A stretch of 53,615 bases of DNA from Eubacteriaceae bacterium (lineage in GTDB: Bacteria; Bacillota; Clostridia; Eubacteriales; Eubacteriaceae). The translations under genes and the position numbers were made by a program. Of the stretch, positions 1-53,615 are shown in pieces. Positions within the stretch are counted from its first letter, which is position 1, and every line of letters begins with the position of its first letter. The DNA lies in NCBI GenBank assembly GCA_030156895.1, contig JASGLP010000015.1, positions 1 to 53,615 of the forward strand. Reading direction: 5' to 3'. A model generated the notes under the pieces. That model saw nothing but the letters and a program-made list of their open reading frames with translations, made no database searches and was not told the DNA's origin.

Positions 1-74
1 TTTTCCCAAATATAATAATGTCACTTTCAAAATTTATCATAGCATAACGTCATTTAAAAGTCTATATGTTAATA

Positions 75-122
75 AGTTGGTGTCAGGCACTGAAGCTCAG
101 TTGGTGTCAGGCACTGAAGCTC
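75..122. repeat. 24-bp perfect tandem duplication
   Basis: A 24-bp unit beginning AGTTGGTGTCAGGCAC occurs twice back to back (75-98 and 99-122). The copy at 99-122 contains the last codons and the stop of the small minus-strand gene at 107-325, so the other copy repeats that gene's 3' end just downstream of its stop. The tandem arrangement is read directly; how it arose (slippage or a small duplication) is inference. Confidence 0.9.
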
Positions 123-325
123 ATGACCTCAACTTCAGCGATGGTCTCAATCTGGCCGCTTAAATAGTCTTCATAATCCTGATAGACCGCCACCCCGTCA
201 ACAAGCAAATGGGACAACTCAAGGTTATCTTCTGCCAGTACCTGGATGATTGCTGCAAGGAGCGGTTTTACTTCACTGACAGCATTTTTAAATTCTGTAC
301 TTTTTTTGTTTATGATCAGCTTCAT
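107..325 (-). CDS. Small protein of unknown function, downstream of flagellin
   Basis: Encodes 72 residues with no signal peptide or membrane segment that I can see; the C-terminal half is acidic. I do not recognise the family. It is FlaG-like in position only: FlaG is usually over 100 residues and has a different pattern. An AGG-containing ribosome site lies about 7 nt before the ATG. The gene follows flagellin on the same strand but is separated from it by a strong terminator, and a sigma-28-like promoter lies 40-65 bp upstream of its start. A role in the flagellum is therefore suggested by position and promoter only. The stop codon lies in a 24-bp tandem duplication. Confidence 0.6.
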   Translation of the reverse strand: MKLIINKKSTEFKNAVSEVKPLLAAIIQVLAEDNLELSHLLVDGVAVYQDYEDYLSGQIETIAEVEVMSFSA

Positions 326-364
326 CTCTTTACCTGCTTTCGCATCTTCATTTTTCTTTATATA

Positions 365-391
365 TTATCGACAGTAATTCGAATTTATTGA
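365..391 (-). promoter_or_regulatory. Candidate sigma-28 promoter for the 72-aa gene
   Basis: On the minus strand TCAA (388-391) is followed by a 15-bp spacer and GTCGATAA (365-372). The Firmicute sigma-28 consensus is TAAA-N15-GCCGATAA, so this has one mismatch in each element and the exact spacing. It is weaker than the two flagellin promoters. Confidence 0.5.
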
Positions 392-462
392 GTAAACCAA
401 GTCATACTTAAAGTATAGAGGGACTCATCATGTTTGTAAAGAAAAGCTTTGGTTTTTCTGCG

Positions 463-488
463 AAAAAAAACCACCCGAAGGTGGTTTT
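463..488 (-). terminator. Flagellin terminator
   Basis: A 9-bp perfect stem (467-475 with 480-488) closes a CGAA/TTCG tetraloop. On the minus strand it is followed by a run of Ts (A-run at 463-470). It lies 12 bp after the flagellin stop codon. Confidence 0.9.
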
Positions 489-500
489 GATAAGTTTTGA

Positions 501-2255
501 CTATTGTAATAACTGAAGTACGCCCTGTGGCTGTTGATTAGCCTGTGCCAGCATTGACTGAGCAGCTTGAGAAAGAATATTATTCTTGGTGAATTCCATC
601 ATTTCCTTAGCCATATCAACGTCACGGATTCGAGATTCAGCTGTGGTTAAGCTTTCACTTGAAGTTCCTAAGTTAGCGATTGTGTGCTCTAATCTGTTTT
701 GGAATGCCCCCAACTTAGACCGTTCAGCAGATACTGATTCAATTGAATTGTTGATAACCTTAATCGCAGCTGTTGCATTTTCATGGGTAGATACATCGAG
801 CGCTGCTTCACTTAATGTACTATCCGTACCGTTTGTTACGGTATTTGTGGCCGTAAACTTAGCACCTTCAGTCGCATCTGCACCTGCCGTTCCTGTTACT
901 TTTAAGGCTTCTGATCTCATATCATTGATATCAATCTTAAATCCCTGACCTTTGTTTGCGCCAACTTGCATCGTCGCTTCAAATGCTTTTTGTACGCCGC
1001 CATCGCTAAAGGAAACTGTATTATTACCATCAGCACCAATAGCCGTTGCTGTAAATACAACCCGTTCAGGATTAGCCCCAGACACGGCTGCTGTAAATCC
1101 TTCGCCTTTTACTTGGCCAGCCACTGCTGTCGCTACCGCTTCGTCCCAATCCGAAGTTGCTTCAATTGCACTACTAATATTAACGCCAATCGCCTTTCCA
1201 GCATAGGCACCGTCATTGGCATTGTAGAACTCATATTGCTTATCACCTGCAGTAAAGCCCTTGCCAATTAAGGCCTCTGCATCAGCAGCACTAGTTACTG
1301 ATGCAAAATCCATTTCGTGTTTAGCTTGGACTACTGTAGTTGTACCTATATCGGCAATTTCTGCAGAGTCAATAAGATTTGCGTTAGCAGCAACTGCGCC
1401 GATATAACCTTTATTTCCATAGAACTCTCCACCATTTTCTATAGTTTCAGCCGCTACTGTAACGTCTACACCTGTTCCACTTACTATATAGTTACCTTTT
1501 AATTTGTCATTGGCATTGATCGCTGATTGTAATGCCTCTCGAACTGCGGAACCCATAGTCGTATCAACAGCTGTTCCTCTTGTATAAACAGTTGCAGCAT
1601 TAGCTGTTGCACTGTCTGCTTTGTACTCAGCAGTACTATCAGTTATACTAGCATTTGTTTCAAATCCAATAGTGATTTTTTCACCATTTAAATCAAATTC
1701 AAGAGACATTCCATTAATAGTTCCTGATACACCTGCTATCATATTAACGGTTTGTTTTGCCTCCACATGAGTAGTTGTTCCATCTTTCATTGTTCCTGGA
1801 ACAGACGTTATACCTGTTGATTTAAGATTTACATTTCCATCACCTTTTAATAATGCTTTCGTATTGAACTCGGTTGTGTTACCAATACGATTGATTTCTG
1901 ATGATAATTGGTTCATTTCCTTTTGAATTTCACTACGGTCAATGTTTACGTTGGTATCATTGGCTGATTGAACGGCCAATTCCCGCATTCTCTGCAGAAT
2001 GGAGTGGGTTTCGCTTAAAGCACCTTCAGCAGTATTGATTAAAGAAATGGCATCGTTGGCATTGGTTGACGCCTGATCCAAGCCTCGGATCTGACCACGC
2101 ATTTTTTCAGAAATCGCTAAACCAGCAGCGTTATCGCCAGCTTTGTTGATTTTTAAACCGGATGACAGTTTTTCCAACGATTTGGAAGTGGCTGCTGTAT
2201 TGGCCGTTAATTTGTTATAGGTATTCAGTGCTGAAATGTTATGATTGATTCTCAT
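501..2255 (-). CDS. hag: Flagellin
   Basis: Major filament subunit, exported by the flagellar type III apparatus and polymerised at the filament tip. The N-terminal D0/D1 region (about residues 1-140) has the classic MRINHNISALNTY start and helical heptads. The C-terminal D1/D0 region (about 505-584) has SRIRDVDMAKEMMEFTK and ends in VLQLLQ. The central 360 residues are Ala/Thr/Gly-rich and unlike the conserved ends, as expected for surface-exposed D2/D3 domains. At 584 residues it is about twice the length of B. subtilis Hag. GGAGG lies 9 nt before the ATG. The gene is monocistronic, between two sigma-28 promoters and a terminator. Its leader carries candidate CsrA sites. Cys is absent, typical of flagellins. 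Confidence 0.98.
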   Translation of the reverse strand: MRINHNISALNTYNKLTANTAATSKSLEKLSSGLKINKAGDNAAGLAISEKMRGQIRGLDQASTNANDAISLINTAEGALSETHSILQRMRELAVQSANDTNVNIDRSEIQKEMNQLSSEINRIGNTTEFNTKALLKGDGNVNLKSTGITSVPGTMKDGTTTHVEAKQTVNMIAGVSGTINGMSLEFDLNGEKITIGFETNASITDSTAEYKADSATANAATVYTRGTAVDTTMGSAVREALQSAINANDKLKGNYIVSGTGVDVTVAAETIENGGEFYGNKGYIGAVAANANLIDSAEIADIGTTTVVQAKHEMDFASVTSAADAEALIGKGFTAGDKQYEFYNANDGAYAGKAIGVNISSAIEATSDWDEAVATAVAGQVKGEGFTAAVSGANPERVVFTATAIGADGNNTVSFSDGGVQKAFEATMQVGANKGQGFKIDINDMRSEALKVTGTAGADATEGAKFTATNTVTNGTDSTLSEAALDVSTHENATAAIKVINNSIESVSAERSKLGAFQNRLEHTIANLGTSSESLTTAESRIRDVDMAKEMMEFTKNNILSQAAQSMLAQANQQPQGVLQLLQ

Positions 2256-2261
2256 TGTTTT

Positions 2262-2330
2262 TTCCTCCGTTTTTTATAATGATTATTTTTTACTTTAAAT
2301 TTGTTGGGCTTCCTCCGTACGCAAGGCCCT
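2262..2330 (-). promoter_or_regulatory. Flagellin leader with two ACGGAGGAA motifs (candidate CsrA sites)
   Basis: On the minus strand ACGGAGGAA occurs twice, 48 nt apart, at 2310-2318 and 2262-2270. The upstream copy sits in the loop region of a hairpin closed by GGGC/GCCC (2306-2309 with 2326-2329). The downstream copy is the Shine-Dalgarno sequence of flagellin. A GGA in a hairpin loop plus a GGA at the ribosome site is the known layout of CsrA-repressed hag leaders. That CsrA binds here is inference, and no csrA gene is visible in the window. Confidence 0.55.
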
Positions 2331-2357
2331 TCAAATTATTAAGCTTTCTTATTATTA

Positions 2358-2384
2358 ATATCGGCGGTCTTTCAAATAACTTTA
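2358..2384 (-). promoter_or_regulatory. Proximal sigma-28 promoter of flagellin
   Basis: Minus-strand TAAA (2381-2384), 15-bp spacer, GCCGATAT (2358-2365). This matches the sigma-28 consensus with one mismatch at the last position. Confidence 0.9.
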
Positions 2385-2481
2385 GCGAATTTTATTTTAT
2401 TTTTAAAAATTATTTTTAAAACTTCTGATACTAACAATGAATGATTATTTTGAGATTTTCATTTTTAATCTCTTGTTATTA

Positions 2482-2508
2482 TTATCGGGAGTTGTTTCCA
2501 TAACTTTA
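2482..2508 (-). promoter_or_regulatory. Distal sigma-28 promoter of flagellin
   Basis: Minus-strand TAAA (2505-2508), 15-bp spacer, CCCGATAA (2482-2489). It has one mismatch to the consensus and lies 124 bp upstream of the proximal promoter. Both -35 regions share the context CTAAAGTTAT. Confidence 0.88.
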
Positions 2509-2541
2509 GCAGTTTTTAATTTTTTTTAAAATTTAGGCTAT

Positions 2542-2596
2542 AAAAAAAGAACCTCAGTGTGAATGATCCTTACCATTTACTTTGAAGTTCTTTTTA
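2542..2596 (-). terminator. Probable terminator of the flgMNKL operon
   Basis: A-rich AAAAAGAAC at 2544-2552 can pair with GTTCTTTTT at 2587-2595, giving an imperfect hairpin with a ~35-nt loop. On the minus strand it ends in a T-rich stretch. It lies 20-70 bp after the stop of the DUF6470 gene and before the flagellin promoters. Confidence 0.55.
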
Positions 2597-2614
2597 TCTT
2601 GCATATAGAAAATT

Positions 2615-3202
2615 CTATACTTTTTCATCCAGCAAAGCTGCCTGCTGCACGTTTATCTGTTGCTGTTCAAAGCCAAGGGGAGGGGAATAGTTTGGATCAG
2701 CACTTGGTGGTACATAAATAGGGCCGCCAATATACTTAATAACAACTTGCGGCCGTTGGGTCACGACCAGTTCCAGATCGGGAGGCAGAAAATTACTGGT
2801 ATCCGGCATGCCACTTGAAAGACTGGTCATGGGTATACTCATCTGCATACTGCCTGATTCAATTCCCTTGGCCTGACTGGTCATGGAATCAATGCTGCGA
2901 TTTACCTGTTTAAAACGAATTGCTTTGGCTTCTCCGTCTTCTAAGGAAAGATTTAATTGCAAATTCCCATCAGAATCTAGCTTGGATGTCACTGTATAGG
3001 TAGAATTTTCCCAGTTATAGGACTGACTCGGTTCAAAAGTATCCTGGATGGCAATTCGAATGGGTTTACTTTGAATCTGCTGCTGCCCATCTGCCTGTTT
3101 GACCTCAAATTGAGCATTATGTACTGACGACAAATGAAGCGGCTCTTTTTCCACAAATTCTATTTCAATTGGAATTGTTTCAATCGTAATCAGATTTTCC
3201 AT
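2615..3202 (-). CDS. DUF6470 family flagellar-locus protein
   Basis: Encodes about 195 residues starting MENLITIETIPIE. The start at 3202 is chosen because AAGGAGG lies 6 nt upstream; an upstream in-frame Met at 3229 has no ribosome site and overlaps nothing useful. The pattern (beta-rich N-terminal third, PQVVIKYIGGPIYVPPSADP near the C-terminus) fits the DUF6470 (YviE-like) family. In Firmicutes this family sits between flgL and fliW-csrA, and its molecular function is not known. Here it follows flgL by 32 bp, but the expected fliW and csrA genes are missing downstream. Cytoplasmic; no signal peptide. Confidence 0.8.
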   Translation of the reverse strand: MENLITIETIPIEIEFVEKEPLHLSSVHNAQFEVKQADGQQQIQSKPIRIAIQDTFEPSQSYNWENSTYTVTSKLDSDGNLQLNLSLEDGEAKAIRFKQVNRSIDSMTSQAKGIESGSMQMSIPMTSLSSGMPDTSNFLPPDLELVVTQRPQVVIKYIGGPIYVPPSADPNYSPPLGFEQQQINVQQAALLDEKV

Positions 3203-3234
3203 CTTTAACCTCCTTCCTCTTAGCCTCAAGTTGA

Positions 3235-4302
3235 TTAAGACATGTAATCAAAAACAGACTGCTGAATAATCTCAGTTCCCATTTGAAGGGCTGCCTGATA
3301 GGCAACCTGCTGGGTTGCATATGTAATGTAAACCTCGGCAGCATCGACACCTTCAAGCTTTGTCTGCCGTTCCTGTAAGTTTAATAACTGCGTATCGTAA
3401 CGTTCTGTCATAAACTCTAAATAATTTGTATCGGCTCCAATTTCTGTCACCGCCAACGATGTCGAGTTCATCTGACTCTGGAACTGTCCATAGAGGTCAT
3501 TTAGGCCGTCATATGTATAATTTGTTTCATCACCCATTAGGTCAGCAATATCTCCAAGGGTATCATAAATGTTCGAACCTGTTGTTGCGTCAAAAAGGAA
3601 ACTGATTCCTGGTATTGAATATTCAAATACCGTATCTTTATCGACATTGCCTGGACTGTCAAACTGAACTCCCAGCCCAATATCTATATATAAAGAATCT
3701 TCAGCCAGATATTTATAGACCTCGTACTTGGTAGGTGTTGCATTATCAGGAATTGGCGATGTTCCTGGATATGGATCTGTATTGGTTTTATCACTTGTGA
3801 TGTTAGAAAGCACTACTTCTGTCCCATTGGAACAATAATAACAAAATTCACCTGCCGCATTTTCGGCAAAGGGCTTTTCCGTCGTGTTAGATCCGCCAAA
3901 AATGAAAATATCGTTCACCTTGGTATTCAGTGTCTCCAAGATCTGTTCCTGAATTTTTTCAATTTCATTAGACAGAATATCACGACTATCATTAGAGGAT
4001 GTATCGTTTAGCCCCTGAAGAATTTTATCCGTCGCATCCTGCAAGGAACCGTTGATGCCGCTCATGGCTGATTCTGAATTGGTTAAAAATCCTTGCGCAT
4101 ATTCGATGTTATTCTGATAATTCTCAACCTTCGACATCTCTTTACGAACCTGATATGACCGAATGGCTGTTGATGTATCTTCCGATGTTCTGGCAAAGGC
4201 TCGGCCAGACGCAATCTGATTATTTAGGCGATCCAGCTCAACCTGCTGACTATTTAAATTGTCGGTATATCGGCTTGTCATCATTTTATATGTAATTCTC
4301 AT
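3235..4302 (-). CDS. flgL: Flagellar hook-filament junction protein FlgL (HAP3)
   Basis: Second junction protein between hook and filament. The flagellin-like N-terminus (MRITYKMMTSRYTDNLN, then the LNNQIASGR helix) and the C-terminal helix (TYATQQVAYQAALQMGTEI) form the coiled D0/D1 core; the middle is a variable outer domain of about 200 residues. Its 355 residues are near the upper end for Gram-positive FlgL. It lies 32 bp downstream of flgK. Two adjacent Cys (CYYC near residue 153) in the variable domain are unusual for an exported flagellar protein. Confidence 0.95.
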   Translation of the reverse strand: MRITYKMMTSRYTDNLNSQQVELDRLNNQIASGRAFARTSEDTSTAIRSYQVRKEMSKVENYQNNIEYAQGFLTNSESAMSGINGSLQDATDKILQGLNDTSSNDSRDILSNEIEKIQEQILETLNTKVNDIFIFGGSNTTEKPFAENAAGEFCYYCSNGTEVVLSNITSDKTNTDPYPGTSPIPDNATPTKYEVYKYLAEDSLYIDIGLGVQFDSPGNVDKDTVFEYSIPGISFLFDATTGSNIYDTLGDIADLMGDETNYTYDGLNDLYGQFQSQMNSTSLAVTEIGADTNYLEFMTERYDTQLLNLQERQTKLEGVDAAEVYITYATQQVAYQAALQMGTEIIQQSVFDYMS

Positions 4303-4334
4303 TTATTTCACCTCCATTTTTAGCCTTGTCTCAT

Positions 4335-5945
4335 TTAAAGACCAGCTCTGCCCATACTATTGATAATGCGATCAACATTTTCATCAATAACCGTGAAAAA
4401 TCGGACAGCAGCATTATAGCACTTCTGATAAGCCATCAGGTAAGTTCCCTCTTCATTCAGCGAAACGCCTGAAATGGATTCCCGGCTGGTGAAAAGAGTG
4501 TCCAATACCGTGCCTGAAGTTTTCGAAAAATTATTGTTCATTTCCACATCGTTTGACAATTCTCCTAAATAAGCATTCATATATTCATGGAAATTGCCAG
4601 TAAAGCCATTGGGATAGGTGAAATCTTTGTCCATGGCTTCGATCATTTGGGTGACGTTGTCTGCCTGGCCAGCGTTTATCGTATTTGTCGTTGTATTGAT
4701 AAATGATGGATCAGACTGCCATTGCTGAGAAATCTGAATGTTTTTTGCTGTAATATCCCCGGTCCCTGGGGTATCGCTTGTAAAAAGGGGCGCTGTATCC
4801 GGATTTGTGTTAATCGCATCACCATCCGTATCAACGACATCATTTAGCTTGTTATAGACATCTGCAAATTGCTGCGCAAAATCATTTAAAGCCTGTATAT
4901 AATACTGTATGCCAGCAAAATCATTATCCCCTGTCGTCACAGTTGCAGAAGCGTAGCTGCCCGCACCATTGACAAAATCCAGGAGCCCGCTTAAGGTTCC
5001 CTGGGTGATATAACTGCCTCCTGCCGCATCATAATCATTAAGCAGCAGACCGGCATTATTCATGGCAGTATTGGTAGCCGTCGGGTCACTGATGGACTTG
5101 GAATTACCATCTATGCTTATTTGGTATAAGCCATCCGCATCCGTTTGACCTTTTAACTGATTATAGTATTCATTGTTAACCAATTGAATGTCATTACCGT
5201 CACCATCCTGAATTGAAATAACATAGTTTTCAATCGAAAGATCATCTGTAACTACCTGTGCCGATGTCGAGACTTTAATATTGGCATAACCTGATAATTC
5301 GTCCACCAGCAAATTTCTTGAGTCGTACAATTCATTGGGTGAATTTCCGTAAACCAGTTCTTCACGGATCTGCTGATTCAGTTGGGCGATATTTTGTAAA
5401 ATGACATTCACATCATTATTAATGGTATTATCCATCTCTTCGATCTGTTCAGTCAAAACGCCATCGATATCATTGGCAAAGGTGTTAAGCATGGTGACAA
5501 CCTTTCCGGCTGATGACCGGACGACTGTTTGTATATCGGCTGAAGTCGGGCTTTGTTCCAGGCTTTCCAAGTCTGACAAGAAATTTGTCAACTGTCCCTG
5601 GAGAGCTTCGGTTGACGCTTCATCAATAACATCTTCCAGGCTGGTCAGACTTTCAGCAATACTGGCATAGCGGTTAGCTTCACCGTTCTGCAAACGATAT
5701 CTGGTATCAAGATAGGGATCACGAACCTGACTGATGCCTGTTGCTTTTGCCCCTAGGCCAGCTCTTACGATGCTATTGGCATAGCGCGAATTTGATGAAC
5801 TGTAGAGCGAGACAATATCCGCTCGCTGTCTGGTATAACCGTCAGTATTGATATTTGATATATTATTTCCTGTTGTATTAATGCTTACCTGGCTGGTTTC
5901 CATAGCCCGGTTGGCAACATAATAAGATAAAAATGTCGTACTCAT
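4335..5945 (-). CDS. flgK: Flagellar hook-filament junction protein FlgK (HAP1)
   Basis: First junction protein, placed on the hook before FlgL and flagellin. The N-terminal flagellar rod motif (SINTTGNNISNINTDGYTRQ, about residues 22-41) and the C-terminal signature (GVSLNEEGTYLMAYQKCYNA) are clear. The long low-complexity, Asp/Asn-rich middle is typical. At 536 residues the length is normal. It lies 25 bp downstream of flgN, which encodes its export chaperone, in the sigma-28 operon flgM-flgN-flgK-flgL. Confidence 0.96.
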   Translation of the reverse strand: MSTTFLSYYVANRAMETSQVSINTTGNNISNINTDGYTRQRADIVSLYSSSNSRYANSIVRAGLGAKATGISQVRDPYLDTRYRLQNGEANRYASIAESLTSLEDVIDEASTEALQGQLTNFLSDLESLEQSPTSADIQTVVRSSAGKVVTMLNTFANDIDGVLTEQIEEMDNTINNDVNVILQNIAQLNQQIREELVYGNSPNELYDSRNLLVDELSGYANIKVSTSAQVVTDDLSIENYVISIQDGDGNDIQLVNNEYYNQLKGQTDADGLYQISIDGNSKSISDPTATNTAMNNAGLLLNDYDAAGGSYITQGTLSGLLDFVNGAGSYASATVTTGDNDFAGIQYYIQALNDFAQQFADVYNKLNDVVDTDGDAINTNPDTAPLFTSDTPGTGDITAKNIQISQQWQSDPSFINTTTNTINAGQADNVTQMIEAMDKDFTYPNGFTGNFHEYMNAYLGELSNDVEMNNNFSKTSGTVLDTLFTSRESISGVSLNEEGTYLMAYQKCYNAAVRFFTVIDENVDRIINSMGRAGL

Positions 5946-5970
5946 TCATTTTCCCTCTCTTAATTTAAAA

Positions 5971-6462
5971 TTATATCTTCTTCTCAAAAGCATTCGGCAA
6001 TCGCATGGGCTGGTCTTTTTTCCCTACCTCTGAGTAGGTTTGGTTGCCCTCCCGGGTCTGAATTGCCTCAATTTTTTTGCCAATCAGGTGTAGCTTGCTT
6101 TCAAGCAGCAATTTGCATTTTTCTTTATAAAATTCCACTTCTTTTATCGTTGTATTAAATTCGCCGATTAAACCGTAAAAACGCAGGTGGTACGCCTCTG
6201 GTAATTGAGCGACCACCTCCGTTACGTTTTTTCCTTCGAGATTCAAGGCTTCCATATAGCGGGCTATTTCTTTGTCGAACTCCTTAGTTTGCATGACAAA
6301 CCCTTGCTGGCGGTTGATGTTTTCGGTTAAAGCCTCAACACTGCCGCTTTCAATCAGCATCAGTTCATCCTTCAGCTTAGGAATCAGATCGCGATGAAGC
6401 TTAATAACTCCGAAAAGATATTGATAAAACTCTTCAATTAGTTGTGTATTCGTTTCAGACAT
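5971..6462 (-). CDS. flgN: Flagellar export chaperone FlgN
   Basis: Encodes 163 residues, predicted almost wholly helical with an Arg/Lys-rich C-terminus, matching the FlgN family that binds FlgK and FlgL before export. Sequence conservation in this family is low, so the call leans on the position between flgM and flgK, as in B. subtilis (flgM-yvyG-flgK), and on the heptad-rich pattern. Cytoplasmic. Confidence 0.85.
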   Translation of the reverse strand: MSETNTQLIEEFYQYLFGVIKLHRDLIPKLKDELMLIESGSVEALTENINRQQGFVMQTKEFDKEIARYMEALNLEGKNVTEVVAQLPEAYHLRFYGLIGEFNTTIKEVEFYKEKCKLLLESKLHLIGKKIEAIQTREGNQTYSEVGKKDQPMRLPNAFEKKI

Positions 6463-6483
6463 ATTAAACCCCCTCGCGATCGG

Positions 6484-6783
6484 CTAACTTAATAGCGCGT
6501 CGGCCAGATCTTCTGATGACACATGATAAGAACCATTACTAATAGCTGCTTTTAACTCAGCCACACGGTCAGATTCTTTAACGGTCACGTCAAATAAAAC
6601 CGCTGATTTAGCAATGGCAAGACGATTGTCTTCAAAATCGACGCTTCGCTGGCTGGAAATATCGTTACTGTCAGTTTTTCCTTTTGTACTTAAGCTGTTT
6701 TTCGATTTATTTTTGACATCAAGGCTGTCTTTCGTCTGATTCTGTTGAATTGATAAATTATTGTTGAGATAACCAATTTTCAT
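6484..6783 (-). CDS. flgM: Anti-sigma-28 factor FlgM
   Basis: Encodes 99 residues. The N-terminal half is Ser/Asn/Lys-rich and disordered; the C-terminal half (about residues 48-97) has the helical pattern RVAELKAAISNGSYHVSSED that binds sigma-28. FlgM holds sigma-28 inactive until the hook is finished and FlgM is exported. First gene of flgM-flgN-flgK-flgL, with its own sigma-28 promoter 40-70 bp upstream. That gives the usual feedback loop, with the sigma gene itself at 15967-16737. Confidence 0.93.
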   Translation of the reverse strand: MKIGYLNNNLSIQQNQTKDSLDVKNKSKNSLSTKGKTDSNDISSQRSVDFEDNRLAIAKSAVLFDVTVKESDRVAELKAAISNGSYHVSSEDLADALLS

Positions 6784-6827
6784 GGCGATTCCTCCTCTTA
6801 CTTACAGTTTTAGCTCTCTTATACTTA

Positions 6828-6854
6828 TTATCGTCTTGACATTATAAAACTTTA
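6828..6854 (-). promoter_or_regulatory. Sigma-28 promoter of flgM operon
   Basis: Minus-strand TAAA (6851-6854), 15-bp spacer, GACGATAA (6828-6835). One mismatch to the consensus TAAA-N15-GCCGATAA, exact spacing. Confidence 0.88.
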
Positions 6855-6863
6855 GAAAATTTT

Positions 6864-6910
6864 AAAAAAAGCTTTAATCGAAAAGATTTTTTTATTCGAT
6901 TAAAGCTTTT
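6864..6910 (-). terminator. Terminator of the chemoreceptor gene
   Basis: A 16-bp perfect stem (6867-6882 with 6895-6910) has a 12-nt loop. On the minus strand it is followed by Ts. It begins only 4 bp after the chemoreceptor stop codon and separates it from the flgM promoter. Confidence 0.93.
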
Positions 6911-6914
6911 GATT

Positions 6915-9900
6915 TTAATATTTGTCGGATTCAAAATCATCCAGATAAATTTCCGGTTGATCATTAGCCAGTTCAAACGCTGGCGTATCAAAATCATCAG
7001 TATTTACCGCTTGCGGTTTTGTCGTTTCAGATTCTAATGATTCCATACTATTATATACCTTACTCTTTTGTTTTAGCTTAAAAGTCCCAACCAGATCTTT
7101 AAGCAGCTGCGCCTGACTGGACAGCTCTTCACTGGAGGCAGCACTTTGCTGAGCAGTGGCTGAATTGGTTTGAATAACCTGTGATACCTGGTCAATCCCC
7201 GTAGTAATCTGGGCGATTTCCGAGGCCTGATCATTAGAGGCTCTGGCGATATTGGCCACCAAACTGGTTACTTTTTCAATTTGTTCGAGAATTTCGGTCA
7301 GGCTTTCAGCCGTTTCATCAGCAATTTTGGTTCCGATTTCCACTTTAGCAATGGAGCCTTCAATTAACTCCGTTGTTTCAGAGGCGGCTTCGGCGCTTCT
7401 GGCGGCCAGACTTCTGACCTCTTCAGCAACAACCGCAAAGCCTTTGCCATGCTGGCCAGCTCTGGCTGCTTCTACCGCCGCATTTAATGCCAGGATATTG
7501 GTCTGGAAGGCAATGTCATCAATAACCCGAATAATACGGGAAATATTATTTGAGGACTCGTTGATGTCACCCATTGCCGATACCATTTGGGCCATCTGCG
7601 AGTTGCCGGTTTCAGCGTGTTGTCTGACATTGATCGCCAAATCATTAGCGGCATTGGCATCCTCTGCATTCTTACGGGTTTCAGCAGCCACTTCTTCAAT
7701 CGAAGCTGACAGCTCTTCAATCGAGCTGGCCTGCTCAGTTGTCCCTTGAGCCAGAGCCTGGCCACCGTCTGAAATCTGTCGGGAACCGGCATCCACCTGA
7801 CCAGCAGCAATATCGATATCGTTCATGGCTTCGCTTAATTGTGTAGTAATACCATTAATGGCATATTTGATATTGACAAAATCACCCAAATATTTTGATG
7901 TAATTTCCTGGCTTAAGTCACCGGCACCTACCTTTTCCAGGGTTTCAGAAATTTCAGACACATATTGTCGCAAGAATTCGATGGTCTGGTTCATATCCTG
8001 CTTGATGATCCCATGCTGACCGGCAAAATCGCCTTCCATGGTCACGTTCAGGTTTCCAACCGCCAATTCTTTTAAGGTATCAGATGCAGACTGGATCGGC
8101 GCAATGACAGCGTCAAGGGTCTGATTAAAGCCATCAATGACATTGGCGTATTCACCCTGGAAGAGTGATACATCACCACGATTATCCAAGTCACCCTCAA
8201 TTGCAACTCTTGCCATGTCGTTGGTTTCTGCAACCAGTTTTTGAATATTATCAATCATTGTGATAAAGCTTGGCACCAGCTGATCTTCTTGGCTGCGTTT
8301 GCCAACGGCTGTCAATTTTTCCAGATCCTGCATATCACCGACTGCGATATTGTTGCAGATATCCACGATATCGACCAGTTTTTCGTTGATGCCATTAATA
8401 GAAACGGCAATTTCCTGATAAATCCCGGTATACTCAGACTCAATTTTTTCGGAAAAATTATTGTCACTCATCAGGGCCAAAATTCGGTTGCCTTCTTCAA
8501 GACCACCTAAGCCGTCGATACAGGCGTTGATACTGTCTTTCATCTCATTGAAATCGCCAGAGTATTCCATCGAAATTTTCGGTGGTATTTCTCCCCGACC
8601 AATTCGTTCGATCGATTTAATGGCAATTTTAAGGGGATTAACCAGTGATTTGACCACATTGTTAATACCAACGATCAGTTCGCTATAGGCGCCGTTAAAC
8701 TGGCCAGCATCACCGCGATAAGTTAAATTACCCGTAGCGATTTCCTGAGCAATCTGAGTTTCTTCTTCATAGAGCTTTTTCAGGGTATCCATAATGGAGA
8801 TCAGGGCATAGCCCATTTCATCTTTTTGTGATCGCGGATTTACACTCACGGAAAGATTGCCATCGGCGATGCTTCGGACAATTTCCGCCTGCTCTTTACG
8901 ACTGTCAATAACGTTCTGGAAGGACTCCATTAGATCGCCGATTTCATCTTCCCGGTCAATTTCAATTTGGACGTTGGTTGAGCCTTCACCTACTTCATTG
9001 GCAATGACTCTCAGCTTTTGAATTGGGGCAACAATGACCCGTTTGGTGATCAAATAGATGATTCCCATTGCCAGAAGCAGAATAATAACACTAGCCAGTA
9101 ACAACGTATTGCGAAGTGAAGTAATGCTGGCAAAGACTGTATCCTGTGTATCTCCTATCCCAAGCATCCAGTCCGTTCCGGGGATCGGTGCAACTGCTGT
9201 GATTCGTTCACCCTCCAGATTATAAGTGATGATACCGCCGGTTTCCATATCCAAACCCTGGAAAGCTTGACCCACGCTTTGCATGGCTCCACCCGATTCC
9301 ATATCCTGAAAGATATTAACCTGATCCAAAACCAATTGTTCATTGGTATGGGCATCAATGGTTCCGTTTTTGCTGACGATGTATGCAAAACTGGTATCGC
9401 TGACTTTAAACTGGGTAACCAGTTCATTTAAGGACGTCCCTTCACGGCGACCCATCAGAATTGCTAGCACCTCATCGCCTGAGCGAATCGGCACCACATC
9501 CAAAACGACCGGCTCACCCGTCACAGAAGAGATGACTACGTCGGATATTCCCGCCTGTCCGGCAAAAGCATTAGCATAGACATCGCGTTCAGACAGCTGA
9601 TTGGTCTCTCCGCTGACCACATAATTGCCGATATAATCCGGGGTAATCACGGCAAAATCCATATAACCCATCTCTTCAACATATTCTGATAAATAAGCTT
9701 TTTGTTCTTGCCAATTCATGGAGCGCATGGTCTCACTGTCGGCTACCCCTTCCAGGGCAGTCAACTTGACCCGGATTTCTGAACCCAGGTAATTGGCATT
9801 CCCGGTAGCTGTTTTTAACAAATAATCTTTGGTATTCTGTTCCAGCGCCTGAGAAGATGAATTAATTGCAAGAACGCCTAAAATTACATTACTGACAATC

Positions 9901-9959
9901 AGAATGCTGCCAAAAATTAAGACAATTTTGAGCAAAAGTGACTTCCTGTTTTTTTCCAT
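6915..9959 (-). CDS. Methyl-accepting chemotaxis protein with dCache sensor and multiple HAMP-like repeats
   Basis: A 1014-residue transmembrane chemoreceptor. Membrane segments lie at about residues 9-31 and 284-306. Between them is a ~250-residue extracellular double-Cache-like sensor that probably binds a small solute. A canonical HAMP follows TM2 (about 306-360). Then come about 350 residues of repeated HAMP-like modules with recurring motifs such as [27 protein letters not shown] and [15 protein letters not shown]. The signalling hairpin (about 720-960) contains [18 protein letters not shown]. It ends in an acidic tail without a NWETF-type CheR tether. Most receptors are 500-700 residues; the extra length is the poly-HAMP region. 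It lies downstream of cheB but is separated from it by a strong terminator, so it needs its own promoter, which I could not place. The ligand is unknown. Confidence 0.95.
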
Positions 9960-10014
9960 TTTCTTTTCCTTTTCAATTCATATTTTTGACCATCGAGCAA
10001 AAATGGTCGAGCTG

Positions 10015-10066
10015 AAAAAGCCGCTTAGCACAGGTCAGCAGAGGCGACCTATGCTAAGCGGCTTTT
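10015..10066 (-). terminator. Terminator downstream of cheB
   Basis: A 15-bp perfect stem (10016-10030 with 10052-10066) has a further inner AGGTC/GACCT pairing. On the minus strand it is followed by a short T-run. It ends the cheW-cheB unit 8 bp after the cheB stop. A second small dyad (GACCAT at 9988-9993 with ATGGTC at 10003-10008) lies in the short leader of the chemoreceptor gene. Confidence 0.93.
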
Positions 10067-10073
10067 GTATTTA

Positions 10074-11120
10074 CTACTTTGCTAAAGACCGGATAATCTC
10101 ATCGGGGATTCGTTCCAGGGGCAACTGTTTTTGAACCGCTCCGATATTAAAAGCAACCATTGGCATACCATATACCACTGACGACTTTTCGTCTTGACCA
10201 ATCGTATAAGCACCACTTTTTCGCATCTTTAATAAACCGTCCGCGCCATCCTTTCCCATGCCTGTCATAATTACGCCAATAGCCTTGTCCTTTACGACCT
10301 CGGCGACTGAGCGAAAGAGGACATCTACGGATGGACAGTGACCACTGATTTTTTCTTCTTTGGTGACCCGCACATAATAACCCGAGCCGCGTTTGGCAAC
10401 CCGCATCTGAAAATCTCCTGGAGCAATTAAGACTCTGCCGGGTCTTAACTCATCCCCGTCAGCCGCTTCTTTTACTTCCAGCTTGCATGAATTATTGAGA
10501 CGGTCAGCATATAATTTTGTAAATACCGGCGGCATATGCTGGACAATTACGATGGGCGGCATTTCTTTTGGCAGGGCAGAGATAACACTATACAAGGCAT
10601 CTGTGCCGCCAGTCGAAGCCCCCAGAGCAATCACCTGATTAGTACTGACTGATGTAACCGAGCCTGTCAGCGGTCGATTTGACACCAATGGTACATGCTT
10701 TTTATTTCCGACCTTAGCCGTTGAAGCAATTTTTACTTTTACTGTCAATTCATTCACAAAAGATGTCATCCCCCCCTGCCTGCTCATGTTGGGTTTTGTC
10801 ACAAATTCCACCGCTCCAGCATCGAGGGCATCAAATACATTCTGAGAAGCAGAACTCACAACGATGACTGGCAGAGGATATTGCGGCATCAGTTTTTTAA
10901 GAAAGTCAATGCCATTCATTTTGGGCATTTCCACATCAAGGGTCAGAACATCGGGTTTGAGCTTCACAATTAAATCCCTGGCCATGTAGGGATTTGATGC
11001 GGTGCCAACGATTTCCAGGCCTTCGTCTTTAGCCATTTCACGCGCCAGTGTTTCACGAAATAAAAGGGAGTCATCAACAATCAGAACTTTAATTCTCTGC
11101 TTTGCTCTCACGGCAGTCAC
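10074..11120 (-). CDS. cheB: Chemotaxis response regulator protein-glutamate methylesterase CheB
   Basis: Removes methyl groups from (and deamidates) chemoreceptors during adaptation. The N-terminal receiver domain (residues 10-125) has paired Asp at 16-17 and phospho-acceptor Asp62 (LDVEMP). The C-terminal esterase domain (about 160-348) shows GASTGGTDAL with the nucleophilic Ser, QHMPPVF with the catalytic His and MTGMGKDGADG with the catalytic Asp. At 348 residues it is full length. It lies 4 bp after cheW. The partner methyltransferase cheR and the kinase cheA are not in this window. Confidence 0.97.
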   Translation of the reverse strand: MTAVRAKQRIKVLIVDDSLLFRETLAREMAKDEGLEIVGTASNPYMARDLIVKLKPDVLTLDVEMPKMNGIDFLKKLMPQYPLPVIVVSSASQNVFDALDAGAVEFVTKPNMSRQGGMTSFVNELTVKVKIASTAKVGNKKHVPLVSNRPLTGSVTSVSTNQVIALGASTGGTDALYSVISALPKEMPPIVIVQHMPPVFTKLYADRLNNSCKLEVKEAADGDELRPGRVLIAPGDFQMRVAKRGSGYYVRVTKEEKISGHCPSVDVLFRSVAEVVKDKAIGVIMTGMGKDGADGLLKMRKSGAYTIGQDEKSSVVYGMPMVAFNIGAVQKQLPLERIPDEIIRSLAK

Positions 11121-11124
11121 CTCG

Positions 11125-11628
11125 TTATACTTCTTCGATCATATCTTCGAGAATTTCCATCTCATCATTCTTTAAGAGTCTTGAAGAATCCAATAGCAGT
11201 TGAACTTTTCCGCCAACCTTGCCAATTCCCTTCATGAAGCGATTTTCAAAGCCAGTTTTATTAGATGGCGGCGGCGCAATATCTTCATCATCAATGGTTA
11301 AGACTTCATCCACATTATCGACGATTAAACCCACTGAAACCGATTCAATGTCGATGACGATGATACAAGTCCGGTCATTGTAAGGGATGGGCTCTTTGCC
11401 AAATTGCAGGCGCACATCCAGAACCGGAATGATTTTACCGCGGAGATTGATAATCCCCTTGATATATTCAGGGACTTCGGGTACTTTGGTAATTGACTGC
11501 ATCCCGATAATTTCGGTTACATACCGAATTTCAATTCCAAACACTTCGTCACCCAGTGAAAAGGTTAAAAACCGTCCGTACTGAGTATCTTCTTCGAGAT
11601 TATTTTTTACAACGCCATTTTCTGTCAT
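11125..11628 (-). CDS. cheW: Chemotaxis coupling protein CheW
   Basis: Adaptor that joins CheA to receptors. A single CheW domain of about 145 residues follows a short acidic N-terminus. Characteristic stretches are VFGIEIRYVTEIIG, VPEYIKGIINLRGKIIPV and LIVDNVDEVL. The gene overlaps nothing and is 4 bp before cheB, so the two are almost certainly co-transcribed. A 256-bp gap separates it from cheD upstream. Confidence 0.97.
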   Translation of the reverse strand: MTENGVVKNNLEEDTQYGRFLTFSLGDEVFGIEIRYVTEIIGMQSITKVPEVPEYIKGIINLRGKIIPVLDVRLQFGKEPIPYNDRTCIIVIDIESVSVGLIVDNVDEVLTIDDEDIAPPPSNKTGFENRFMKGIGKVGGKVQLLLDSSRLLKNDEMEILEDMIEEV

Positions 11629-11884
11629 TTTTTCTACTCCTTATTCATCATCATCAATAGATTTTGTGCACTAGAATAAACGGTTAAAGGGCTACACAAT
11701 ATCGCTTTTATTTTACAAGTTTATCATTAATAGCGGTTAGAAACAATGCAAATTATCAAATCAAGCAATAAATTATTGTGCTTCCAAAAAACCGCTAAAC
11801 ACTGTGTGCCTACCGGTCAACTAAATACCCGTATTCTATATATAACAAAAAAAAGGGCTTTTATTCATTTGGAAGTTTATTTAT
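11629..11884 (-). other. AT-rich intergenic gap between cheD and cheW
   Basis: 256 bp without a credible gene. It holds an 8-bp inverted repeat (TAGCGGTT 11731-11738 with AACCGCTA 11790-11797). Between the arms is the 13-bp palindrome CAATAAATTATTG. It could end the cheC-cheD transcript and/or start a cheW-cheB transcript. I cannot place a convincing promoter. Confidence 0.5.
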
Positions 11885-12373
11885 TTAATATTCTACAATT
11901 CTTCGGTTTAGCGACTGAATTCTCATCACCCCAGTCTCCAAATCGAAGTATTGCGTGCGCCCAAAATTTAGTCCGGTATCCTCAGCGATAATGGCAATTC
12001 TTAGCCGTGCCAGTTCTCTTTTGACACTCTCGACATTACGTTCTCCAACGGCCCCTATTTTACTGCCTGGCTGAACCTCAAACATCTGTGCTCCGCCGGC
12101 AATTTTTGCAACAATCCGATTATTGCCAACCCCCATCCGCCGCATTTCATTCACCATGTCAGGAATGGCTGTGTCCGCAAATTTTTTACGGTTGATTTCA
12201 CGGCTGGAAAAACTGCGGCTGTCAGGCAGCATAATGTGTGACAATCCGCCAATTTTGGTAACCCGATCATACAGACAGATTCCCACACAGGAGCCAAGGG
12301 CAAAGGTCACAATTGTATGCGGTGCTTTTGAGGCTTTATAATCTGATATCCCTACGGTAATTTTTTCACTCAT
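11885..12373 (-). CDS. cheD: Chemoreceptor glutamine deamidase CheD
   Basis: Deamidates receptor glutamines and stimulates CheC phosphatase activity. The conserved active site is visible: Thr23, Cys29 in FALGSCVG and His46 in GGLSHIMLP, matching the Thr/Cys/His triad of T. maritima CheD. The 162 residues are typical. Its ATG overlaps the cheC stop by 4 bp, so the two partners are translationally coupled. Confidence 0.97.
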   Translation of the reverse strand: MSEKITVGISDYKASKAPHTIVTFALGSCVGICLYDRVTKIGGLSHIMLPDSRSFSSREINRKKFADTAIPDMVNEMRRMGVGNNRIVAKIAGGAQMFEVQPGSKIGAVGERNVESVKRELARLRIAIIAEDTGLNFGRTQYFDLETGVMRIQSLNRRIVEY

Positions 12374-12993
12374 AATTCAATTCCCAGTTTCTCCATAATG
12401 ATTTTTAAGGTATTGATTTCTGCAAACATGATAATATTACTATTCAGGTTTCCCCGTTCTCCAATAAAGTTTTCTTCGATGAACATCAGTTTATCACCAA
12501 TTGCCCCGAATTCGATAATTGGTACACTCATCAGCGCCCCGACCATATCGATGGCCACATAAGGTACAGACACATCAATTCTTAAGCCTGTTAATGACGC
12601 AATCGAGTTAATATAAGAGGCTGCTAAAATATTACCGATTTCTTTAATGGCGGATAACTTCATGTCACTGAGCTCATCATCATCGTCCTCAGCACTGCCC
12701 CCAAGTAGCAGGCTCATAATTCTTTTGGCATCTTCCATATTAATTAAAAAGACGATCATACCTTCGGCTTCGCCACTAAAGCTGACCAAAACTGAAACCG
12801 TCATGGTTTCCGCTCCACCCAAATCTTCAACCGCCTGATCAAATCCAGTGATGCGAACATTGGGCAGAGTCATATCAACTTTTTCGTCAAGAATGCTGGC
12901 CAGTGCACTGGCGGCGTTTCCACCTCCAATATTGCCAATCTCTCTTAAAACATCGATCTGCATTTCATTTAATTCTTCATAATTTTCAAACAC
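12370..12993 (-). CDS. cheC: CheY-P phosphatase CheC
   Basis: Dephosphorylates CheY-P and binds CheD. Two E-x-x-N phosphatase signatures are present: EIGNIGGGNA near residue 16 and EIGNILAAS near residue 116. The 207 residues are normal for CheC. It has no surface-binding FliN domain, unlike FliY further up the operon. It lies 11 bp after the fapA-like gene and overlaps cheD by 4 bp. Confidence 0.96.
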   Translation of the reverse strand: MFENYEELNEMQIDVLREIGNIGGGNAASALASILDEKVDMTLPNVRITGFDQAVEDLGGAETMTVSVLVSFSGEAEGMIVFLINMEDAKRIMSLLLGGSAEDDDDELSDMKLSAIKEIGNILAASYINSIASLTGLRIDVSVPYVAIDMVGALMSVPIIEFGAIGDKLMFIEENFIGERGNLNSNIIMFAEINTLKIIMEKLGIEL

Positions 12994-13004
12994 AAGCTTC
13001 CTCC

Positions 13005-14453
13005 TTAAAGCATCCCCAGAACAATTTTATCATTGTCCCAGTAAATCCGGCAGTGATCCAGATTGTCAGAATCAAAGTGAAACATTTCATTACCAAAAGA
13101 TATTTTCACTCCCCGATACAACTTTCTTTTACAGGCTATAAAACCATAATAGCTGATGGGGGTATGCATCTCGATTTCCTGCTTTTTTGATTCGAGAGCA
13201 GCCATATCCTTTTTAATCTGGTCTTTTTCGCGATTAATTTCTTTAACCATGGCAGAAATTTTTTCCAGCGCCTGGCGATTGACTTTTTTCATGGTAATGT
13301 TTTTTTTCTCATTTTCCAAAAGCATTTGCTGGACAGACTTTTCATTGATTGTCAATTTTGTCAGTTCCATCTTTTTTTCAGCAATTGACTGATCGCAGGC
13401 GTCAAGGCTCGCCTGATCCGGAGTGGGGACTCCTAAAACAGATATCCTTGTGGGATGCTCCCGGTCGGTTCCAATATCTTTAGCGGTTAATTCTCCCCGT
13501 AGTTTAATTGTTCCACCAACAATTAGCTCTTTCTGACCATTCAATTTTATATTGCCGCAGCACTCAACATTGCTCTCAATGATATAATCAGCAAAGATAT
13601 CACCGCCGACTTCGATTTCAGCATTCTCTATATACTTACTTCGCAGTTCACGGCCGACTTTGATTTTTTTTCCGTGACCGCCATTGATGCCAGCCGCAAC
13701 CACCACGTTTCCCCGGGACTCGATCTCTGCATCTTCAATAACACCTTTAATCATCAGATTGCCGCCGCATTTTACCTTAAAGCCACTACAGACATCACCA
13801 TTAACGGTAACATCACCAGGGAAATCAATATTTCCGGTTAAAATATCCACATCAGACTGAACCTGAAGCATGTCATTGACGTGTACGGAATTACCAATAA
13901 ATTTAACGATACCATCAGTTTTTGCAATCAGTTGAGTACCATCCTCAGAGATAAAGGTATTTTTCCCTTCTTTTAAAGAAGCTTTGCGACCATCTTTTGC
14001 TGGAATCGGATCACCAAAAACGGTTTTCCCCTCAATCCCTTTAGTTTCTTTTGTGATATTACATAAGACCTGGTCTTTACTGACCAGCTGGAAATGACTG
14101 GTATTTTTATAGTCAATCTTTTCCTCATCATCAAAAACCGGCTTATATTCTTCGTCCCTTTTTACATAACACTCATAGGTTCCATCTGTGCCTTGAATTG
14201 CCGCCATACCCTCAGCCACTTTAATTTTTAAATTAAAGACTGGCCGTCCGGCAAGTTTCTCAACTGTTTCTTCCTGCACACCATAAATCACTTTTTCCTG
14301 CTCCAGCGCATCAAGTATCGCCTGACTGGTCACTTCTATTTGTTCATCGGGGGCTTCTTTATTAATTTTTACAAAACCAATCAAGCCATCTTCACTTACC
14401 AGCACCTCAATCCGATCTTTGATGGCCTCTGCACCACCATTTAACACATCCAT
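13005..14453 (-). CDS. FapA (DUF342) family polymer-forming-like protein
   Basis: Encodes 482 residues. The N-terminal part (about 1-150) is alpha/beta. The centre (about 150-330) is a beta-helix-like run of short Gly/Val repeats, such as NIDFPGDVTVNGDVCSGFKV and GNLMIKGVIEDAEIESRGNV. The C-terminal third has a charged coiled coil (about 365-440). This is the FapA/DUF342 family (flagellar assembly protein A by annotation), often found in clostridial motility operons; its exact job in flagella is unclear. It lies between the rod gene flgG and cheC with short gaps. No signal peptide, so probably cytoplasmic. Confidence 0.88.
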   Translation of the reverse strand: MDVLNGGAEAIKDRIEVLVSEDGLIGFVKINKEAPDEQIEVTSQAILDALEQEKVIYGVQEETVEKLAGRPVFNLKIKVAEGMAAIQGTDGTYECYVKRDEEYKPVFDDEEKIDYKNTSHFQLVSKDQVLCNITKETKGIEGKTVFGDPIPAKDGRKASLKEGKNTFISEDGTQLIAKTDGIVKFIGNSVHVNDMLQVQSDVDILTGNIDFPGDVTVNGDVCSGFKVKCGGNLMIKGVIEDAEIESRGNVVVAAGINGGHGKKIKVGRELRSKYIENAEIEVGGDIFADYIIESNVECCGNIKLNGQKELIVGGTIKLRGELTAKDIGTDREHPTRISVLGVPTPDQASLDACDQSIAEKKMELTKLTINEKSVQQMLLENEKKNITMKKVNRQALEKISAMVKEINREKDQIKKDMAALESKKQEIEMHTPISYYGFIACKRKLYRGVKISFGNEMFHFDSDNLDHCRIYWDNDKIVLGML

Positions 14454-14479
14454 CCTTCATCTTCTCCCCTCAAAGAAAA

Positions 14480-15181
14480 CTAACGCAACTGATTGACTAC
14501 CGCTTCCATTTCATCTGCCGCCTGGACCATTCGTGAACTTAACTGAAAAGATCGCTGCGCTTCAATCATCCGCACAGTTTCAGTTCCCACATCCGTCCCT
14601 GAGCTCTCAAGCATGCCCTGAAGAACTTTAGATTCTGTATCAATTTGAGCAGCACCCGACTGGGCAGTCGCCTGAAAGAGGTTATTGCCAGACAGTTCCA
14701 AACCATAAGGATTATCAAAACTGAAGATACCCAGCATATCAATGCTAAAGCCATCAGTTATGTTGATACGGTTATAATTAGTATCCATGACATAATTGCC
14801 GTTACTGTCAACTAAGAAATTCTGGTCGCCTTCGACACTGATTGAGAAAGATCCATCTCGCGTATAATAAAGTTGTCCATCTGCAGGATCTTCAATGGCA
14901 AAAAAGCCATTGCCTTCAATTGCACAATCCATTTCCATCTGTGTTGGTTCAAGACTGGCCTGTTTAAAAATCAAACCGTTTTTCATGACTTTGGCCCCGT
15001 GTCCAGTGCTGACTTCCGCCCCAGCACCACCATTAACATTCTCATACATCAGCGAAGCAAAAGCTGTTAGTTGTCCCTTGAAGCCAGTTGTATTGGCATT
15101 GGACATATTATTGGCAATGGTATCCAAGGATTGCTGCTGGGCAATCATGCCAGCGCGTCCAGTGTAAAATCCTCTAATCAT
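14480..15181 (-). CDS. flgG: Flagellar rod / hook-basal body protein, FlgF-FlgG family (second copy)
   Basis: Encodes 233 residues. It starts MIRGFYTGRAGM and carries the rod signature SLDTIANNMSNANTTGFKGQ (about 18-37). The C-terminal FlgG/FlgE-type helix (VGTETVRMIEAQRSFQLSSR) is present. Distal rod component built on the proximal rod after export. It is the downstream member of a pair, like FlhO/FlhP in B. subtilis; which of the two is FlgG proper cannot be settled by reading alone. Confidence 0.88.
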   Translation of the reverse strand: MIRGFYTGRAGMIAQQQSLDTIANNMSNANTTGFKGQLTAFASLMYENVNGGAGAEVSTGHGAKVMKNGLIFKQASLEPTQMEMDCAIEGNGFFAIEDPADGQLYYTRDGSFSISVEGDQNFLVDSNGNYVMDTNYNRINITDGFSIDMLGIFSFDNPYGLELSGNNLFQATAQSGAAQIDTESKVLQGMLESSGTDVGTETVRMIEAQRSFQLSSRMVQAADEMEAVVNQLR

Positions 15182-15196
15182 CTTTGTCTCCTTATA

Positions 15197-15955
15197 TTAT
15201 GATGTTTTTCCAACCTGATTTGCCGAAATTTCATGAATACGATCGAATATTTTGATCATCTGGGAACAGGATGTGTATAGATTCTGCCTGGCGATGAGTG
15301 AACTCATCTCCTGTGTGACATCGGTGTTCGACGTTTCCAGATAGCCCTGGAGAATATTAAAATTAGCGTTGTTTTCCTGGGCAAAACCATTAGCCTGAAA
15401 AAATCCTTCCCCAATCTGGGTCAAATCTTCTGCATTGGCAACATTAACGATCCATAAAGTACCGCGGTTTTGACCATCAACCATGATATTCCCGTTTGTA
15501 GACACCGAAAAATTACTGGTACCGACATTAATCGGCTGACCATTCTGACCAAGCACCTCTCCGGCCCCTGGTAAAACAAGATTCCCCTGATCGTTGACTT
15601 CAAATTGTCCGTTTCGCGTTAAAACTTGACCATCTGCGGCCGTATTAATAACAAAAAATCCACTTCCCTGAATTGCCAGATCGACATTTCGTTCTGTCAT
15701 TCTTAGTGCACCTTCTGAGAAGTTTGTATAGTCTTCATCAACAACCGTAATATAAGAGCCCGTTCCAATATCGCGGTTATTAATGCTGGGGTCCGTACTG
15801 ACTCTCGCCAGTACATAGTCAGCAAAGCTTGATTCAATTGTAGCTTGAGATTTGTAACCAGCCGTATTGGCATTGGCTACATTATTTGAAAGAACATCAA
15901 TTGATTTTTGTTGGACAAAAAGTCCCGCTGCCGCTGAATAAAATCCCTGATCCAT
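15197..15955 (-). CDS. flgF: Flagellar rod / hook-basal body protein, FlgF-FlgG family (first copy)
   Basis: Encodes 252 residues with the rod signature SIDVLSNNVANANTAGYKSQ (about 18-37) and C-terminal TSNTDVTQEMSSLIARQNLY. It is 11 bp after the sigma-28 gene and 15 bp before the second rod gene. The order sigma factor, FlhO-like, FlhP-like is common in Clostridia. The symbol flgF is tentative. FlgB, FlgC and FliE, which form the proximal rod, are not in this window. Confidence 0.86.
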   Translation of the reverse strand: MDQGFYSAAAGLFVQQKSIDVLSNNVANANTAGYKSQATIESSFADYVLARVSTDPSINNRDIGTGSYITVVDEDYTNFSEGALRMTERNVDLAIQGSGFFVINTAADGQVLTRNGQFEVNDQGNLVLPGAGEVLGQNGQPINVGTSNFSVSTNGNIMVDGQNRGTLWIVNVANAEDLTQIGEGFFQANGFAQENNANFNILQGYLETSNTDVTQEMSSLIARQNLYTSCSQMIKIFDRIHEISANQVGKTS

Positions 15956-15966
15956 GTTTTTCTCCT

Positions 15967-16737
15967 TTAGTATTGGTTTAGTATATTCTTAAGTTTTAAC
16001 ATGGCCTGGGAATGGATCTGCGAGACCCGTGACTCAGTGACACCTAAAACTTCTGCAATCTCTTTTAATTTTAAATTTTCATAATAGTATAATGAAATAA
16101 CCTGACGCTCTTTTTCCTTTAAAGTATCGATGGATCTGGCCAACTGTGTTTTTAGCTCGTCAAACAATACTTTTGACTCCGGCCGCTCATCCCGGGTTTC
16201 CGTATCGACTAAAGGTGAAACTTCCATCATCTTTTCATTAGCCGCTTCCTCATATGAAAGGATGACTGAATTATGCCGCTGCTGAAAGATTTTCTGCAGA
16301 TTATCTTCAGTGATATTCATTGTCTTAGCCAGTTCTGAATTGGTGGGCTCACGGCCAAATTCCGCATAAAGCTCACCATATTTTTCTTCCAGTAACTTTG
16401 AAAGACTACGCTGACTTCTGGGAACCCAATCCTGCTTTCGCATAAAATCGATAATAGCTCCCCTTACTTTTAGGGTCGCAAAGGTCTCGAATTTATTGCC
16501 CTTATCTGGATCAAATTTTTCAACTGCGTCAATCAGCGCAATCATTCCCTGATTCACCATATCATCCATCTGGCTAAAATTATTATAGGAGCCCCTAAAA
16601 CGTAAGACTATTCTTTTAACCAGATCAGTGTACAGTAGAACCAGTTCATTTCGAATTTCAATGACCGGGTCTTCCCGATAACGACGCCAAAGAGTAAGAT
16701 GCTCCAGTTCCTGATTGTTCTCTTCTGCAAGATTCAT
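15967..16737 (-). CDS. fliA: RNA polymerase sigma factor for flagellar operon (sigma-28, FliA/SigD)
   Basis: Encodes 256 residues. Region 2 (about 50-125) contains FDPDKGNKFETFATLKVRGA and DFMRKQDWVPRS; region 3 follows; region 4 (about 200-250) contains LKEIAEVLGVTESRVSQIHS. It directs RNA polymerase to TAAA-N15-GCCGATAA promoters, of which three good examples lie at the left of this window (flagellin x2, flgM). It is held by FlgM. Because it is inside the riboswitch-led fliK operon, late genes would follow that operon's activity. Confidence 0.97.
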   Translation of the reverse strand: MNLAEENNQELEHLTLWRRYREDPVIEIRNELVLLYTDLVKRIVLRFRGSYNNFSQMDDMVNQGMIALIDAVEKFDPDKGNKFETFATLKVRGAIIDFMRKQDWVPRSQRSLSKLLEEKYGELYAEFGREPTNSELAKTMNITEDNLQKIFQQRHNSVILSYEEAANEKMMEVSPLVDTETRDERPESKVLFDELKTQLARSIDTLKEKERQVISLYYYENLKLKEIAEVLGVTESRVSQIHSQAMLKLKNILNQY

Positions 16738-16761
16738 TGAATTCTCCTTTGCCGGGAATCA

Positions 16762-18822
16762 CTAGCTTTCCAATTTCACCATACCAATTACCTGGATTTG
16801 GATATTTGTCTCAATTTCATTAAATGAAAGAACTGTGAGATCGCCCAGGAATTGTTCAATCAGCCGTTTAAAATAAATTCTGACAATCGGCGACGTTAAA
16901 ATAATCGACTGATCAATGAGTTCCTTGAGTTTATCCCGCTGCTCGGTAACCTTTTCCACAATGGTCTGGACTACCGATGGGTCAATGGCCAGGTAAGTGC
17001 CATGTTCATTTTTCTTGGCGGAATTAAGTATAATGTTCTCGATTTCCTGATCCAGGGCGATGACCTTGATGCTGTTGCCGTCAGTATATTTTCTGGTAAT
17101 GGTACGTTTAAGTTTTTGTCTGACATACTCCGTCAACATATCCGTGTCTTTGATGCTGATACCATGATCGCCGATGCTTTCCAGGATACTTTCCATATCT
17201 CTGATTGGAACCCCTTCATTGAGCAGGTTGATCAGAATTTTCTGGAAATCAGCGATGGAAACAATATTGGGAATAACATCAGCAACAATGGCCGGATTGG
17301 ATTTGGAAACATTTTCCAGCAGGGAATTGATATCCTGTCGGCTAAGCAGCTCGTGCATATGTTTTTTGATCACTTCTGATAGATGGGTAACGATGACCGA
17401 GAGAGCATCAATGACAGTATAACCATATACCTCTGCCATCTCTTTATCTTTTTCCGTGACCCATTTCCCCTTGATGCCATAGGCCGGTTCGATGGTTTCG
17501 ATCCCGTCAATGGGTTCACAATCACCACCGGGATCAAGAGCCAGGTAGTAGCCCACCAGTACATCACCCTTAGCAACTTCTTCGCCTTTTATTTTGATAA
17601 TATATTGATTGGGGTTAATTAAGCCATTATCACGCAATCGCACCGAAGGGATTACTACCCCCATATCCAGTGCATATTGTTTTCTGAATATGACGATACG
17701 ATCAATGAAAGAACTTGAGCTATTTTCGTCAACTAGCGGTAACAGCGAATAACCAAATTCCATTTCAATGGGCTCGACGCCAATAATATCATAGACATTA
17801 TCGATGTTGCGATAAAAATCAATCTCACTGCCTTCCTGCTCGACAAACTGAGTCAGCTCATCAGCTTCTTCAACGGCAACCTGTTGTTGTTGATTCCTAA
17901 TTAAAATAATTCCAAATACAACCAGCATGATCGCAATAATCAGGATCTGCAAAGCTGGTGCTCCGGGGATCAAAGAAAGACAAGCGATGGCAATTCCGGA
18001 AATGATTAAAACCACCGGCTGGGATAAAAGCTGTCGGGTGACTTCTATATTTAAATTATCTTCAGATGCGGCACGGGTAACAATCATCGAAGTACCCACA
18101 GAAATCATCAGCGCCGGTACCTGACTAACCAGACCATCCCCTACTGTCGCAATGGAATAAACCGATAAAACTTCACTAAAAGCCATACCACCCTGAATTA
18201 TACCAATGATGGTTCCAGCCACAAGGTTGATGACTGCAATAATAATTGAAGCAATGGCATCACCTTTAACAAATTTGGTTGCCCCATCCATGGCACCGTA
18301 GAATTCAGCTTCACGTTGAACATTTTTACGTCTTTCCCGAGCTTCAACCTCCGTAATGGTACCAGAACTTAAATCAGCATCAATGGCCATTTGCTTACCA
18401 GGCATAGCATCCAGAGTGAAACGAGCGGAAACTTCTGAAATTCTTTCCGCACCTTTGGTAATAACCACAAACTGGACGATGATGATAATCAGAAAGACAA
18501 TAAAGCCGACTATGGCATTACCACCCAAGACAAAGTTACCAAATGTGGCAATCACCGCACCGGCCGATCCGCCATTAGACAGAATCAGACGGGTTGAAGA
18601 AATATTTAAGGCTAATCGTAATAAAGTTGTGATTAGAAGTGCCGATGGAAAAATCTGAAAATCCAAAGGCCCATTTATAAACATGGTCGTCAGCAAGATA
18701 ATCAGTGATAGCGCCATATTCAAAATAAACATAAAATCAAGAAAAAATGGCGGTAAGGGTATAATGATAAGCGCTAATGTGACAACGACAAAGATGACAA
18801 CCAGATTCTGAACAATTCTCAT
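16762..18822 (-). CDS. flhA: Flagellar type III export gate protein FlhA
   Basis: Encodes 686 residues. The N-terminal half has about eight membrane helices with the FHIPEP-family region (DAMPGKQMAIDADL near 150, then RRKNVQREAEFYGAMDGATK). The C-terminal cytoplasmic domain (about 340-686) docks chaperone-substrate complexes. Its ATG overlaps the flhB stop by 4 bp. Unusually, the next gene is the sigma-28 gene; the flhF and flhG genes that commonly follow flhA are missing here. Confidence 0.98.
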   Translation of the reverse strand: MRIVQNLVVIFVVVTLALIIIPLPPFFLDFMFILNMALSLIILLTTMFINGPLDFQIFPSALLITTLLRLALNISSTRLILSNGGSAGAVIATFGNFVLGGNAIVGFIVFLIIIIVQFVVITKGAERISEVSARFTLDAMPGKQMAIDADLSSGTITEVEARERRKNVQREAEFYGAMDGATKFVKGDAIASIIIAVINLVAGTIIGIIQGGMAFSEVLSVYSIATVGDGLVSQVPALMISVGTSMIVTRAASEDNLNIEVTRQLLSQPVVLIISGIAIACLSLIPGAPALQILIIAIMLVVFGIILIRNQQQQVAVEEADELTQFVEQEGSEIDFYRNIDNVYDIIGVEPIEMEFGYSLLPLVDENSSSSFIDRIVIFRKQYALDMGVVIPSVRLRDNGLINPNQYIIKIKGEEVAKGDVLVGYYLALDPGGDCEPIDGIETIEPAYGIKGKWVTEKDKEMAEVYGYTVIDALSVIVTHLSEVIKKHMHELLSRQDINSLLENVSKSNPAIVADVIPNIVSIADFQKILINLLNEGVPIRDMESILESIGDHGISIKDTDMLTEYVRQKLKRTITRKYTDGNSIKVIALDQEIENIILNSAKKNEHGTYLAIDPSVVQTIVEKVTEQRDKLKELIDQSIILTSPIVRIYFKRLIEQFLGDLTVLSFNEIETNIQIQVIGMVKLES

Positions 18823-19889
18823 GAAATATCGAATTCCTTCTTTTTAGTATTATAAACCCAAGCCATCAGCTCAGCCACGATCTGGTACATTTCCGGAGGG
18901 ATATAGTCATTTACTTCAATGGTCTTGTAAAGCATTTGAGCTAAGGGCTTATCCTCCTTTATCAGTACATCATTGGCTTCACCTAATTCAATAATTTTTA
19001 GCGCCAGATAATCCTGTCCTTTTGCCAAAACCAGGGGGGCGGGATCCTTTTGGGCATCATATCGAATAGCCACCGCAAAATGGGTCGGGTTTCTGACAAT
19101 CACATCGGCCTGGGGCACCTGAGTCATCATTCTGGCCTGGCTCATCTGCCGCTGCTTCTGGCGAATCTTTCCCTTGATTTGGGGATCCCCTTCAATTTGT
19201 TTGTATTCGTCTTTTACTTCCTGCTTGGTCATTTTAAGCTTTTTCTCATAGTCATAGCGTTGATAAAAAAAGTCAGCAGCAGCAATGACGGCAAAAATCA
19301 TAGTGACCGTGTAAACCATGCTCATGACATTTTGTCTGAGAAAACGAATATTTTCATCCAAAGCAGTATTGAGCATATCAGGCGCAATTGTCATTATATC
19401 GATCACAGTCGAATAGATGATGACAATGATCAGGGTCACTTTTAAAATTGATTTAATCAATTCAACAATTGATCGCAGTGAGAATATTCGCTTGATTCCT
19501 GAGATTGGGTTTAGTTTATTAAATTTAAATCTAATCGCTTCCCCAGATATCAGAAATTTAGTCTGTACGCCACTCATTATAAAAGCCACCAGCATTAAAA
19601 TAGTGACAATCGGCAATGCCGTAATAAAAATGGCTATCACCAGCTCTTTCATGATGATAGAAAAAGAGGCAATTGTCAGAGTCTGCATGGTTTCCACCAT
19701 TTCTAGCTGGCCAATGTAAAACTCTTTGAGTTGAATGTAAATAAAAGTTACCAGCTGATTAACCAGGACAAAGCCAATCAGCAGAACAACGACACTGACA
19801 ACGTCCCGACTCTGATAGGTATTTCCTTTTTTGCGCTCGTCCCGGCGCTTCTTGGGGGTCGCCTTTTCGGTTTTTTCTGATTGTGCCAT
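18819..19889 (-). CDS. flhB: Flagellar export substrate-specificity switch protein FlhB
   Basis: Encodes 356 residues, with a Lys/Arg-rich cytoplasmic N-terminus (EKATPKKRRDERKKGN), four membrane helices and a C-terminal cytoplasmic domain. The NPTH autocleavage site is intact (VIVRNPTHFAVAIRY, near residue 268). FlhB switches export from rod/hook to filament proteins together with FliK, encoded at the head of this operon. It lies between fliR (15 bp) and flhA (4-bp overlap). Confidence 0.98.
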   Translation of the reverse strand: MAQSEKTEKATPKKRRDERKKGNTYQSRDVVSVVVLLIGFVLVNQLVTFIYIQLKEFYIGQLEMVETMQTLTIASFSIIMKELVIAIFITALPIVTILMLVAFIMSGVQTKFLISGEAIRFKFNKLNPISGIKRIFSLRSIVELIKSILKVTLIIVIIYSTVIDIMTIAPDMLNTALDENIRFLRQNVMSMVYTVTMIFAVIAAADFFYQRYDYEKKLKMTKQEVKDEYKQIEGDPQIKGKIRQKQRQMSQARMMTQVPQADVIVRNPTHFAVAIRYDAQKDPAPLVLAKGQDYLALKIIELGEANDVLIKEDKPLAQMLYKTIEVNDYIPPEMYQIVAELMAWVYNTKKKEFDIS

Positions 19890-19904
19890 ATCATTCTCCG
19901 CTAA

Positions 19905-20672
19905 TTATGAAAACAGGGTCAGCGCCTGGCTTATTTTTTCCATCATCAGGCTGTTCATTTTAAGCATGTAATCTCCGATAGAGGGAATGATCGTAATTAT
20001 TACAATCACACCCACAATGATTTTCACCTGTAGATTAACAACGAAAACGTTAATGTTCGGAACCAGCCGCATGAGTATTCCCACCGCGAACTCAACAATC
20101 AGTTCGGTAATTATTAGAGGGATGGCCAACTGAATCGCGTATAAAAAAATTGAGGTCATCAATTCGATAATAAACACCCCAACTTGACCAGTGATTACAC
20201 TTGTTCCAACTGGAGCGATCTGGAAAGACTGAACCATCACATTAATTAAGGCCAAATGGGTATTGGATACAAAAAACAGCATTGCATACATAGCCGTTAA
20301 CAGATTTCCTGTAACAGTCGCATTGATATTAGTTGAAGGATCATACATGGAAGCCATACTCAAACCAATTTGCATATCTATCATTTGACCGGTAATCTGG
20401 AAAACACTTAAAAACATTTGGGTAATAAAACCTATTACAAAGCCGATGGCGAAGCCCTGGAGCAGCATCATTATATATTCGACAGTGGTTAAATCCATTA
20501 CGTTGATATCGCCCATATAGTTGATGGCAAATAGGGAAATGGCCATTGCAAAACCAAATTGAATAACATAGGGAACGCTTTTCCGACCCAGAATCGGATT
20601 AAAAATGATCATACCGGTTATTCTTGACCCGGCCAATAAAAATAGAAAAATCTGATTTAAGCTAATATCCAT
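19905..20672 (-). CDS. fliR: Flagellar export gate protein FliR
   Basis: Encodes 255 residues, almost entirely hydrophobic, with six or so predicted membrane helices. Motifs AGSRITGMI and GFAIGFVIGFITQMFLSVFQ fit the FliR family. It forms the export gate with FliP and FliQ inside the basal body. It lies 6 bp after fliQ and 15 bp before flhB. Confidence 0.96.
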   Translation of the reverse strand: MDISLNQIFLFLLAGSRITGMIIFNPILGRKSVPYVIQFGFAMAISLFAINYMGDINVMDLTTVEYIMMLLQGFAIGFVIGFITQMFLSVFQITGQMIDMQIGLSMASMYDPSTNINATVTGNLLTAMYAMLFFVSNTHLALINVMVQSFQIAPVGTSVITGQVGVFIIELMTSIFLYAIQLAIPLIITELIVEFAVGILMRLVPNINVFVVNLQVKIIVGVIVIITIIPSIGDYMLKMNSLMMEKISQALTLFS

Positions 20673-20678
20673 AACTTC

Positions 20679-20945
20679 TTAAATCTGGGTTGCAATCAAT
20701 TCAAAAATTCTCAGCGTAAAATCGCTCATCTGCTGCATCATCCATCCTCCGAATAAAATCAGCATCAGTCCCATGACAATCAACTTCGGAACAAAGGTCA
20801 TTGTCTGTTCATTAATCGATGTCGCCGCCTGAATGATTGAAATAACCAGACCAACCGCCATCCCCACTAATAAGATCGGTGCTGCAACCTTTAATCCGGT
20901 CATCACCGCATCACGAAATACTTCCATTAATTGACCAGTTCCCAT
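20679..20945 (-). CDS. fliQ: Flagellar export gate protein FliQ
   Basis: Encodes 88 residues with two hydrophobic hairpin helices. The family stretch GLVISIIQAATSINEQTMTF is intact. Export-gate subunit; normal length. Sits between fliP (14 bp) and fliR (6 bp). Confidence 0.96.
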   Translation of the reverse strand: MGTGQLMEVFRDAVMTGLKVAAPILLVGMAVGLVISIIQAATSINEQTMTFVPKLIVMGLMLILFGGWMMQQMSDFTLRIFELIATQI

Positions 20946-20959
20946 CGTCTCTCCAATCT

Positions 20960-21727
20960 CTAATTATATGTCATGACCAGTGTTCGAATTAACAGCCCCC
21001 AACCATCGACCACCACAAAGAGCATCACCTTAAAGGGCAATGAAATCATAACTGGTGGCAGCATCATCATCCCCATTGACATGAGGACACTTGCAACAAT
21101 CATATCAATGATCATAAAGGGGATATAGATGAGAAATCCAATCAGAAATGCGCGTTTAAGTTCACTGATAATAAAAGCTGGAATGACAACCGTCATGGGT
21201 AAATCCATACCGCTTAAAGTTTGAGCATTTTCATCGCTTGACAGGCTGAGGAATAGATTTACATCCTCCGATGTCGTCTGTTTCAACATCCACTCTTTCA
21301 TCGGATCTGAAGCCAATGTGAGGAAGGTCTGCGTATCGACGGTTCCGGCACTATAGGGTTGCAAAGCGACCTCATTTATCTGACTGAAAACCGGTGACAT
21401 GATAAAAAGTGTCGTTGCCAGTGCTAAGCCGACTAGAATCTGATTAGGCGGCGTCTGTTGCAGACCAAGTGCGTTTCTCAAAAAAGACAGAACAATGATG
21501 ATCCGTCCAAAGCAGGTCATCATTAAAAGAATCGATGGAATAACAGCGATCAGGGTCATCAGAATAACAATTCTGATAGAATCAGACCCTTCACCAGCTA
21601 ACATATCTGAAATTGTAGTCGCATGCACCTGTCCGCTTGACAAGATGAAAATTAAGCATATTACTGGCAGTATTTTAATCAGATGGTTTTTGATTGTTAG
21701 ACTCGACTCTGCTGTTCGTTTATCCAT
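20960..21727 (-). CDS. fliP: Flagellar export gate protein FliP
   Basis: Encodes 255 residues, with an N-terminal signal-like hydrophobic segment (about 17-36) and four further membrane helices. Family signatures: FGRIIIVLSFLRNALGLQQT, PPNQILVGLALATTLFIM and PFKVMLFVVVDGWGLL. Core export-gate subunit. It begins 2 bp after the fliO stop. Confidence 0.97.
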   Translation of the reverse strand: MDKRTAESSLTIKNHLIKILPVICLIFILSSGQVHATTISDMLAGEGSDSIRIVILMTLIAVIPSILLMMTCFGRIIIVLSFLRNALGLQQTPPNQILVGLALATTLFIMSPVFSQINEVALQPYSAGTVDTQTFLTLASDPMKEWMLKQTTSEDVNLFLSLSSDENAQTLSGMDLPMTVVIPAFIISELKRAFLIGFLIYIPFMIIDMIVASVLMSMGMMMLPPVMISLPFKVMLFVVVDGWGLLIRTLVMTYN

Positions 21728-21729
21728 AC

Positions 21730-22071
21730 TTATTGATCCTTATTTTTAATTGATTTTAAAATACTGGCAAAATTTTCTTTGCTTAGCTCTTTTCTTTGTG
21801 GAATTTCTAACGCTGTTTCCAATTCTTTAATCAGTGAAATATTCTGTTCACTAATCCCCAACAGTAATTGCTGCCCTTCAATATCAACAATCACCAGTGA
21901 ACTGGATTTGCTGACAATCACGCGTTCAATTACTTTTATATGATTGCCGCCTGTGATATTTCCAGCTGCCCTTGAAACGCGTCTGGCGTACCAATGACTA
22001 CCATAATAAGTTAAAATCAGGACACCAATGGTTCCAAACAGTGCCAGTACAACCGAAAACACGTCATTCAC
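21730..22071 (-). CDS. fliO: Flagellar biosynthetic protein FliO
   Basis: Encodes 113 residues: one N-terminal membrane helix (about 5-24), then a small beta-rich cytoplasmic domain (HIKVIERVIVSKSSSLVIVD). FliO helps assemble the FliP ring. Conservation is weak in this family, but the position between cheY and fliP is diagnostic. Also called FliZ in Bacillus. Confidence 0.9.
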   Translation of the reverse strand: MNDVFSVVLALFGTIGVLILTYYGSHWYARRVSRAAGNITGGNHIKVIERVIVSKSSSLVIVDIEGQQLLLGISEQNISLIKELETALEIPQRKELSKENFASILKSIKNKDQ

Positions 22072-22080
22072 TTAGCTTTC

Positions 22081-22446
22081 CTATGCTTTCCCAAGGGCAC
22101 TATTGACGGTCTGTAACAGACGGTCAGCTTTAAAAGGCTTTACAATAAAATCGAGGGCTCCATTTTTAATCGCTTCAACGACCATGCCCTCCTGCCCCAT
22201 TGCTGAACACATCACAACTTTTGCCTGGGGATTGTATCCTTTAATTGCCTGTAGTGCCTGAATGCCATCCATGATCGGCATGGTAATATCCAACAATACC
22301 AGATCAGGGGAATTCTCTTTATAGGCAGCCAAAGCCAATTCGCCATTTTCTGCCTCTATAAAATCTGAATACCCTCCTTTTTTCAAGCTGTCTTTGATCA
22401 TCATTCGCATAAATGCTGCATCATCAACGATTAAAATCTTATCCAT
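22081..22446 (-). CDS. cheY: Chemotaxis response regulator CheY
   Basis: A single receiver domain of 121 residues. Acidic pair Asp8-Asp9, phospho-acceptor Asp53 (LLDITMPIMDG), the switch Thr/Ser (CSAMG) and Lys in DFIVKPF are all present. CheY-P binds the switch protein FliM/FliY to change rotation. It sits next to fliY, whose product removes the phosphate. Confidence 0.97.
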   Translation of the reverse strand: MDKILIVDDAAFMRMMIKDSLKKGGYSDFIEAENGELALAAYKENSPDLVLLDITMPIMDGIQALQAIKGYNPQAKVVMCSAMGQEGMVVEAIKNGALDFIVKPFKADRLLQTVNSALGKA

Positions 22447-22472
22447 GTTTGTCTTCCTTTCCGAAATTCCTA

Positions 22473-23693
22473 TTAATTTTTGTTGTTTAATTCTTCTTTA
22501 GTTTTTATAATCTCAGTGATTTTCACACTGTAGTTACCATCAACAACGACAACATCTCCTCTGGCAATCAGACGACCATTTGCAATAACATCAACCTGGT
22601 CACCAGCCTGACGATCTAGCTCAACGATATTTCCCAAAGTTAATTCAGCAATATCCTTGATTTTTTTCTGGGTTCTGCCCAGCTCCACACTGATCTGAAT
22701 CGGTACTGACATAATCAGATCGAGGTTATCCGCCGAGACCATATTAGCCTGGTCAGGTGGCGCATCAAATGAACGATAATTATAATTACTGACTTCTACC
22801 GGTTGCTGATGGGACACCACATTTTCTGAAGGATGTGGTGGTTTTTGCCCATAAGGCTGCTGATACTGTCCCGGTGGCATTTGCCCATAGGGCTGCTGAT
22901 ACTGTCCCGGCGGTGCCTGACCATAAGGCTGCTGATAATTTGGATCATATCCTTGAGGCGGCTGCTGTTGGGGGTAACCCTGGGGTGGTGGCTGTTGTGA
23001 CACAGCTTGCTGCACCTCTGCTTGTGTTTGTGCATGAGCTTGCGGTTGAGCAGGTATTTCGACAGGTGGCGCTTCTTCCTCATCAACGCCACTTGCACCC
23101 ATGGACATGGCCACAATTTCTTTGGCTAAATTTGGTTCCATGGCACTGATAAATTCACTGTCAACTAAATCTTCGATAATCAGATGAAATTTGATACTGA
23201 CAAGACTTTCACCTTTTAAAGCAAATAGTTCACGGACACTCGTTTTGCTGGTGGTATCCAGCATGGTCGGTGGTGAAATATTGACAACTTTGCCCAAAAA
23301 TGAAGCCAACGCCCCTGCTGCCGATCCCATCATCTGGTTCATGATTTCGCCGATAGCACTTTTACTGATTTCATCGAATTCCATCTCATCGCCCGGCTCC
23401 ATGCCGAACAACTGAGACAGTATTTTTTTCATGTCGTCTTCCTTTAAAAGCAAGACATTGGAACCATCAATTCCCTCAACATAGTTAATTAATACCCCAA
23501 TTACGGGTTCTAAATAAGTAAATTCAAATTCTTCTACATCAACGGTTTCAATCCTCGGGGTGGTAATGTTCACCTTTGTACCGAGTATGGTCGACATGGC
23601 CGTGGCCGCTGAGCCCATACTGATGTTCATTACCTCTCCGATTACATCAACTTCCATATCCGTTAATTTCTCGGCACTAGCTGTTGTTGTCAT
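22473..23693 (-). CDS. fliY: Flagellar motor switch phosphatase FliY (CheC-like plus FliN domain)
   Basis: Encodes 406 residues. The N-terminal CheC-type phosphatase domain (about 10-200) has two E-x-x-N sites (GEVMNISMGS and GEIMNQMMGS). A long Pro/Gln/Tyr-rich linker (about 210-300) follows. The C-terminal FliN domain (about 325-400; VPIQISVELGRTQKKI) assembles into the C-ring. It dephosphorylates CheY-P at the motor. The ATG overlaps the fliM stop by 4 bp. The linker contains near-perfect 12-residue repeats. Confidence 0.97.
   Translation of the reverse strand: MTTTASAEKLTDMEVDVIGEVMNISMGSAATAMSTILGTKVNITTPRIETVDVEEFEFTYLEPVIGVLINYVEGIDGSNVLLLKEDDMKKILSQLFGMEPGDEMEFDEISKSAIGEIMNQMMGSAAGALASFLGKVVNISPPTMLDTTSKTSVRELFALKGESLVSIKFHLIIEDLVDSEFISAMEPNLAKEIVAMSMGASGVDEEEAPPVEIPAQPQAHAQTQAEVQQAVSQQPPPQGYPQQQPPQGYDPNYQQPYGQAPPGQYQQPYGQMPPGQYQQPYGQKPPHPSENVVSHQQPVEVSNYNYRSFDAPPDQANMVSADNLDLIMSVPIQISVELGRTQKKIKDIAELTLGNIVELDRQAGDQVDVIANGRLIARGDVVVVDGNYSVKITEIIKTKEELNNKN
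22846..22935 (-). repeat. In-frame 36-bp repeats in the fliY linker
   Basis: Two full 36-bp units (22846-22881, 22882-22917) and a half unit (22918-22935) encode the 12-residue repeat QQPYGQxPPGQY. The copies differ at only a few bases, suggesting recent expansion by slippage. Confidence 0.9.
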
Positions 23694-24712
23694 TCGATTG
23701 GCTCACTTCCTCTCTTTAAAATCTCTCTGATGGCTATCGCCTTTTTCTTTTTACTATGTCCCATATCGCCTTTAAACCAGACTTCATCATTGACAACCAA
23801 ATCTACCATTGAATCCACCGGCTTATTAAGGGTGATAATATCTCCCACTTCAAGCTCCAGAATATCCTGGGACATAACCCCCACTTCACCCAAAACCCCG
23901 CGGATTTCGAGAGTGGTTTTTCTGATTTCATCAATAATATTTTTACGTCGTTTTTCTTCCGCGACCTGGTCTCCGCGTTTTTGACTCCTTTTCTTTAAAG
24001 CTTCTCTTTTCTTGAACATCATATCCAGTGTTCCAGCTGGAATACAAATGTTGATTTTCCCTATTGTTTCATTAACCTTAATGTTTAAGACAATAATAAC
24101 CACATTATCATCCGTACCAATCCCTTGAAGAATTCGTGAGTTGGTTTCTATTTTTATCAGTCTGGGAGAAATCTCCAGATAGTCAAACCAGGCATTTTTC
24201 ATTAGATTTATCATGCCCTTTAAAAAATGTTCCAATACCCCTACTTCTATTTCGGTAAACTCCCGGTCTTCTTCAAGGGGAGCTCCTGTACCGCCAAGCA
24301 GGCGATCAAAGCTGGCAAAGCCAATTTCTTTGGATACATCCATTATTACCATGTCCTCTTCCGAATCACTGTCCTCAACCTGGAAATCAATCAGTCCCAT
24401 TAAAACTGAGTCGGGTAAAGCATTATTAAATTCATAATACTGCTGTTCTTCCACTTCAATAATTTCGACTAGACTGTAAATTTGCAGGACTCCGGTCATA
24501 TGCGAAGATAAAAGACGAGCGTAGGTTTCATAGATACTAAACAGATGTTTTAACTGTTCACGGGTGAAAAGCTTGGGTCTTCGAAAATCATAATCTTTAA
24601 TTTTTTTTCCGGATGCCGAGTCATTCTCAACAGTCCCATCCACATCACCACCACCGCCCACCAGGCTGCTTAATAGACTATCAATTTGACTTTGTGATAA
24701 GATTTCTGCCAT
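23690..24712 (-). CDS. fliM: Flagellar motor switch protein FliM
   Basis: Encodes 340 residues. The N-terminal CheY-P-binding peptide is EILSQSQIDSLLSSL. The central CheC-like domain contains LLGGTGAPLEEDREFTEIE. The C-terminal FliN-like domain (about 255-335; LGEVGVMSQDILELEVGDII) completes it. C-ring component controlling rotation direction. It follows motB by 12 bp; fliL, which usually lies between motB and fliM, is missing. Confidence 0.97.
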   Translation of the reverse strand: MAEILSQSQIDSLLSSLVGGGGDVDGTVENDSASGKKIKDYDFRRPKLFTREQLKHLFSIYETYARLLSSHMTGVLQIYSLVEIIEVEEQQYYEFNNALPDSVLMGLIDFQVEDSDSEEDMVIMDVSKEIGFASFDRLLGGTGAPLEEDREFTEIEVGVLEHFLKGMINLMKNAWFDYLEISPRLIKIETNSRILQGIGTDDNVVIIVLNIKVNETIGKINICIPAGTLDMMFKKREALKKRSQKRGDQVAEEKRRKNIIDEIRKTTLEIRGVLGEVGVMSQDILELEVGDIITLNKPVDSMVDLVVNDEVWFKGDMGHSKKKKAIAIREILKRGSEPIE

Positions 24713-24724
24713 AATTTATTCCTG

Positions 24725-25489
24725 TTACTGTCCTTCCTGTGTCGTTTCGGTGGTTGCATCTGAACTGGATGAATTAGCAATGGTCTGGAAATCCTGAATC
24801 AGATCCTGATCTTGAGAAATAATAATTTCAACCCGTCGATTTTGAGCCCGTCCTTCTTCGGTATCATTGCTGGCAATGGGATGATACTGCCCATAACCAA
24901 CTGCCAAAAGTTTTGATGGATCGCTCACGTAGCCGGCCTCCAAAAATTTGAGCACCGTATTGGCACGATCCGTTGACAGGTCGCGATCACTGATTGGCGA
25001 ATCGGCAACAGCTGTATGCCCATCAACCCGAATGGCTTTGATGCGATCCTGCACATCACGTATTGCCGTTCCAATATCCATCATTAACTGCCGACCTTGG
25101 GCTGTCAGGACTGCTGAATCCGGGTTGAAAAACATCGATGACATAAACTGAATCCCAACAACATTTTCCCCCTGTGAGACCTGAACCTGATCCTGAAGAC
25201 CTCTGCTTTCAACATACTGCGTTAAATACTGGTACAACTCCTCTAGATCCAATACTTCCTGATCTGTTGCGGTGTCACTAACGGCTGTATCCGTGGCTGA
25301 TCCTGTCGGATCCTGAATGGCTGTCGGGTTAAACATCTCCACCAGTAATTCGTATTTTGCCGCATCAATGGTCGACATCGAAAAAAGAAGCACAAAGAAT
25401 ACAAGAATCAGGGTAATCATATCCGCATAGGTATTCAACCATGCATCTTTATTAGGGCCCTTACTGCCGCCCTTTTTTCTTCTTCCCAT
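24725..25489 (-). CDS. motB: Flagellar stator protein MotB, sodium-type (MotS/PomB-like) membrane segment
   Basis: Encodes 254 residues. A short basic N-terminus is followed by one membrane helix with the ion-binding Asp23 (TYADMITLILVFFVLLFS). Then comes a plug/linker and a C-terminal OmpA-like peptidoglycan-binding domain (about 120-235; VDGHTAVADSP, DRANTVLKFLE, NRRVEIII). It anchors the stator to the cell wall. The membrane helix resembles the sodium-driven MotS type more than B. subtilis MotB. That the motor is sodium-driven is inference, though acetogens of this group do have sodium bioenergetics. motA lies 41 bp upstream. Confidence 0.95.
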   Translation of the reverse strand: MGRRKKGGSKGPNKDAWLNTYADMITLILVFFVLLFSMSTIDAAKYELLVEMFNPTAIQDPTGSATDTAVSDTATDQEVLDLEELYQYLTQYVESRGLQDQVQVSQGENVVGIQFMSSMFFNPDSAVLTAQGRQLMMDIGTAIRDVQDRIKAIRVDGHTAVADSPISDRDLSTDRANTVLKFLEAGYVSDPSKLLAVGYGQYHPIASNDTEEGRAQNRRVEIIISQDQDLIQDFQTIANSSSSDATTETTQEGQ

Positions 25490-25530
25490 TTTTTATACCC
25501 CATATTTTTTAATATAAAATGAATACCGCA

Positions 25531-26358
25531 TTACTTCTTTTTCTTTTTCCTGGTTTTTTTGCCCTCGCCATCTTCACTTTTTTTCTGTTTGGAAGATTCA
25601 ACAAAATTCATCAGTTTTTCTTCGATATATTTGGGGTTCTCCCCTTCTTTAATCGAAACAACCCCTTCAATGATTAGTTCTTTGATTAAAATATCACGTT
25701 CCTGAGCAATTGCAACTTTGTTGGAAATAGGACTAAAGACAACATTGGCAAGCACTGAACCGTAAAAGGTTGTAATCAAAGCAACCGACATATCCTGTCC
25801 CAACTTTTCTGCGCCACCATCAAGGTTCATACTTTTTAGCATATTGATCAAACCAATCAGCGTACCAATCATCCCGAAAGCCGGGCCTAAGGCCGCTCCA
25901 AAATCATAGAGCTTCCTTTCCTCCTCGTTTCGCATCTCAATTAATTCCAGTTTCTGATCAAACCAGAGTCTAAGCTTATCCGGTTCAATAGCATCTACAA
26001 TTCGGAGTACAGATTCTCTTAGAAACTCATCCTCGATTTCTGCTGACTTGGCTTCCAGAGCCAGCAAGCCTTTTCGACGGGCTTCTTTAGAGAGTTCAAC
26101 GAGAATCTCAACATACTGCTGTGGATCAGTTTTATCCTTCATAAAAACCATTTTAAGATGCTTTGGGATATTGGTAAAGGCTTTAAAAGGAAAAGATGCC
26201 AAAAGTACCATAAAAGTACCACCAATCGTAATAAAGACACTTTGGGCATTCCAAAAATTTGCCAGGGCGCCAATATCAAATCCTTCCGATCCGACCGTTA
26301 TCCCAAAAAAGAGCGCCACAACAACCAACACATAACCAATAATTACTGTAATTTCCAT
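25531..26358 (-). CDS. motA: Flagellar stator protein MotA
   Basis: Encodes 275 residues with four membrane helices (about 5-25, 33-55, 150-175, 185-210) and a cytoplasmic loop that contacts FliG. Family motifs: FGMIGTLIGLINMLK and GSVLANVVFSPISNK. The C-terminus is a long Lys/Glu-rich tail (about 255-275) not needed in most MotA proteins. Upstream partner of motB. Confidence 0.96.
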   Translation of the reverse strand: MEITVIIGYVLVVVALFFGITVGSEGFDIGALANFWNAQSVFITIGGTFMVLLASFPFKAFTNIPKHLKMVFMKDKTDPQQYVEILVELSKEARRKGLLALEAKSAEIEDEFLRESVLRIVDAIEPDKLRLWFDQKLELIEMRNEEERKLYDFGAALGPAFGMIGTLIGLINMLKSMNLDGGAEKLGQDMSVALITTFYGSVLANVVFSPISNKVAIAQERDILIKELIIEGVVSIKEGENPKYIEEKLMNFVESSKQKKSEDGEGKKTRKKKKK

Positions 26359-26398
26359 TCTTACTTCTCTCTCCTGTGAGAATTTGTCATACTACAAA

Positions 26399-26593
26399 TT
26401 ATCGGCTAAAGATATTTCGCTTATAGGCCAGGATTTTTGATACAACCTGTGATGAACTCTCGACAACAACATAAGTCCGCCCATTATTTAACCGAATTGT
26501 AGTATCTGGTTTTTCTTCAATTGTTTCAATTAGTTCACAATTAAGTATAAATTTTTCGCTTTTTCGTTTATCTAATCTTGTTAATTCTATCAT
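26399..26593 (-). CDS. flbD: FlbD/SwrD family flagellar protein
   Basis: Encodes 64 residues: MIELTRLDKRKSEKFILNCE, then TIRLNNGRTYVVVESSSQVV. It matches the small FlbD family called SwrD in B. subtilis, where it raises flagellar power. Position between flgE and motA is conserved and fits a role in stator function. No membrane segment. Confidence 0.9.
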   Translation of the reverse strand: MIELTRLDKRKSEKFILNCELIETIEEKPDTTIRLNNGRTYVVVESSSQVVSKILAYKRNIFSR

Positions 26594-26622
26594 TTTTCAT
26601 CCCTCATTAAAAGTACAAAATG

Positions 26623-26651
26623 GTTTCGCCCGAAAATTTTTCGGGCGAAAC
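26623..26651 (-). terminator. Strong stem-loop between flgE and flbD
   Basis: A 14-bp perfect inverted repeat (26623-26636 with 26638-26651) has almost no loop. On the minus strand it is followed by CATTTTG rather than a clean T-run. It lies 20 bp after the flgE stop inside the operon. It is more likely a partial terminator or an mRNA-protecting hairpin that raises hook-protein mRNA than a full stop. Confidence 0.6.
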
Positions 26652-26670
26652 AAATTAATCAAAAATAATA

Positions 26671-27642
26671 TTATCGTTTCAGGTTTACAAGTTCTTCTAA
26701 AATAGAGTCCGAAACTGTTACAATTCGGCTGTTTGCCTGGAATCCACGCTGGGCGGTAATCATTTCAGTGAACTCCCGCGATAAATCGACGTTGGACATT
26801 TCGAGGCAGCCAGAGATGATTTCACCTGCAGCGTTTTCGCCCGCAGAAGTAATTTGAACATCTCCTGAATTGCTATCTGCCTGAAAATAACTTGTTCCTA
26901 CTTCGCTCATTCCATCCGGATTGCCAAACGTTCCAATCGCAATTTTCCCTAGAACATAAGGACTTCCACCGATTATTCCTGTAATAGCGCCATCTGATCC
27001 TATTGAGATCCCTGTAACCTCATCTAAAACTTCTGGATCAATACTTATCCCTCCAATTTCATCAGTAGCAGCAGATGCACCAGGTGCTAAGTATGTTGTA
27101 GTAAGGTTGGCCATATAATCTTCTAAATAAGTGGGATCTAAAGCAGAAATATCACTTGCTTCTGTATAGGTGATTGGATCTGTAGTTGTATCAATCGCCG
27201 ATATCGTCCCTAAAACCATACTTCCATTGCCATCCACCAAATTGCCAGCTGAATCAAATTGAAGCGCCCCGACCCGGGTATAGGCAATTTCCGGATCATC
27301 GGCCTGTTTTGTGTTAACAATCAGGAAACCGTCGCCATCTATGAAAATGTCCATTGAACGGCCAGTATCGGCACCTGAAGAATTGGTCATAATCTTATCA
27401 ATCGATGCGACTTTAACCCCATATCCCAACTGACTAGAGTTTGTTCCGCCGCTAGCAATTGCAGTGCCATCATTCTCACCTGCAGTTGAAGACCTAACAT
27501 TCTGATACAAAACATCCGAAAAAACCACGCGGCTGGATTTAAATCCATAAGTATTGACATTGGCAATATTGTTACCAATAACGTTTAATTTCGACTGATG
27601 GACACCCATCCCCGAAATTGCTGAGTATAAAGATCTTAACAT
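26671..27642 (-). CDS. flgE: Flagellar hook protein FlgE
   Basis: Encodes 323 residues. N-terminal rod/hook motif: MLRSLYSAISGMGVHQSKLN, then VIGNNIANVNTYGFKSSRVV. C-terminal helix: NVDLSREFTEMITAQRGFQA, then NSRIVTVSDSILEELVNL. The middle carries D1/D2 domains and is shorter than in enteric FlgE (about 400). Polymerises into the hook with the help of the cap FlgD. The two genes upstream are flgD and a TIGR02530 gene. Confidence 0.96.
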   Translation of the reverse strand: MLRSLYSAISGMGVHQSKLNVIGNNIANVNTYGFKSSRVVFSDVLYQNVRSSTAGENDGTAIASGGTNSSQLGYGVKVASIDKIMTNSSGADTGRSMDIFIDGDGFLIVNTKQADDPEIAYTRVGALQFDSAGNLVDGNGSMVLGTISAIDTTTDPITYTEASDISALDPTYLEDYMANLTTTYLAPGASAATDEIGGISIDPEVLDEVTGISIGSDGAITGIIGGSPYVLGKIAIGTFGNPDGMSEVGTSYFQADSNSGDVQITSAGENAAGEIISGCLEMSNVDLSREFTEMITAQRGFQANSRIVTVSDSILEELVNLKR

Positions 27643-27712
27643 TCATTTTCCTTTCTGTGCCATTTTAGCTTATCTGTCATTCAAAGCTTGTAACTCCCTC
27701 AAAGAGGTCCAG

Positions 27713-28117
27713 TTATATAAAGATGGCACCGTCAATATCATTGACAATTTTTTCTTTCATTTCATTTTTATCCATGACGGTAATGATCCGCCGGTTTTGC
27801 GCACTGACAATAAAAGCTGAGTCATCCATCATAATCAAAGCGTTGTTAATGCCTTTTTCCTGAGCCTGATCACAGGCCTGGGAAATTTTTTCCAGGTCGG
27901 ACTCGCTGACTTCAATGCTGCGCTGCTCACTTCGTTGTGCCGCATGTTTACTGAAAGTGACAGTCTTTTCAAACTCCTTCTGAAAAAGATCTTTAAAGTC
28001 ACTATTTGTAGCAACACTGCTATTCTTTATCTGATTTTGCTGATTTGAACTGAGGCGCTCTGTTTGTTGGATGATACTACTGCTGACACGATAATAGTTA
28101 TTTATATCATTAGCCAT
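27713..28117 (-). CDS. TIGR02530 family flagellar operon protein
   Basis: About 134 residues. The start at 28117 is chosen because GAGGT lies 5 nt upstream; the earlier in-frame Met at 28129 has no ribosome site. The C-terminal half (SDLEKISQACDQAQEKGINN, then DSAFIVSAQNRRIITVMDKN) fits the TIGR02530 family found between flgD and flgE in Firmicutes. The function is not known; a role in hook assembly or export is inferred from position. Cytoplasmic, no membrane helix. Confidence 0.85.
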   Translation of the reverse strand: MANDINNYYRVSSSIIQQTERLSSNQQNQIKNSSVATNSDFKDLFQKEFEKTVTFSKHAAQRSEQRSIEVSESDLEKISQACDQAQEKGINNALIMMDDSAFIVSAQNRRIITVMDKNEMKEKIVNDIDGAIFI

Positions 28118-28143
28118 TGGGTACCTCATTTCTATTAGTTGCT

Positions 28144-28608
28144 CTATTCGCCGCTGTTATCTCCAGAACTGCTATCTGCCGCATCGACGCTCATAACACT
28201 GCTTAAACTGTATGAGTTTCCATCGACAACCACCATTGTTTCGCCATTATAGAAATTGACACTATCAACAATACCCTGTACTGTTGTAATATTGCCATCA
28301 TCATCGGCTTCTGCAATAATGACATCTTTTCCGATCAGGCTAACCCCATAATTTGTCATCGATAATTCTGTCAGATCAGCCATGGCTGCTGTCATACTGT
28401 TGATGGATTCGATCATGGTGTAAGTTGCCATCTGATTCACAAATTCATTGGTGTCAGCGGTATTGTTCATATCCTGATTCTGAAGCTGGGCCACCATCAT
28501 CTGCAAAAAATCATCCATTTCAAATCCAGTCGTGAACGTACTACTTGTACTTGTGGATGTTGTGGTTGCCATGGTGGTCAGGTAATCATTTAAACTGCTA
28601 ATTGCCAT
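28144..28608 (-). CDS. flgD: Flagellar hook capping protein FlgD
   Basis: Encodes 154 residues. The conserved N-terminal FlgD core is FLQMMVAQLQNQDMNNTADT, then EFVNQMATYTMIESINSM. The C-terminal part is a short beta domain (VSLIGKDVIIAEADDDGNIT). It is shorter than enteric FlgD (about 230) because the C-terminal FLG4/TUDOR part is reduced, as in many Firmicutes. Caps the growing hook. Confidence 0.94.
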   Translation of the reverse strand: MAISSLNDYLTTMATTTSTSTSSTFTTGFEMDDFLQMMVAQLQNQDMNNTADTNEFVNQMATYTMIESINSMTAAMADLTELSMTNYGVSLIGKDVIIAEADDDGNITTVQGIVDSVNFYNGETMVVVDGNSYSLSSVMSVDAADSSSGDNSGE

Positions 28609-28618
28609 TTGTTTCCTC

Positions 28619-29953
28619 CTATACTAAATAATTAAGTCGACTAAAACGACTGCTTTGGACACTGATATTGGCCAGGTCTGTCAGAGATTCATCCAGACTC
28701 TCGCCACTGGTCAGGCCTATTCTAGCCATACGGTTAAATTTCCCGCCAATTAAATTACTCTGGGCTTCTTGCTGCTGACCCTGTTTGAAATCCATATTTG
28801 TCATATTGGACTGAGCCTGTTGGCCGGAATCCGCTGTTTCTTCAACAGAGCGATTAATTGTAACGGTTTCGACACTTACTTTCTGGAGTGCCAAGCTCCG
28901 CACCAGCTGGTCAATCTGTTTTGATAAGAGCTCGTGGGTTTCCTGACTCGCTGCTAAAATGTTAATGGTCAGCTTACCATTGGAAAATGCCATTTCTACG
29001 TCAATTTCGCCAAGGCTTTCCGGGTTTAAAGTCACCTTAAATGTTTTATCGGTATTGAGCTCAAAGTTTTCAACAATTGCATCCTGAACCTGACTTAAAA
29101 GCTGCGCCGGTTCCGCTTTTGTTGCAGGTGCGGTACTTTTCACTCCCAACAAACTCTGAACATCCACCTGCTTGCCATCAGTTTCAACGCTAGGCGCCTC
29201 CACTGTTTCTTCCTGCAGGTCAATCCCATTAAGAGAAATCGTTTTGCCTGCTTCAGCACTTTTCTCCTGACTTTCAACAGATATTTGGTCTGTTCTACCC
29301 AGGGGCTGATCTGCTCTAGCGTCATCAGTGATCACTTCTGTAGACTCTTTAACTTGCCTTAAAGCAGAATCCAGTTTTGTCTTTTGCTTGTTTAAAAGAT
29401 CAACATCTTGTCCCACTAAAGTGTTTTCGAGCTGACTTGTTAAATCATCTGAAAACGCTTCTTCTGCCAGAACTGGCATTTCTGTCACTTTTCCATCCTG
29501 ATTTGCCATAATAGAAGAAAGTATTGTTGTAGCATCCGGATTTTGAACTGCACCAAGTGACATTTCTCTTGTCATTTCCTGACCCAACTCTTGAGCTACT
29601 GTCTGATCCGCATTTTCCGGAGCGACGAATCCCCCCATTAAAAGTGCTGTCATCAGCTCAGTTGACTGATCCTGACTGGCCTCATTTTGATCCGGATTGA
29701 AACGCCCGGGCATTTCTACACTTGCTTCATCCACAAGCAATTCGGCTGCTGGCACATCTGCACTTTCCTTGACTTCATCACCGAAAAGCTTTTCTTCTGC
29801 CTGATTGCTGTCCTGACTACTATTGTCAAGCTTTCGGGCATCCTTTAAAAATGTCATAAAGTTTGACCCATCCGCTTGCTGTGTCTTTTGAGCGCTTGAA
29901 TACTGATTGGTAAAATCACTGGTCTTTGACGCTTGATTTACCTGTACTGCCAT
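28619..29953 (-). CDS. fliK: Flagellar hook-length control protein FliK
   Basis: Encodes 444 residues. The first ~290 residues are low-complexity, Gln/Ser/Glu-rich, serving as the molecular ruler. The C-terminal Flg_hook domain (about 300-385) has FKVTLNPESLGEIDVEMAFS and SKQIDQLVRSLALQKV. It measures hook length and triggers the FlhB switch. First gene of the operon: AAGGAGG lies 8 nt before the ATG, and a ~365-nt leader with a c-di-GMP riboswitch precedes it. In B. subtilis the genes flgB-fliJ would lie upstream; they are absent here. Confidence 0.93.
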   Translation of the reverse strand: MAVQVNQASKTSDFTNQYSSAQKTQQADGSNFMTFLKDARKLDNSSQDSNQAEEKLFGDEVKESADVPAAELLVDEASVEMPGRFNPDQNEASQDQSTELMTALLMGGFVAPENADQTVAQELGQEMTREMSLGAVQNPDATTILSSIMANQDGKVTEMPVLAEEAFSDDLTSQLENTLVGQDVDLLNKQKTKLDSALRQVKESTEVITDDARADQPLGRTDQISVESQEKSAEAGKTISLNGIDLQEETVEAPSVETDGKQVDVQSLLGVKSTAPATKAEPAQLLSQVQDAIVENFELNTDKTFKVTLNPESLGEIDVEMAFSNGKLTINILAASQETHELLSKQIDQLVRSLALQKVSVETVTINRSVEETADSGQQAQSNMTNMDFKQGQQQEAQSNLIGGKFNRMARIGLTSGESLDESLTDLANISVQSSRFSRLNYLV

Positions 29954-30108
29954 TCTTTCACCTCCTTAAAAAAATTTGTTCATCCTGTCAAATTGTTGCG
30001 ACAGATATGATTTATCTGAACGGCTAATGCCAGTTCATTCGATTTGACAATTTTATATTTTATCCTATTATGTTACTTACCCATTATTCAATTGATTTTT
30101 CAATCAGT

Positions 30109-30133
30109 AAAGGCTTTATTTTTATAAGCCTTT
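30109..30133 (+). terminator. Hairpin with T-run on plus strand in the fliK leader
   Basis: AAAGGCTT (30109-30116) pairs with AAGCCTTT (30126-30133), followed on the plus strand by T-rich sequence. No plus-strand gene ends here. It may block antisense transcription or act only as a leader stem-loop on the minus-strand transcript. Confidence 0.4.
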
Positions 30134-30145
30134 TTCTTTACCATG

Positions 30146-30169
30146 AAAAAAGGCAACCTTTCAGTTGCC
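30146..30169 (-). terminator. Intrinsic terminator of the riboswitch expression platform
   Basis: On the minus strand GGCAAC (30164-30169) pairs with GTTGCC (30152-30157) and is followed by six Ts (30146-30151). It lies about 190 bp before the fliK start and about 50 bp after the aptamer. The 5' arm, GCAACTG on the RNA, is complementary over 7 nt to CAGTTGC in the aptamer's 3' side. The two structures may therefore be alternatives. Confidence 0.85.
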
Positions 30170-30218
30170 AAAAATTTTAAGTGCATAATAAAGAGACACT
30201 CCGTTTTCACGTCATTTT

Positions 30219-30303
30219 TAAGCAACTGGCTGTCATATAATATCAATTACTTAGACTCTTTAGTTTTGCGTCCCTACTTTTCAGTAAGTTTGCCCAAATA
30301 TTA
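30219..30303 (-). ncRNA. Cyclic di-GMP-I (GEMM) riboswitch
   Basis: On the minus strand the sequence shows the GEMM-I core in order: GGGCAAAC; a TACT-GAAA-AGTA tetraloop hairpin; GGGACGCAAA; an ACTA..GTCTAAG arm; and a 3' part ATATGACAGCCAGTTGC. These are the invariant pieces of the Vc2/Cd1-type aptamer that binds c-di-GMP. It begins about 15 nt after a sigma-A promoter and is followed by a terminator, so it sits in the 5' leader of the fliK motility operon. Its identity is recognised from family consensus; ligand binding is not tested. The predicted logic is termination when c-di-GMP is high. Confidence 0.93.
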
Positions 30304-30316
30304 ATTGTCTTCAATA

Positions 30317-30345
30317 ATACTACTTGATTCCTATTCGTCTGTCAA
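30317..30345 (-). promoter_or_regulatory. Sigma-A promoter of the fliK motility operon
   Basis: Minus-strand TTGACA (30340-30345), 17-bp spacer, TAGTAT (30317-30322). The start of transcription would be near 30309, just ahead of the GEMM aptamer. Confidence 0.85.
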
Positions 30346-30396
30346 TAAAAAGATGCTAAAATTGGGTTAACTTAAGGTAAATATCAATTTTAAAAT

Positions 30397-32136
30397 TTAC
30401 ATATTTTCACTGGCAAGATACTCTTCTGAGCTAATCAGACCCTGATGTAACTTCAAGCTCAGGATTCCCTGGGCGATATTTGAAGCATGATCGCCAACCC
30501 GTTCGATATTGGTTAAAAGATCCATAAATATAATCCCGGCATAAGGATTGCAAATCCCTTCATTTAGTCGACTAATATGATCATCTTTTAATTTTTCCGT
30601 CAATTCATCAATTTCATCTTCTTCATCCAGAATTTTGTAACACAATTCCAGCTCATCGCCATCCAGTAGCGAAACCATATCCTTGAGAATATCTGTTGTG
30701 ACATTGATCAGGGTTAGCAGTTCCTGATTGGCAATTTCACTAAACTCAATTTTTTGCGCCAACTGCATCTCCGACAATTCGCTGATGTTCATGGCGTGAT
30801 CGCCAATCCTTTCCAGATCATGACTGCCTTTCATGAAAAATGCCAGCTGGTCGTTCTCAGCCTCCGACATATTTTCGTTTGACAGTTTTACCGTAAAATC
30901 AATAATCCCCTGTTGAAATTCATCAATACGGTTTTCGCGATTGGCAATCTCCTCCAGCATCTTGGGATCTTTGGTCATAATCACCTGGCAGGATTCAAAG
31001 AAGTTTTTAGAAACCATATTTCCCAGCCGAGTCAGCTCTTTGCCCACCTGACCCAAGGCAATGGAAGGGTTGTTCAAAAGTCGGTCATCCAAATACAAAC
31101 CTTTTTCCGCTTCCTGTTCCGGCATAAAGTGATCCAGAGCTTTAACAAAATAATTGATAATTGGAAACAGCACAATGGTATTGACAATATTAAACATGGT
31201 ATGCGCCATTGCAATCTCTCTGGCTACATTAGGAACCACATCACCACTAGAATCCACCATGGTTCCAGACATGCTGACAATCAGTTCATAAATCGGATTT
31301 GTCGTGGTTACTGCATCCATTACCCCTAATAAAACCATTACCCAGATGGCACCAAAGACATTGACGAAAAGATGGATAAAAGCCGCCTTTTTAGCCGCTA
31401 CCGAAGTTCCGATACTGGAGATCAGCGCTGTTACGCAGGTTCCAATATTGGTCCCAATCAAGATTGGAATACAGACATCAATGGCTTGTGCCGCTCCCAT
31501 ACTCGAAAAGACCCCTGAAATCGCCAAAGCCTGAAGCAAACCTAAGGAAGCGCTGCTGCTTTGGATGATGGCCGTGATACCAGCCCCGATCAGTAAACCA
31601 AGCAAAGGATTCGTTCCATAAGTCGTTAACAGATAAATGAATTCTTCACTTTCCCGAAGGGGTTTCATGGCCGTTGACATGGTCGAGATACCAAAAAACA
31701 AAATCCCAAAGCCCAGCATGACGCTGCCCATATCGCGGGTTTTTTTGCTTCGACCAAACATGGTTATTAAGGCGCCCACACCAATAAATACTGGCGCCAC
31801 CTCTGAAACATTAAAAGCAATCATCTGAGCCGTAATGGTCGTCCCGATATTGGCTCCCAGGATCACGCCCGCTGCTTGTGTCAGCGTCATCAGCGAAGCA
31901 TTCACAAATCCAACAACCATTACCGTCGTCGTGCTGGAACTTTGTACAATCATTGTAACCAGTGTCCCAACCAAAATCGCCTTAATCCGATTACTGGTCA
32001 GAATTTCCAGCAGTTGCTTCATTTTTTTGCCGGCAACGGTTTTTAAACCGTCGCTCATCATATTCATACCAAAGATGAAAAGTCCCAATCCTCCAAATAG
32101 GCCTATCAGCATTTCTAACGTCATCAATTTTTCCAA
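30397..32136 (-). CDS. Na/Pi cotransporter family protein with PhoU-like domain
   Basis: Encodes 579 residues. The membrane part (about 1-340) has two inverted Na/Pi-cotransporter repeats with the signature QSSS motifs (MIVQSSSTTTVMVVGFVNAS and AIIQSSSASLGLLQALAIS). The C-terminal 230 residues are helical and PhoU-like (DHAMNISELSE, NIERVGDHASNIAQGIL). NptA/YjbB family: probably sodium-dependent phosphate transport, import or export. Start ATG at 32136. Divergent from glyS; phased Pho-box-like repeats lie 140-190 bp upstream. The stop is just 52 bp before the -35 of the motility promoter, and I see no strong terminator between them. Confidence 0.93.
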   Translation of the reverse strand: MEKLMTLEMLIGLFGGLGLFIFGMNMMSDGLKTVAGKKMKQLLEILTSNRIKAILVGTLVTMIVQSSSTTTVMVVGFVNASLMTLTQAAGVILGANIGTTITAQMIAFNVSEVAPVFIGVGALITMFGRSKKTRDMGSVMLGFGILFFGISTMSTAMKPLRESEEFIYLLTTYGTNPLLGLLIGAGITAIIQSSSASLGLLQALAISGVFSSMGAAQAIDVCIPILIGTNIGTCVTALISSIGTSVAAKKAAFIHLFVNVFGAIWVMVLLGVMDAVTTTNPIYELIVSMSGTMVDSSGDVVPNVAREIAMAHTMFNIVNTIVLFPIINYFVKALDHFMPEQEAEKGLYLDDRLLNNPSIALGQVGKELTRLGNMVSKNFFESCQVIMTKDPKMLEEIANRENRIDEFQQGIIDFTVKLSNENMSEAENDQLAFFMKGSHDLERIGDHAMNISELSEMQLAQKIEFSEIANQELLTLINVTTDILKDMVSLLDGDELELCYKILDEEDEIDELTEKLKDDHISRLNEGICNPYAGIIFMDLLTNIERVGDHASNIAQGILSLKLHQGLISSEEYLASENM

Positions 32137-32273
32137 GAAAAACCATTAATTACAATCACAGCATCTTTATGAAAAGCTTTTATTATCGCATTTTAAAGCC
32201 ATATCACATGGCACATCATGTAATTAACCAGGTTAATCTTCCTTCCTTTTTTCTATTTTGAATCCTATTAATT

Positions 32274-32322
32274 CTAACATCTATTTAATATAATTCAAAC
32301 ATAAATTTAACATTATTTAACA
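32274..32322. promoter_or_regulatory. Candidate Pho box: five phased TTAACA-like repeats
   Basis: On the plus strand CTAACA (32274), TTAATA (32285), CAAACA (32296), TTAACA (32307) and TTAACA (32317) recur every 11, 11, 11 and 10 bp. PhoP of Gram-positive bacteria binds TTAACA-like direct repeats with 11-bp period. The divergent gene is a Na/Pi cotransporter, which supports the reading; PhoP control is inference. Confidence 0.55.
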
Positions 32323-32424
32323 AAAAGACCATAAATTAATATAACTTCAAGTTGTCTGTTAACCACGTTTACATAATCGGCTAGCTTTTAAAAACGATTT
32401 CATTCATTTTTTTATAAACTCTTC

Positions 32425-32453
32425 TTGACAGATATGCCGATATTTGCTATTCT
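32425..32453 (+). promoter_or_regulatory. Sigma-A promoter of glyS
   Basis: TTGACA (32425-32430), 17-bp spacer, TATTCT (32448-32453), directly ahead of the T-box leader. Confidence 0.85.
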
Positions 32454-32459
32454 TGTCGC

Positions 32460-32680
32460 ATTAGAAAAATATAAAGGCAATGCGGAAAGAATCTTCAAGA
32501 AAGCCGGATTACAGCGATCAGAAGTTGGTGTGAGTTCTGACAAAGCTTTTTGAAGTGGCGCTTTCCAAGCTGCAGGATGATGTCCTGACGTGAAAATCGT
32601 TATAGAAGAGTGGTCGTAACAGACAACTTGGGTGGAACCGCGGATAACCGTCCCTTGTATGAGGGACGGTTTTTATTTTT
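32460..32680 (+). ncRNA. T-box riboswitch of glyS (glycine)
   Basis: Leader RNA that senses uncharged tRNA-Gly. The T-box sequence TGGGTGGAACCGCGG is at 32629-32643. It is followed by a terminator: ACCGTCCC (32647-32654) pairs with GGGACGGT (32663-32670), then TTTTATTTTT. Stem I lies at about 32475-32580; GGC at 32557-32559 is my candidate glycine specifier. Uncharged tRNA would pair with the UGGN bulge and favour the antiterminator. Confidence 0.93.
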
Positions 32681-32772
32681 CGCGAAAATAAAGCCGGTCG
32701 CCTTCATTTAAACGCTGTCTGTTACCATTATTAAAAGTTTTCTTAATTTACTACAATTTCAGGAGGTTTATT

Positions 32773-34167
32773 ATGTCTGATTTTACAATGGCGGAGATTG
32801 TCTCTCTCGCCAAAATGCGCGGTATTATTTTTCCTGGTTCAGAGATTTATGATGGTCTGGCCAATAGCTGGGATTATGGTCCGCTGGGTGTGGAAATGAA
32901 AAACAATGTTAAAAAGGCCTGGTGGAAGAAGTTTGTTCAGGAATCTCCATACAATGTTGGTTTAGATGCGGCAATCCTGATGAACCCTAAAACCTGGGTA
33001 GCTTCCGGACATGTTGGCGGTTTTAATGATCCTTTAATGGATTGCAAATCCTGCAAGTCCCGTTTTCGGGCTGACAAACTGATTGCTGACTACTACTTTG
33101 AAAAAGGCGAAGACGTTGTTGTCGATGGCTGGTCCAACGAAGAAATGATGGCTTTTATCCGCGATAACAATCTTATCTGTCCCGAATGTGGTAAAAGTGA
33201 TTTCACCGATATCCGACAGTTTAATTTGATGTTTAAGACTTTTCAGGGCGTCAACGAAGATACTGCCAGCGAAATCTTTTTACGACCGGAAACCGCTCAG
33301 GGGATCTTTGTCAATTTTAAAAACGTTCAGCGCAGCAGCCGTAAAAAAATTCCTTTCGGCATTGCTCAAATAGGCAAGTCTTTCCGAAATGAAATTACAC
33401 CCGGTAACTTTATTTTTAGAACGCGTGAGTTTGAACAAATGGAACTGGAATTCTTCTGTGCGCCTGGCACCGACCTGGAATGGTTTGATTACTGGAAGGC
33501 TTTTTGTAAAAAATGGCTCTTTGATCTTGGTATGAAAGATGAAAACATTCGCTTCCGTGACCATGAAAAAGAAGAGCTGTCCCATTACAGTAACGCCACA
33601 ACCGATGTGGAATTCCGCTTCCCCTTTGGCTGGGGTGAATTATGGGGGATTGCTGACCGAACCGACTTCGATTTAACCCAGCATCAGACCCACTCCGGCA
33701 AAGATATGAAGTATACGGATCCCGTCACTAACGAGAAATTCGTGCCTTACTGTATTGAGCCATCATTGGGTGCTGATCGCGTATTTTTAGCCTTCCTATG
33801 CAATGCCATGGAAAAAGAAACCATCGAAAACGGCGATAAAAGCGAAGAACGTAACGTTTTACGGATTCATCCCTTTTTATCCGCTTACAAAGCCGCCGTT
33901 TTGCCGCTGTCTAAAAAACTCAGCGAAAAAGCTGAAGAAGTATTCGGTCTGCTGTCAAAAGAATTCATGGTTGAATATGATGAGGCCGGCAGTATTGGTA
34001 AGCGCTACCGCCGTCAGGATGAAATCGGCACACCATTTTGCGTTACCGTGGATTTCGATAGCTTAGAAGACGGCGCCGTCACCCTGCGTGACCGTGATAC
34101 AATGAACCAGGTGCGACTGCCCATTACTGAGGTTGCCGCTTACATTAACGAGCGCATTGCCTTCTAA
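32773..34167 (+). CDS. glyS: Glycyl-tRNA synthetase (alpha2 type)
   Basis: Charges tRNA-Gly with glycine, ATP-dependent. 464 residues, homodimeric class II type (not the alpha2beta2 GlyQS). The N-terminus [20 protein letters not shown], motif 2 region [19 protein letters not shown] and motif 3 region [15 protein letters not shown] are clear. Two Cys pairs (CKSC near 87, CPEC near 130) may bind zinc. The C-terminal anticodon-binding domain spans about 365-460. AGGAGG lies 7 nt before the ATG. The only large plus-strand gene in the window; controlled by the T-box leader. Confidence 0.98.
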
Positions 34168-34176
34168 GCTTAAGTG

Positions 34177-34227
34177 TGTAGACAAGCCCCGAGGCGGACA
34201 ACTGAAAAGCCAATTGTCGGTGCTCAG
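34177..34227. repeat. Dispersed intergenic repeat, copy downstream of glyS
   Basis: TGTAGACAA (34177-34185) is joined directly to a 42-bp block (34186-34227) starting GCCCCGAGGCGGACAACTGA. The same 42-bp block recurs at 44019-44060 with 39 of 42 bases identical, and the same TGTAGACAA at 43913-43921. Both copies sit just after the 3' end of a gene. No coding potential is seen. Confidence 0.8.
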
Positions 34228-34305
34228 ACGCTTAATTAGACTTTGTCTTCAGTCTGCTAAGCTTTTTATTTATACCTGCACAACTAAGCACTATCTGCTG
34301 AACAA

Positions 34306-34351
34306 AAACAAACCCGATCGCAGCCTTACCGGCCCTTCATCGGGTTTGTTT
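34306..34351 (+). terminator. Terminator between convergent glyS and ferredoxin gene
   Basis: A 13-bp perfect stem (34306-34318 with 34339-34351) is flanked by T-rich sequence downstream and A-rich sequence upstream. It can therefore serve glyS (+) and the ferredoxin gene (-). Confidence 0.88.
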
Positions 34352-34373
34352 ACGTTTTATTTACTTCAAAAGC

Positions 34374-34763
34374 CTAGGATTCTTTGATGGCCAGAACATC
34401 CATTGGACAGGCTTCCACACAGATTCCGCAGGCAATACATTTAGAAGGCACATCACGGTCTTCAGCTTTAACCAGAACCCCAAATGGACAGGCTTCCACA
34501 CATTTGCCACAGTTGACACACGTTTTTTTATTGATCATGTAAACGCCAAATTTATTCTGGGTGATAGCACCGGCTTCACAGGCTTTTGCACATTTACCAC
34601 ACTGTACACAAACCAGCGTTTTCAAACTGCCATCTTCTTTTTCCGTCACTTTTACACAAGTCAGTTCTGGATCATACTGTTTGTAAAAAGCATTGGAACA
34701 GGCCATTTCACATGCCAGACAGGCCACACAGGCAGATTGATCTTTAACAAATAATTTTTTCAT
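34374..34763 (-). CDS. Polyferredoxin-like 4Fe-4S protein
   Basis: 129 residues with four cysteine clusters for four [4Fe-4S] centres: CVACLACEMAC (residues 13-23), CVQCGKCAKAC (about 52-62), CVNCGKCVEACPFG (about 82-95) and CIACGICVEACPMD (about 109-122). Similar to HycB/CooF-type electron-transfer subunits that carry electrons between ferredoxin-linked oxidoreductases and hydrogenase or CO dehydrogenase. The partner enzyme is not nearby, so the exact role is open. Soluble. A sigma-A promoter and a dyad lie upstream. Confidence 0.93.
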   Translation of the reverse strand: MKKLFVKDQSACVACLACEMACSNAFYKQYDPELTCVKVTEKEDGSLKTLVCVQCGKCAKACEAGAITQNKFGVYMINKKTCVNCGKCVEACPFGVLVKAEDRDVPSKCIACGICVEACPMDVLAIKES

Positions 34764-34778
34764 TTAGCTCTCCTTTTG

Positions 34779-34794
34779 GACAATTATTATTGTC
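34779..34794. promoter_or_regulatory. Perfect dyad in the ferredoxin leader
   Basis: GACAAT-TATT-ATTGTC, a 6-4-6 perfect inverted repeat, lies between the promoter and the ribosome site of the polyferredoxin gene. It could be an operator; I do not recognise the regulator. Confidence 0.4.
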
Positions 34795-34813
34795 TCCTAC
34801 TAGTATCCATTCC

Positions 34814-34842
34814 ATTCTACTGATTTAAGTCTAAACTGTCAA
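34814..34842 (-). promoter_or_regulatory. Sigma-A promoter of the polyferredoxin gene
   Basis: Minus-strand TTGACA (34837-34842), 17-bp spacer, TAGAAT (34814-34819). Confidence 0.8.
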
Positions 34843-34889
34843 TAAAAGTCAAATTTTTACCGGAATTTTATCCAAAAGCAGAAGAAAGA

Positions 34890-34920
34890 TAAAAAAAAGA
34901 CCAGCAAAATCATCTGGTCT
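34890..34920 (-). terminator. Terminator of the prfA operon
   Basis: AGACCAG (34898-34904) pairs with CTGGTCT (34914-34920). On the minus strand it is followed by a T-run (A-run at 34891-34898). It lies about 55 bp after the prfA stop. Confidence 0.9.
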
Positions 34921-34973
34921 CTTTTTTATTACACATATTTACAAGTTAAAGGGTTCATATTCGCCCCGCTTGA

Positions 34974-36044
34974 TTAAGCGTTCTGCTTTAATCTGGCAGC
35001 CTGATCACTGGTTGTTAAAGCATTAATCATTTCATCGATATCGCCATCGAGGAAAGCATCCAGTTGATATATGGTCATCCCGATCCGATGATCAGAAATT
35101 CGCCCTTGGGGGAAATTGTAGGTTCTGATCCGTTCGCTGCGGTCGCCGCTGCCTACCTGGCTTTTTCTGTTTTCGGCAATTTCGCTGGCCTGTTTCTGCT
35201 GTTCAATTTCAAAGAGTCTGGCTTTGAGGATTTTCAAAGCCTTTTCCTTGTTTTTCAGCTGCGATTTTTCATCCTGACAGGTCACCACCAGCCCGGTTGG
35301 CTCATGGGTAATTCGCACAGCTGAATCGGTGGTATTAACGCTCTGCCCACCATTTCCTGATGAACGATAGACATCCACCCGCAAATCATTGGCATTGACT
35401 TCAATTTCCACATCTTCAGCCTCCGGTAAAACGGCTACAGTAGCAGTTGATGTATGGATTCGTCCCCCTGATTCCGTGGTTGGAATTCGCTGCACCCGGT
35501 GTACACCGCTCTCGTACTTCAGACGACTGTAAGCACCATTTCCTTCAATTAAAAAAATAATTTCCTTGATACCGCCAATATCCGGAATATTGGATGACAT
35601 AATCTCGCTTTTCCAGCCCTGGCGCTCAGCATATCGGGTAAACATTCTAAAGAGGTCGCCGGCAAAAAGTGCTGCTTCGCTGCCGCCGGCTCCAGCCCGG
35701 ATTTCGACAATTACATTTTTGTCGTCATTTGGATCCTTAGGTAATAATAAAACGCGGAGTTCCTCTTCAAAGGTTTCTTTTTTCTCAGTCAGTTGCTCCA
35801 GTTCCATCTCCGCCATTTCCCGAAACTCTTTGTCCAACTGTTTATCAGCCAGCATTTCTTTGGCATCATCAATGCCCGCAAGCACTTTTGAATATTCATT
35901 ATACTTCTGAATAATTGGCTCAATATGGGCGTGTTCCTTGACCAGTTTTTTCCATAAATTCTGGTCAGCAATTATTTCCGGATTACTAATCTTTTCATTC
36001 AGTTCAGCGTATTTTTCCGCTAAAAAATCTAATTTCTCTAACAT
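34974..36044 (-). CDS. prfA: Peptide chain release factor 1
   Basis: Reads UAA and UAG stop codons in the ribosomal A site. 356 residues. The start at 36044 ([10 protein letters not shown]) has AGGAGA 6 nt upstream and matches the family N-terminus; the Met 11 codons earlier has none. The tripeptide PTT in RIPTTESGG is the RF1-type recognition motif (RF2 has SPF). The catalytic GGQ in [10 protein letters not shown] is intact. The gene is 14 bp after degV. The prmC gene that usually accompanies prfA is not adjacent. Confidence 0.98.
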
Positions 36045-36058
36045 ATTTCTCCTAATAA

Positions 36059-36940
36059 TTATTCCACTCTGGCCCATTCCGCCAATTCGTCAAAAAAGAA
36101 CACTGCCAGTGTTCCTGGACCTGAATGCGTTCCAACGGTAGCGCCCAGTGTAACAATTTTAAATTTATCTGTTTTAAGCCGTTTTTCGGCCATTTTCACA
36201 AAAGCTTCCATCAATTTTGGATTTTCCGCATGACTAATACCAATCGTCTGATACTCGAAATCCTGACCATTTTTTTCCAGATAATCAACCATTTCTTTTA
36301 ATAGTTTTTTATCGCCCCGCACCTTATCAATCTGTTTAAGCTCGCCCGTTTCACTAACCTCCAGCAAAGGGTTAATATGCAGCATATTGCCAATGATTGC
36401 AGTACTTTTATTTAAACGTCCACCGCGGTATAGATAGGACAAATCAGTTACCGTAAAAACATGTTTAACATGCTTAATATAGTAGTCGATTCGTTTTGAG
36501 ATCGCTTCGATGCTTTCACCATTCTGGGCTGCAAGACCAGCTGCATATACCATCAGACCCAGTCCATAACAGACCGCTCGGGTATCAAATACTTTAAAAA
36601 CCGCATCTGGATATTTTTCCTTTAAGTCACGCTCGGCCAGTGCCGCTGCCTGATAGGTTCCAGATAGTCCACTGGAAAAAGCCAGATAGATAAATGGCTG
36701 TTGCTCGGTGATCAGTTCTTCAAAGCGTTTATAAAAATCGCCATAGGGTATTTGCGAAGTTTTAAAAACCTGACCCTGACGCATGAGCTCATAGACCTGA
36801 GCCGGGCTTATGTCGATCCCGTCCCGATAGTTTTCTTCATCTCTGGTCACATAGACCGGCATTATTTCAATCTCTAACTTTTCCTGATCTTCTTTTAAAA
36901 TATCACAGGCTGAATCTGTTAAAATTTTAATCTTCATCAT
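36059..36940 (-). CDS. DegV family fatty-acid-binding protein
   Basis: 293 residues with the DegV pattern: [11 protein letters not shown] at the N-terminus, [20 protein letters not shown] and [15 protein letters not shown]. DegV (FakB-like) proteins bind a fatty acid and, with FakA kinase, pass it to phospholipid synthesis. FakA is not in this window, so the partner is unknown. Ribosome site AGGAGA before the ATG. Placed between the PHP gene (85 bp) and prfA (14 bp). Confidence 0.93.
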
Positions 36941-37025
36941 ACTCTCCTTTCACATTCGTTTCTCGCTCACTTATAAATTGAGGTGTGATGAAAAAGTATT
37001 CCGCTGACAGTTTACCACAAATCGG

Positions 37026-37796
37026 TCAGGAAAACAATTCTCTAGCCGCATCTCGAGGATCGGCAAATAGTTTTCGTCCTTTTCCTTCCAAATAGTCGAT
37101 TAAGCGCTTAGTCTCAAGGTTAATGATTAGTTCGTCAGGAAAAGACACGTCATTTAAAAGCTGGTCAACATAGGGAAAATCACCAATATCTGACGCAAAA
37201 TGGGTATCTGAACCGATGATAATGGGAATCTCCAGCTCCTTGCAGCGATTAGCAATCCAGGAACAATTGGGTTTCGAACCCTTTCTGACAAAAAAGGAAG
37301 CATTGTTGATTTCAATCAGGGTATTATCCTTTTTTGCCTGCTGCAAAATCGCTTCGTAGTCCAGTTCATAATTGGGATTGCCGAGATGACAGATAAAATC
37401 GATCTCCGGATTTTCAATCGCGCCCAAAACCGCACTGGTATTTTCGTTTTTTGATAAGGGTTTAAATGTTGGTGTATGCAGAGAGGCCGAACGGATTTCA
37501 ATACAATCCAAATAATTCATGGGAATATCGGTATTGCCGTCGACATCCATGATATTACTTTCGATTCCCTTTAATAGTTTGACGTTTTTGATTTTCCCTG
37601 GAATCACGCGATAATTTGCAAAAAAGAGGGCATTGGGGGCACCTGGCAGTTCCGGTGCATGCTCAGTCAGGCAAATCATTTCCAGGTTTTTCTGTGACGC
37701 TGCTTCAATTAATTCCAGTAAAGTATTATAGGCGTGTCCGCAGGCCAGGGTGTGGGTGTGTGCATCTAAAACGTAATTTCTCAATTTTTTCTCCAT
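37026..37796 (-). CDS. PHP-domain phosphatase (YcdX-like)
   Basis: 256 residues. Metal-binding motifs of the PHP fold: DAHTHTLACGHAYN (residues 11-24), CLTEHAPELPG (about 42-52), ICHLGNPNYE and GSDTHFASDIGDF. Similar to YcdX-type trinuclear-zinc phosphatases; the substrate is not known. It begins 4 bp after the hprK stop, so it is co-transcribed with it. Confidence 0.9.
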   Translation of the reverse strand: MEKKLRNYVLDAHTHTLACGHAYNTLLELIEAASQKNLEMICLTEHAPELPGAPNALFFANYRVIPGKIKNVKLLKGIESNIMDVDGNTDIPMNYLDCIEIRSASLHTPTFKPLSKNENTSAVLGAIENPEIDFICHLGNPNYELDYEAILQQAKKDNTLIEINNASFFVRKGSKPNCSWIANRCKELEIPIIIGSDTHFASDIGDFPYVDQLLNDVSFPDELIINLETKRLIDYLEGKGRKLFADPRDAARELFS

Positions 37797-37800
37797 TTTC

Positions 37801-38754
37801 TTACTTTGAATTCTTATTTTTTTCGCGTCGTTTTACTTCTTCATCATTAAAATCAGTTATCCGATCGCAAAACACCTGAGCGGAGTGATAACCATACTGT
37901 TTGGTCCGGTTATTGATGGCTGCCGTTTCGATGATACTGGAAAGGTTGCGTCCGCTGGAGACCGGAATCATGACTTGAGGCACCTGCATGCCTAAAATAT
38001 CCATGGTCTGCTCGTCAAGGCCCAGTCGATCATAGGGTGAGCGGTCATCCCAGTTTTCCAGCTTGATAACCATATCAATTTCAACAACCCGCTTCACTGC
38101 CTGAGCACCAAAAAGAGTTTTTACATCAATGATGCCAATACCCCTGATTTCCATAAAATGCTGCAGAAGTTCAGGAGCAGTCCCCATCAGATAAGAGTCT
38201 CGAATTCTTTTGACCTCGACCACATCATCAGCGATCAGGCAGTGGCCTCTTTTAACAATTTCCAGGGCTGTCTCGCTTTTACCGATCCCACTTGGTCCCA
38301 TGATCAGAACCCCAACCCCAAACACTTCGACCAGTACCCCATGCAGGCTAATGGTTGGTGCCAGCAACTGATCGAGAAAACTGACTAAGTGGTAAAAAAG
38401 TGAGGTTGTATGTTCCCTACTTCTAAATAAGAACCGTCCGTACTTTTCAGCGAAAGGAATAAAAATCTCAACTTCTTCCAGATCCCAGCAAACGATGAAG
38501 CAGGGAAAATCATAAGCAAAAAAATCATCAATCTTTTGATTCCTTGATCCTTCATCAAGGGACATTAGATAAGCCACTTCTACCTTACCAATTACCTGAA
38601 TGCGATTGGGATCAAAATGTTCGTAAAAACCATACAATTGTAGTCCCGGTCGATTAATTCCGCTGCCCAGGAGATCCAGTTCATCTCTGGGACAATATAT
38701 TTTTTCCAGACATAATTCCTTGGTGAATTCATCCAGACTTACTTTTCCTTTCAT
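37801..38754 (-). CDS. hprK: HPr kinase/phosphorylase
   Basis: Phosphorylates and dephosphorylates Ser46 of HPr, the signal for carbon catabolite control. 317 residues from the start at 38754 (MKGKVSLDEF), which matches the family N-terminus and has GGGTGAGG upstream; a longer form from 38799 is possible. Walker A is GPSGIGKSE (about residue 155). The HprK signature is MEIRGIGIIDVKTLFG. The catalytic His is in the loop after ISLHG. The ptsH/ptsI genes are not in the window. Lies downstream of uvrC. Confidence 0.95.
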   Translation of the reverse strand: MKGKVSLDEFTKELCLEKIYCPRDELDLLGSGINRPGLQLYGFYEHFDPNRIQVIGKVEVAYLMSLDEGSRNQKIDDFFAYDFPCFIVCWDLEEVEIFIPFAEKYGRFLFRSREHTTSLFYHLVSFLDQLLAPTISLHGVLVEVFGVGVLIMGPSGIGKSETALEIVKRGHCLIADDVVEVKRIRDSYLMGTAPELLQHFMEIRGIGIIDVKTLFGAQAVKRVVEIDMVIKLENWDDRSPYDRLGLDEQTMDILGMQVPQVMIPVSSGRNLSSIIETAAINNRTKQYGYHSAQVFCDRITDFNDEEVKRREKNKNSK

Positions 38755-38836
38755 CTGCCTCACCCTTCTTATACTTTTTTGACTAATTAATCCGCTCATT
38801 CATTCTACCTCAAAAATGCCGCTCTTTAAAGTCTTT

Positions 38837-40672
38837 TCATGCTTCTGCATGAAAAAAATCATAAACGGTCTGGGCTAACTTCTCACTCATCCCCGAAACG
38901 GCTGCGAGTTCTGCCACTGTCGCTTTTTTGATATTATCCAGGCGACCAAAATGGCGCATCAGGGCCTTTCGTCTTTTTTCTCCAACACCAGGAATTTCTT
39001 CCAGAACCGAAGCCAACATTTCTTTTTTTCTTAAAATTTTATGATAGCCGATGGCATAGCGGTGGACTTCCTCAGAAATCTCATTTAAAAAGACACCCAA
39101 AGAAGAGGCCTTTTTTACCGCCAACTCTTCTTCATTGTAAAATACACCGCGCAAACGATGTTTATCATCTTTTACTAAACCACAGACTTTTATATCAAAA
39201 GGATACATCGACACAATCGCTTTGGCGGCGTTGACATGCCCCTGGCCGCCATCCATCATCATCACCTGGGGCAGCGGTAAAAAACTATTATTATCGCCCC
39301 CCTTTTGGGCCCGTTCCAGACGACGAAAGAGCATTTCCTGCATACTGGCGTAGTCATTCTGCCCCTCCACCGACTTGATTTTAAAGCGGCGGCAAGCTTT
39401 TTTATCCAGTTTGCCATCAGAAAAAACCACCATGCCGCCAACATTGCTGGAACCGGCAATATTAGAGATATCGTAAGCTTCGATCCGCTCCGGTAGTTGC
39501 GGCAATCTTAAAAAATCAGCCAGTTCCTGGAGGCGATCAAGTTTTCTGTTTTCCCGCTGAGCAATCTCCAAAAACTGCAGGTTCAAAGCTAATTCAGCAT
39601 TTTCCTCAACCATCTTAAGCATTTTTACTTTGTGTCCCCGCTGTGGTACTGTTATGGCAATTTTTCGACCCGCCAATTCTTCCAGCCAGGCTTCCAATGT
39701 TTGCTGGGACTCCGGTTGCGTGCTTACAACTATTTCTTTAGGAATAAATCCGCAGTTAAGGTAATACTGTTTAAGAAAAGACGCGATAATTTCAGCTTGG
39801 CTTTCATCCCCAATCCCACTTAGGAAAAAAGGATCTCGTCCCAGCAGTTTGCCTTCCCGGACATGAAAAACTTGAAAGCAGGCCTGGTCCCCATCCAGAG
39901 CCAAATTGATAAAATCCTGATCCTGCTGGTTACCGGTGGTAATCTTTTGTTTTTGGGCAATGTGTTTGATCCCTTCAATCTGATCACGATACCTGGCCGC
40001 GTTTTCATAATCCTGAGCTAGAGCCGCTTTTTTCATTTTTTCCTGCAGACTATCGAGCAGGTATGAATAGTGACCATTTAGTATTTCCAAAATGGCATTA
40101 ATATTTTCTTTATACTTGGCAGGGGGAAGTTTTCCCTGACAGGGTCCCTGACATTGTCCAATGTGATAATTCAAACAGGGTCGACCACTTTTTTTCCCAT
40201 ACTGGATCAAGCGGTTGCAGGTCTTTAAAGGATAAACCTTGGAGACGGCTTCAATGGTATTCTTAACCGCCGCCGCACTGGTAAAGGGACCAAAATAGCG
40301 GCTGCCGTCTTTTTTATAACTCCTGGTCATGACAATCTTGGGATACTCTTCATTTAGCGTCACCCGAATCCAGGGATAATTCTTATCATCTTTTAAAAGG
40401 ATATTATAACGGGGGCGATGCTGTTTGATCAGGTTGGATTCAAGAATCAGGGCTTCCATTTCTGAATCCGTCACAATTGTTTCGATTTCTGCAATATGGG
40501 ATACCAGCACCGCGGTTTTGGAGTTAGCAGCATGACGCGACTGAAAATACTGACGGACACGGTTTTTTAAATTAATGGCCTTGCCGACATAAATAATTTC
40601 TTTATTTTCGTTCTTCATAAGATAAACCCCAGGAGTCTGGGGCAGGTCTTTTAGTTTATTTCGATCGTACAT
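38837..40672 (-). CDS. uvrC: Excinuclease ABC subunit C
   Basis: Makes both incisions in nucleotide excision repair with UvrAB. 611 residues from the start at 40672 (MYDRNKLKDLPQTPGVYLM), preceded by AAGGA. The N-terminal GIY-YIG nuclease domain (about 10-95; GVYLM, IIYVGKA) makes the 3' cut. The UVR motif (about 205-240) binds UvrB. The RNase H-like domain (about 370-530; EAYDISNIAG) makes the 5' cut. A C-terminal helix-hairpin-helix pair ends it. Full length. Confidence 0.98.
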   Translation of the reverse strand: MYDRNKLKDLPQTPGVYLMKNENKEIIYVGKAINLKNRVRQYFQSRHAANSKTAVLVSHIAEIETIVTDSEMEALILESNLIKQHRPRYNILLKDDKNYPWIRVTLNEEYPKIVMTRSYKKDGSRYFGPFTSAAAVKNTIEAVSKVYPLKTCNRLIQYGKKSGRPCLNYHIGQCQGPCQGKLPPAKYKENINAILEILNGHYSYLLDSLQEKMKKAALAQDYENAARYRDQIEGIKHIAQKQKITTGNQQDQDFINLALDGDQACFQVFHVREGKLLGRDPFFLSGIGDESQAEIIASFLKQYYLNCGFIPKEIVVSTQPESQQTLEAWLEELAGRKIAITVPQRGHKVKMLKMVEENAELALNLQFLEIAQRENRKLDRLQELADFLRLPQLPERIEAYDISNIAGSSNVGGMVVFSDGKLDKKACRRFKIKSVEGQNDYASMQEMLFRRLERAQKGGDNNSFLPLPQVMMMDGGQGHVNAAKAIVSMYPFDIKVCGLVKDDKHRLRGVFYNEEELAVKKASSLGVFLNEISEEVHRYAIGYHKILRKKEMLASVLEEIPGVGEKRRKALMRHFGRLDNIKKATVAELAAVSGMSEKLAQTVYDFFHAEA

Positions 40673-40744
40673 ATTCGTCCTTTTCAGTAACAATTCTTAA
40701 TGCAATCTTTTTTTATATTTTTTTGTTTATTTCCCCTCTGATTT

Positions 40745-40753
40745 TGGTATAAT
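40745..40753 (+). promoter_or_regulatory. Extended -10 promoter for the small plus-strand gene
   Basis: TGGTATAAT at 40745-40753 is a consensus extended -10. The -35 region is weak (TTGTTT at 40723-40728). It is 38 bp before the ATG. Confidence 0.65.
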
Positions 40754-40790
40754 ATTACTACTTAAATCTTAATGAAAGGAAGTGTTATCA

Positions 40791-41039
40791 ATGTTTGAAA
40801 AAACGACCAAAGATGGCATTAGTACCGTAATTTCTTTTGGCAATCTCCAGGTGAAAATTGTACCCAAAATTTATGGTGGATACACATTGACAAAATCAGC
40901 AACCAATGATCCTTTTAAAATTATCGAAATTCGCGAGATAAGACTTCCTCTCTCCGAAAAAGAAATTTTAAAAGAAGCCCGGGAGTTGTTAAAAAGAAAA
41001 TACGATTCCATTGATTTTAACAATTATTGTACCACCTGA
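40791..41039 (+). CDS. Small conserved-looking protein of unknown function
   Basis: 82 residues starting MFEKTTKDGISTVISFGNLQ. The start at 40791 is chosen because AAGGAAG lies about 8 nt upstream; a GTG three codons earlier is less likely. It has a beta-rich first half and a charged helical second half (LSEKEILKEARELLKRKYDS). No membrane segment or known motif. Own promoter and own terminator (about 41110-41155) show it is a real unit. Divergent from uvrC. Confidence 0.75.
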   Translation: MFEKTTKDGISTVISFGNLQVKIVPKIYGGYTLTKSATNDPFKIIEIREIRLPLSEKEILKEARELLKRKYDSIDFNNYCTT

Positions 41040-41109
41040 TTCTTGATTTCAGCTTTCACCTGAAAACGTGTCTGTTTCAATGGTTTGAATTCATCTGTTT
41101 TAAAAATGA

Positions 41110-41156
41110 AAAATGCAGGACTGTATCCCGTAAATACAGATCCTGCTTTTTTATTG
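41110..41156 (+). terminator. Terminator of the small plus-strand gene
   Basis: GCAGGA-CTGTAT (41114-41125) pairs with ATACAG-A-TCCTGC, with one bulged base, followed by TTTTTTA. It is flanked by As, so it may also work on the minus strand for the feo operon. Confidence 0.85.
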
Positions 41157-41215
41157 TTCAAGCCACTGCCTACGCAGCAGCTTAGTATCATTCAGACCGA
41201 AAAAAACTAATTGCC

Positions 41216-41374
41216 TTATTTGTTTTTATCCGCGTCACAGCTTGAGCAAGACGAGCAGGAGCCACCTTTACAGCCTTCGCAGGAAAAATCGCCCTTTTTC
41301 ATTTTTAAAAATTTCTTGACCAAAATATAGGCCGCCGAGCCAAAAATAATCGCTGCAATTATAACTGTTGCCAT
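41216..41374 (-). CDS. FeoB-associated Cys-rich membrane protein
   Basis: 52 residues, too short for common gene-calling cutoffs. One N-terminal membrane helix (TVIIAAIIFGSAAYILV) is followed by a basic stretch and a Cys-rich tail (SCEGCKGGSCSSCSSCD). It ends in a Lys-rich tail. This is the pattern of the small proteins found next to feoB in anaerobes, perhaps handling Fe2+ or forming part of the transporter. GGAGG lies 7 nt before the ATG. It follows feoB by 83 bp on the same strand. Confidence 0.92.
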   Translation of the reverse strand: MATVIIAAIIFGSAAYILVKKFLKMKKGDFSCEGCKGGSCSSCSSCDADKNK

Positions 41375-41457
41375 GTCATCCTCCATTTCTAAAAAACATT
41401 TTAACTTTTCATCCTATTATATAAGAATTAACGAATAAAATTATTCCTGACTACTCT

Positions 41458-43479
41458 TTAGCCTAAAATCCGACTTAAAAACTGATAAGTGATAAAGGCA
41501 ATGAGATAAGCTATACCCATCTGATAAGCCAGAGCAAAGAGAAAATCACGCCAGCTGCCCAGTTCCTTTTTCATCGTGGCAACCGCTGCCATACAAGGAG
41601 AAGCCAAAAGTACAAAAACCATAAAACTGAAAGCCGAGGCCTGAGTAAACAAATGACTGACTGATAAGGTGAACGATCCTTGTGCGCCTGACAAGAGCAC
41701 GCTCATCGTAGAAATAATCATCTCTTTAGCTGCCATCCCCGAAAGAATCGAGACCGATGCAACCCAGTTCCCAAATCCCAGTGGTGTAAAAATCGGCGCA
41801 ATCAGTCTACCCAAGTCGGCCAGAATACTTTCATCAGCAGTCGTTACCATATTCAGACTAAGTGTAAAGCTTTGTAAAAACCAAAGTACCACCGAAGCGG
41901 CAAAAATGATCGTCCCAGCACGAACAAAAAACTCCTTAATTCTTTCCCAAACTTGTGTCATTGTATTCTTTAGCGTCGGAATCCGATATGGTGGCAGTTC
42001 CAGCAGATATGAAGAACGGGCACCCTTAAACCATGTTTTTGATAAAATAAATGCAGAAATAAAAACCGTTACTAAGCTGACCAGATAAAGACCAAAAACC
42101 ATCACTGACTGATAAGCTGAAAAAAAGACCGACGCCATCAGGACATATACTGGCATTTTAGCTCCACAGGAGACAAATGGCGTTACCACCGCCGTTAACT
42201 TTCGTTCCCGTTCATTTTCCAGCGTTCGGGTCGCCATCAAGCCCGGAACCGAACATCCCAAACCGACCACCAGTGGAATAAAAGACTTGCCGGAAAGACC
42301 AAAGCGACGAAAGACCCGATCCATCATAAAAGCCACTCGGGACATATAGCCACTGTCTTCCAGCAAGGAAATAAAAATAAACAAAACGAAAAGCTGTGGA
42401 ATAAAAGTCAGTACTGCTCCAACCCCGGCTATTATGCCATCATTAATTAAAGAATTCAACCAGTCTGCCGCTCCTACAGCACTTAAAACATGATTGACAA
42501 AGACAATAATCACATTGTTGATCAGGGACTCGATTAAACCAATACTGACATCACCCACTAAGGTGATCGAAACATGATAAATGATAAACATGATTAGAAA
42601 AAAAATCGGTAAAGCCGCAAAGCGGTTCATCAAAATCTTATCCAAGCGATCCTGAAATGAAATTTGATCTTCTTTGGTATGATGACTGGCTTTTTTTACC
42701 ATCTCAGTAATATAACGGTAACGGTAATCAGCAATGGTCGAGTCCACATCCTGCCCGGAAAATTCACTAATCTCATCCCTGACGCTGTCAATCAAACCAA
42801 TCAACTCCTGATCATCAGCAAACTGTCGCATCAGTTCGTCATCTTTCTCTGCCAGCTTAACCGCACGAAAGGCCGCTGGTGTATCGGCCAGAATCTCGGG
42901 ATGATTTTTCATTAAATCGTCATTAAAACGTTCCAAGGGCTCTTTAATCGGGTCCGGAAAAACGTTTGGATAAATGATTAATTGCGACTCTTTCAGGTGG
43001 TTTTCCACCTCCCTGATCAATTCTTCAATACCCGTTTCCTTCTGCGCCGAGATCTTGACAAAGGGAAAACCAAAGGCCTTTTCAAGCTCTGCCAAATCCA
43101 ATAGGATCCCTTTTTTTTCCACCACATCCATCATATTGAGAACACCCAGTATAGGCCGTCCCAATTCCATCAGCTGCGTGGTTAAATACAGATTACGCTC
43201 GATATTTGAAGCGTCGATTATGTTAATAATCAGGTCTGGTTTTTCATCCAGAATATAATTTCGCGAAACAATTTCATCCATAGAATAGGGTGCCAGTGAA
43301 TAGATGCCCGGCAAATCCACAAGGTTGATATTTTCTTTTGTGTTTTTAATTAAACCTTCTTTTTTCTCTACCGTTACACCCGGCCAGTTACCAACGTAGA
43401 GGTTGCTGCCGGTCAGACAGTTAAATAAGGTCGTCTTACCTGAGTTGGGATTCCCCACCAATGCCACATTATACTTCAT
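41458..43479 (-). CDS. feoB: Ferrous iron transport protein B
   Basis: Fe2+ transporter. 673 residues from the start at 43479 (MKYNVALVGNPNSGKT), which has GAGGA upstream and is the usual family start. A Met at 43548 would add 23 residues translated from a hairpin. The N-terminal G domain (about 1-160) has GNPNSGKTTLF, GNWPGVTVEKKEG and DLPGIYSLAPYS. Then come a GDI-like helical domain, and a membrane domain (about 285-670) with the Gate motif VGLGCSVPGLMATRTL. Operon feoA-feoB-Cys-rich protein. Confidence 0.97.
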   Translation of the reverse strand: MKYNVALVGNPNSGKTTLFNCLTGSNLYVGNWPGVTVEKKEGLIKNTKENINLVDLPGIYSLAPYSMDEIVSRNYILDEKPDLIINIIDASNIERNLYLTTQLMELGRPILGVLNMMDVVEKKGILLDLAELEKAFGFPFVKISAQKETGIEELIREVENHLKESQLIIYPNVFPDPIKEPLERFNDDLMKNHPEILADTPAAFRAVKLAEKDDELMRQFADDQELIGLIDSVRDEISEFSGQDVDSTIADYRYRYITEMVKKASHHTKEDQISFQDRLDKILMNRFAALPIFFLIMFIIYHVSITLVGDVSIGLIESLINNVIIVFVNHVLSAVGAADWLNSLINDGIIAGVGAVLTFIPQLFVLFIFISLLEDSGYMSRVAFMMDRVFRRFGLSGKSFIPLVVGLGCSVPGLMATRTLENERERKLTAVVTPFVSCGAKMPVYVLMASVFFSAYQSVMVFGLYLVSLVTVFISAFILSKTWFKGARSSYLLELPPYRIPTLKNTMTQVWERIKEFFVRAGTIIFAASVVLWFLQSFTLSLNMVTTADESILADLGRLIAPIFTPLGFGNWVASVSILSGMAAKEMIISTMSVLLSGAQGSFTLSVSHLFTQASAFSFMVFVLLASPCMAAVATMKKELGSWRDFLFALAYQMGIAYLIAFITYQFLSRILG

Positions 43480-43498
43480 GTCGTCCTCTTTCACTGAC

Positions 43499-43527
43499 GA
43501 ACCCACCACCGATTCGGTGGTGGGTTC
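43499..43527 (-). promoter_or_regulatory. Stem-loop between feoA and feoB
   Basis: A 13-bp perfect stem (43499-43511 with 43515-43527) has a 3-nt loop in the 68-bp feoA-feoB gap. On the minus strand it has no following T-run, so it is not a standard terminator. It may adjust the feoA:feoB ratio by mRNA processing. Confidence 0.7.
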
Positions 43528-43547
43528 ACTAATTCGCTTTAATTTCA

Positions 43548-43772
43548 TTATGAAACAATGAGAATATTTTGTGCATCCTCTTTACGAAGACTCAAGGAAT
43601 AACCACGTAACCGAATTTCGATTGGATCTCCCAGAGGTGCCATTTTGTTGACTTCAATCTCTACTCCCGGGGTTACGCCCATATCCATCAGCTTCCGGCG
43701 CATGAGGCCATCTACTGTTATGCCATGAACGCACCCCTTTTGACCCGGTTTTAAATCTTTTAACGTTCCCAT
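43548..43772 (-). CDS. feoA: Ferrous iron transport protein A
   Basis: 74-residue SH3-like FeoA domain: LKDLKPGQKGCVHGI, LMRRKLMDMGVTPGVEIE and PIEIRLRGYSLSLRKEDA. A small cytoplasmic partner of FeoB. First gene of the operon, behind a consensus promoter with a Fur-box-like site. Confidence 0.96.
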   Translation of the reverse strand: MGTLKDLKPGQKGCVHGITVDGLMRRKLMDMGVTPGVEIEVNKMAPLGDPIEIRLRGYSLSLRKEDAQNILIVS

Positions 43773-43827
43773 ATCCGTTTCCTCGACTTTAGTTGATTAA
43801 ACAAATCCTAGTGTTTTTGTTAGCTTT

Positions 43828-43856
43828 ATTATACTCTTATTGAAAATCATTGTCAA
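43828..43856 (-). promoter_or_regulatory. Sigma-A promoter of feoA with overlapping Fur-box-like site
   Basis: Minus-strand TTGACA (43851-43856), 17-bp spacer, TATAAT (43828-43833): a perfect consensus. Overlapping it, TGACAATGATTTTCA (43841-43855, minus) matches the 7-1-7 Fur box TGATAATnATTATCA at 12 of 14 positions. Iron-dependent repression by Fur is inferred. Confidence 0.82.
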
Positions 43857-43874
43857 TTAGATTTTTCTAACTTA

Positions 43875-43905
43875 AGAAAAAAGAACCGATCATTAAGATC
43901 GGTTC
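43875..43905 (-). terminator. uvrA terminator, displaced from the gene
   Basis: A 9-bp stem (GAACCGATC 43883-43891 with GATCGGTTC 43897-43905) is followed on the minus strand by a T-run. One arm is identical to the end of the uvrA coding sequence, which lies about 190 bp away. Confidence 0.88.
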
Positions 43906-44112
43906 AAAAGTTTGTAGACAAACCCGCACCGACCAATTGGATTTCGCAGTCTGCACGCGGATTCGTACAGTTGCCCAATTTGAAAGTGCTAATAAACGGC
44001 ATTTCCCAGCAACTGTTCGCCCCGAGGCAGACAGCTGAAAAGCCAATTGTCGGTACTCAGGTATATATTAACTTCAAAGCTAAACATTCTTTTAAGATCG
44101 GTTCAAAAGTTT
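43893..44112. mobile_element. Small inserted element flanked by 21-bp direct repeats at the 3' end of uvrA
   Basis: Identical 21-bp sequences (core AGATCGGTTCAAAAG) lie at 43893-43913 and 44092-44112, enclosing 178 bp. The right copy is the end of uvrA with its stop codon; the left copy is half of the uvrA terminator. Inside are TGTAGACAA (43913-43921), an imperfect inverted repeat (43928-43940 with 44043-44054, CCAATTG..TCGGT) and the 42-bp block 44019-44060 shared with the region after glyS. No coding potential. It looks like a non-autonomous element; class unknown. Confidence 0.65.
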
Positions 44113-46905
44113 CTTCAAATATTGTCCAGTATATGAGGATTCAATCATGGCAACTTCTTCAGGGGTGCCGGTGGCCACGATGGTACCACCGCCGTCACCG
44201 CCTTCGGGACCCAGGTCGATCAGATAATCGGCGACTTTGATCACATCCAACTGATGCTCGATAATAACCACGGTGCTGCCGCTGTCAGCCAGACGATGAA
44301 GGACATCTACCAGGCGATGGACATCGGCGATATGGAGGCCAGTGGTGGGTTCATCCAAAATATAGAGGGTTTTGCCGGTGTTTTGTTTGCTGAGCTCCGT
44401 GGCCAGCTTGATTCGCTGGGCTTCCCCGCCGGATAACTGGGGTGAGGGCTGACCCAGTTTGACATAACTGAGGCCCACATCATGCAGGGTCTGAAGCTTA
44501 TCACGAATCCGTGGCAGGTTTTTAAAGAAGTCCAGTGCCTCTTCCACGGTCATATCCAGGACATCGGCAATGTTTTTACCCTTATAGCGGACCTCCAGTG
44601 TCTCTCTGTTGTAGCGCTGACCGCCGCAGACCTCACAGGGTACATAGACATCCGGCAGAAAATGCATTTCAATTTTCAGGATCCCATCGCCACTGCATTT
44701 CTCACAGCGGCCGCCCTTGACATTAAAACTGAATCGTCCCTTCTGATAGCCCCGAGCCTTGGCCTCCGGCAGTCTGGCAAAGAGATCTCTGATCAGGTCA
44801 AAAATCCCGGTGTAGGTCGCCGGATTCGATCTGGGTGTACGCCCAATGGGCGACTGGTCAATATCAATGACCTTGTCAATGGCTTCAATCCCCTGCATAC
44901 TTTTGAATTTCCCGGGTTTTTTAATGGATCGCGACAAGTGCTGGGACAAGCCTTTATAAAGTATTTCATTGACCAGGGTAGATTTTCCTGAACCTGAGAC
45001 GCCAGTCACACAGATCATTTTTCCCAGCGGAAATTCAACTGATAGATTTTTTAAATTATTCTGGCTGGCACCGGTTATTTTAATCACCTGACCATTGCCT
45101 TCCCTACGCTCTTTGGGGACCGGTATGAATTTTTTGCCGCTTAAATACTGGCCGGTTACCGATAAAGGATTGGCCATAATTTCGGTAAAAGTCCCTTGAG
45201 CGACAACCTCACCGCCGTGAACGCCCGGTCCCGGCCCGATATCAACAATATGATCTGCTTCTTCCATAGTTTCTTCATCGTGCTCCACCACAATTAAGGT
45301 ATTGCCCAGGTCTGTCAAACGCCGCAGGGTCTTTAACAGTTTCTGATTATCCCGCTGATGGAGGCCGATGCTGGGTTCATCAAGGACATAGAGAACGCCC
45401 ACCAGACCAGACCCAATTTGAGTAGCCAGGCGGATTCTTTGCGATTCTCCCCCGGACAGGGTTCCGGCATTGCGTGACAGGGTCAGATATTCCAAACCAA
45501 CATTGGACAAAAATTGCAAACGGGCATTGATTTCCACAAAAATCGATTCACCAATTAAACGTTCGGTCTCGGACAATTTCAGATCGGCAAAAAAAGCCAG
45601 CAATTTCCCCACCGATAGATCTGTTAATTCAATGATATTTTTCCCCTGCACCGTTACCGCCAGGCTGGTGGGATTAAGCCTTTTACCTTGACAGGTTGGA
45701 CAGGGAATTTCCGACATATACTTATTTATCAGCATGCGCATCCGCTCGGAAGTGGTTTCCATATAGCGTCTTTCCATATTATGGATCAGGCCTTCAAATT
45801 TGGAGGTATAGGTTCCCGAAAATTTTCCTTCATAAGCGATTTCCAATTCTTCCTGGCTGCCATATAAGAGTTCATTTAAAAAAACCTCAGGTGCTTCAGA
45901 AATTGGTGTTTCCATGGAAAAACCATGATGATCTGCCAAGGCCTTAACTAGATTATAAAAATATTTTGAATCGCTTTTGAGACCAAAAAATTTGATGGCA
46001 CCACCAGCAATGGACAGGCGCTTGTCAGGGATCAGCAAATCCGGATCAATCTCCCGGTGAAAACCCAGGCCATGACAATCCGGACACATACCAAAGGGAT
46101 TATTAAAGGAAAAGGTTCGCGGTTCCAGCACATCCATAGCAATTTTACAATCGGGACAAGCCAGCTTTTCACTAAAAAGGTTAGACTCCCCGTCAATAAT
46201 CTGGGCAATCACCATGCCATCCGCGTGTTTAAGGGCTGTCTCCACCGAATCAGTCAGACGCTTACGGATGCCTTCCTTGGCGATCAGACGATCCACAACA
46301 ATTTCAATGCTGTGTTTTTTGTTCTTGTCCAGTTCAATCTCATCGGTTACTTCCATGGCCTGACCATCGACAATAATCCGTAAAAAGCCCTCCTTGTGAA
46401 TCATGTCCAGGACTTTTTTGTGCTGGCCTTTTTCGCTTCTGACTATGGGCGACAGAATCTGATATTTGGTCTTATCTGGATAAGCTAAAATTGCGTCCAC
46501 AATCTGATCAACTGTCTGGGACTGAATCGGTTTCCCGCACTTGGGACAATGGGGAATGCCAATCCGGGCGAAGAGCAGCCTGAAATAATCGTAGATTTCC
46601 GTTACTGTGCCAACAGTCGACCGGGGATTACGATTGGTTGTCTTCTGATCGATGGAAATGGCCGGTGACAGGCCATCAATGCTTTCCACATCTGGCTTTT
46701 GGGTTTGACCCAGAAACTGCCTGGCGTAAGAAGACAGAGACTCCACATAGCGCCTTTGCCCTTCGGCATAGATGGTATCAAAGGCCAGTGAGGACTTGCC
46801 CGAACCGCTGAGACCGGTTAGAACCACCAGCTGGTCACGGGGAATTTTCAAGTCGATATTTTTCAGATTGTGTTCTTTTGCACCTTTTATTTCAATATAT
46901 TTCAT
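44092..46905 (-). CDS. uvrA: Excinuclease ABC subunit A
   Basis: Damage-recognition ATPase of nucleotide excision repair. 937 residues. Two ABC cassettes: Walker [10 protein letters not shown] (about 31) and [10 protein letters not shown] (about 635), with signatures [12 protein letters not shown] and [12 protein letters not shown]. Zinc-finger cysteines: CPDC..CPDC (about 252-280) and CEKC..CEVC (about 735-765). It starts 1 bp after the uvrB stop. Its 3' end is intact but separated from its terminator by a small insertion. Confidence 0.98.
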
Positions 46906-46906
46906 A

Positions 46907-48880
46907 CTACTCTACTTTCTTTAAGCGCGTGATCTCGTCACGTAACTGAGCTGCTTTTTCAAATTCCAGGGCTTCAGCGGCAGCCAGCATTTCTGTTTCC
47001 AGGTTTTTAATCAGATCCGCTAGCTCGTGGGGATCCATTTTTACTTCATAGTCCGCCGTGTCCTCAGCCACTTTGGTGGCCTCAATAATTTCATGGATCT
47101 CTTTTTTCACCGATTGCGGCGTAATGCCATGTTCAAGGTTATAGTCATTCTGAATTTTTCGACGCCGGTTGGTTTCATCAATGGCCCGTTTCATGGAAGG
47201 GGTTATCTTGTCGGCGTACATAATAACGTGACCATCAAGGTTTCGGGCTGCACGGCCAATGGTCTGGATCAATGATGTCTCTGACCGCAAAAAGCCTTCC
47301 TTATCCGCATCTAAAATAGCCACAAGCCCCACTTCCGGCAGATCTAAGCCTTCTCTAAGCAGGTTAATCCCCACTAAAACATCAAACTCGCCAACCCGCA
47401 GGTCTCGCAAAATTTTCATTCGTTCAATGGTATCCACATCAGAATGCAGATAATTAACCCGTTCGCCATTTTCTTTCAGGTAGTCGGTTAAATCTTCCGC
47501 CATTCGCTTGGTTAAGGTTGTTACCAGGGTACGATGACCTTTTTTGGTATTATCGCGGATTTCTCCCAGCAAATCGTCAATCTGACCGGTGACCGGTCTG
47601 ATGATAACTTCCGGATCAATCAGGCCAGTGGGGCGGATGATCAATTCAACTTCCTGCTGACTATGGTCCTTTTCATAATTTCCCGGTGTTGCCGAAGTAA
47701 AGACAATCTGATTGATTTTCCCCTCAAACTCCTGAAAATTCAGAGGCCGGTTATCATAAGCAGAAGGCAGCCGAAAGCCGTAGTCCACCAGATTTGATTT
47801 TCGTGCCCGATCGCCAGCGTACATGCCCCCAATTTGAGGGATGGAAACATGGGATTCGTCGGCGAAAATTAAAAAATCATCGGGGAAATAATCGATCAGG
47901 GTATAAGGCGGGGACCCCGGCGGAGCATTGTTAATGTAGCGGGTATAATTCTCAATCCCGTTGCAGTAGCCCATTTCTCTTAGCATTTCAATATCATAGT
48001 TGGTCCGCTGCAGAATTCTTTGCGCTTCTACAAGCTGGTTCTTGTCGGTAAATTCGTCATATCGCTGCCTTACCTCATCCCGAATGCCTTTAATGGCCCG
48101 TTCCAGATTTTCCGGCGTGGTTGTGTAATGGGAGGCGGGAAAGATTGACACATGATTTAATTCACCATAGATTTCGCCCGTCAGGGTGTTGATCTCAGTA
48201 ATGCGTTCAATTTCATCGCCAAAGAACTCCAAACGAACAGCTTTTTCGGAAGAGGCAGCGGGAAAAATTTCCAGAATATCGCCGCGCACTCGAAAATTAT
48301 TTCGCTCAAAAGCAATATCATTGCGGGTGTACTGAATATCCACCAGCTTTCTGATAATGGCATCACGGTCTTTTTCCATGCCCGGCCTTAAAGAGAGGAC
48401 CAGATTTTCATAATCGATGGGACTACCCAAACCATAAATGCAGGAGACACTGGCCACTACAATCACATCTTTTCGTTCAAAAAGCGAGGCGGTTGCCGAG
48501 TGTCTGAGTTTATCAATTTCATCATTAATTGATGAATCTTTTTCTATGTAAAGGTCAGAATGGGGCACATAGGCTTCCGGCTGATAGTAATCATAATAAG
48601 AGACAAAATATTCTACCGCGTTCTCCGGAAAAAAACTGCGAAACTCATTGGTCAGCTGTGCCGCCAAAGTTTTATTATGGGCAATCACCAGAGTTGGTTT
48701 CTGAACCGCTTCAATGACCTTAGCCATGGTATAAGTTTTACCCGAGCCAGTAACTCCAAGCAAAGTCTGGTATTTAAGACCTTTTTTGATCCCAGCGCTA
48801 ATTTTATCAATAGCCGGCCCCTGATCTCCTTTTGGTTCATAGTCAGAAACCACCCTAAAGGCGGTATTATTTTTTTCCAT
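46907..48880 (-). CDS. uvrB: Excinuclease ABC subunit B
   Basis: Helicase-like damage verification subunit. 657 residues from the start at 48880 ([18 protein letters not shown]), preceded by AGGGAGGGG; an earlier Met at 48919 lacks a site. Walker [12 protein letters not shown]; beta-hairpin [12 protein letters not shown]; helicase motifs QTIGRAARN near the C-terminal half. A C-terminal UVR motif (about 620-655) binds UvrC. First gene of uvrB-uvrA. Confidence 0.98.
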
Positions 48881-48981
48881 CTTCCCCTCCCTTAAAAAAC
48901 ATAAAACAGGCTTCAGCAACTGATCTGGTCGCCAAAGTCTGTATGAAAATCCGATTGAAACTAAAGCTTTCCGCGAGGCTG

Positions 48982-48990
48982 ATTATACCA
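48982..48990 (-). promoter_or_regulatory. Extended -10 promoter of uvrB
   Basis: Minus-strand TGGTATAAT (48982-48990), about 100 bp before the uvrB start. The -35 is weak. I saw no LexA-type GAAC-N4-GTTC box close by. Confidence 0.6.
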
Positions 48991-49029
48991 CAAATGCCAA
49001 AAACAATAAAGAACGATTATAATTTATTC

Positions 49030-50223
49030 CTATTTCTGGCTGATGACTTCCAGGGCTTGCTGCAGCTGTACATCCTCTTCATCCGTAAAATAATTGTTGA
49101 CCATATAATCGGTGGCTTCGATAGTAACATCTGGTTCTAATCCCACCCCTTGAATATTACGGCCATTCGGCGTAAAGTATTCGGAGTTGGTTACCTTGAA
49201 ACCGCCTTCCCCATCCAGACCTTTAATGATCTGAACCACTCCTTTGCCATAAGTGGTTGTCCCCACCAAGGTTGCAGCCTGGGTATCCTGTAAGGCGCCA
49301 GCCAGAATTTCCGATGATGAGGCTGAACCACCGTCAACCAATACAACCATGGGCAGGTCTAACGCTTCTGCCGCATCCGACTTATAATCCGTCCGGTTGC
49401 CATCCTTGTCTTCAGTGTAAACTACGACTGTTTCCCCCAGTAGGCGGTCAGCTATATCCACCGCCACCTGAACATTGCCACCGGGATTGGATCGCAAATC
49501 AATGACCAGTCCGGTAATATTCTGGCTTAAGAGGTTATCCAACTGACTATTAAATTCTTCGGCGGTATTTGAGGCAAATTCTGAGATTTGAATGTATCCC
49601 ACGCCATCGATGACCCGAGAATCAACCGTTGTCGTTTCAATGCTGCTGCGTGTCAAAGTAAAGTCCATCTCCTGTCCATCTCTGGCGATTGTCACTGTCA
49701 CTTGGCTATCGGCTGGCCCACGCACTCTCGAAACCACTTCATCCACACCCAAAGTCGTGACATCTTCGCCGTCTACTCTAATGATCTGGTCGCCGCTTTG
49801 AATACCGGCCAGGTCCGCCGGTGTGCCTTTTTGCGGAGCAATCACAAAAGTATTCTGGTTGTCGTCCTCACTGACGACCACCCCGATCCCTTCATAAATA
49901 CCAGTCGCTGAAGCCATGTATGATTCGTACTCTTCCTGGGTGAAATAGGCACTGTAGGGGTCATCTAAACTTTCGAACATCCCTTTTATAGCCCCTTCCA
50001 TGAGGGTTTTACTATCTACATCCTGATAATATTCTTCTTCGATCTGGCTCTTCAAAGCTAAAAGTTTAATAATGCCATTTTTTGTTTCTTCATCATCCAC
50101 CGTAATCAGCATGCGATTTCCTAAAATCAGACTACCTGATGTTGCCAGAGCAAATGTAAAAACGTTCGTCAAAATTAAAATTGCCACCAGCAGCAAAAGC
50201 CACTTTTTTTTGTTTTTTTCCAT
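49030..50223 (-). CDS. S41 family C-terminal processing protease (CtpA/CtpB type)
   Basis: 397 residues. An N-terminal membrane anchor or signal (about 7-30) is followed by a PDZ domain (about 105-185; GIGVVVSEDDN, GDQIIRVDGEDV) and a peptidase S41 domain. Ser is in GGSASSSEILAGAL and Lys in TTYGKGVVQI, the Ser-Lys catalytic dyad. It acts outside the membrane on exported proteins. Position after the ftsEX-M23 hydrolase group recalls ftsEX-ctpB of B. subtilis. A terminator stands between it and the hydrolase gene. Confidence 0.94.
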   Translation of the reverse strand: MEKNKKKWLLLLVAILILTNVFTFALATSGSLILGNRMLITVDDEETKNGIIKLLALKSQIEEEYYQDVDSKTLMEGAIKGMFESLDDPYSAYFTQEEYESYMASATGIYEGIGVVVSEDDNQNTFVIAPQKGTPADLAGIQSGDQIIRVDGEDVTTLGVDEVVSRVRGPADSQVTVTIARDGQEMDFTLTRSSIETTTVDSRVIDGVGYIQISEFASNTAEEFNSQLDNLLSQNITGLVIDLRSNPGGNVQVAVDIADRLLGETVVVYTEDKDGNRTDYKSDAAEALDLPMVVLVDGGSASSSEILAGALQDTQAATLVGTTTYGKGVVQIIKGLDGEGGFKVTNSEYFTPNGRNIQGVGLEPDVTIEATDYMVNNYFTDEEDVQLQQALEVISQK

Positions 50224-50256
50224 TGTTTTTCACCTTAGTCATAACGATTTAAACTA

Positions 50257-50304
50257 AAAGAACGGGTGAAAGAATCATGAATTCTCTCACCAGTTCTTTT
50301 TACT
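50257..50304 (-). terminator. Terminator downstream of the M23 hydrolase gene
   Basis: AAAAGAAC (50257-50264) with GGGTGA pairs with CTCACC and GTTCTTTT (to about 50301). On the minus strand it ends in a T-run. Partial read-through to the ctpA-type gene is likely, since I see no strong promoter for it. Confidence 0.75.
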
Positions 50305-50322
50305 TATTTTACATTTTTACTC

Positions 50323-51474
50323 TTAAAAATATCCTAAAGGATCGACATAAGATCCATTCAGTAGTACTCCGAAATGAAGGTGGGGTCCAGTTGAATCACC
50401 GGTTGAGCCAACATAACCGACCACATCACCCTTGGAAACTGTCTGACCAGCTGAAACAGCAACACTGCTCATATGACCATACAAGGCCTGAATGCCGTTG
50501 CCCAAGTCAATAACGACACAATTACCATATCCGCCATTCCAACCAGCGGAAATAACCGTTGCATTCCCCATGGCATGGATAGGTGTTCCGCTGGGCGCGC
50601 CACAGTCAACCCCATAATGGGTCAGGTAAGTGCCCCAGATTGGATGCAATCGGGTTCCGAAGAAATCATCATCGGCACTTGGATAGTAACCCGGTACCGG
50701 CCATTGATAGGTGCCTTCCGTTGGGGTAAATGAATAGCTCGCACCACTTGATGCCTGCTGCTGCAGTGCCGCCTGAATCTGAGACTGGATGTCAGCGGCA
50801 TTAGCTGCCTCCGCATCGACAATGGCTTTATACTCTTCAATCAGCGCCTGATTTTGAGCTAGAAGCTCGTCTTTTTGCGCTTTAATACTTTCCTGCTCAT
50901 TTAAAGCCGTTTCCTGCTCAGTCTTTTTATCAACCACCGACTGACGGTCAGCTTCAATACTTTTCTTTTTCTCATCAATTTCGGTTTGTGTCGCCTCTAA
51001 GGCATCCATGGAGTCTTTATCCGATTCAACAATGTATCTGGACATATCCACTTTGGTAATAAAATCCGAAAAATCTGTGGCATTGAAGAGGAATTCTAGA
51101 ATCGATCCATTACCATACATGTACATGGTTCGGACTCGCTCGCCCATGGCATTTTCCTGCTCTTCAAGCTTAGCTTCGATCACTTCAAGTTCAGCTTGCG
51201 CTTTATCTATTTTTTCTTCGAGCGCCGTAATTTCCGCATTCAAGCCATCAATCACACCGCCAATTCGGGCAATTTCTTCATTGGCTTTTGTAATTTCAGC
51301 TTCGATACCATCGATGGTCGACTGGGTCTGATCCACCTGATACTGGGCTTCTGCCTGTTTCTGCTGACTTTCTTCCAGTTGCTCATCGAGCGTTGCCGCA
51401 TTAACCGCTGGACTGACCATATTCAAAAGCACTACCAGCATTAAAAAGAGACTACTTACTTTTTTTCTTAACAT
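50323..51474 (-). CDS. Coiled-coil M23 murein hydrolase (PcsB/CwlO/EnvC type)
   Basis: 383 residues from the start at 51474 (MLRKKVSSLFLMLVVLLNM), which begins a clear signal peptide ending near AVNAA. A long coiled coil (about 28-235) is followed by a LytM/M23 endopeptidase domain (about 265-383) with zinc ligands in HYGVDCG and HLHFG. It cuts peptidoglycan cross-links outside the cell. Proteins of this layout are switched on by FtsEX, whose genes lie directly upstream; the ftsX stop lies 17 bp before the start. So FtsEX control is a strong inference. Confidence 0.95.
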   Translation of the reverse strand: MLRKKVSSLFLMLVVLLNMVSPAVNAATLDEQLEESQQKQAEAQYQVDQTQSTIDGIEAEITKANEEIARIGGVIDGLNAEITALEEKIDKAQAELEVIEAKLEEQENAMGERVRTMYMYGNGSILEFLFNATDFSDFITKVDMSRYIVESDKDSMDALEATQTEIDEKKKSIEADRQSVVDKKTEQETALNEQESIKAQKDELLAQNQALIEEYKAIVDAEAANAADIQSQIQAALQQQASSGASYSFTPTEGTYQWPVPGYYPSADDDFFGTRLHPIWGTYLTHYGVDCGAPSGTPIHAMGNATVISAGWNGGYGNCVVIDLGNGIQALYGHMSSVAVSAGQTVSKGDVVGYVGSTGDSTGPHLHFGVLLNGSYVDPLGYF

Positions 51475-51490
51475 TGAATTCCCCCAAAGC

Positions 51491-52408
51491 TTATACATCC
51501 AAGAATTTCCGAATCGCTACCACACTGCCTACTGCCCCAATAATCCCCCCATACAACATGAAGAAGATCACCAGCTGGCTGAGAACAACCGTTGGCGAAG
51601 CCAGTGAGGCGTCCACGGGTAAAAACGAAGAAGTGCCAATCACGCCCAGCAGATAAAAGTATGTTACGCGGATGACCAGATAGGCAATCACTGCCCCAAT
51701 AATCCCCAGAAACAAACCTTCAAGAATAAATGGCGTCCGAATATAGGTGTTGGTTGCCCCAACATATTTCATGATTCCGATCTCTCGTCTCCTGGCAAAC
51801 ACAGTCAACTTGATGGTGTTGTAAATAATGAAGACTGAAATCAGCGAAAGAACAATCAGAACACCAATACTTAAGGTGTTGGTAAAGCTGTTAAACTTGA
51901 TCAGCATATCGACATATTCCTGTCCGTAACGAACGTATTCCACGCCCTCACCTTCATATTGCATGGCTAGCTCCTGAACTGCATCCAAGTCTTCAGGATC
52001 TTTTACCTTAATGATAAAAGATGCCGGCATAGGATTGTTCTCAGAGTTGTAACCACTTAATAAAGGCGCATAATCTTCAAGACTGACTGTAAAATTCTCT
52101 AATGCTTCTTCGGCGCTTTCAAAATCTACGGACTCGATTAGATCGCTATCATCCAGGGCATCTTGAATTGTATCTTTTTGCTCGTCTGTGAAATCTTCCT
52201 GCAGAAACACCGTCAATTCCAGCTGGGACTCGATATCTTTGGTAACTTCCTCGACGTTAATGGTTAGGATCAGAAAGATTCCTAAAATCAAGAGCGCTGC
52301 TACCACTGATACAACCGATGCCGCACTCATCAGATTATTTCGTTCGATACTGTGAATGGTATCACGGATGATATTTTTGGGCATTGTCTTTAGCGAATTA
52401 AACCTCAT
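51491..52408 (-). CDS. ftsX: Cell division ABC transporter permease FtsX
   Basis: 305 residues from the start at 52408 (MRFNSLKTMPKN), with AGGAAGG 7 nt upstream; a longer form from 52432 is possible. Four membrane helices (about 25-48, 172-198, 222-247, 275-297). A large extracellular loop (about 50-170) contacts the hydrolase. The start overlaps the ftsE stop. No transport role is expected; it passes ATPase-driven shape change to the murein hydrolase. Confidence 0.96.
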   Translation of the reverse strand: MRFNSLKTMPKNIIRDTIHSIERNNLMSAASVVSVVAALLILGIFLILTINVEEVTKDIESQLELTVFLQEDFTDEQKDTIQDALDDSDLIESVDFESAEEALENFTVSLEDYAPLLSGYNSENNPMPASFIIKVKDPEDLDAVQELAMQYEGEGVEYVRYGQEYVDMLIKFNSFTNTLSIGVLIVLSLISVFIIYNTIKLTVFARRREIGIMKYVGATNTYIRTPFILEGLFLGIIGAVIAYLVIRVTYFYLLGVIGTSSFLPVDASLASPTVVLSQLVIFFMLYGGIIGAVGSVVAIRKFLDV

Positions 52409-53087
52409 AGCCGTACCTTCCTGTTGCATCATCGATTATCAGGCAACCTTCTTCTAATGTCAGTACTCGTTTTTTCATCACATCTACAATTTCACGATCA
52501 TGGGTAACCACAACCACTGTCGTGCCTCTTCTGTTAACTTCCTCAAGAATTTTAATAATCTCGTAAGACGTTTCGGGATCGAGATTTCCAGTCGGTTCAT
52601 CGCAAATCAGAATGGTTGGATTATTGATAATGGCTCGGGCAATAACCACACGCTGTTGTTCCCCCCCCGATAATTCGTTGGGATAGTGGTTAATCCGGTG
52701 GGAAAGACCGACCATTTCCAAAGCCAAGGGGACGCGCTTGGCAATCTGCTTTTCAGATTTGCCGATAATTTCCATGGCGTAGGCCACATTTTCATACACA
52801 CTTTTTGATTCCAGCAAACGAAAATCCTGAAAAACGACGCCAATTTTACGCCGCAGATAAGGAATTTCCTTTTTCGACAGTTTGCCGATGCTGTAATTAT
52901 TGATCAGGATATCGCCAGATGTGACATCTACCTCTCTTAAAAGCAGTTTGATAAAGGTTGATTTTCCGGCACCGCTACGGCCAACCAGAAAAACAAACTC
53001 GCCCTTGTCAATGAAAAGACTGACGTCCTTTAAGGCTTCACACTTGTTTTTATCGTATCCCTTTGTAACATTTCTAAATTCTATCAT
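52398..53087 (-). CDS. ftsE: Cell division ATP-binding protein FtsE
   Basis: 229-residue ABC ATPase: Walker A GRSGAGKSTF (about 36-45), Q-loop VFQDFRLL, signature ELSGGEQQRVVIARAI, Walker B ILICDEPTGNLD and H-loop VTHD. Works with FtsX. First gene of ftsE-ftsX-hydrolase. The start ATG is at 53087. The 235 bp upstream are AT-rich with no promoter I can defend. Confidence 0.97.
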   Translation of the reverse strand: MIEFRNVTKGYDKNKCEALKDVSLFIDKGEFVFLVGRSGAGKSTFIKLLLREVDVTSGDILINNYSIGKLSKKEIPYLRRKIGVVFQDFRLLESKSVYENVAYAMEIIGKSEKQIAKRVPLALEMVGLSHRINHYPNELSGGEQQRVVIARAIINNPTILICDEPTGNLDPETSYEIIKILEEVNRRGTTVVVVTHDREIVDVMKKRVLTLEEGCLIIDDATGRYGYEV

Positions 53088-53358
53088 TCTTTACCTCTTC
53101 ACGACCCTCTTTAAATTATCAGACGACTCGTATTATCCATGACCAGTATAAATTTTTCCTTAAACATTTGTTTTTTTGCCATACAATATTGATGTCATTC
53201 CTAACAATTTGAAATGATTAAACTGATCTCTATTTCTACCGGATTTAATTCTAACATATCTTATCTGAAATTTCATTAAAAAAATCAAAATTTTGTAACA
53301 AATGTAACTATAATTTTATAATTCAACAAAAAGCCGGCTGACAGAAAAGGAAAAACAT

Positions 53359-53615
53359 CTTTCTCCTGCTACTTATTCCTCGCTCTTTACTTTCAGCCGT
53401 GCTGCACTCGGTGTTTTTGCAAACACCTCGTTCGGGGCTTCGCCCCATAAACAGAGCGCCGATTCCCTGACAGGATAAATAACTTTCTCCTGCTATTTTT
53501 CCTCGCACTTTACTTCCTGCCGTGCTGCACTCGGTGTTTTTGCAAACACCTCGTTCGGGGCTTCGCCCCATAAACAGAGCGCCGATTCCCTGACAGGATA
53601 AATAACTTTCTCCTG
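53359..53615. repeat. Tandem array of ~123-bp structured repeats (continues past the window edge)
   Basis: Two units (from 53361 and 53485) and the start of a third (53608) repeat with 123-124 bp spacing. About 85 bp of each unit (from GCTGCACTCGG to GGATAAATAAC) are identical; the rest differ at a few bases. Each unit contains two hairpins: GGTGTTT-TTGC-AAACACC, and GGGGC-TTCG-CCCC with a very stable UUCG-type loop. No transposase is in view. Confidence 0.9.

Follow-up and report, generated by a model that had tools for sequence, protein, structure and literature searches.

A candidate class I c-di-GMP riboswitch with OFF-switch anatomy ahead of fliK in Acetobacterium

Ahead of the flgB operon of C. 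difficile stands Cd1, described as a class I c-di-GMP riboswitch that switches transcription OFF (PMC9262584, PMC5386303). In the model of PMC9262584, strand A pairs either with strand P, in the aptamer, or with strand T, in the antiterminator, and strand T pairs with strand H to form the terminator. For Eubacterium limosum, PMC5651825 reports two riboswitches of the cyclic di-GMP-I class whose start sites are intergenic. Start sites have also been mapped in A. bakii (PMC6239172), in a paper whose main text nowhere contains flagell, di-GMP or GEMM. No published description of an Acetobacterium fliK c-di-GMP riboswitch was found by title or start of abstract in the open-licence literature, a search that does not establish that none has been published. 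C. difficile already provides an example of this type of switch, and what is new here is the Acetobacterium instance.

The window (the whole 53,615-nt stretch of DNA that was analysed) comes from a 3.0 Mb genome, 85% complete, placed in the genus Acetobacterium. Ahead of fliK it carries what we read, with a probability of about 0.86, as a class I c-di-GMP riboswitch forming a transcriptional OFF switch. The elements are the following.

30317 to 30345, minus strand: sigma-A type promoter TTGACA-N17-TAGTAT (-35 TTGACA at 30345-30340, -10 TAGTAT at 30322-30317, N17 between), leading directly into the aptamer
30218 to 30304, minus strand: c-di-GMP-I (GEMM-I) aptamer, RF01051, with G at the presumed Vc2 G20 equivalent
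30221 to 30228, minus strand: switch strand A, CAGUUGCU, on the 3' side of the aptamer
30162 to 30169, minus strand: switch strand T, GGCAACUG, in the terminator 5' arm and complementary to strand A
30146 to 30169, minus strand: intrinsic terminator GGCAACU GAAA GGUUGCC plus U6, 7 pairs, -9.3 kcal/mol

The first-pass annotation had proposed the order promoter TTGACA-N17-TAGTAT, GEMM-I aptamer and intrinsic terminator, and every element was found where it had been placed. A covariance-model search matched RF01051 at 71.7 bits (E 3.6e-12) over the full model (1-87, positions 30304-30218 of the minus strand), compared to a curated gathering score of 35 bits, which confirms the aptamer; it was the sole Rfam match at gathering level in the window. 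Both the GNRA-loop hairpin (GAAA) and the GGGACGCAAA core are present in this full-length alignment. The terminator stem runs from 30169 to 30152 and is followed by six T to 30146; it begins approximately 50 nt past the aptamer and uses none of the aptamer strands. The proposed complementarity between CAGUUGC (30228-30222) and GCAACUG (30168-30162) was recovered with both segments in place, and the complement amounts to 8 pairs, CAGUUGCU with GGCAACUG. Directly past the terminator, at 30109-30133, lies an 8-nt inverted repeat, AAAGGCTT/AAGCCTTT; read on the plus strand it has a T-rich run behind it and could terminate transcription coming from the opposite direction. An invertible switch of the C. 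difficile type was considered and rejected, as only two 8-nt inverted-repeat pairs occur in 29930-30150 compared to the 21-bp repeats of C. difficile.

In the proposed mechanism, the aptamer would be the first part to be made once RNA polymerase starts at the promoter (30345-30317). If it binds c-di-GMP, the aptamer would hold its 3' strand CAGUUGC, and the terminator arm GGCAAC would then pair with GUUGCC and stop transcription near 30146. With no ligand, CAGUUGCU would pair with GGCAACUG and block the terminator, and polymerase would read through to fliK and on to the genes behind it for the hook, stator, switch, export gate and sigma-28; motility would be expected to fall away at high c-di-GMP.

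When the window RNA was folded without the 3' arm of the terminator, the antiterminator was the predicted minimum free energy (MFE) structure, at -31.0 compared to -18.8 with the aptamer enforced, so that the antiterminator is favoured before the 3' arm exists. For the full-length RNA the MFE of -36.3 was that of the terminator fold, with the antiterminator at -33.9 and the aptamer plus terminator at -26.2, before ligand energy. Since the terminator fold is slightly more stable than the antiterminator at full length, read-through at low ligand must be kinetic, and the folding energies imply a switch that has to work while the RNA is being transcribed, in line with the Cd1 model. Before the 3' arm is made, the antiterminator is predicted to lie 12 kcal below the aptamer, a large difference for ligand binding to make up at equilibrium.

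Conservation of this leader was examined in 19 genomes of the genus, the window's included, and a fliK match was obtained in 17; the two outside this set, G004 and G018, are 87% and 81% complete, respectively. Promoter, aptamer and terminator were present ahead of fliK in all 17. RF01051 was found upstream and in the same orientation in 13 of the 16 non-window fliK loci, and for the other three (G010, G013 and G017), in which the fetched fliK locus did not hold the whole aptamer, the RF01051 match lay in another locus on the same contig. The promoter pattern TTGACA-N17-TAnnnT was detected by script in 16 leaders and seen by eye in the seventeenth, that of G002, which fell outside the script's slice. 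The terminator varies strongly between species in stem, loop and length, from 7 pairs in the window to 18 in G010. Outside the genus, no GEMM-I aptamer was found ahead of fliK in 13 loci fetched by FliM similarity; none of these loci has a flgB match, and they are therefore uninformative on GEMM-I ahead of flgB there.

Within this variation the terminator 5' half can pair with the aptamer GUUGC in 17/17 leaders (GUUGU in G009, with ACAGC), while a GUUGC/GUUGU complement is expected at 0.21 per sequence on average in shuffled segments. The match is specific to its position, as overlapping 5-mers of the same strand were matched in 1, 0, 3 and 5 of the 17 leaders, and 35 other aptamer offsets gave a complement in 0 to 3 of 17. 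In seven relatives the A-T pairing takes the form GCC-bulge-GUUGC, with predicted energies of -10.6 to -13.0 kcal/mol. Taken singly, the sequences say less: the 8-pair complement of the window was reached by shuffled terminator segments in approximately 3% of trials (0.032), and ungapped A-T helices gave p<0.05 in 3 of the 17 sequences (range 0.024 to 0.603). The product of shuffle probabilities over ten representatives was 8.9e-8, a figure that overstates independence since the 17 sequences share descent. The window sequence alone thus offers modest evidence for the complement, and the position-specific comparison of 17 leaders is the stronger and, in our judgement, the persuasive argument that it is conserved.

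The same comparison bears on the idea of constant attenuation by the terminator, with an aptamer that has no effect on expression. The full-length MFE already includes the terminator, and there is a Bacillus precedent in Bc1, a class I riboswitch reported to bind its ligand while the downstream genes are unresponsive (PMC11218506). We nevertheless regard such an arrangement as improbable here, as the A-T complement is kept in 17/17 species despite the varying sequence and length of the terminator. The OFF-switch logic of the first-pass annotation is supported by the in silico folding, the complement kept in 17/17 leaders and the Cd1 parallel; a response to the ligand would follow from it.

Ten GEMM-I aptamers are present in the window's own genome, and a direction was called for four of them: the window copy, L001 and L006 as OFF, and L003 as ON. 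In L003 (G000:C74:62837-62921) GCCAGCC serves both as the aptamer 3' strand and as the terminator 5' arm, with GGUUGGC and U6 completing the terminator, an ON design. ON anatomy therefore exists in this genome, and ligand binding that prevents termination ahead of fliK has to be weighed; because the fliK terminator stands approximately 50 nt past its aptamer and is built without aptamer strands, we consider this direction very improbable and retain the OFF switch. L001 and L006 (G000:C15:11606-11850) are GEMM-I aptamers in tandem. Behind each of them stands a terminator that has GCAAC as its 5' arm, which is OFF anatomy (the L001 terminator was read by eye), and the two aptamers precede genes for an A24 prepilin peptidase and a CpaB-like protein. 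OFF control of this pilus cluster by c-di-GMP would oppose the direction reported for the type IV pili of C. difficile.

The genome yielded 53 GGDEF matches, 52 of them above the curated cut-off; it is thus amply equipped to make c-di-GMP, which is the plausible ligand. The base read for ligand selectivity is the one that we take to be equivalent to Vc2 position 20. A census of this position gave 35 G, 11 A and 1 T over 47 regular-expression matches in 36 of 39 loci; it includes loci from outside the genus, drops L018, L034 and L037 as unmatched, and counts the same aptamers twice in overlapping loci such as L001/L006. Among the aptamers of the own genome, L005 and L008 have A at this position. 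According to PMC9262584, the position is a selectivity factor and no hard filter, and a G20A class I aptamer bound to cGAMP is treated in PMC6274999. The fliK aptamers of four of the 17 genus members (G001, G003, G013 and G017) have A there, which would suit 3',3'-cGAMP in place of c-di-GMP as the ligand; the window aptamer has G, which is supportive of c-di-GMP and not proof, and for the window we give cGAMP very little credence.

The region between terminator and fliK was found to hold further elements. The pattern TTG[CT][AG]N-N18-TATAAT occurs past the terminator in 12/17 leaders, 128 to 350 nt ahead of fliK, compared to 0.04 expected in mononucleotide shuffles, and in 0/17 of the first 400 nt of fliK; the pattern was picked after the leaders had been seen. 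It has no match in the leaders of the window, G014, G006, G007 and G008, and G014 has TTGAAC-N17-TATAAT past its terminator. These sites raise the alternative that the riboswitch is real but minor, with most fliK transcription coming from a promoter past the terminator or inside the operon. C. difficile offers a parallel, two antitoxin RNAs behind class I riboswitches being also made from a stronger downstream promoter (PMC11477304). The window itself is without the pattern, its best site being TTTACT-N17-AATAAT (9 of 12), and promoter-like sites over 11000-30999 number 55 compared to 51.9 in shuffles. We judge a minor role rather unlikely, and keep the OFF switch as the preferred reading for the window; in the twelve leaders with a second promoter, c-di-GMP control may be partial.

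The fliK leaders of the relatives also share a structured element composed of two hairpins, with a third (C) in many species. Two hairpins were placed by eye in the window.

30017 to 30037, minus strand: leader hairpin A, UGAAC-U-GGC AUUA GCCGUUCA, assigned by position and fold
29981 to 30009, minus strand: leader hairpin B, CAUAUCUGUC ... GACAGGAUG, assigned by fold, between hairpin A and the fliK ribosome-binding site

The position of hairpin A matches that in the leaders of the relatives; in the window an alternative long-range stem of 8 nt, 29986-29993 with 30042-30049, would exclude hairpin B. In 11 of the 17 leaders, 91.8% of the cells pair, compared to 30-44% in slid controls. Both sides had changed in 7 of 16 pairs (shuffled mean 4.6, a value of 7 being reached by 17 of 500 shuffles), and the covariation score was reached by none of 500 shuffles. 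No Rfam match to the element was obtained at gathering score in 16 loci and the window. With a model of the element, R1, matches of E<1e-9 were confined to the region ahead of fliK and came from 13 of 19 genomes; 11 are sequences that had gone into building R1, and the other two are near-duplicates. R1 had no match in the window's genome. Seven further matches were weak (E 0.03 to 0.4), one of them on the antisense strand of a strong match. Another, near flgB in G014, was taken up as a possible copy of the element ahead of flgB and dismissed as an ordinary terminator-like hairpin. Processive antitermination of the LoaP type was likewise discarded, since LoaP targets carry a UNCG hairpin (PMC12691694) and the loops of hairpin A, read by eye, are not UNCG. 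Our guess is that the element acts on translation or mRNA stability. It is possible, though doubtful, that the fliK leader is layered as a whole, with an OFF switch, a riboswitch-independent promoter past it in most species, a regulatory RNA element by the ribosome-binding site and, in four species, an aptamer that may be tuned toward cGAMP; its control would then reach no further than the half of the flagellar genes that encodes hook, motor, export gate and sigma-28.

The genes behind the leader were assigned by Pfam.

28619 to 29953, minus strand: fliK (PF02120, E 3.8e-14), first gene of the controlled unit
11885 to 29953, minus strand: presumed transcription unit fliK to cheD, with co-transcription suggested by spacing and strand
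26623 to 26651, minus strand: 13-bp palindrome in the gap between flgE and flbD, the strongest internal hairpin and a single copy in the genome

All on the minus strand, the order is fliK, flgD, a putative flagellar protein, flgE, flbD, motA, motB, fliM and fliY, followed by cheY, fliO, fliP, fliR, flhB and flhA, and then by a sigma factor, two flg rod/hook genes, fapA, cheC and cheD. The sigma factor has regions 2-4 and is read as sigma-28. The motility operon of about 20 kb claimed previously holds as to gene content, from fliK to cheD with sigma-28 and the stator included; its length does not, being 18.1 kb from start to end. Gene order and spacing lead us to infer a single 18-kb transcript. 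Terminator-like sites over 11000-30999 number 18 compared to 15.7 in shuffles. The palindrome at 26651-26623 is a possible partial terminator or processing hairpin and could weaken expression from motA on. In L080 and L081 flgE has different hairpins behind it, with a T run further on, and none is evident in L082. In L082 (G010:C1:1238000-1252000), fliM comes directly after flgE, and queries with motA, motB and the upstream Na/Pi cotransporter were unmatched in these 14 kb of a one-contig genome.

The other flagellar genes of the genome (cheA, fliD, fliS, flgB, flgC, fliE, fliF, fliG, fliH, fliI and fliJ) lie on another contig, and in six genus genomes with both genes on one contig fliK and fliF are approximately 48 to 63 kb apart. 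No GEMM-I aptamer was found at the flgB half in the six genus flgB regions searched. Outside the genus fliJ adjoins fliK in 8 of 13 loci, and in G039, of the same order, the genes form a contiguous run; the split between fliJ and fliK is therefore most simply read as a derived state of Acetobacterium. It is because of this split that the riboswitch stands ahead of fliK instead of flgB, as the first-pass annotation had it, and it presumably governs the fliK half, about half of the flagellum genes. If so, c-di-GMP could gate one half only, from a switch that sits at the break of the split flagellar run. The 17 species compared also provide naturally occurring versions of a single expression platform, ready for use.

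Three arrangements can be set beside this locus. As in Acetobacterium, flagellar genes of G039 (L135, G039:C44:39500-52500) are headed by GEMM-I, but there the aptamers are two in tandem and stand ahead of flgB, in a run that is contiguous from flgB to motA. Bc1 of Bacillus thuringiensis shares a class I aptamer and a terminator-bearing expression platform, and differs in having two terminators and in expression reported as unresponsive to c-di-GMP (PMC11218506). The closest likeness is to Cd1. Both have the same aptamer class and a sigma-A type promoter. As in Cd1, the terminator 5' arm in the window complements the aptamer 3' strand and the terminator is built without aptamer strands. A long leader separates terminator and first gene in both, and the window switch heads what gene content indicates is a flagellar operon, presumably co-transcribed, with the flagellar sigma factor (sigma-D in C. 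difficile) inside it. The differences are that the Acetobacterium switch precedes fliK, the flagellar genes being split, and that 193 nt lie between terminator and start codon in the window compared to 338 nt past the termination site in C. difficile. The C. difficile parallel drawn at the outset is thus upheld: the fliK switch has the Cd1 OFF layout, and riboswitch control of flagella would extend from C. difficile to acetogens.
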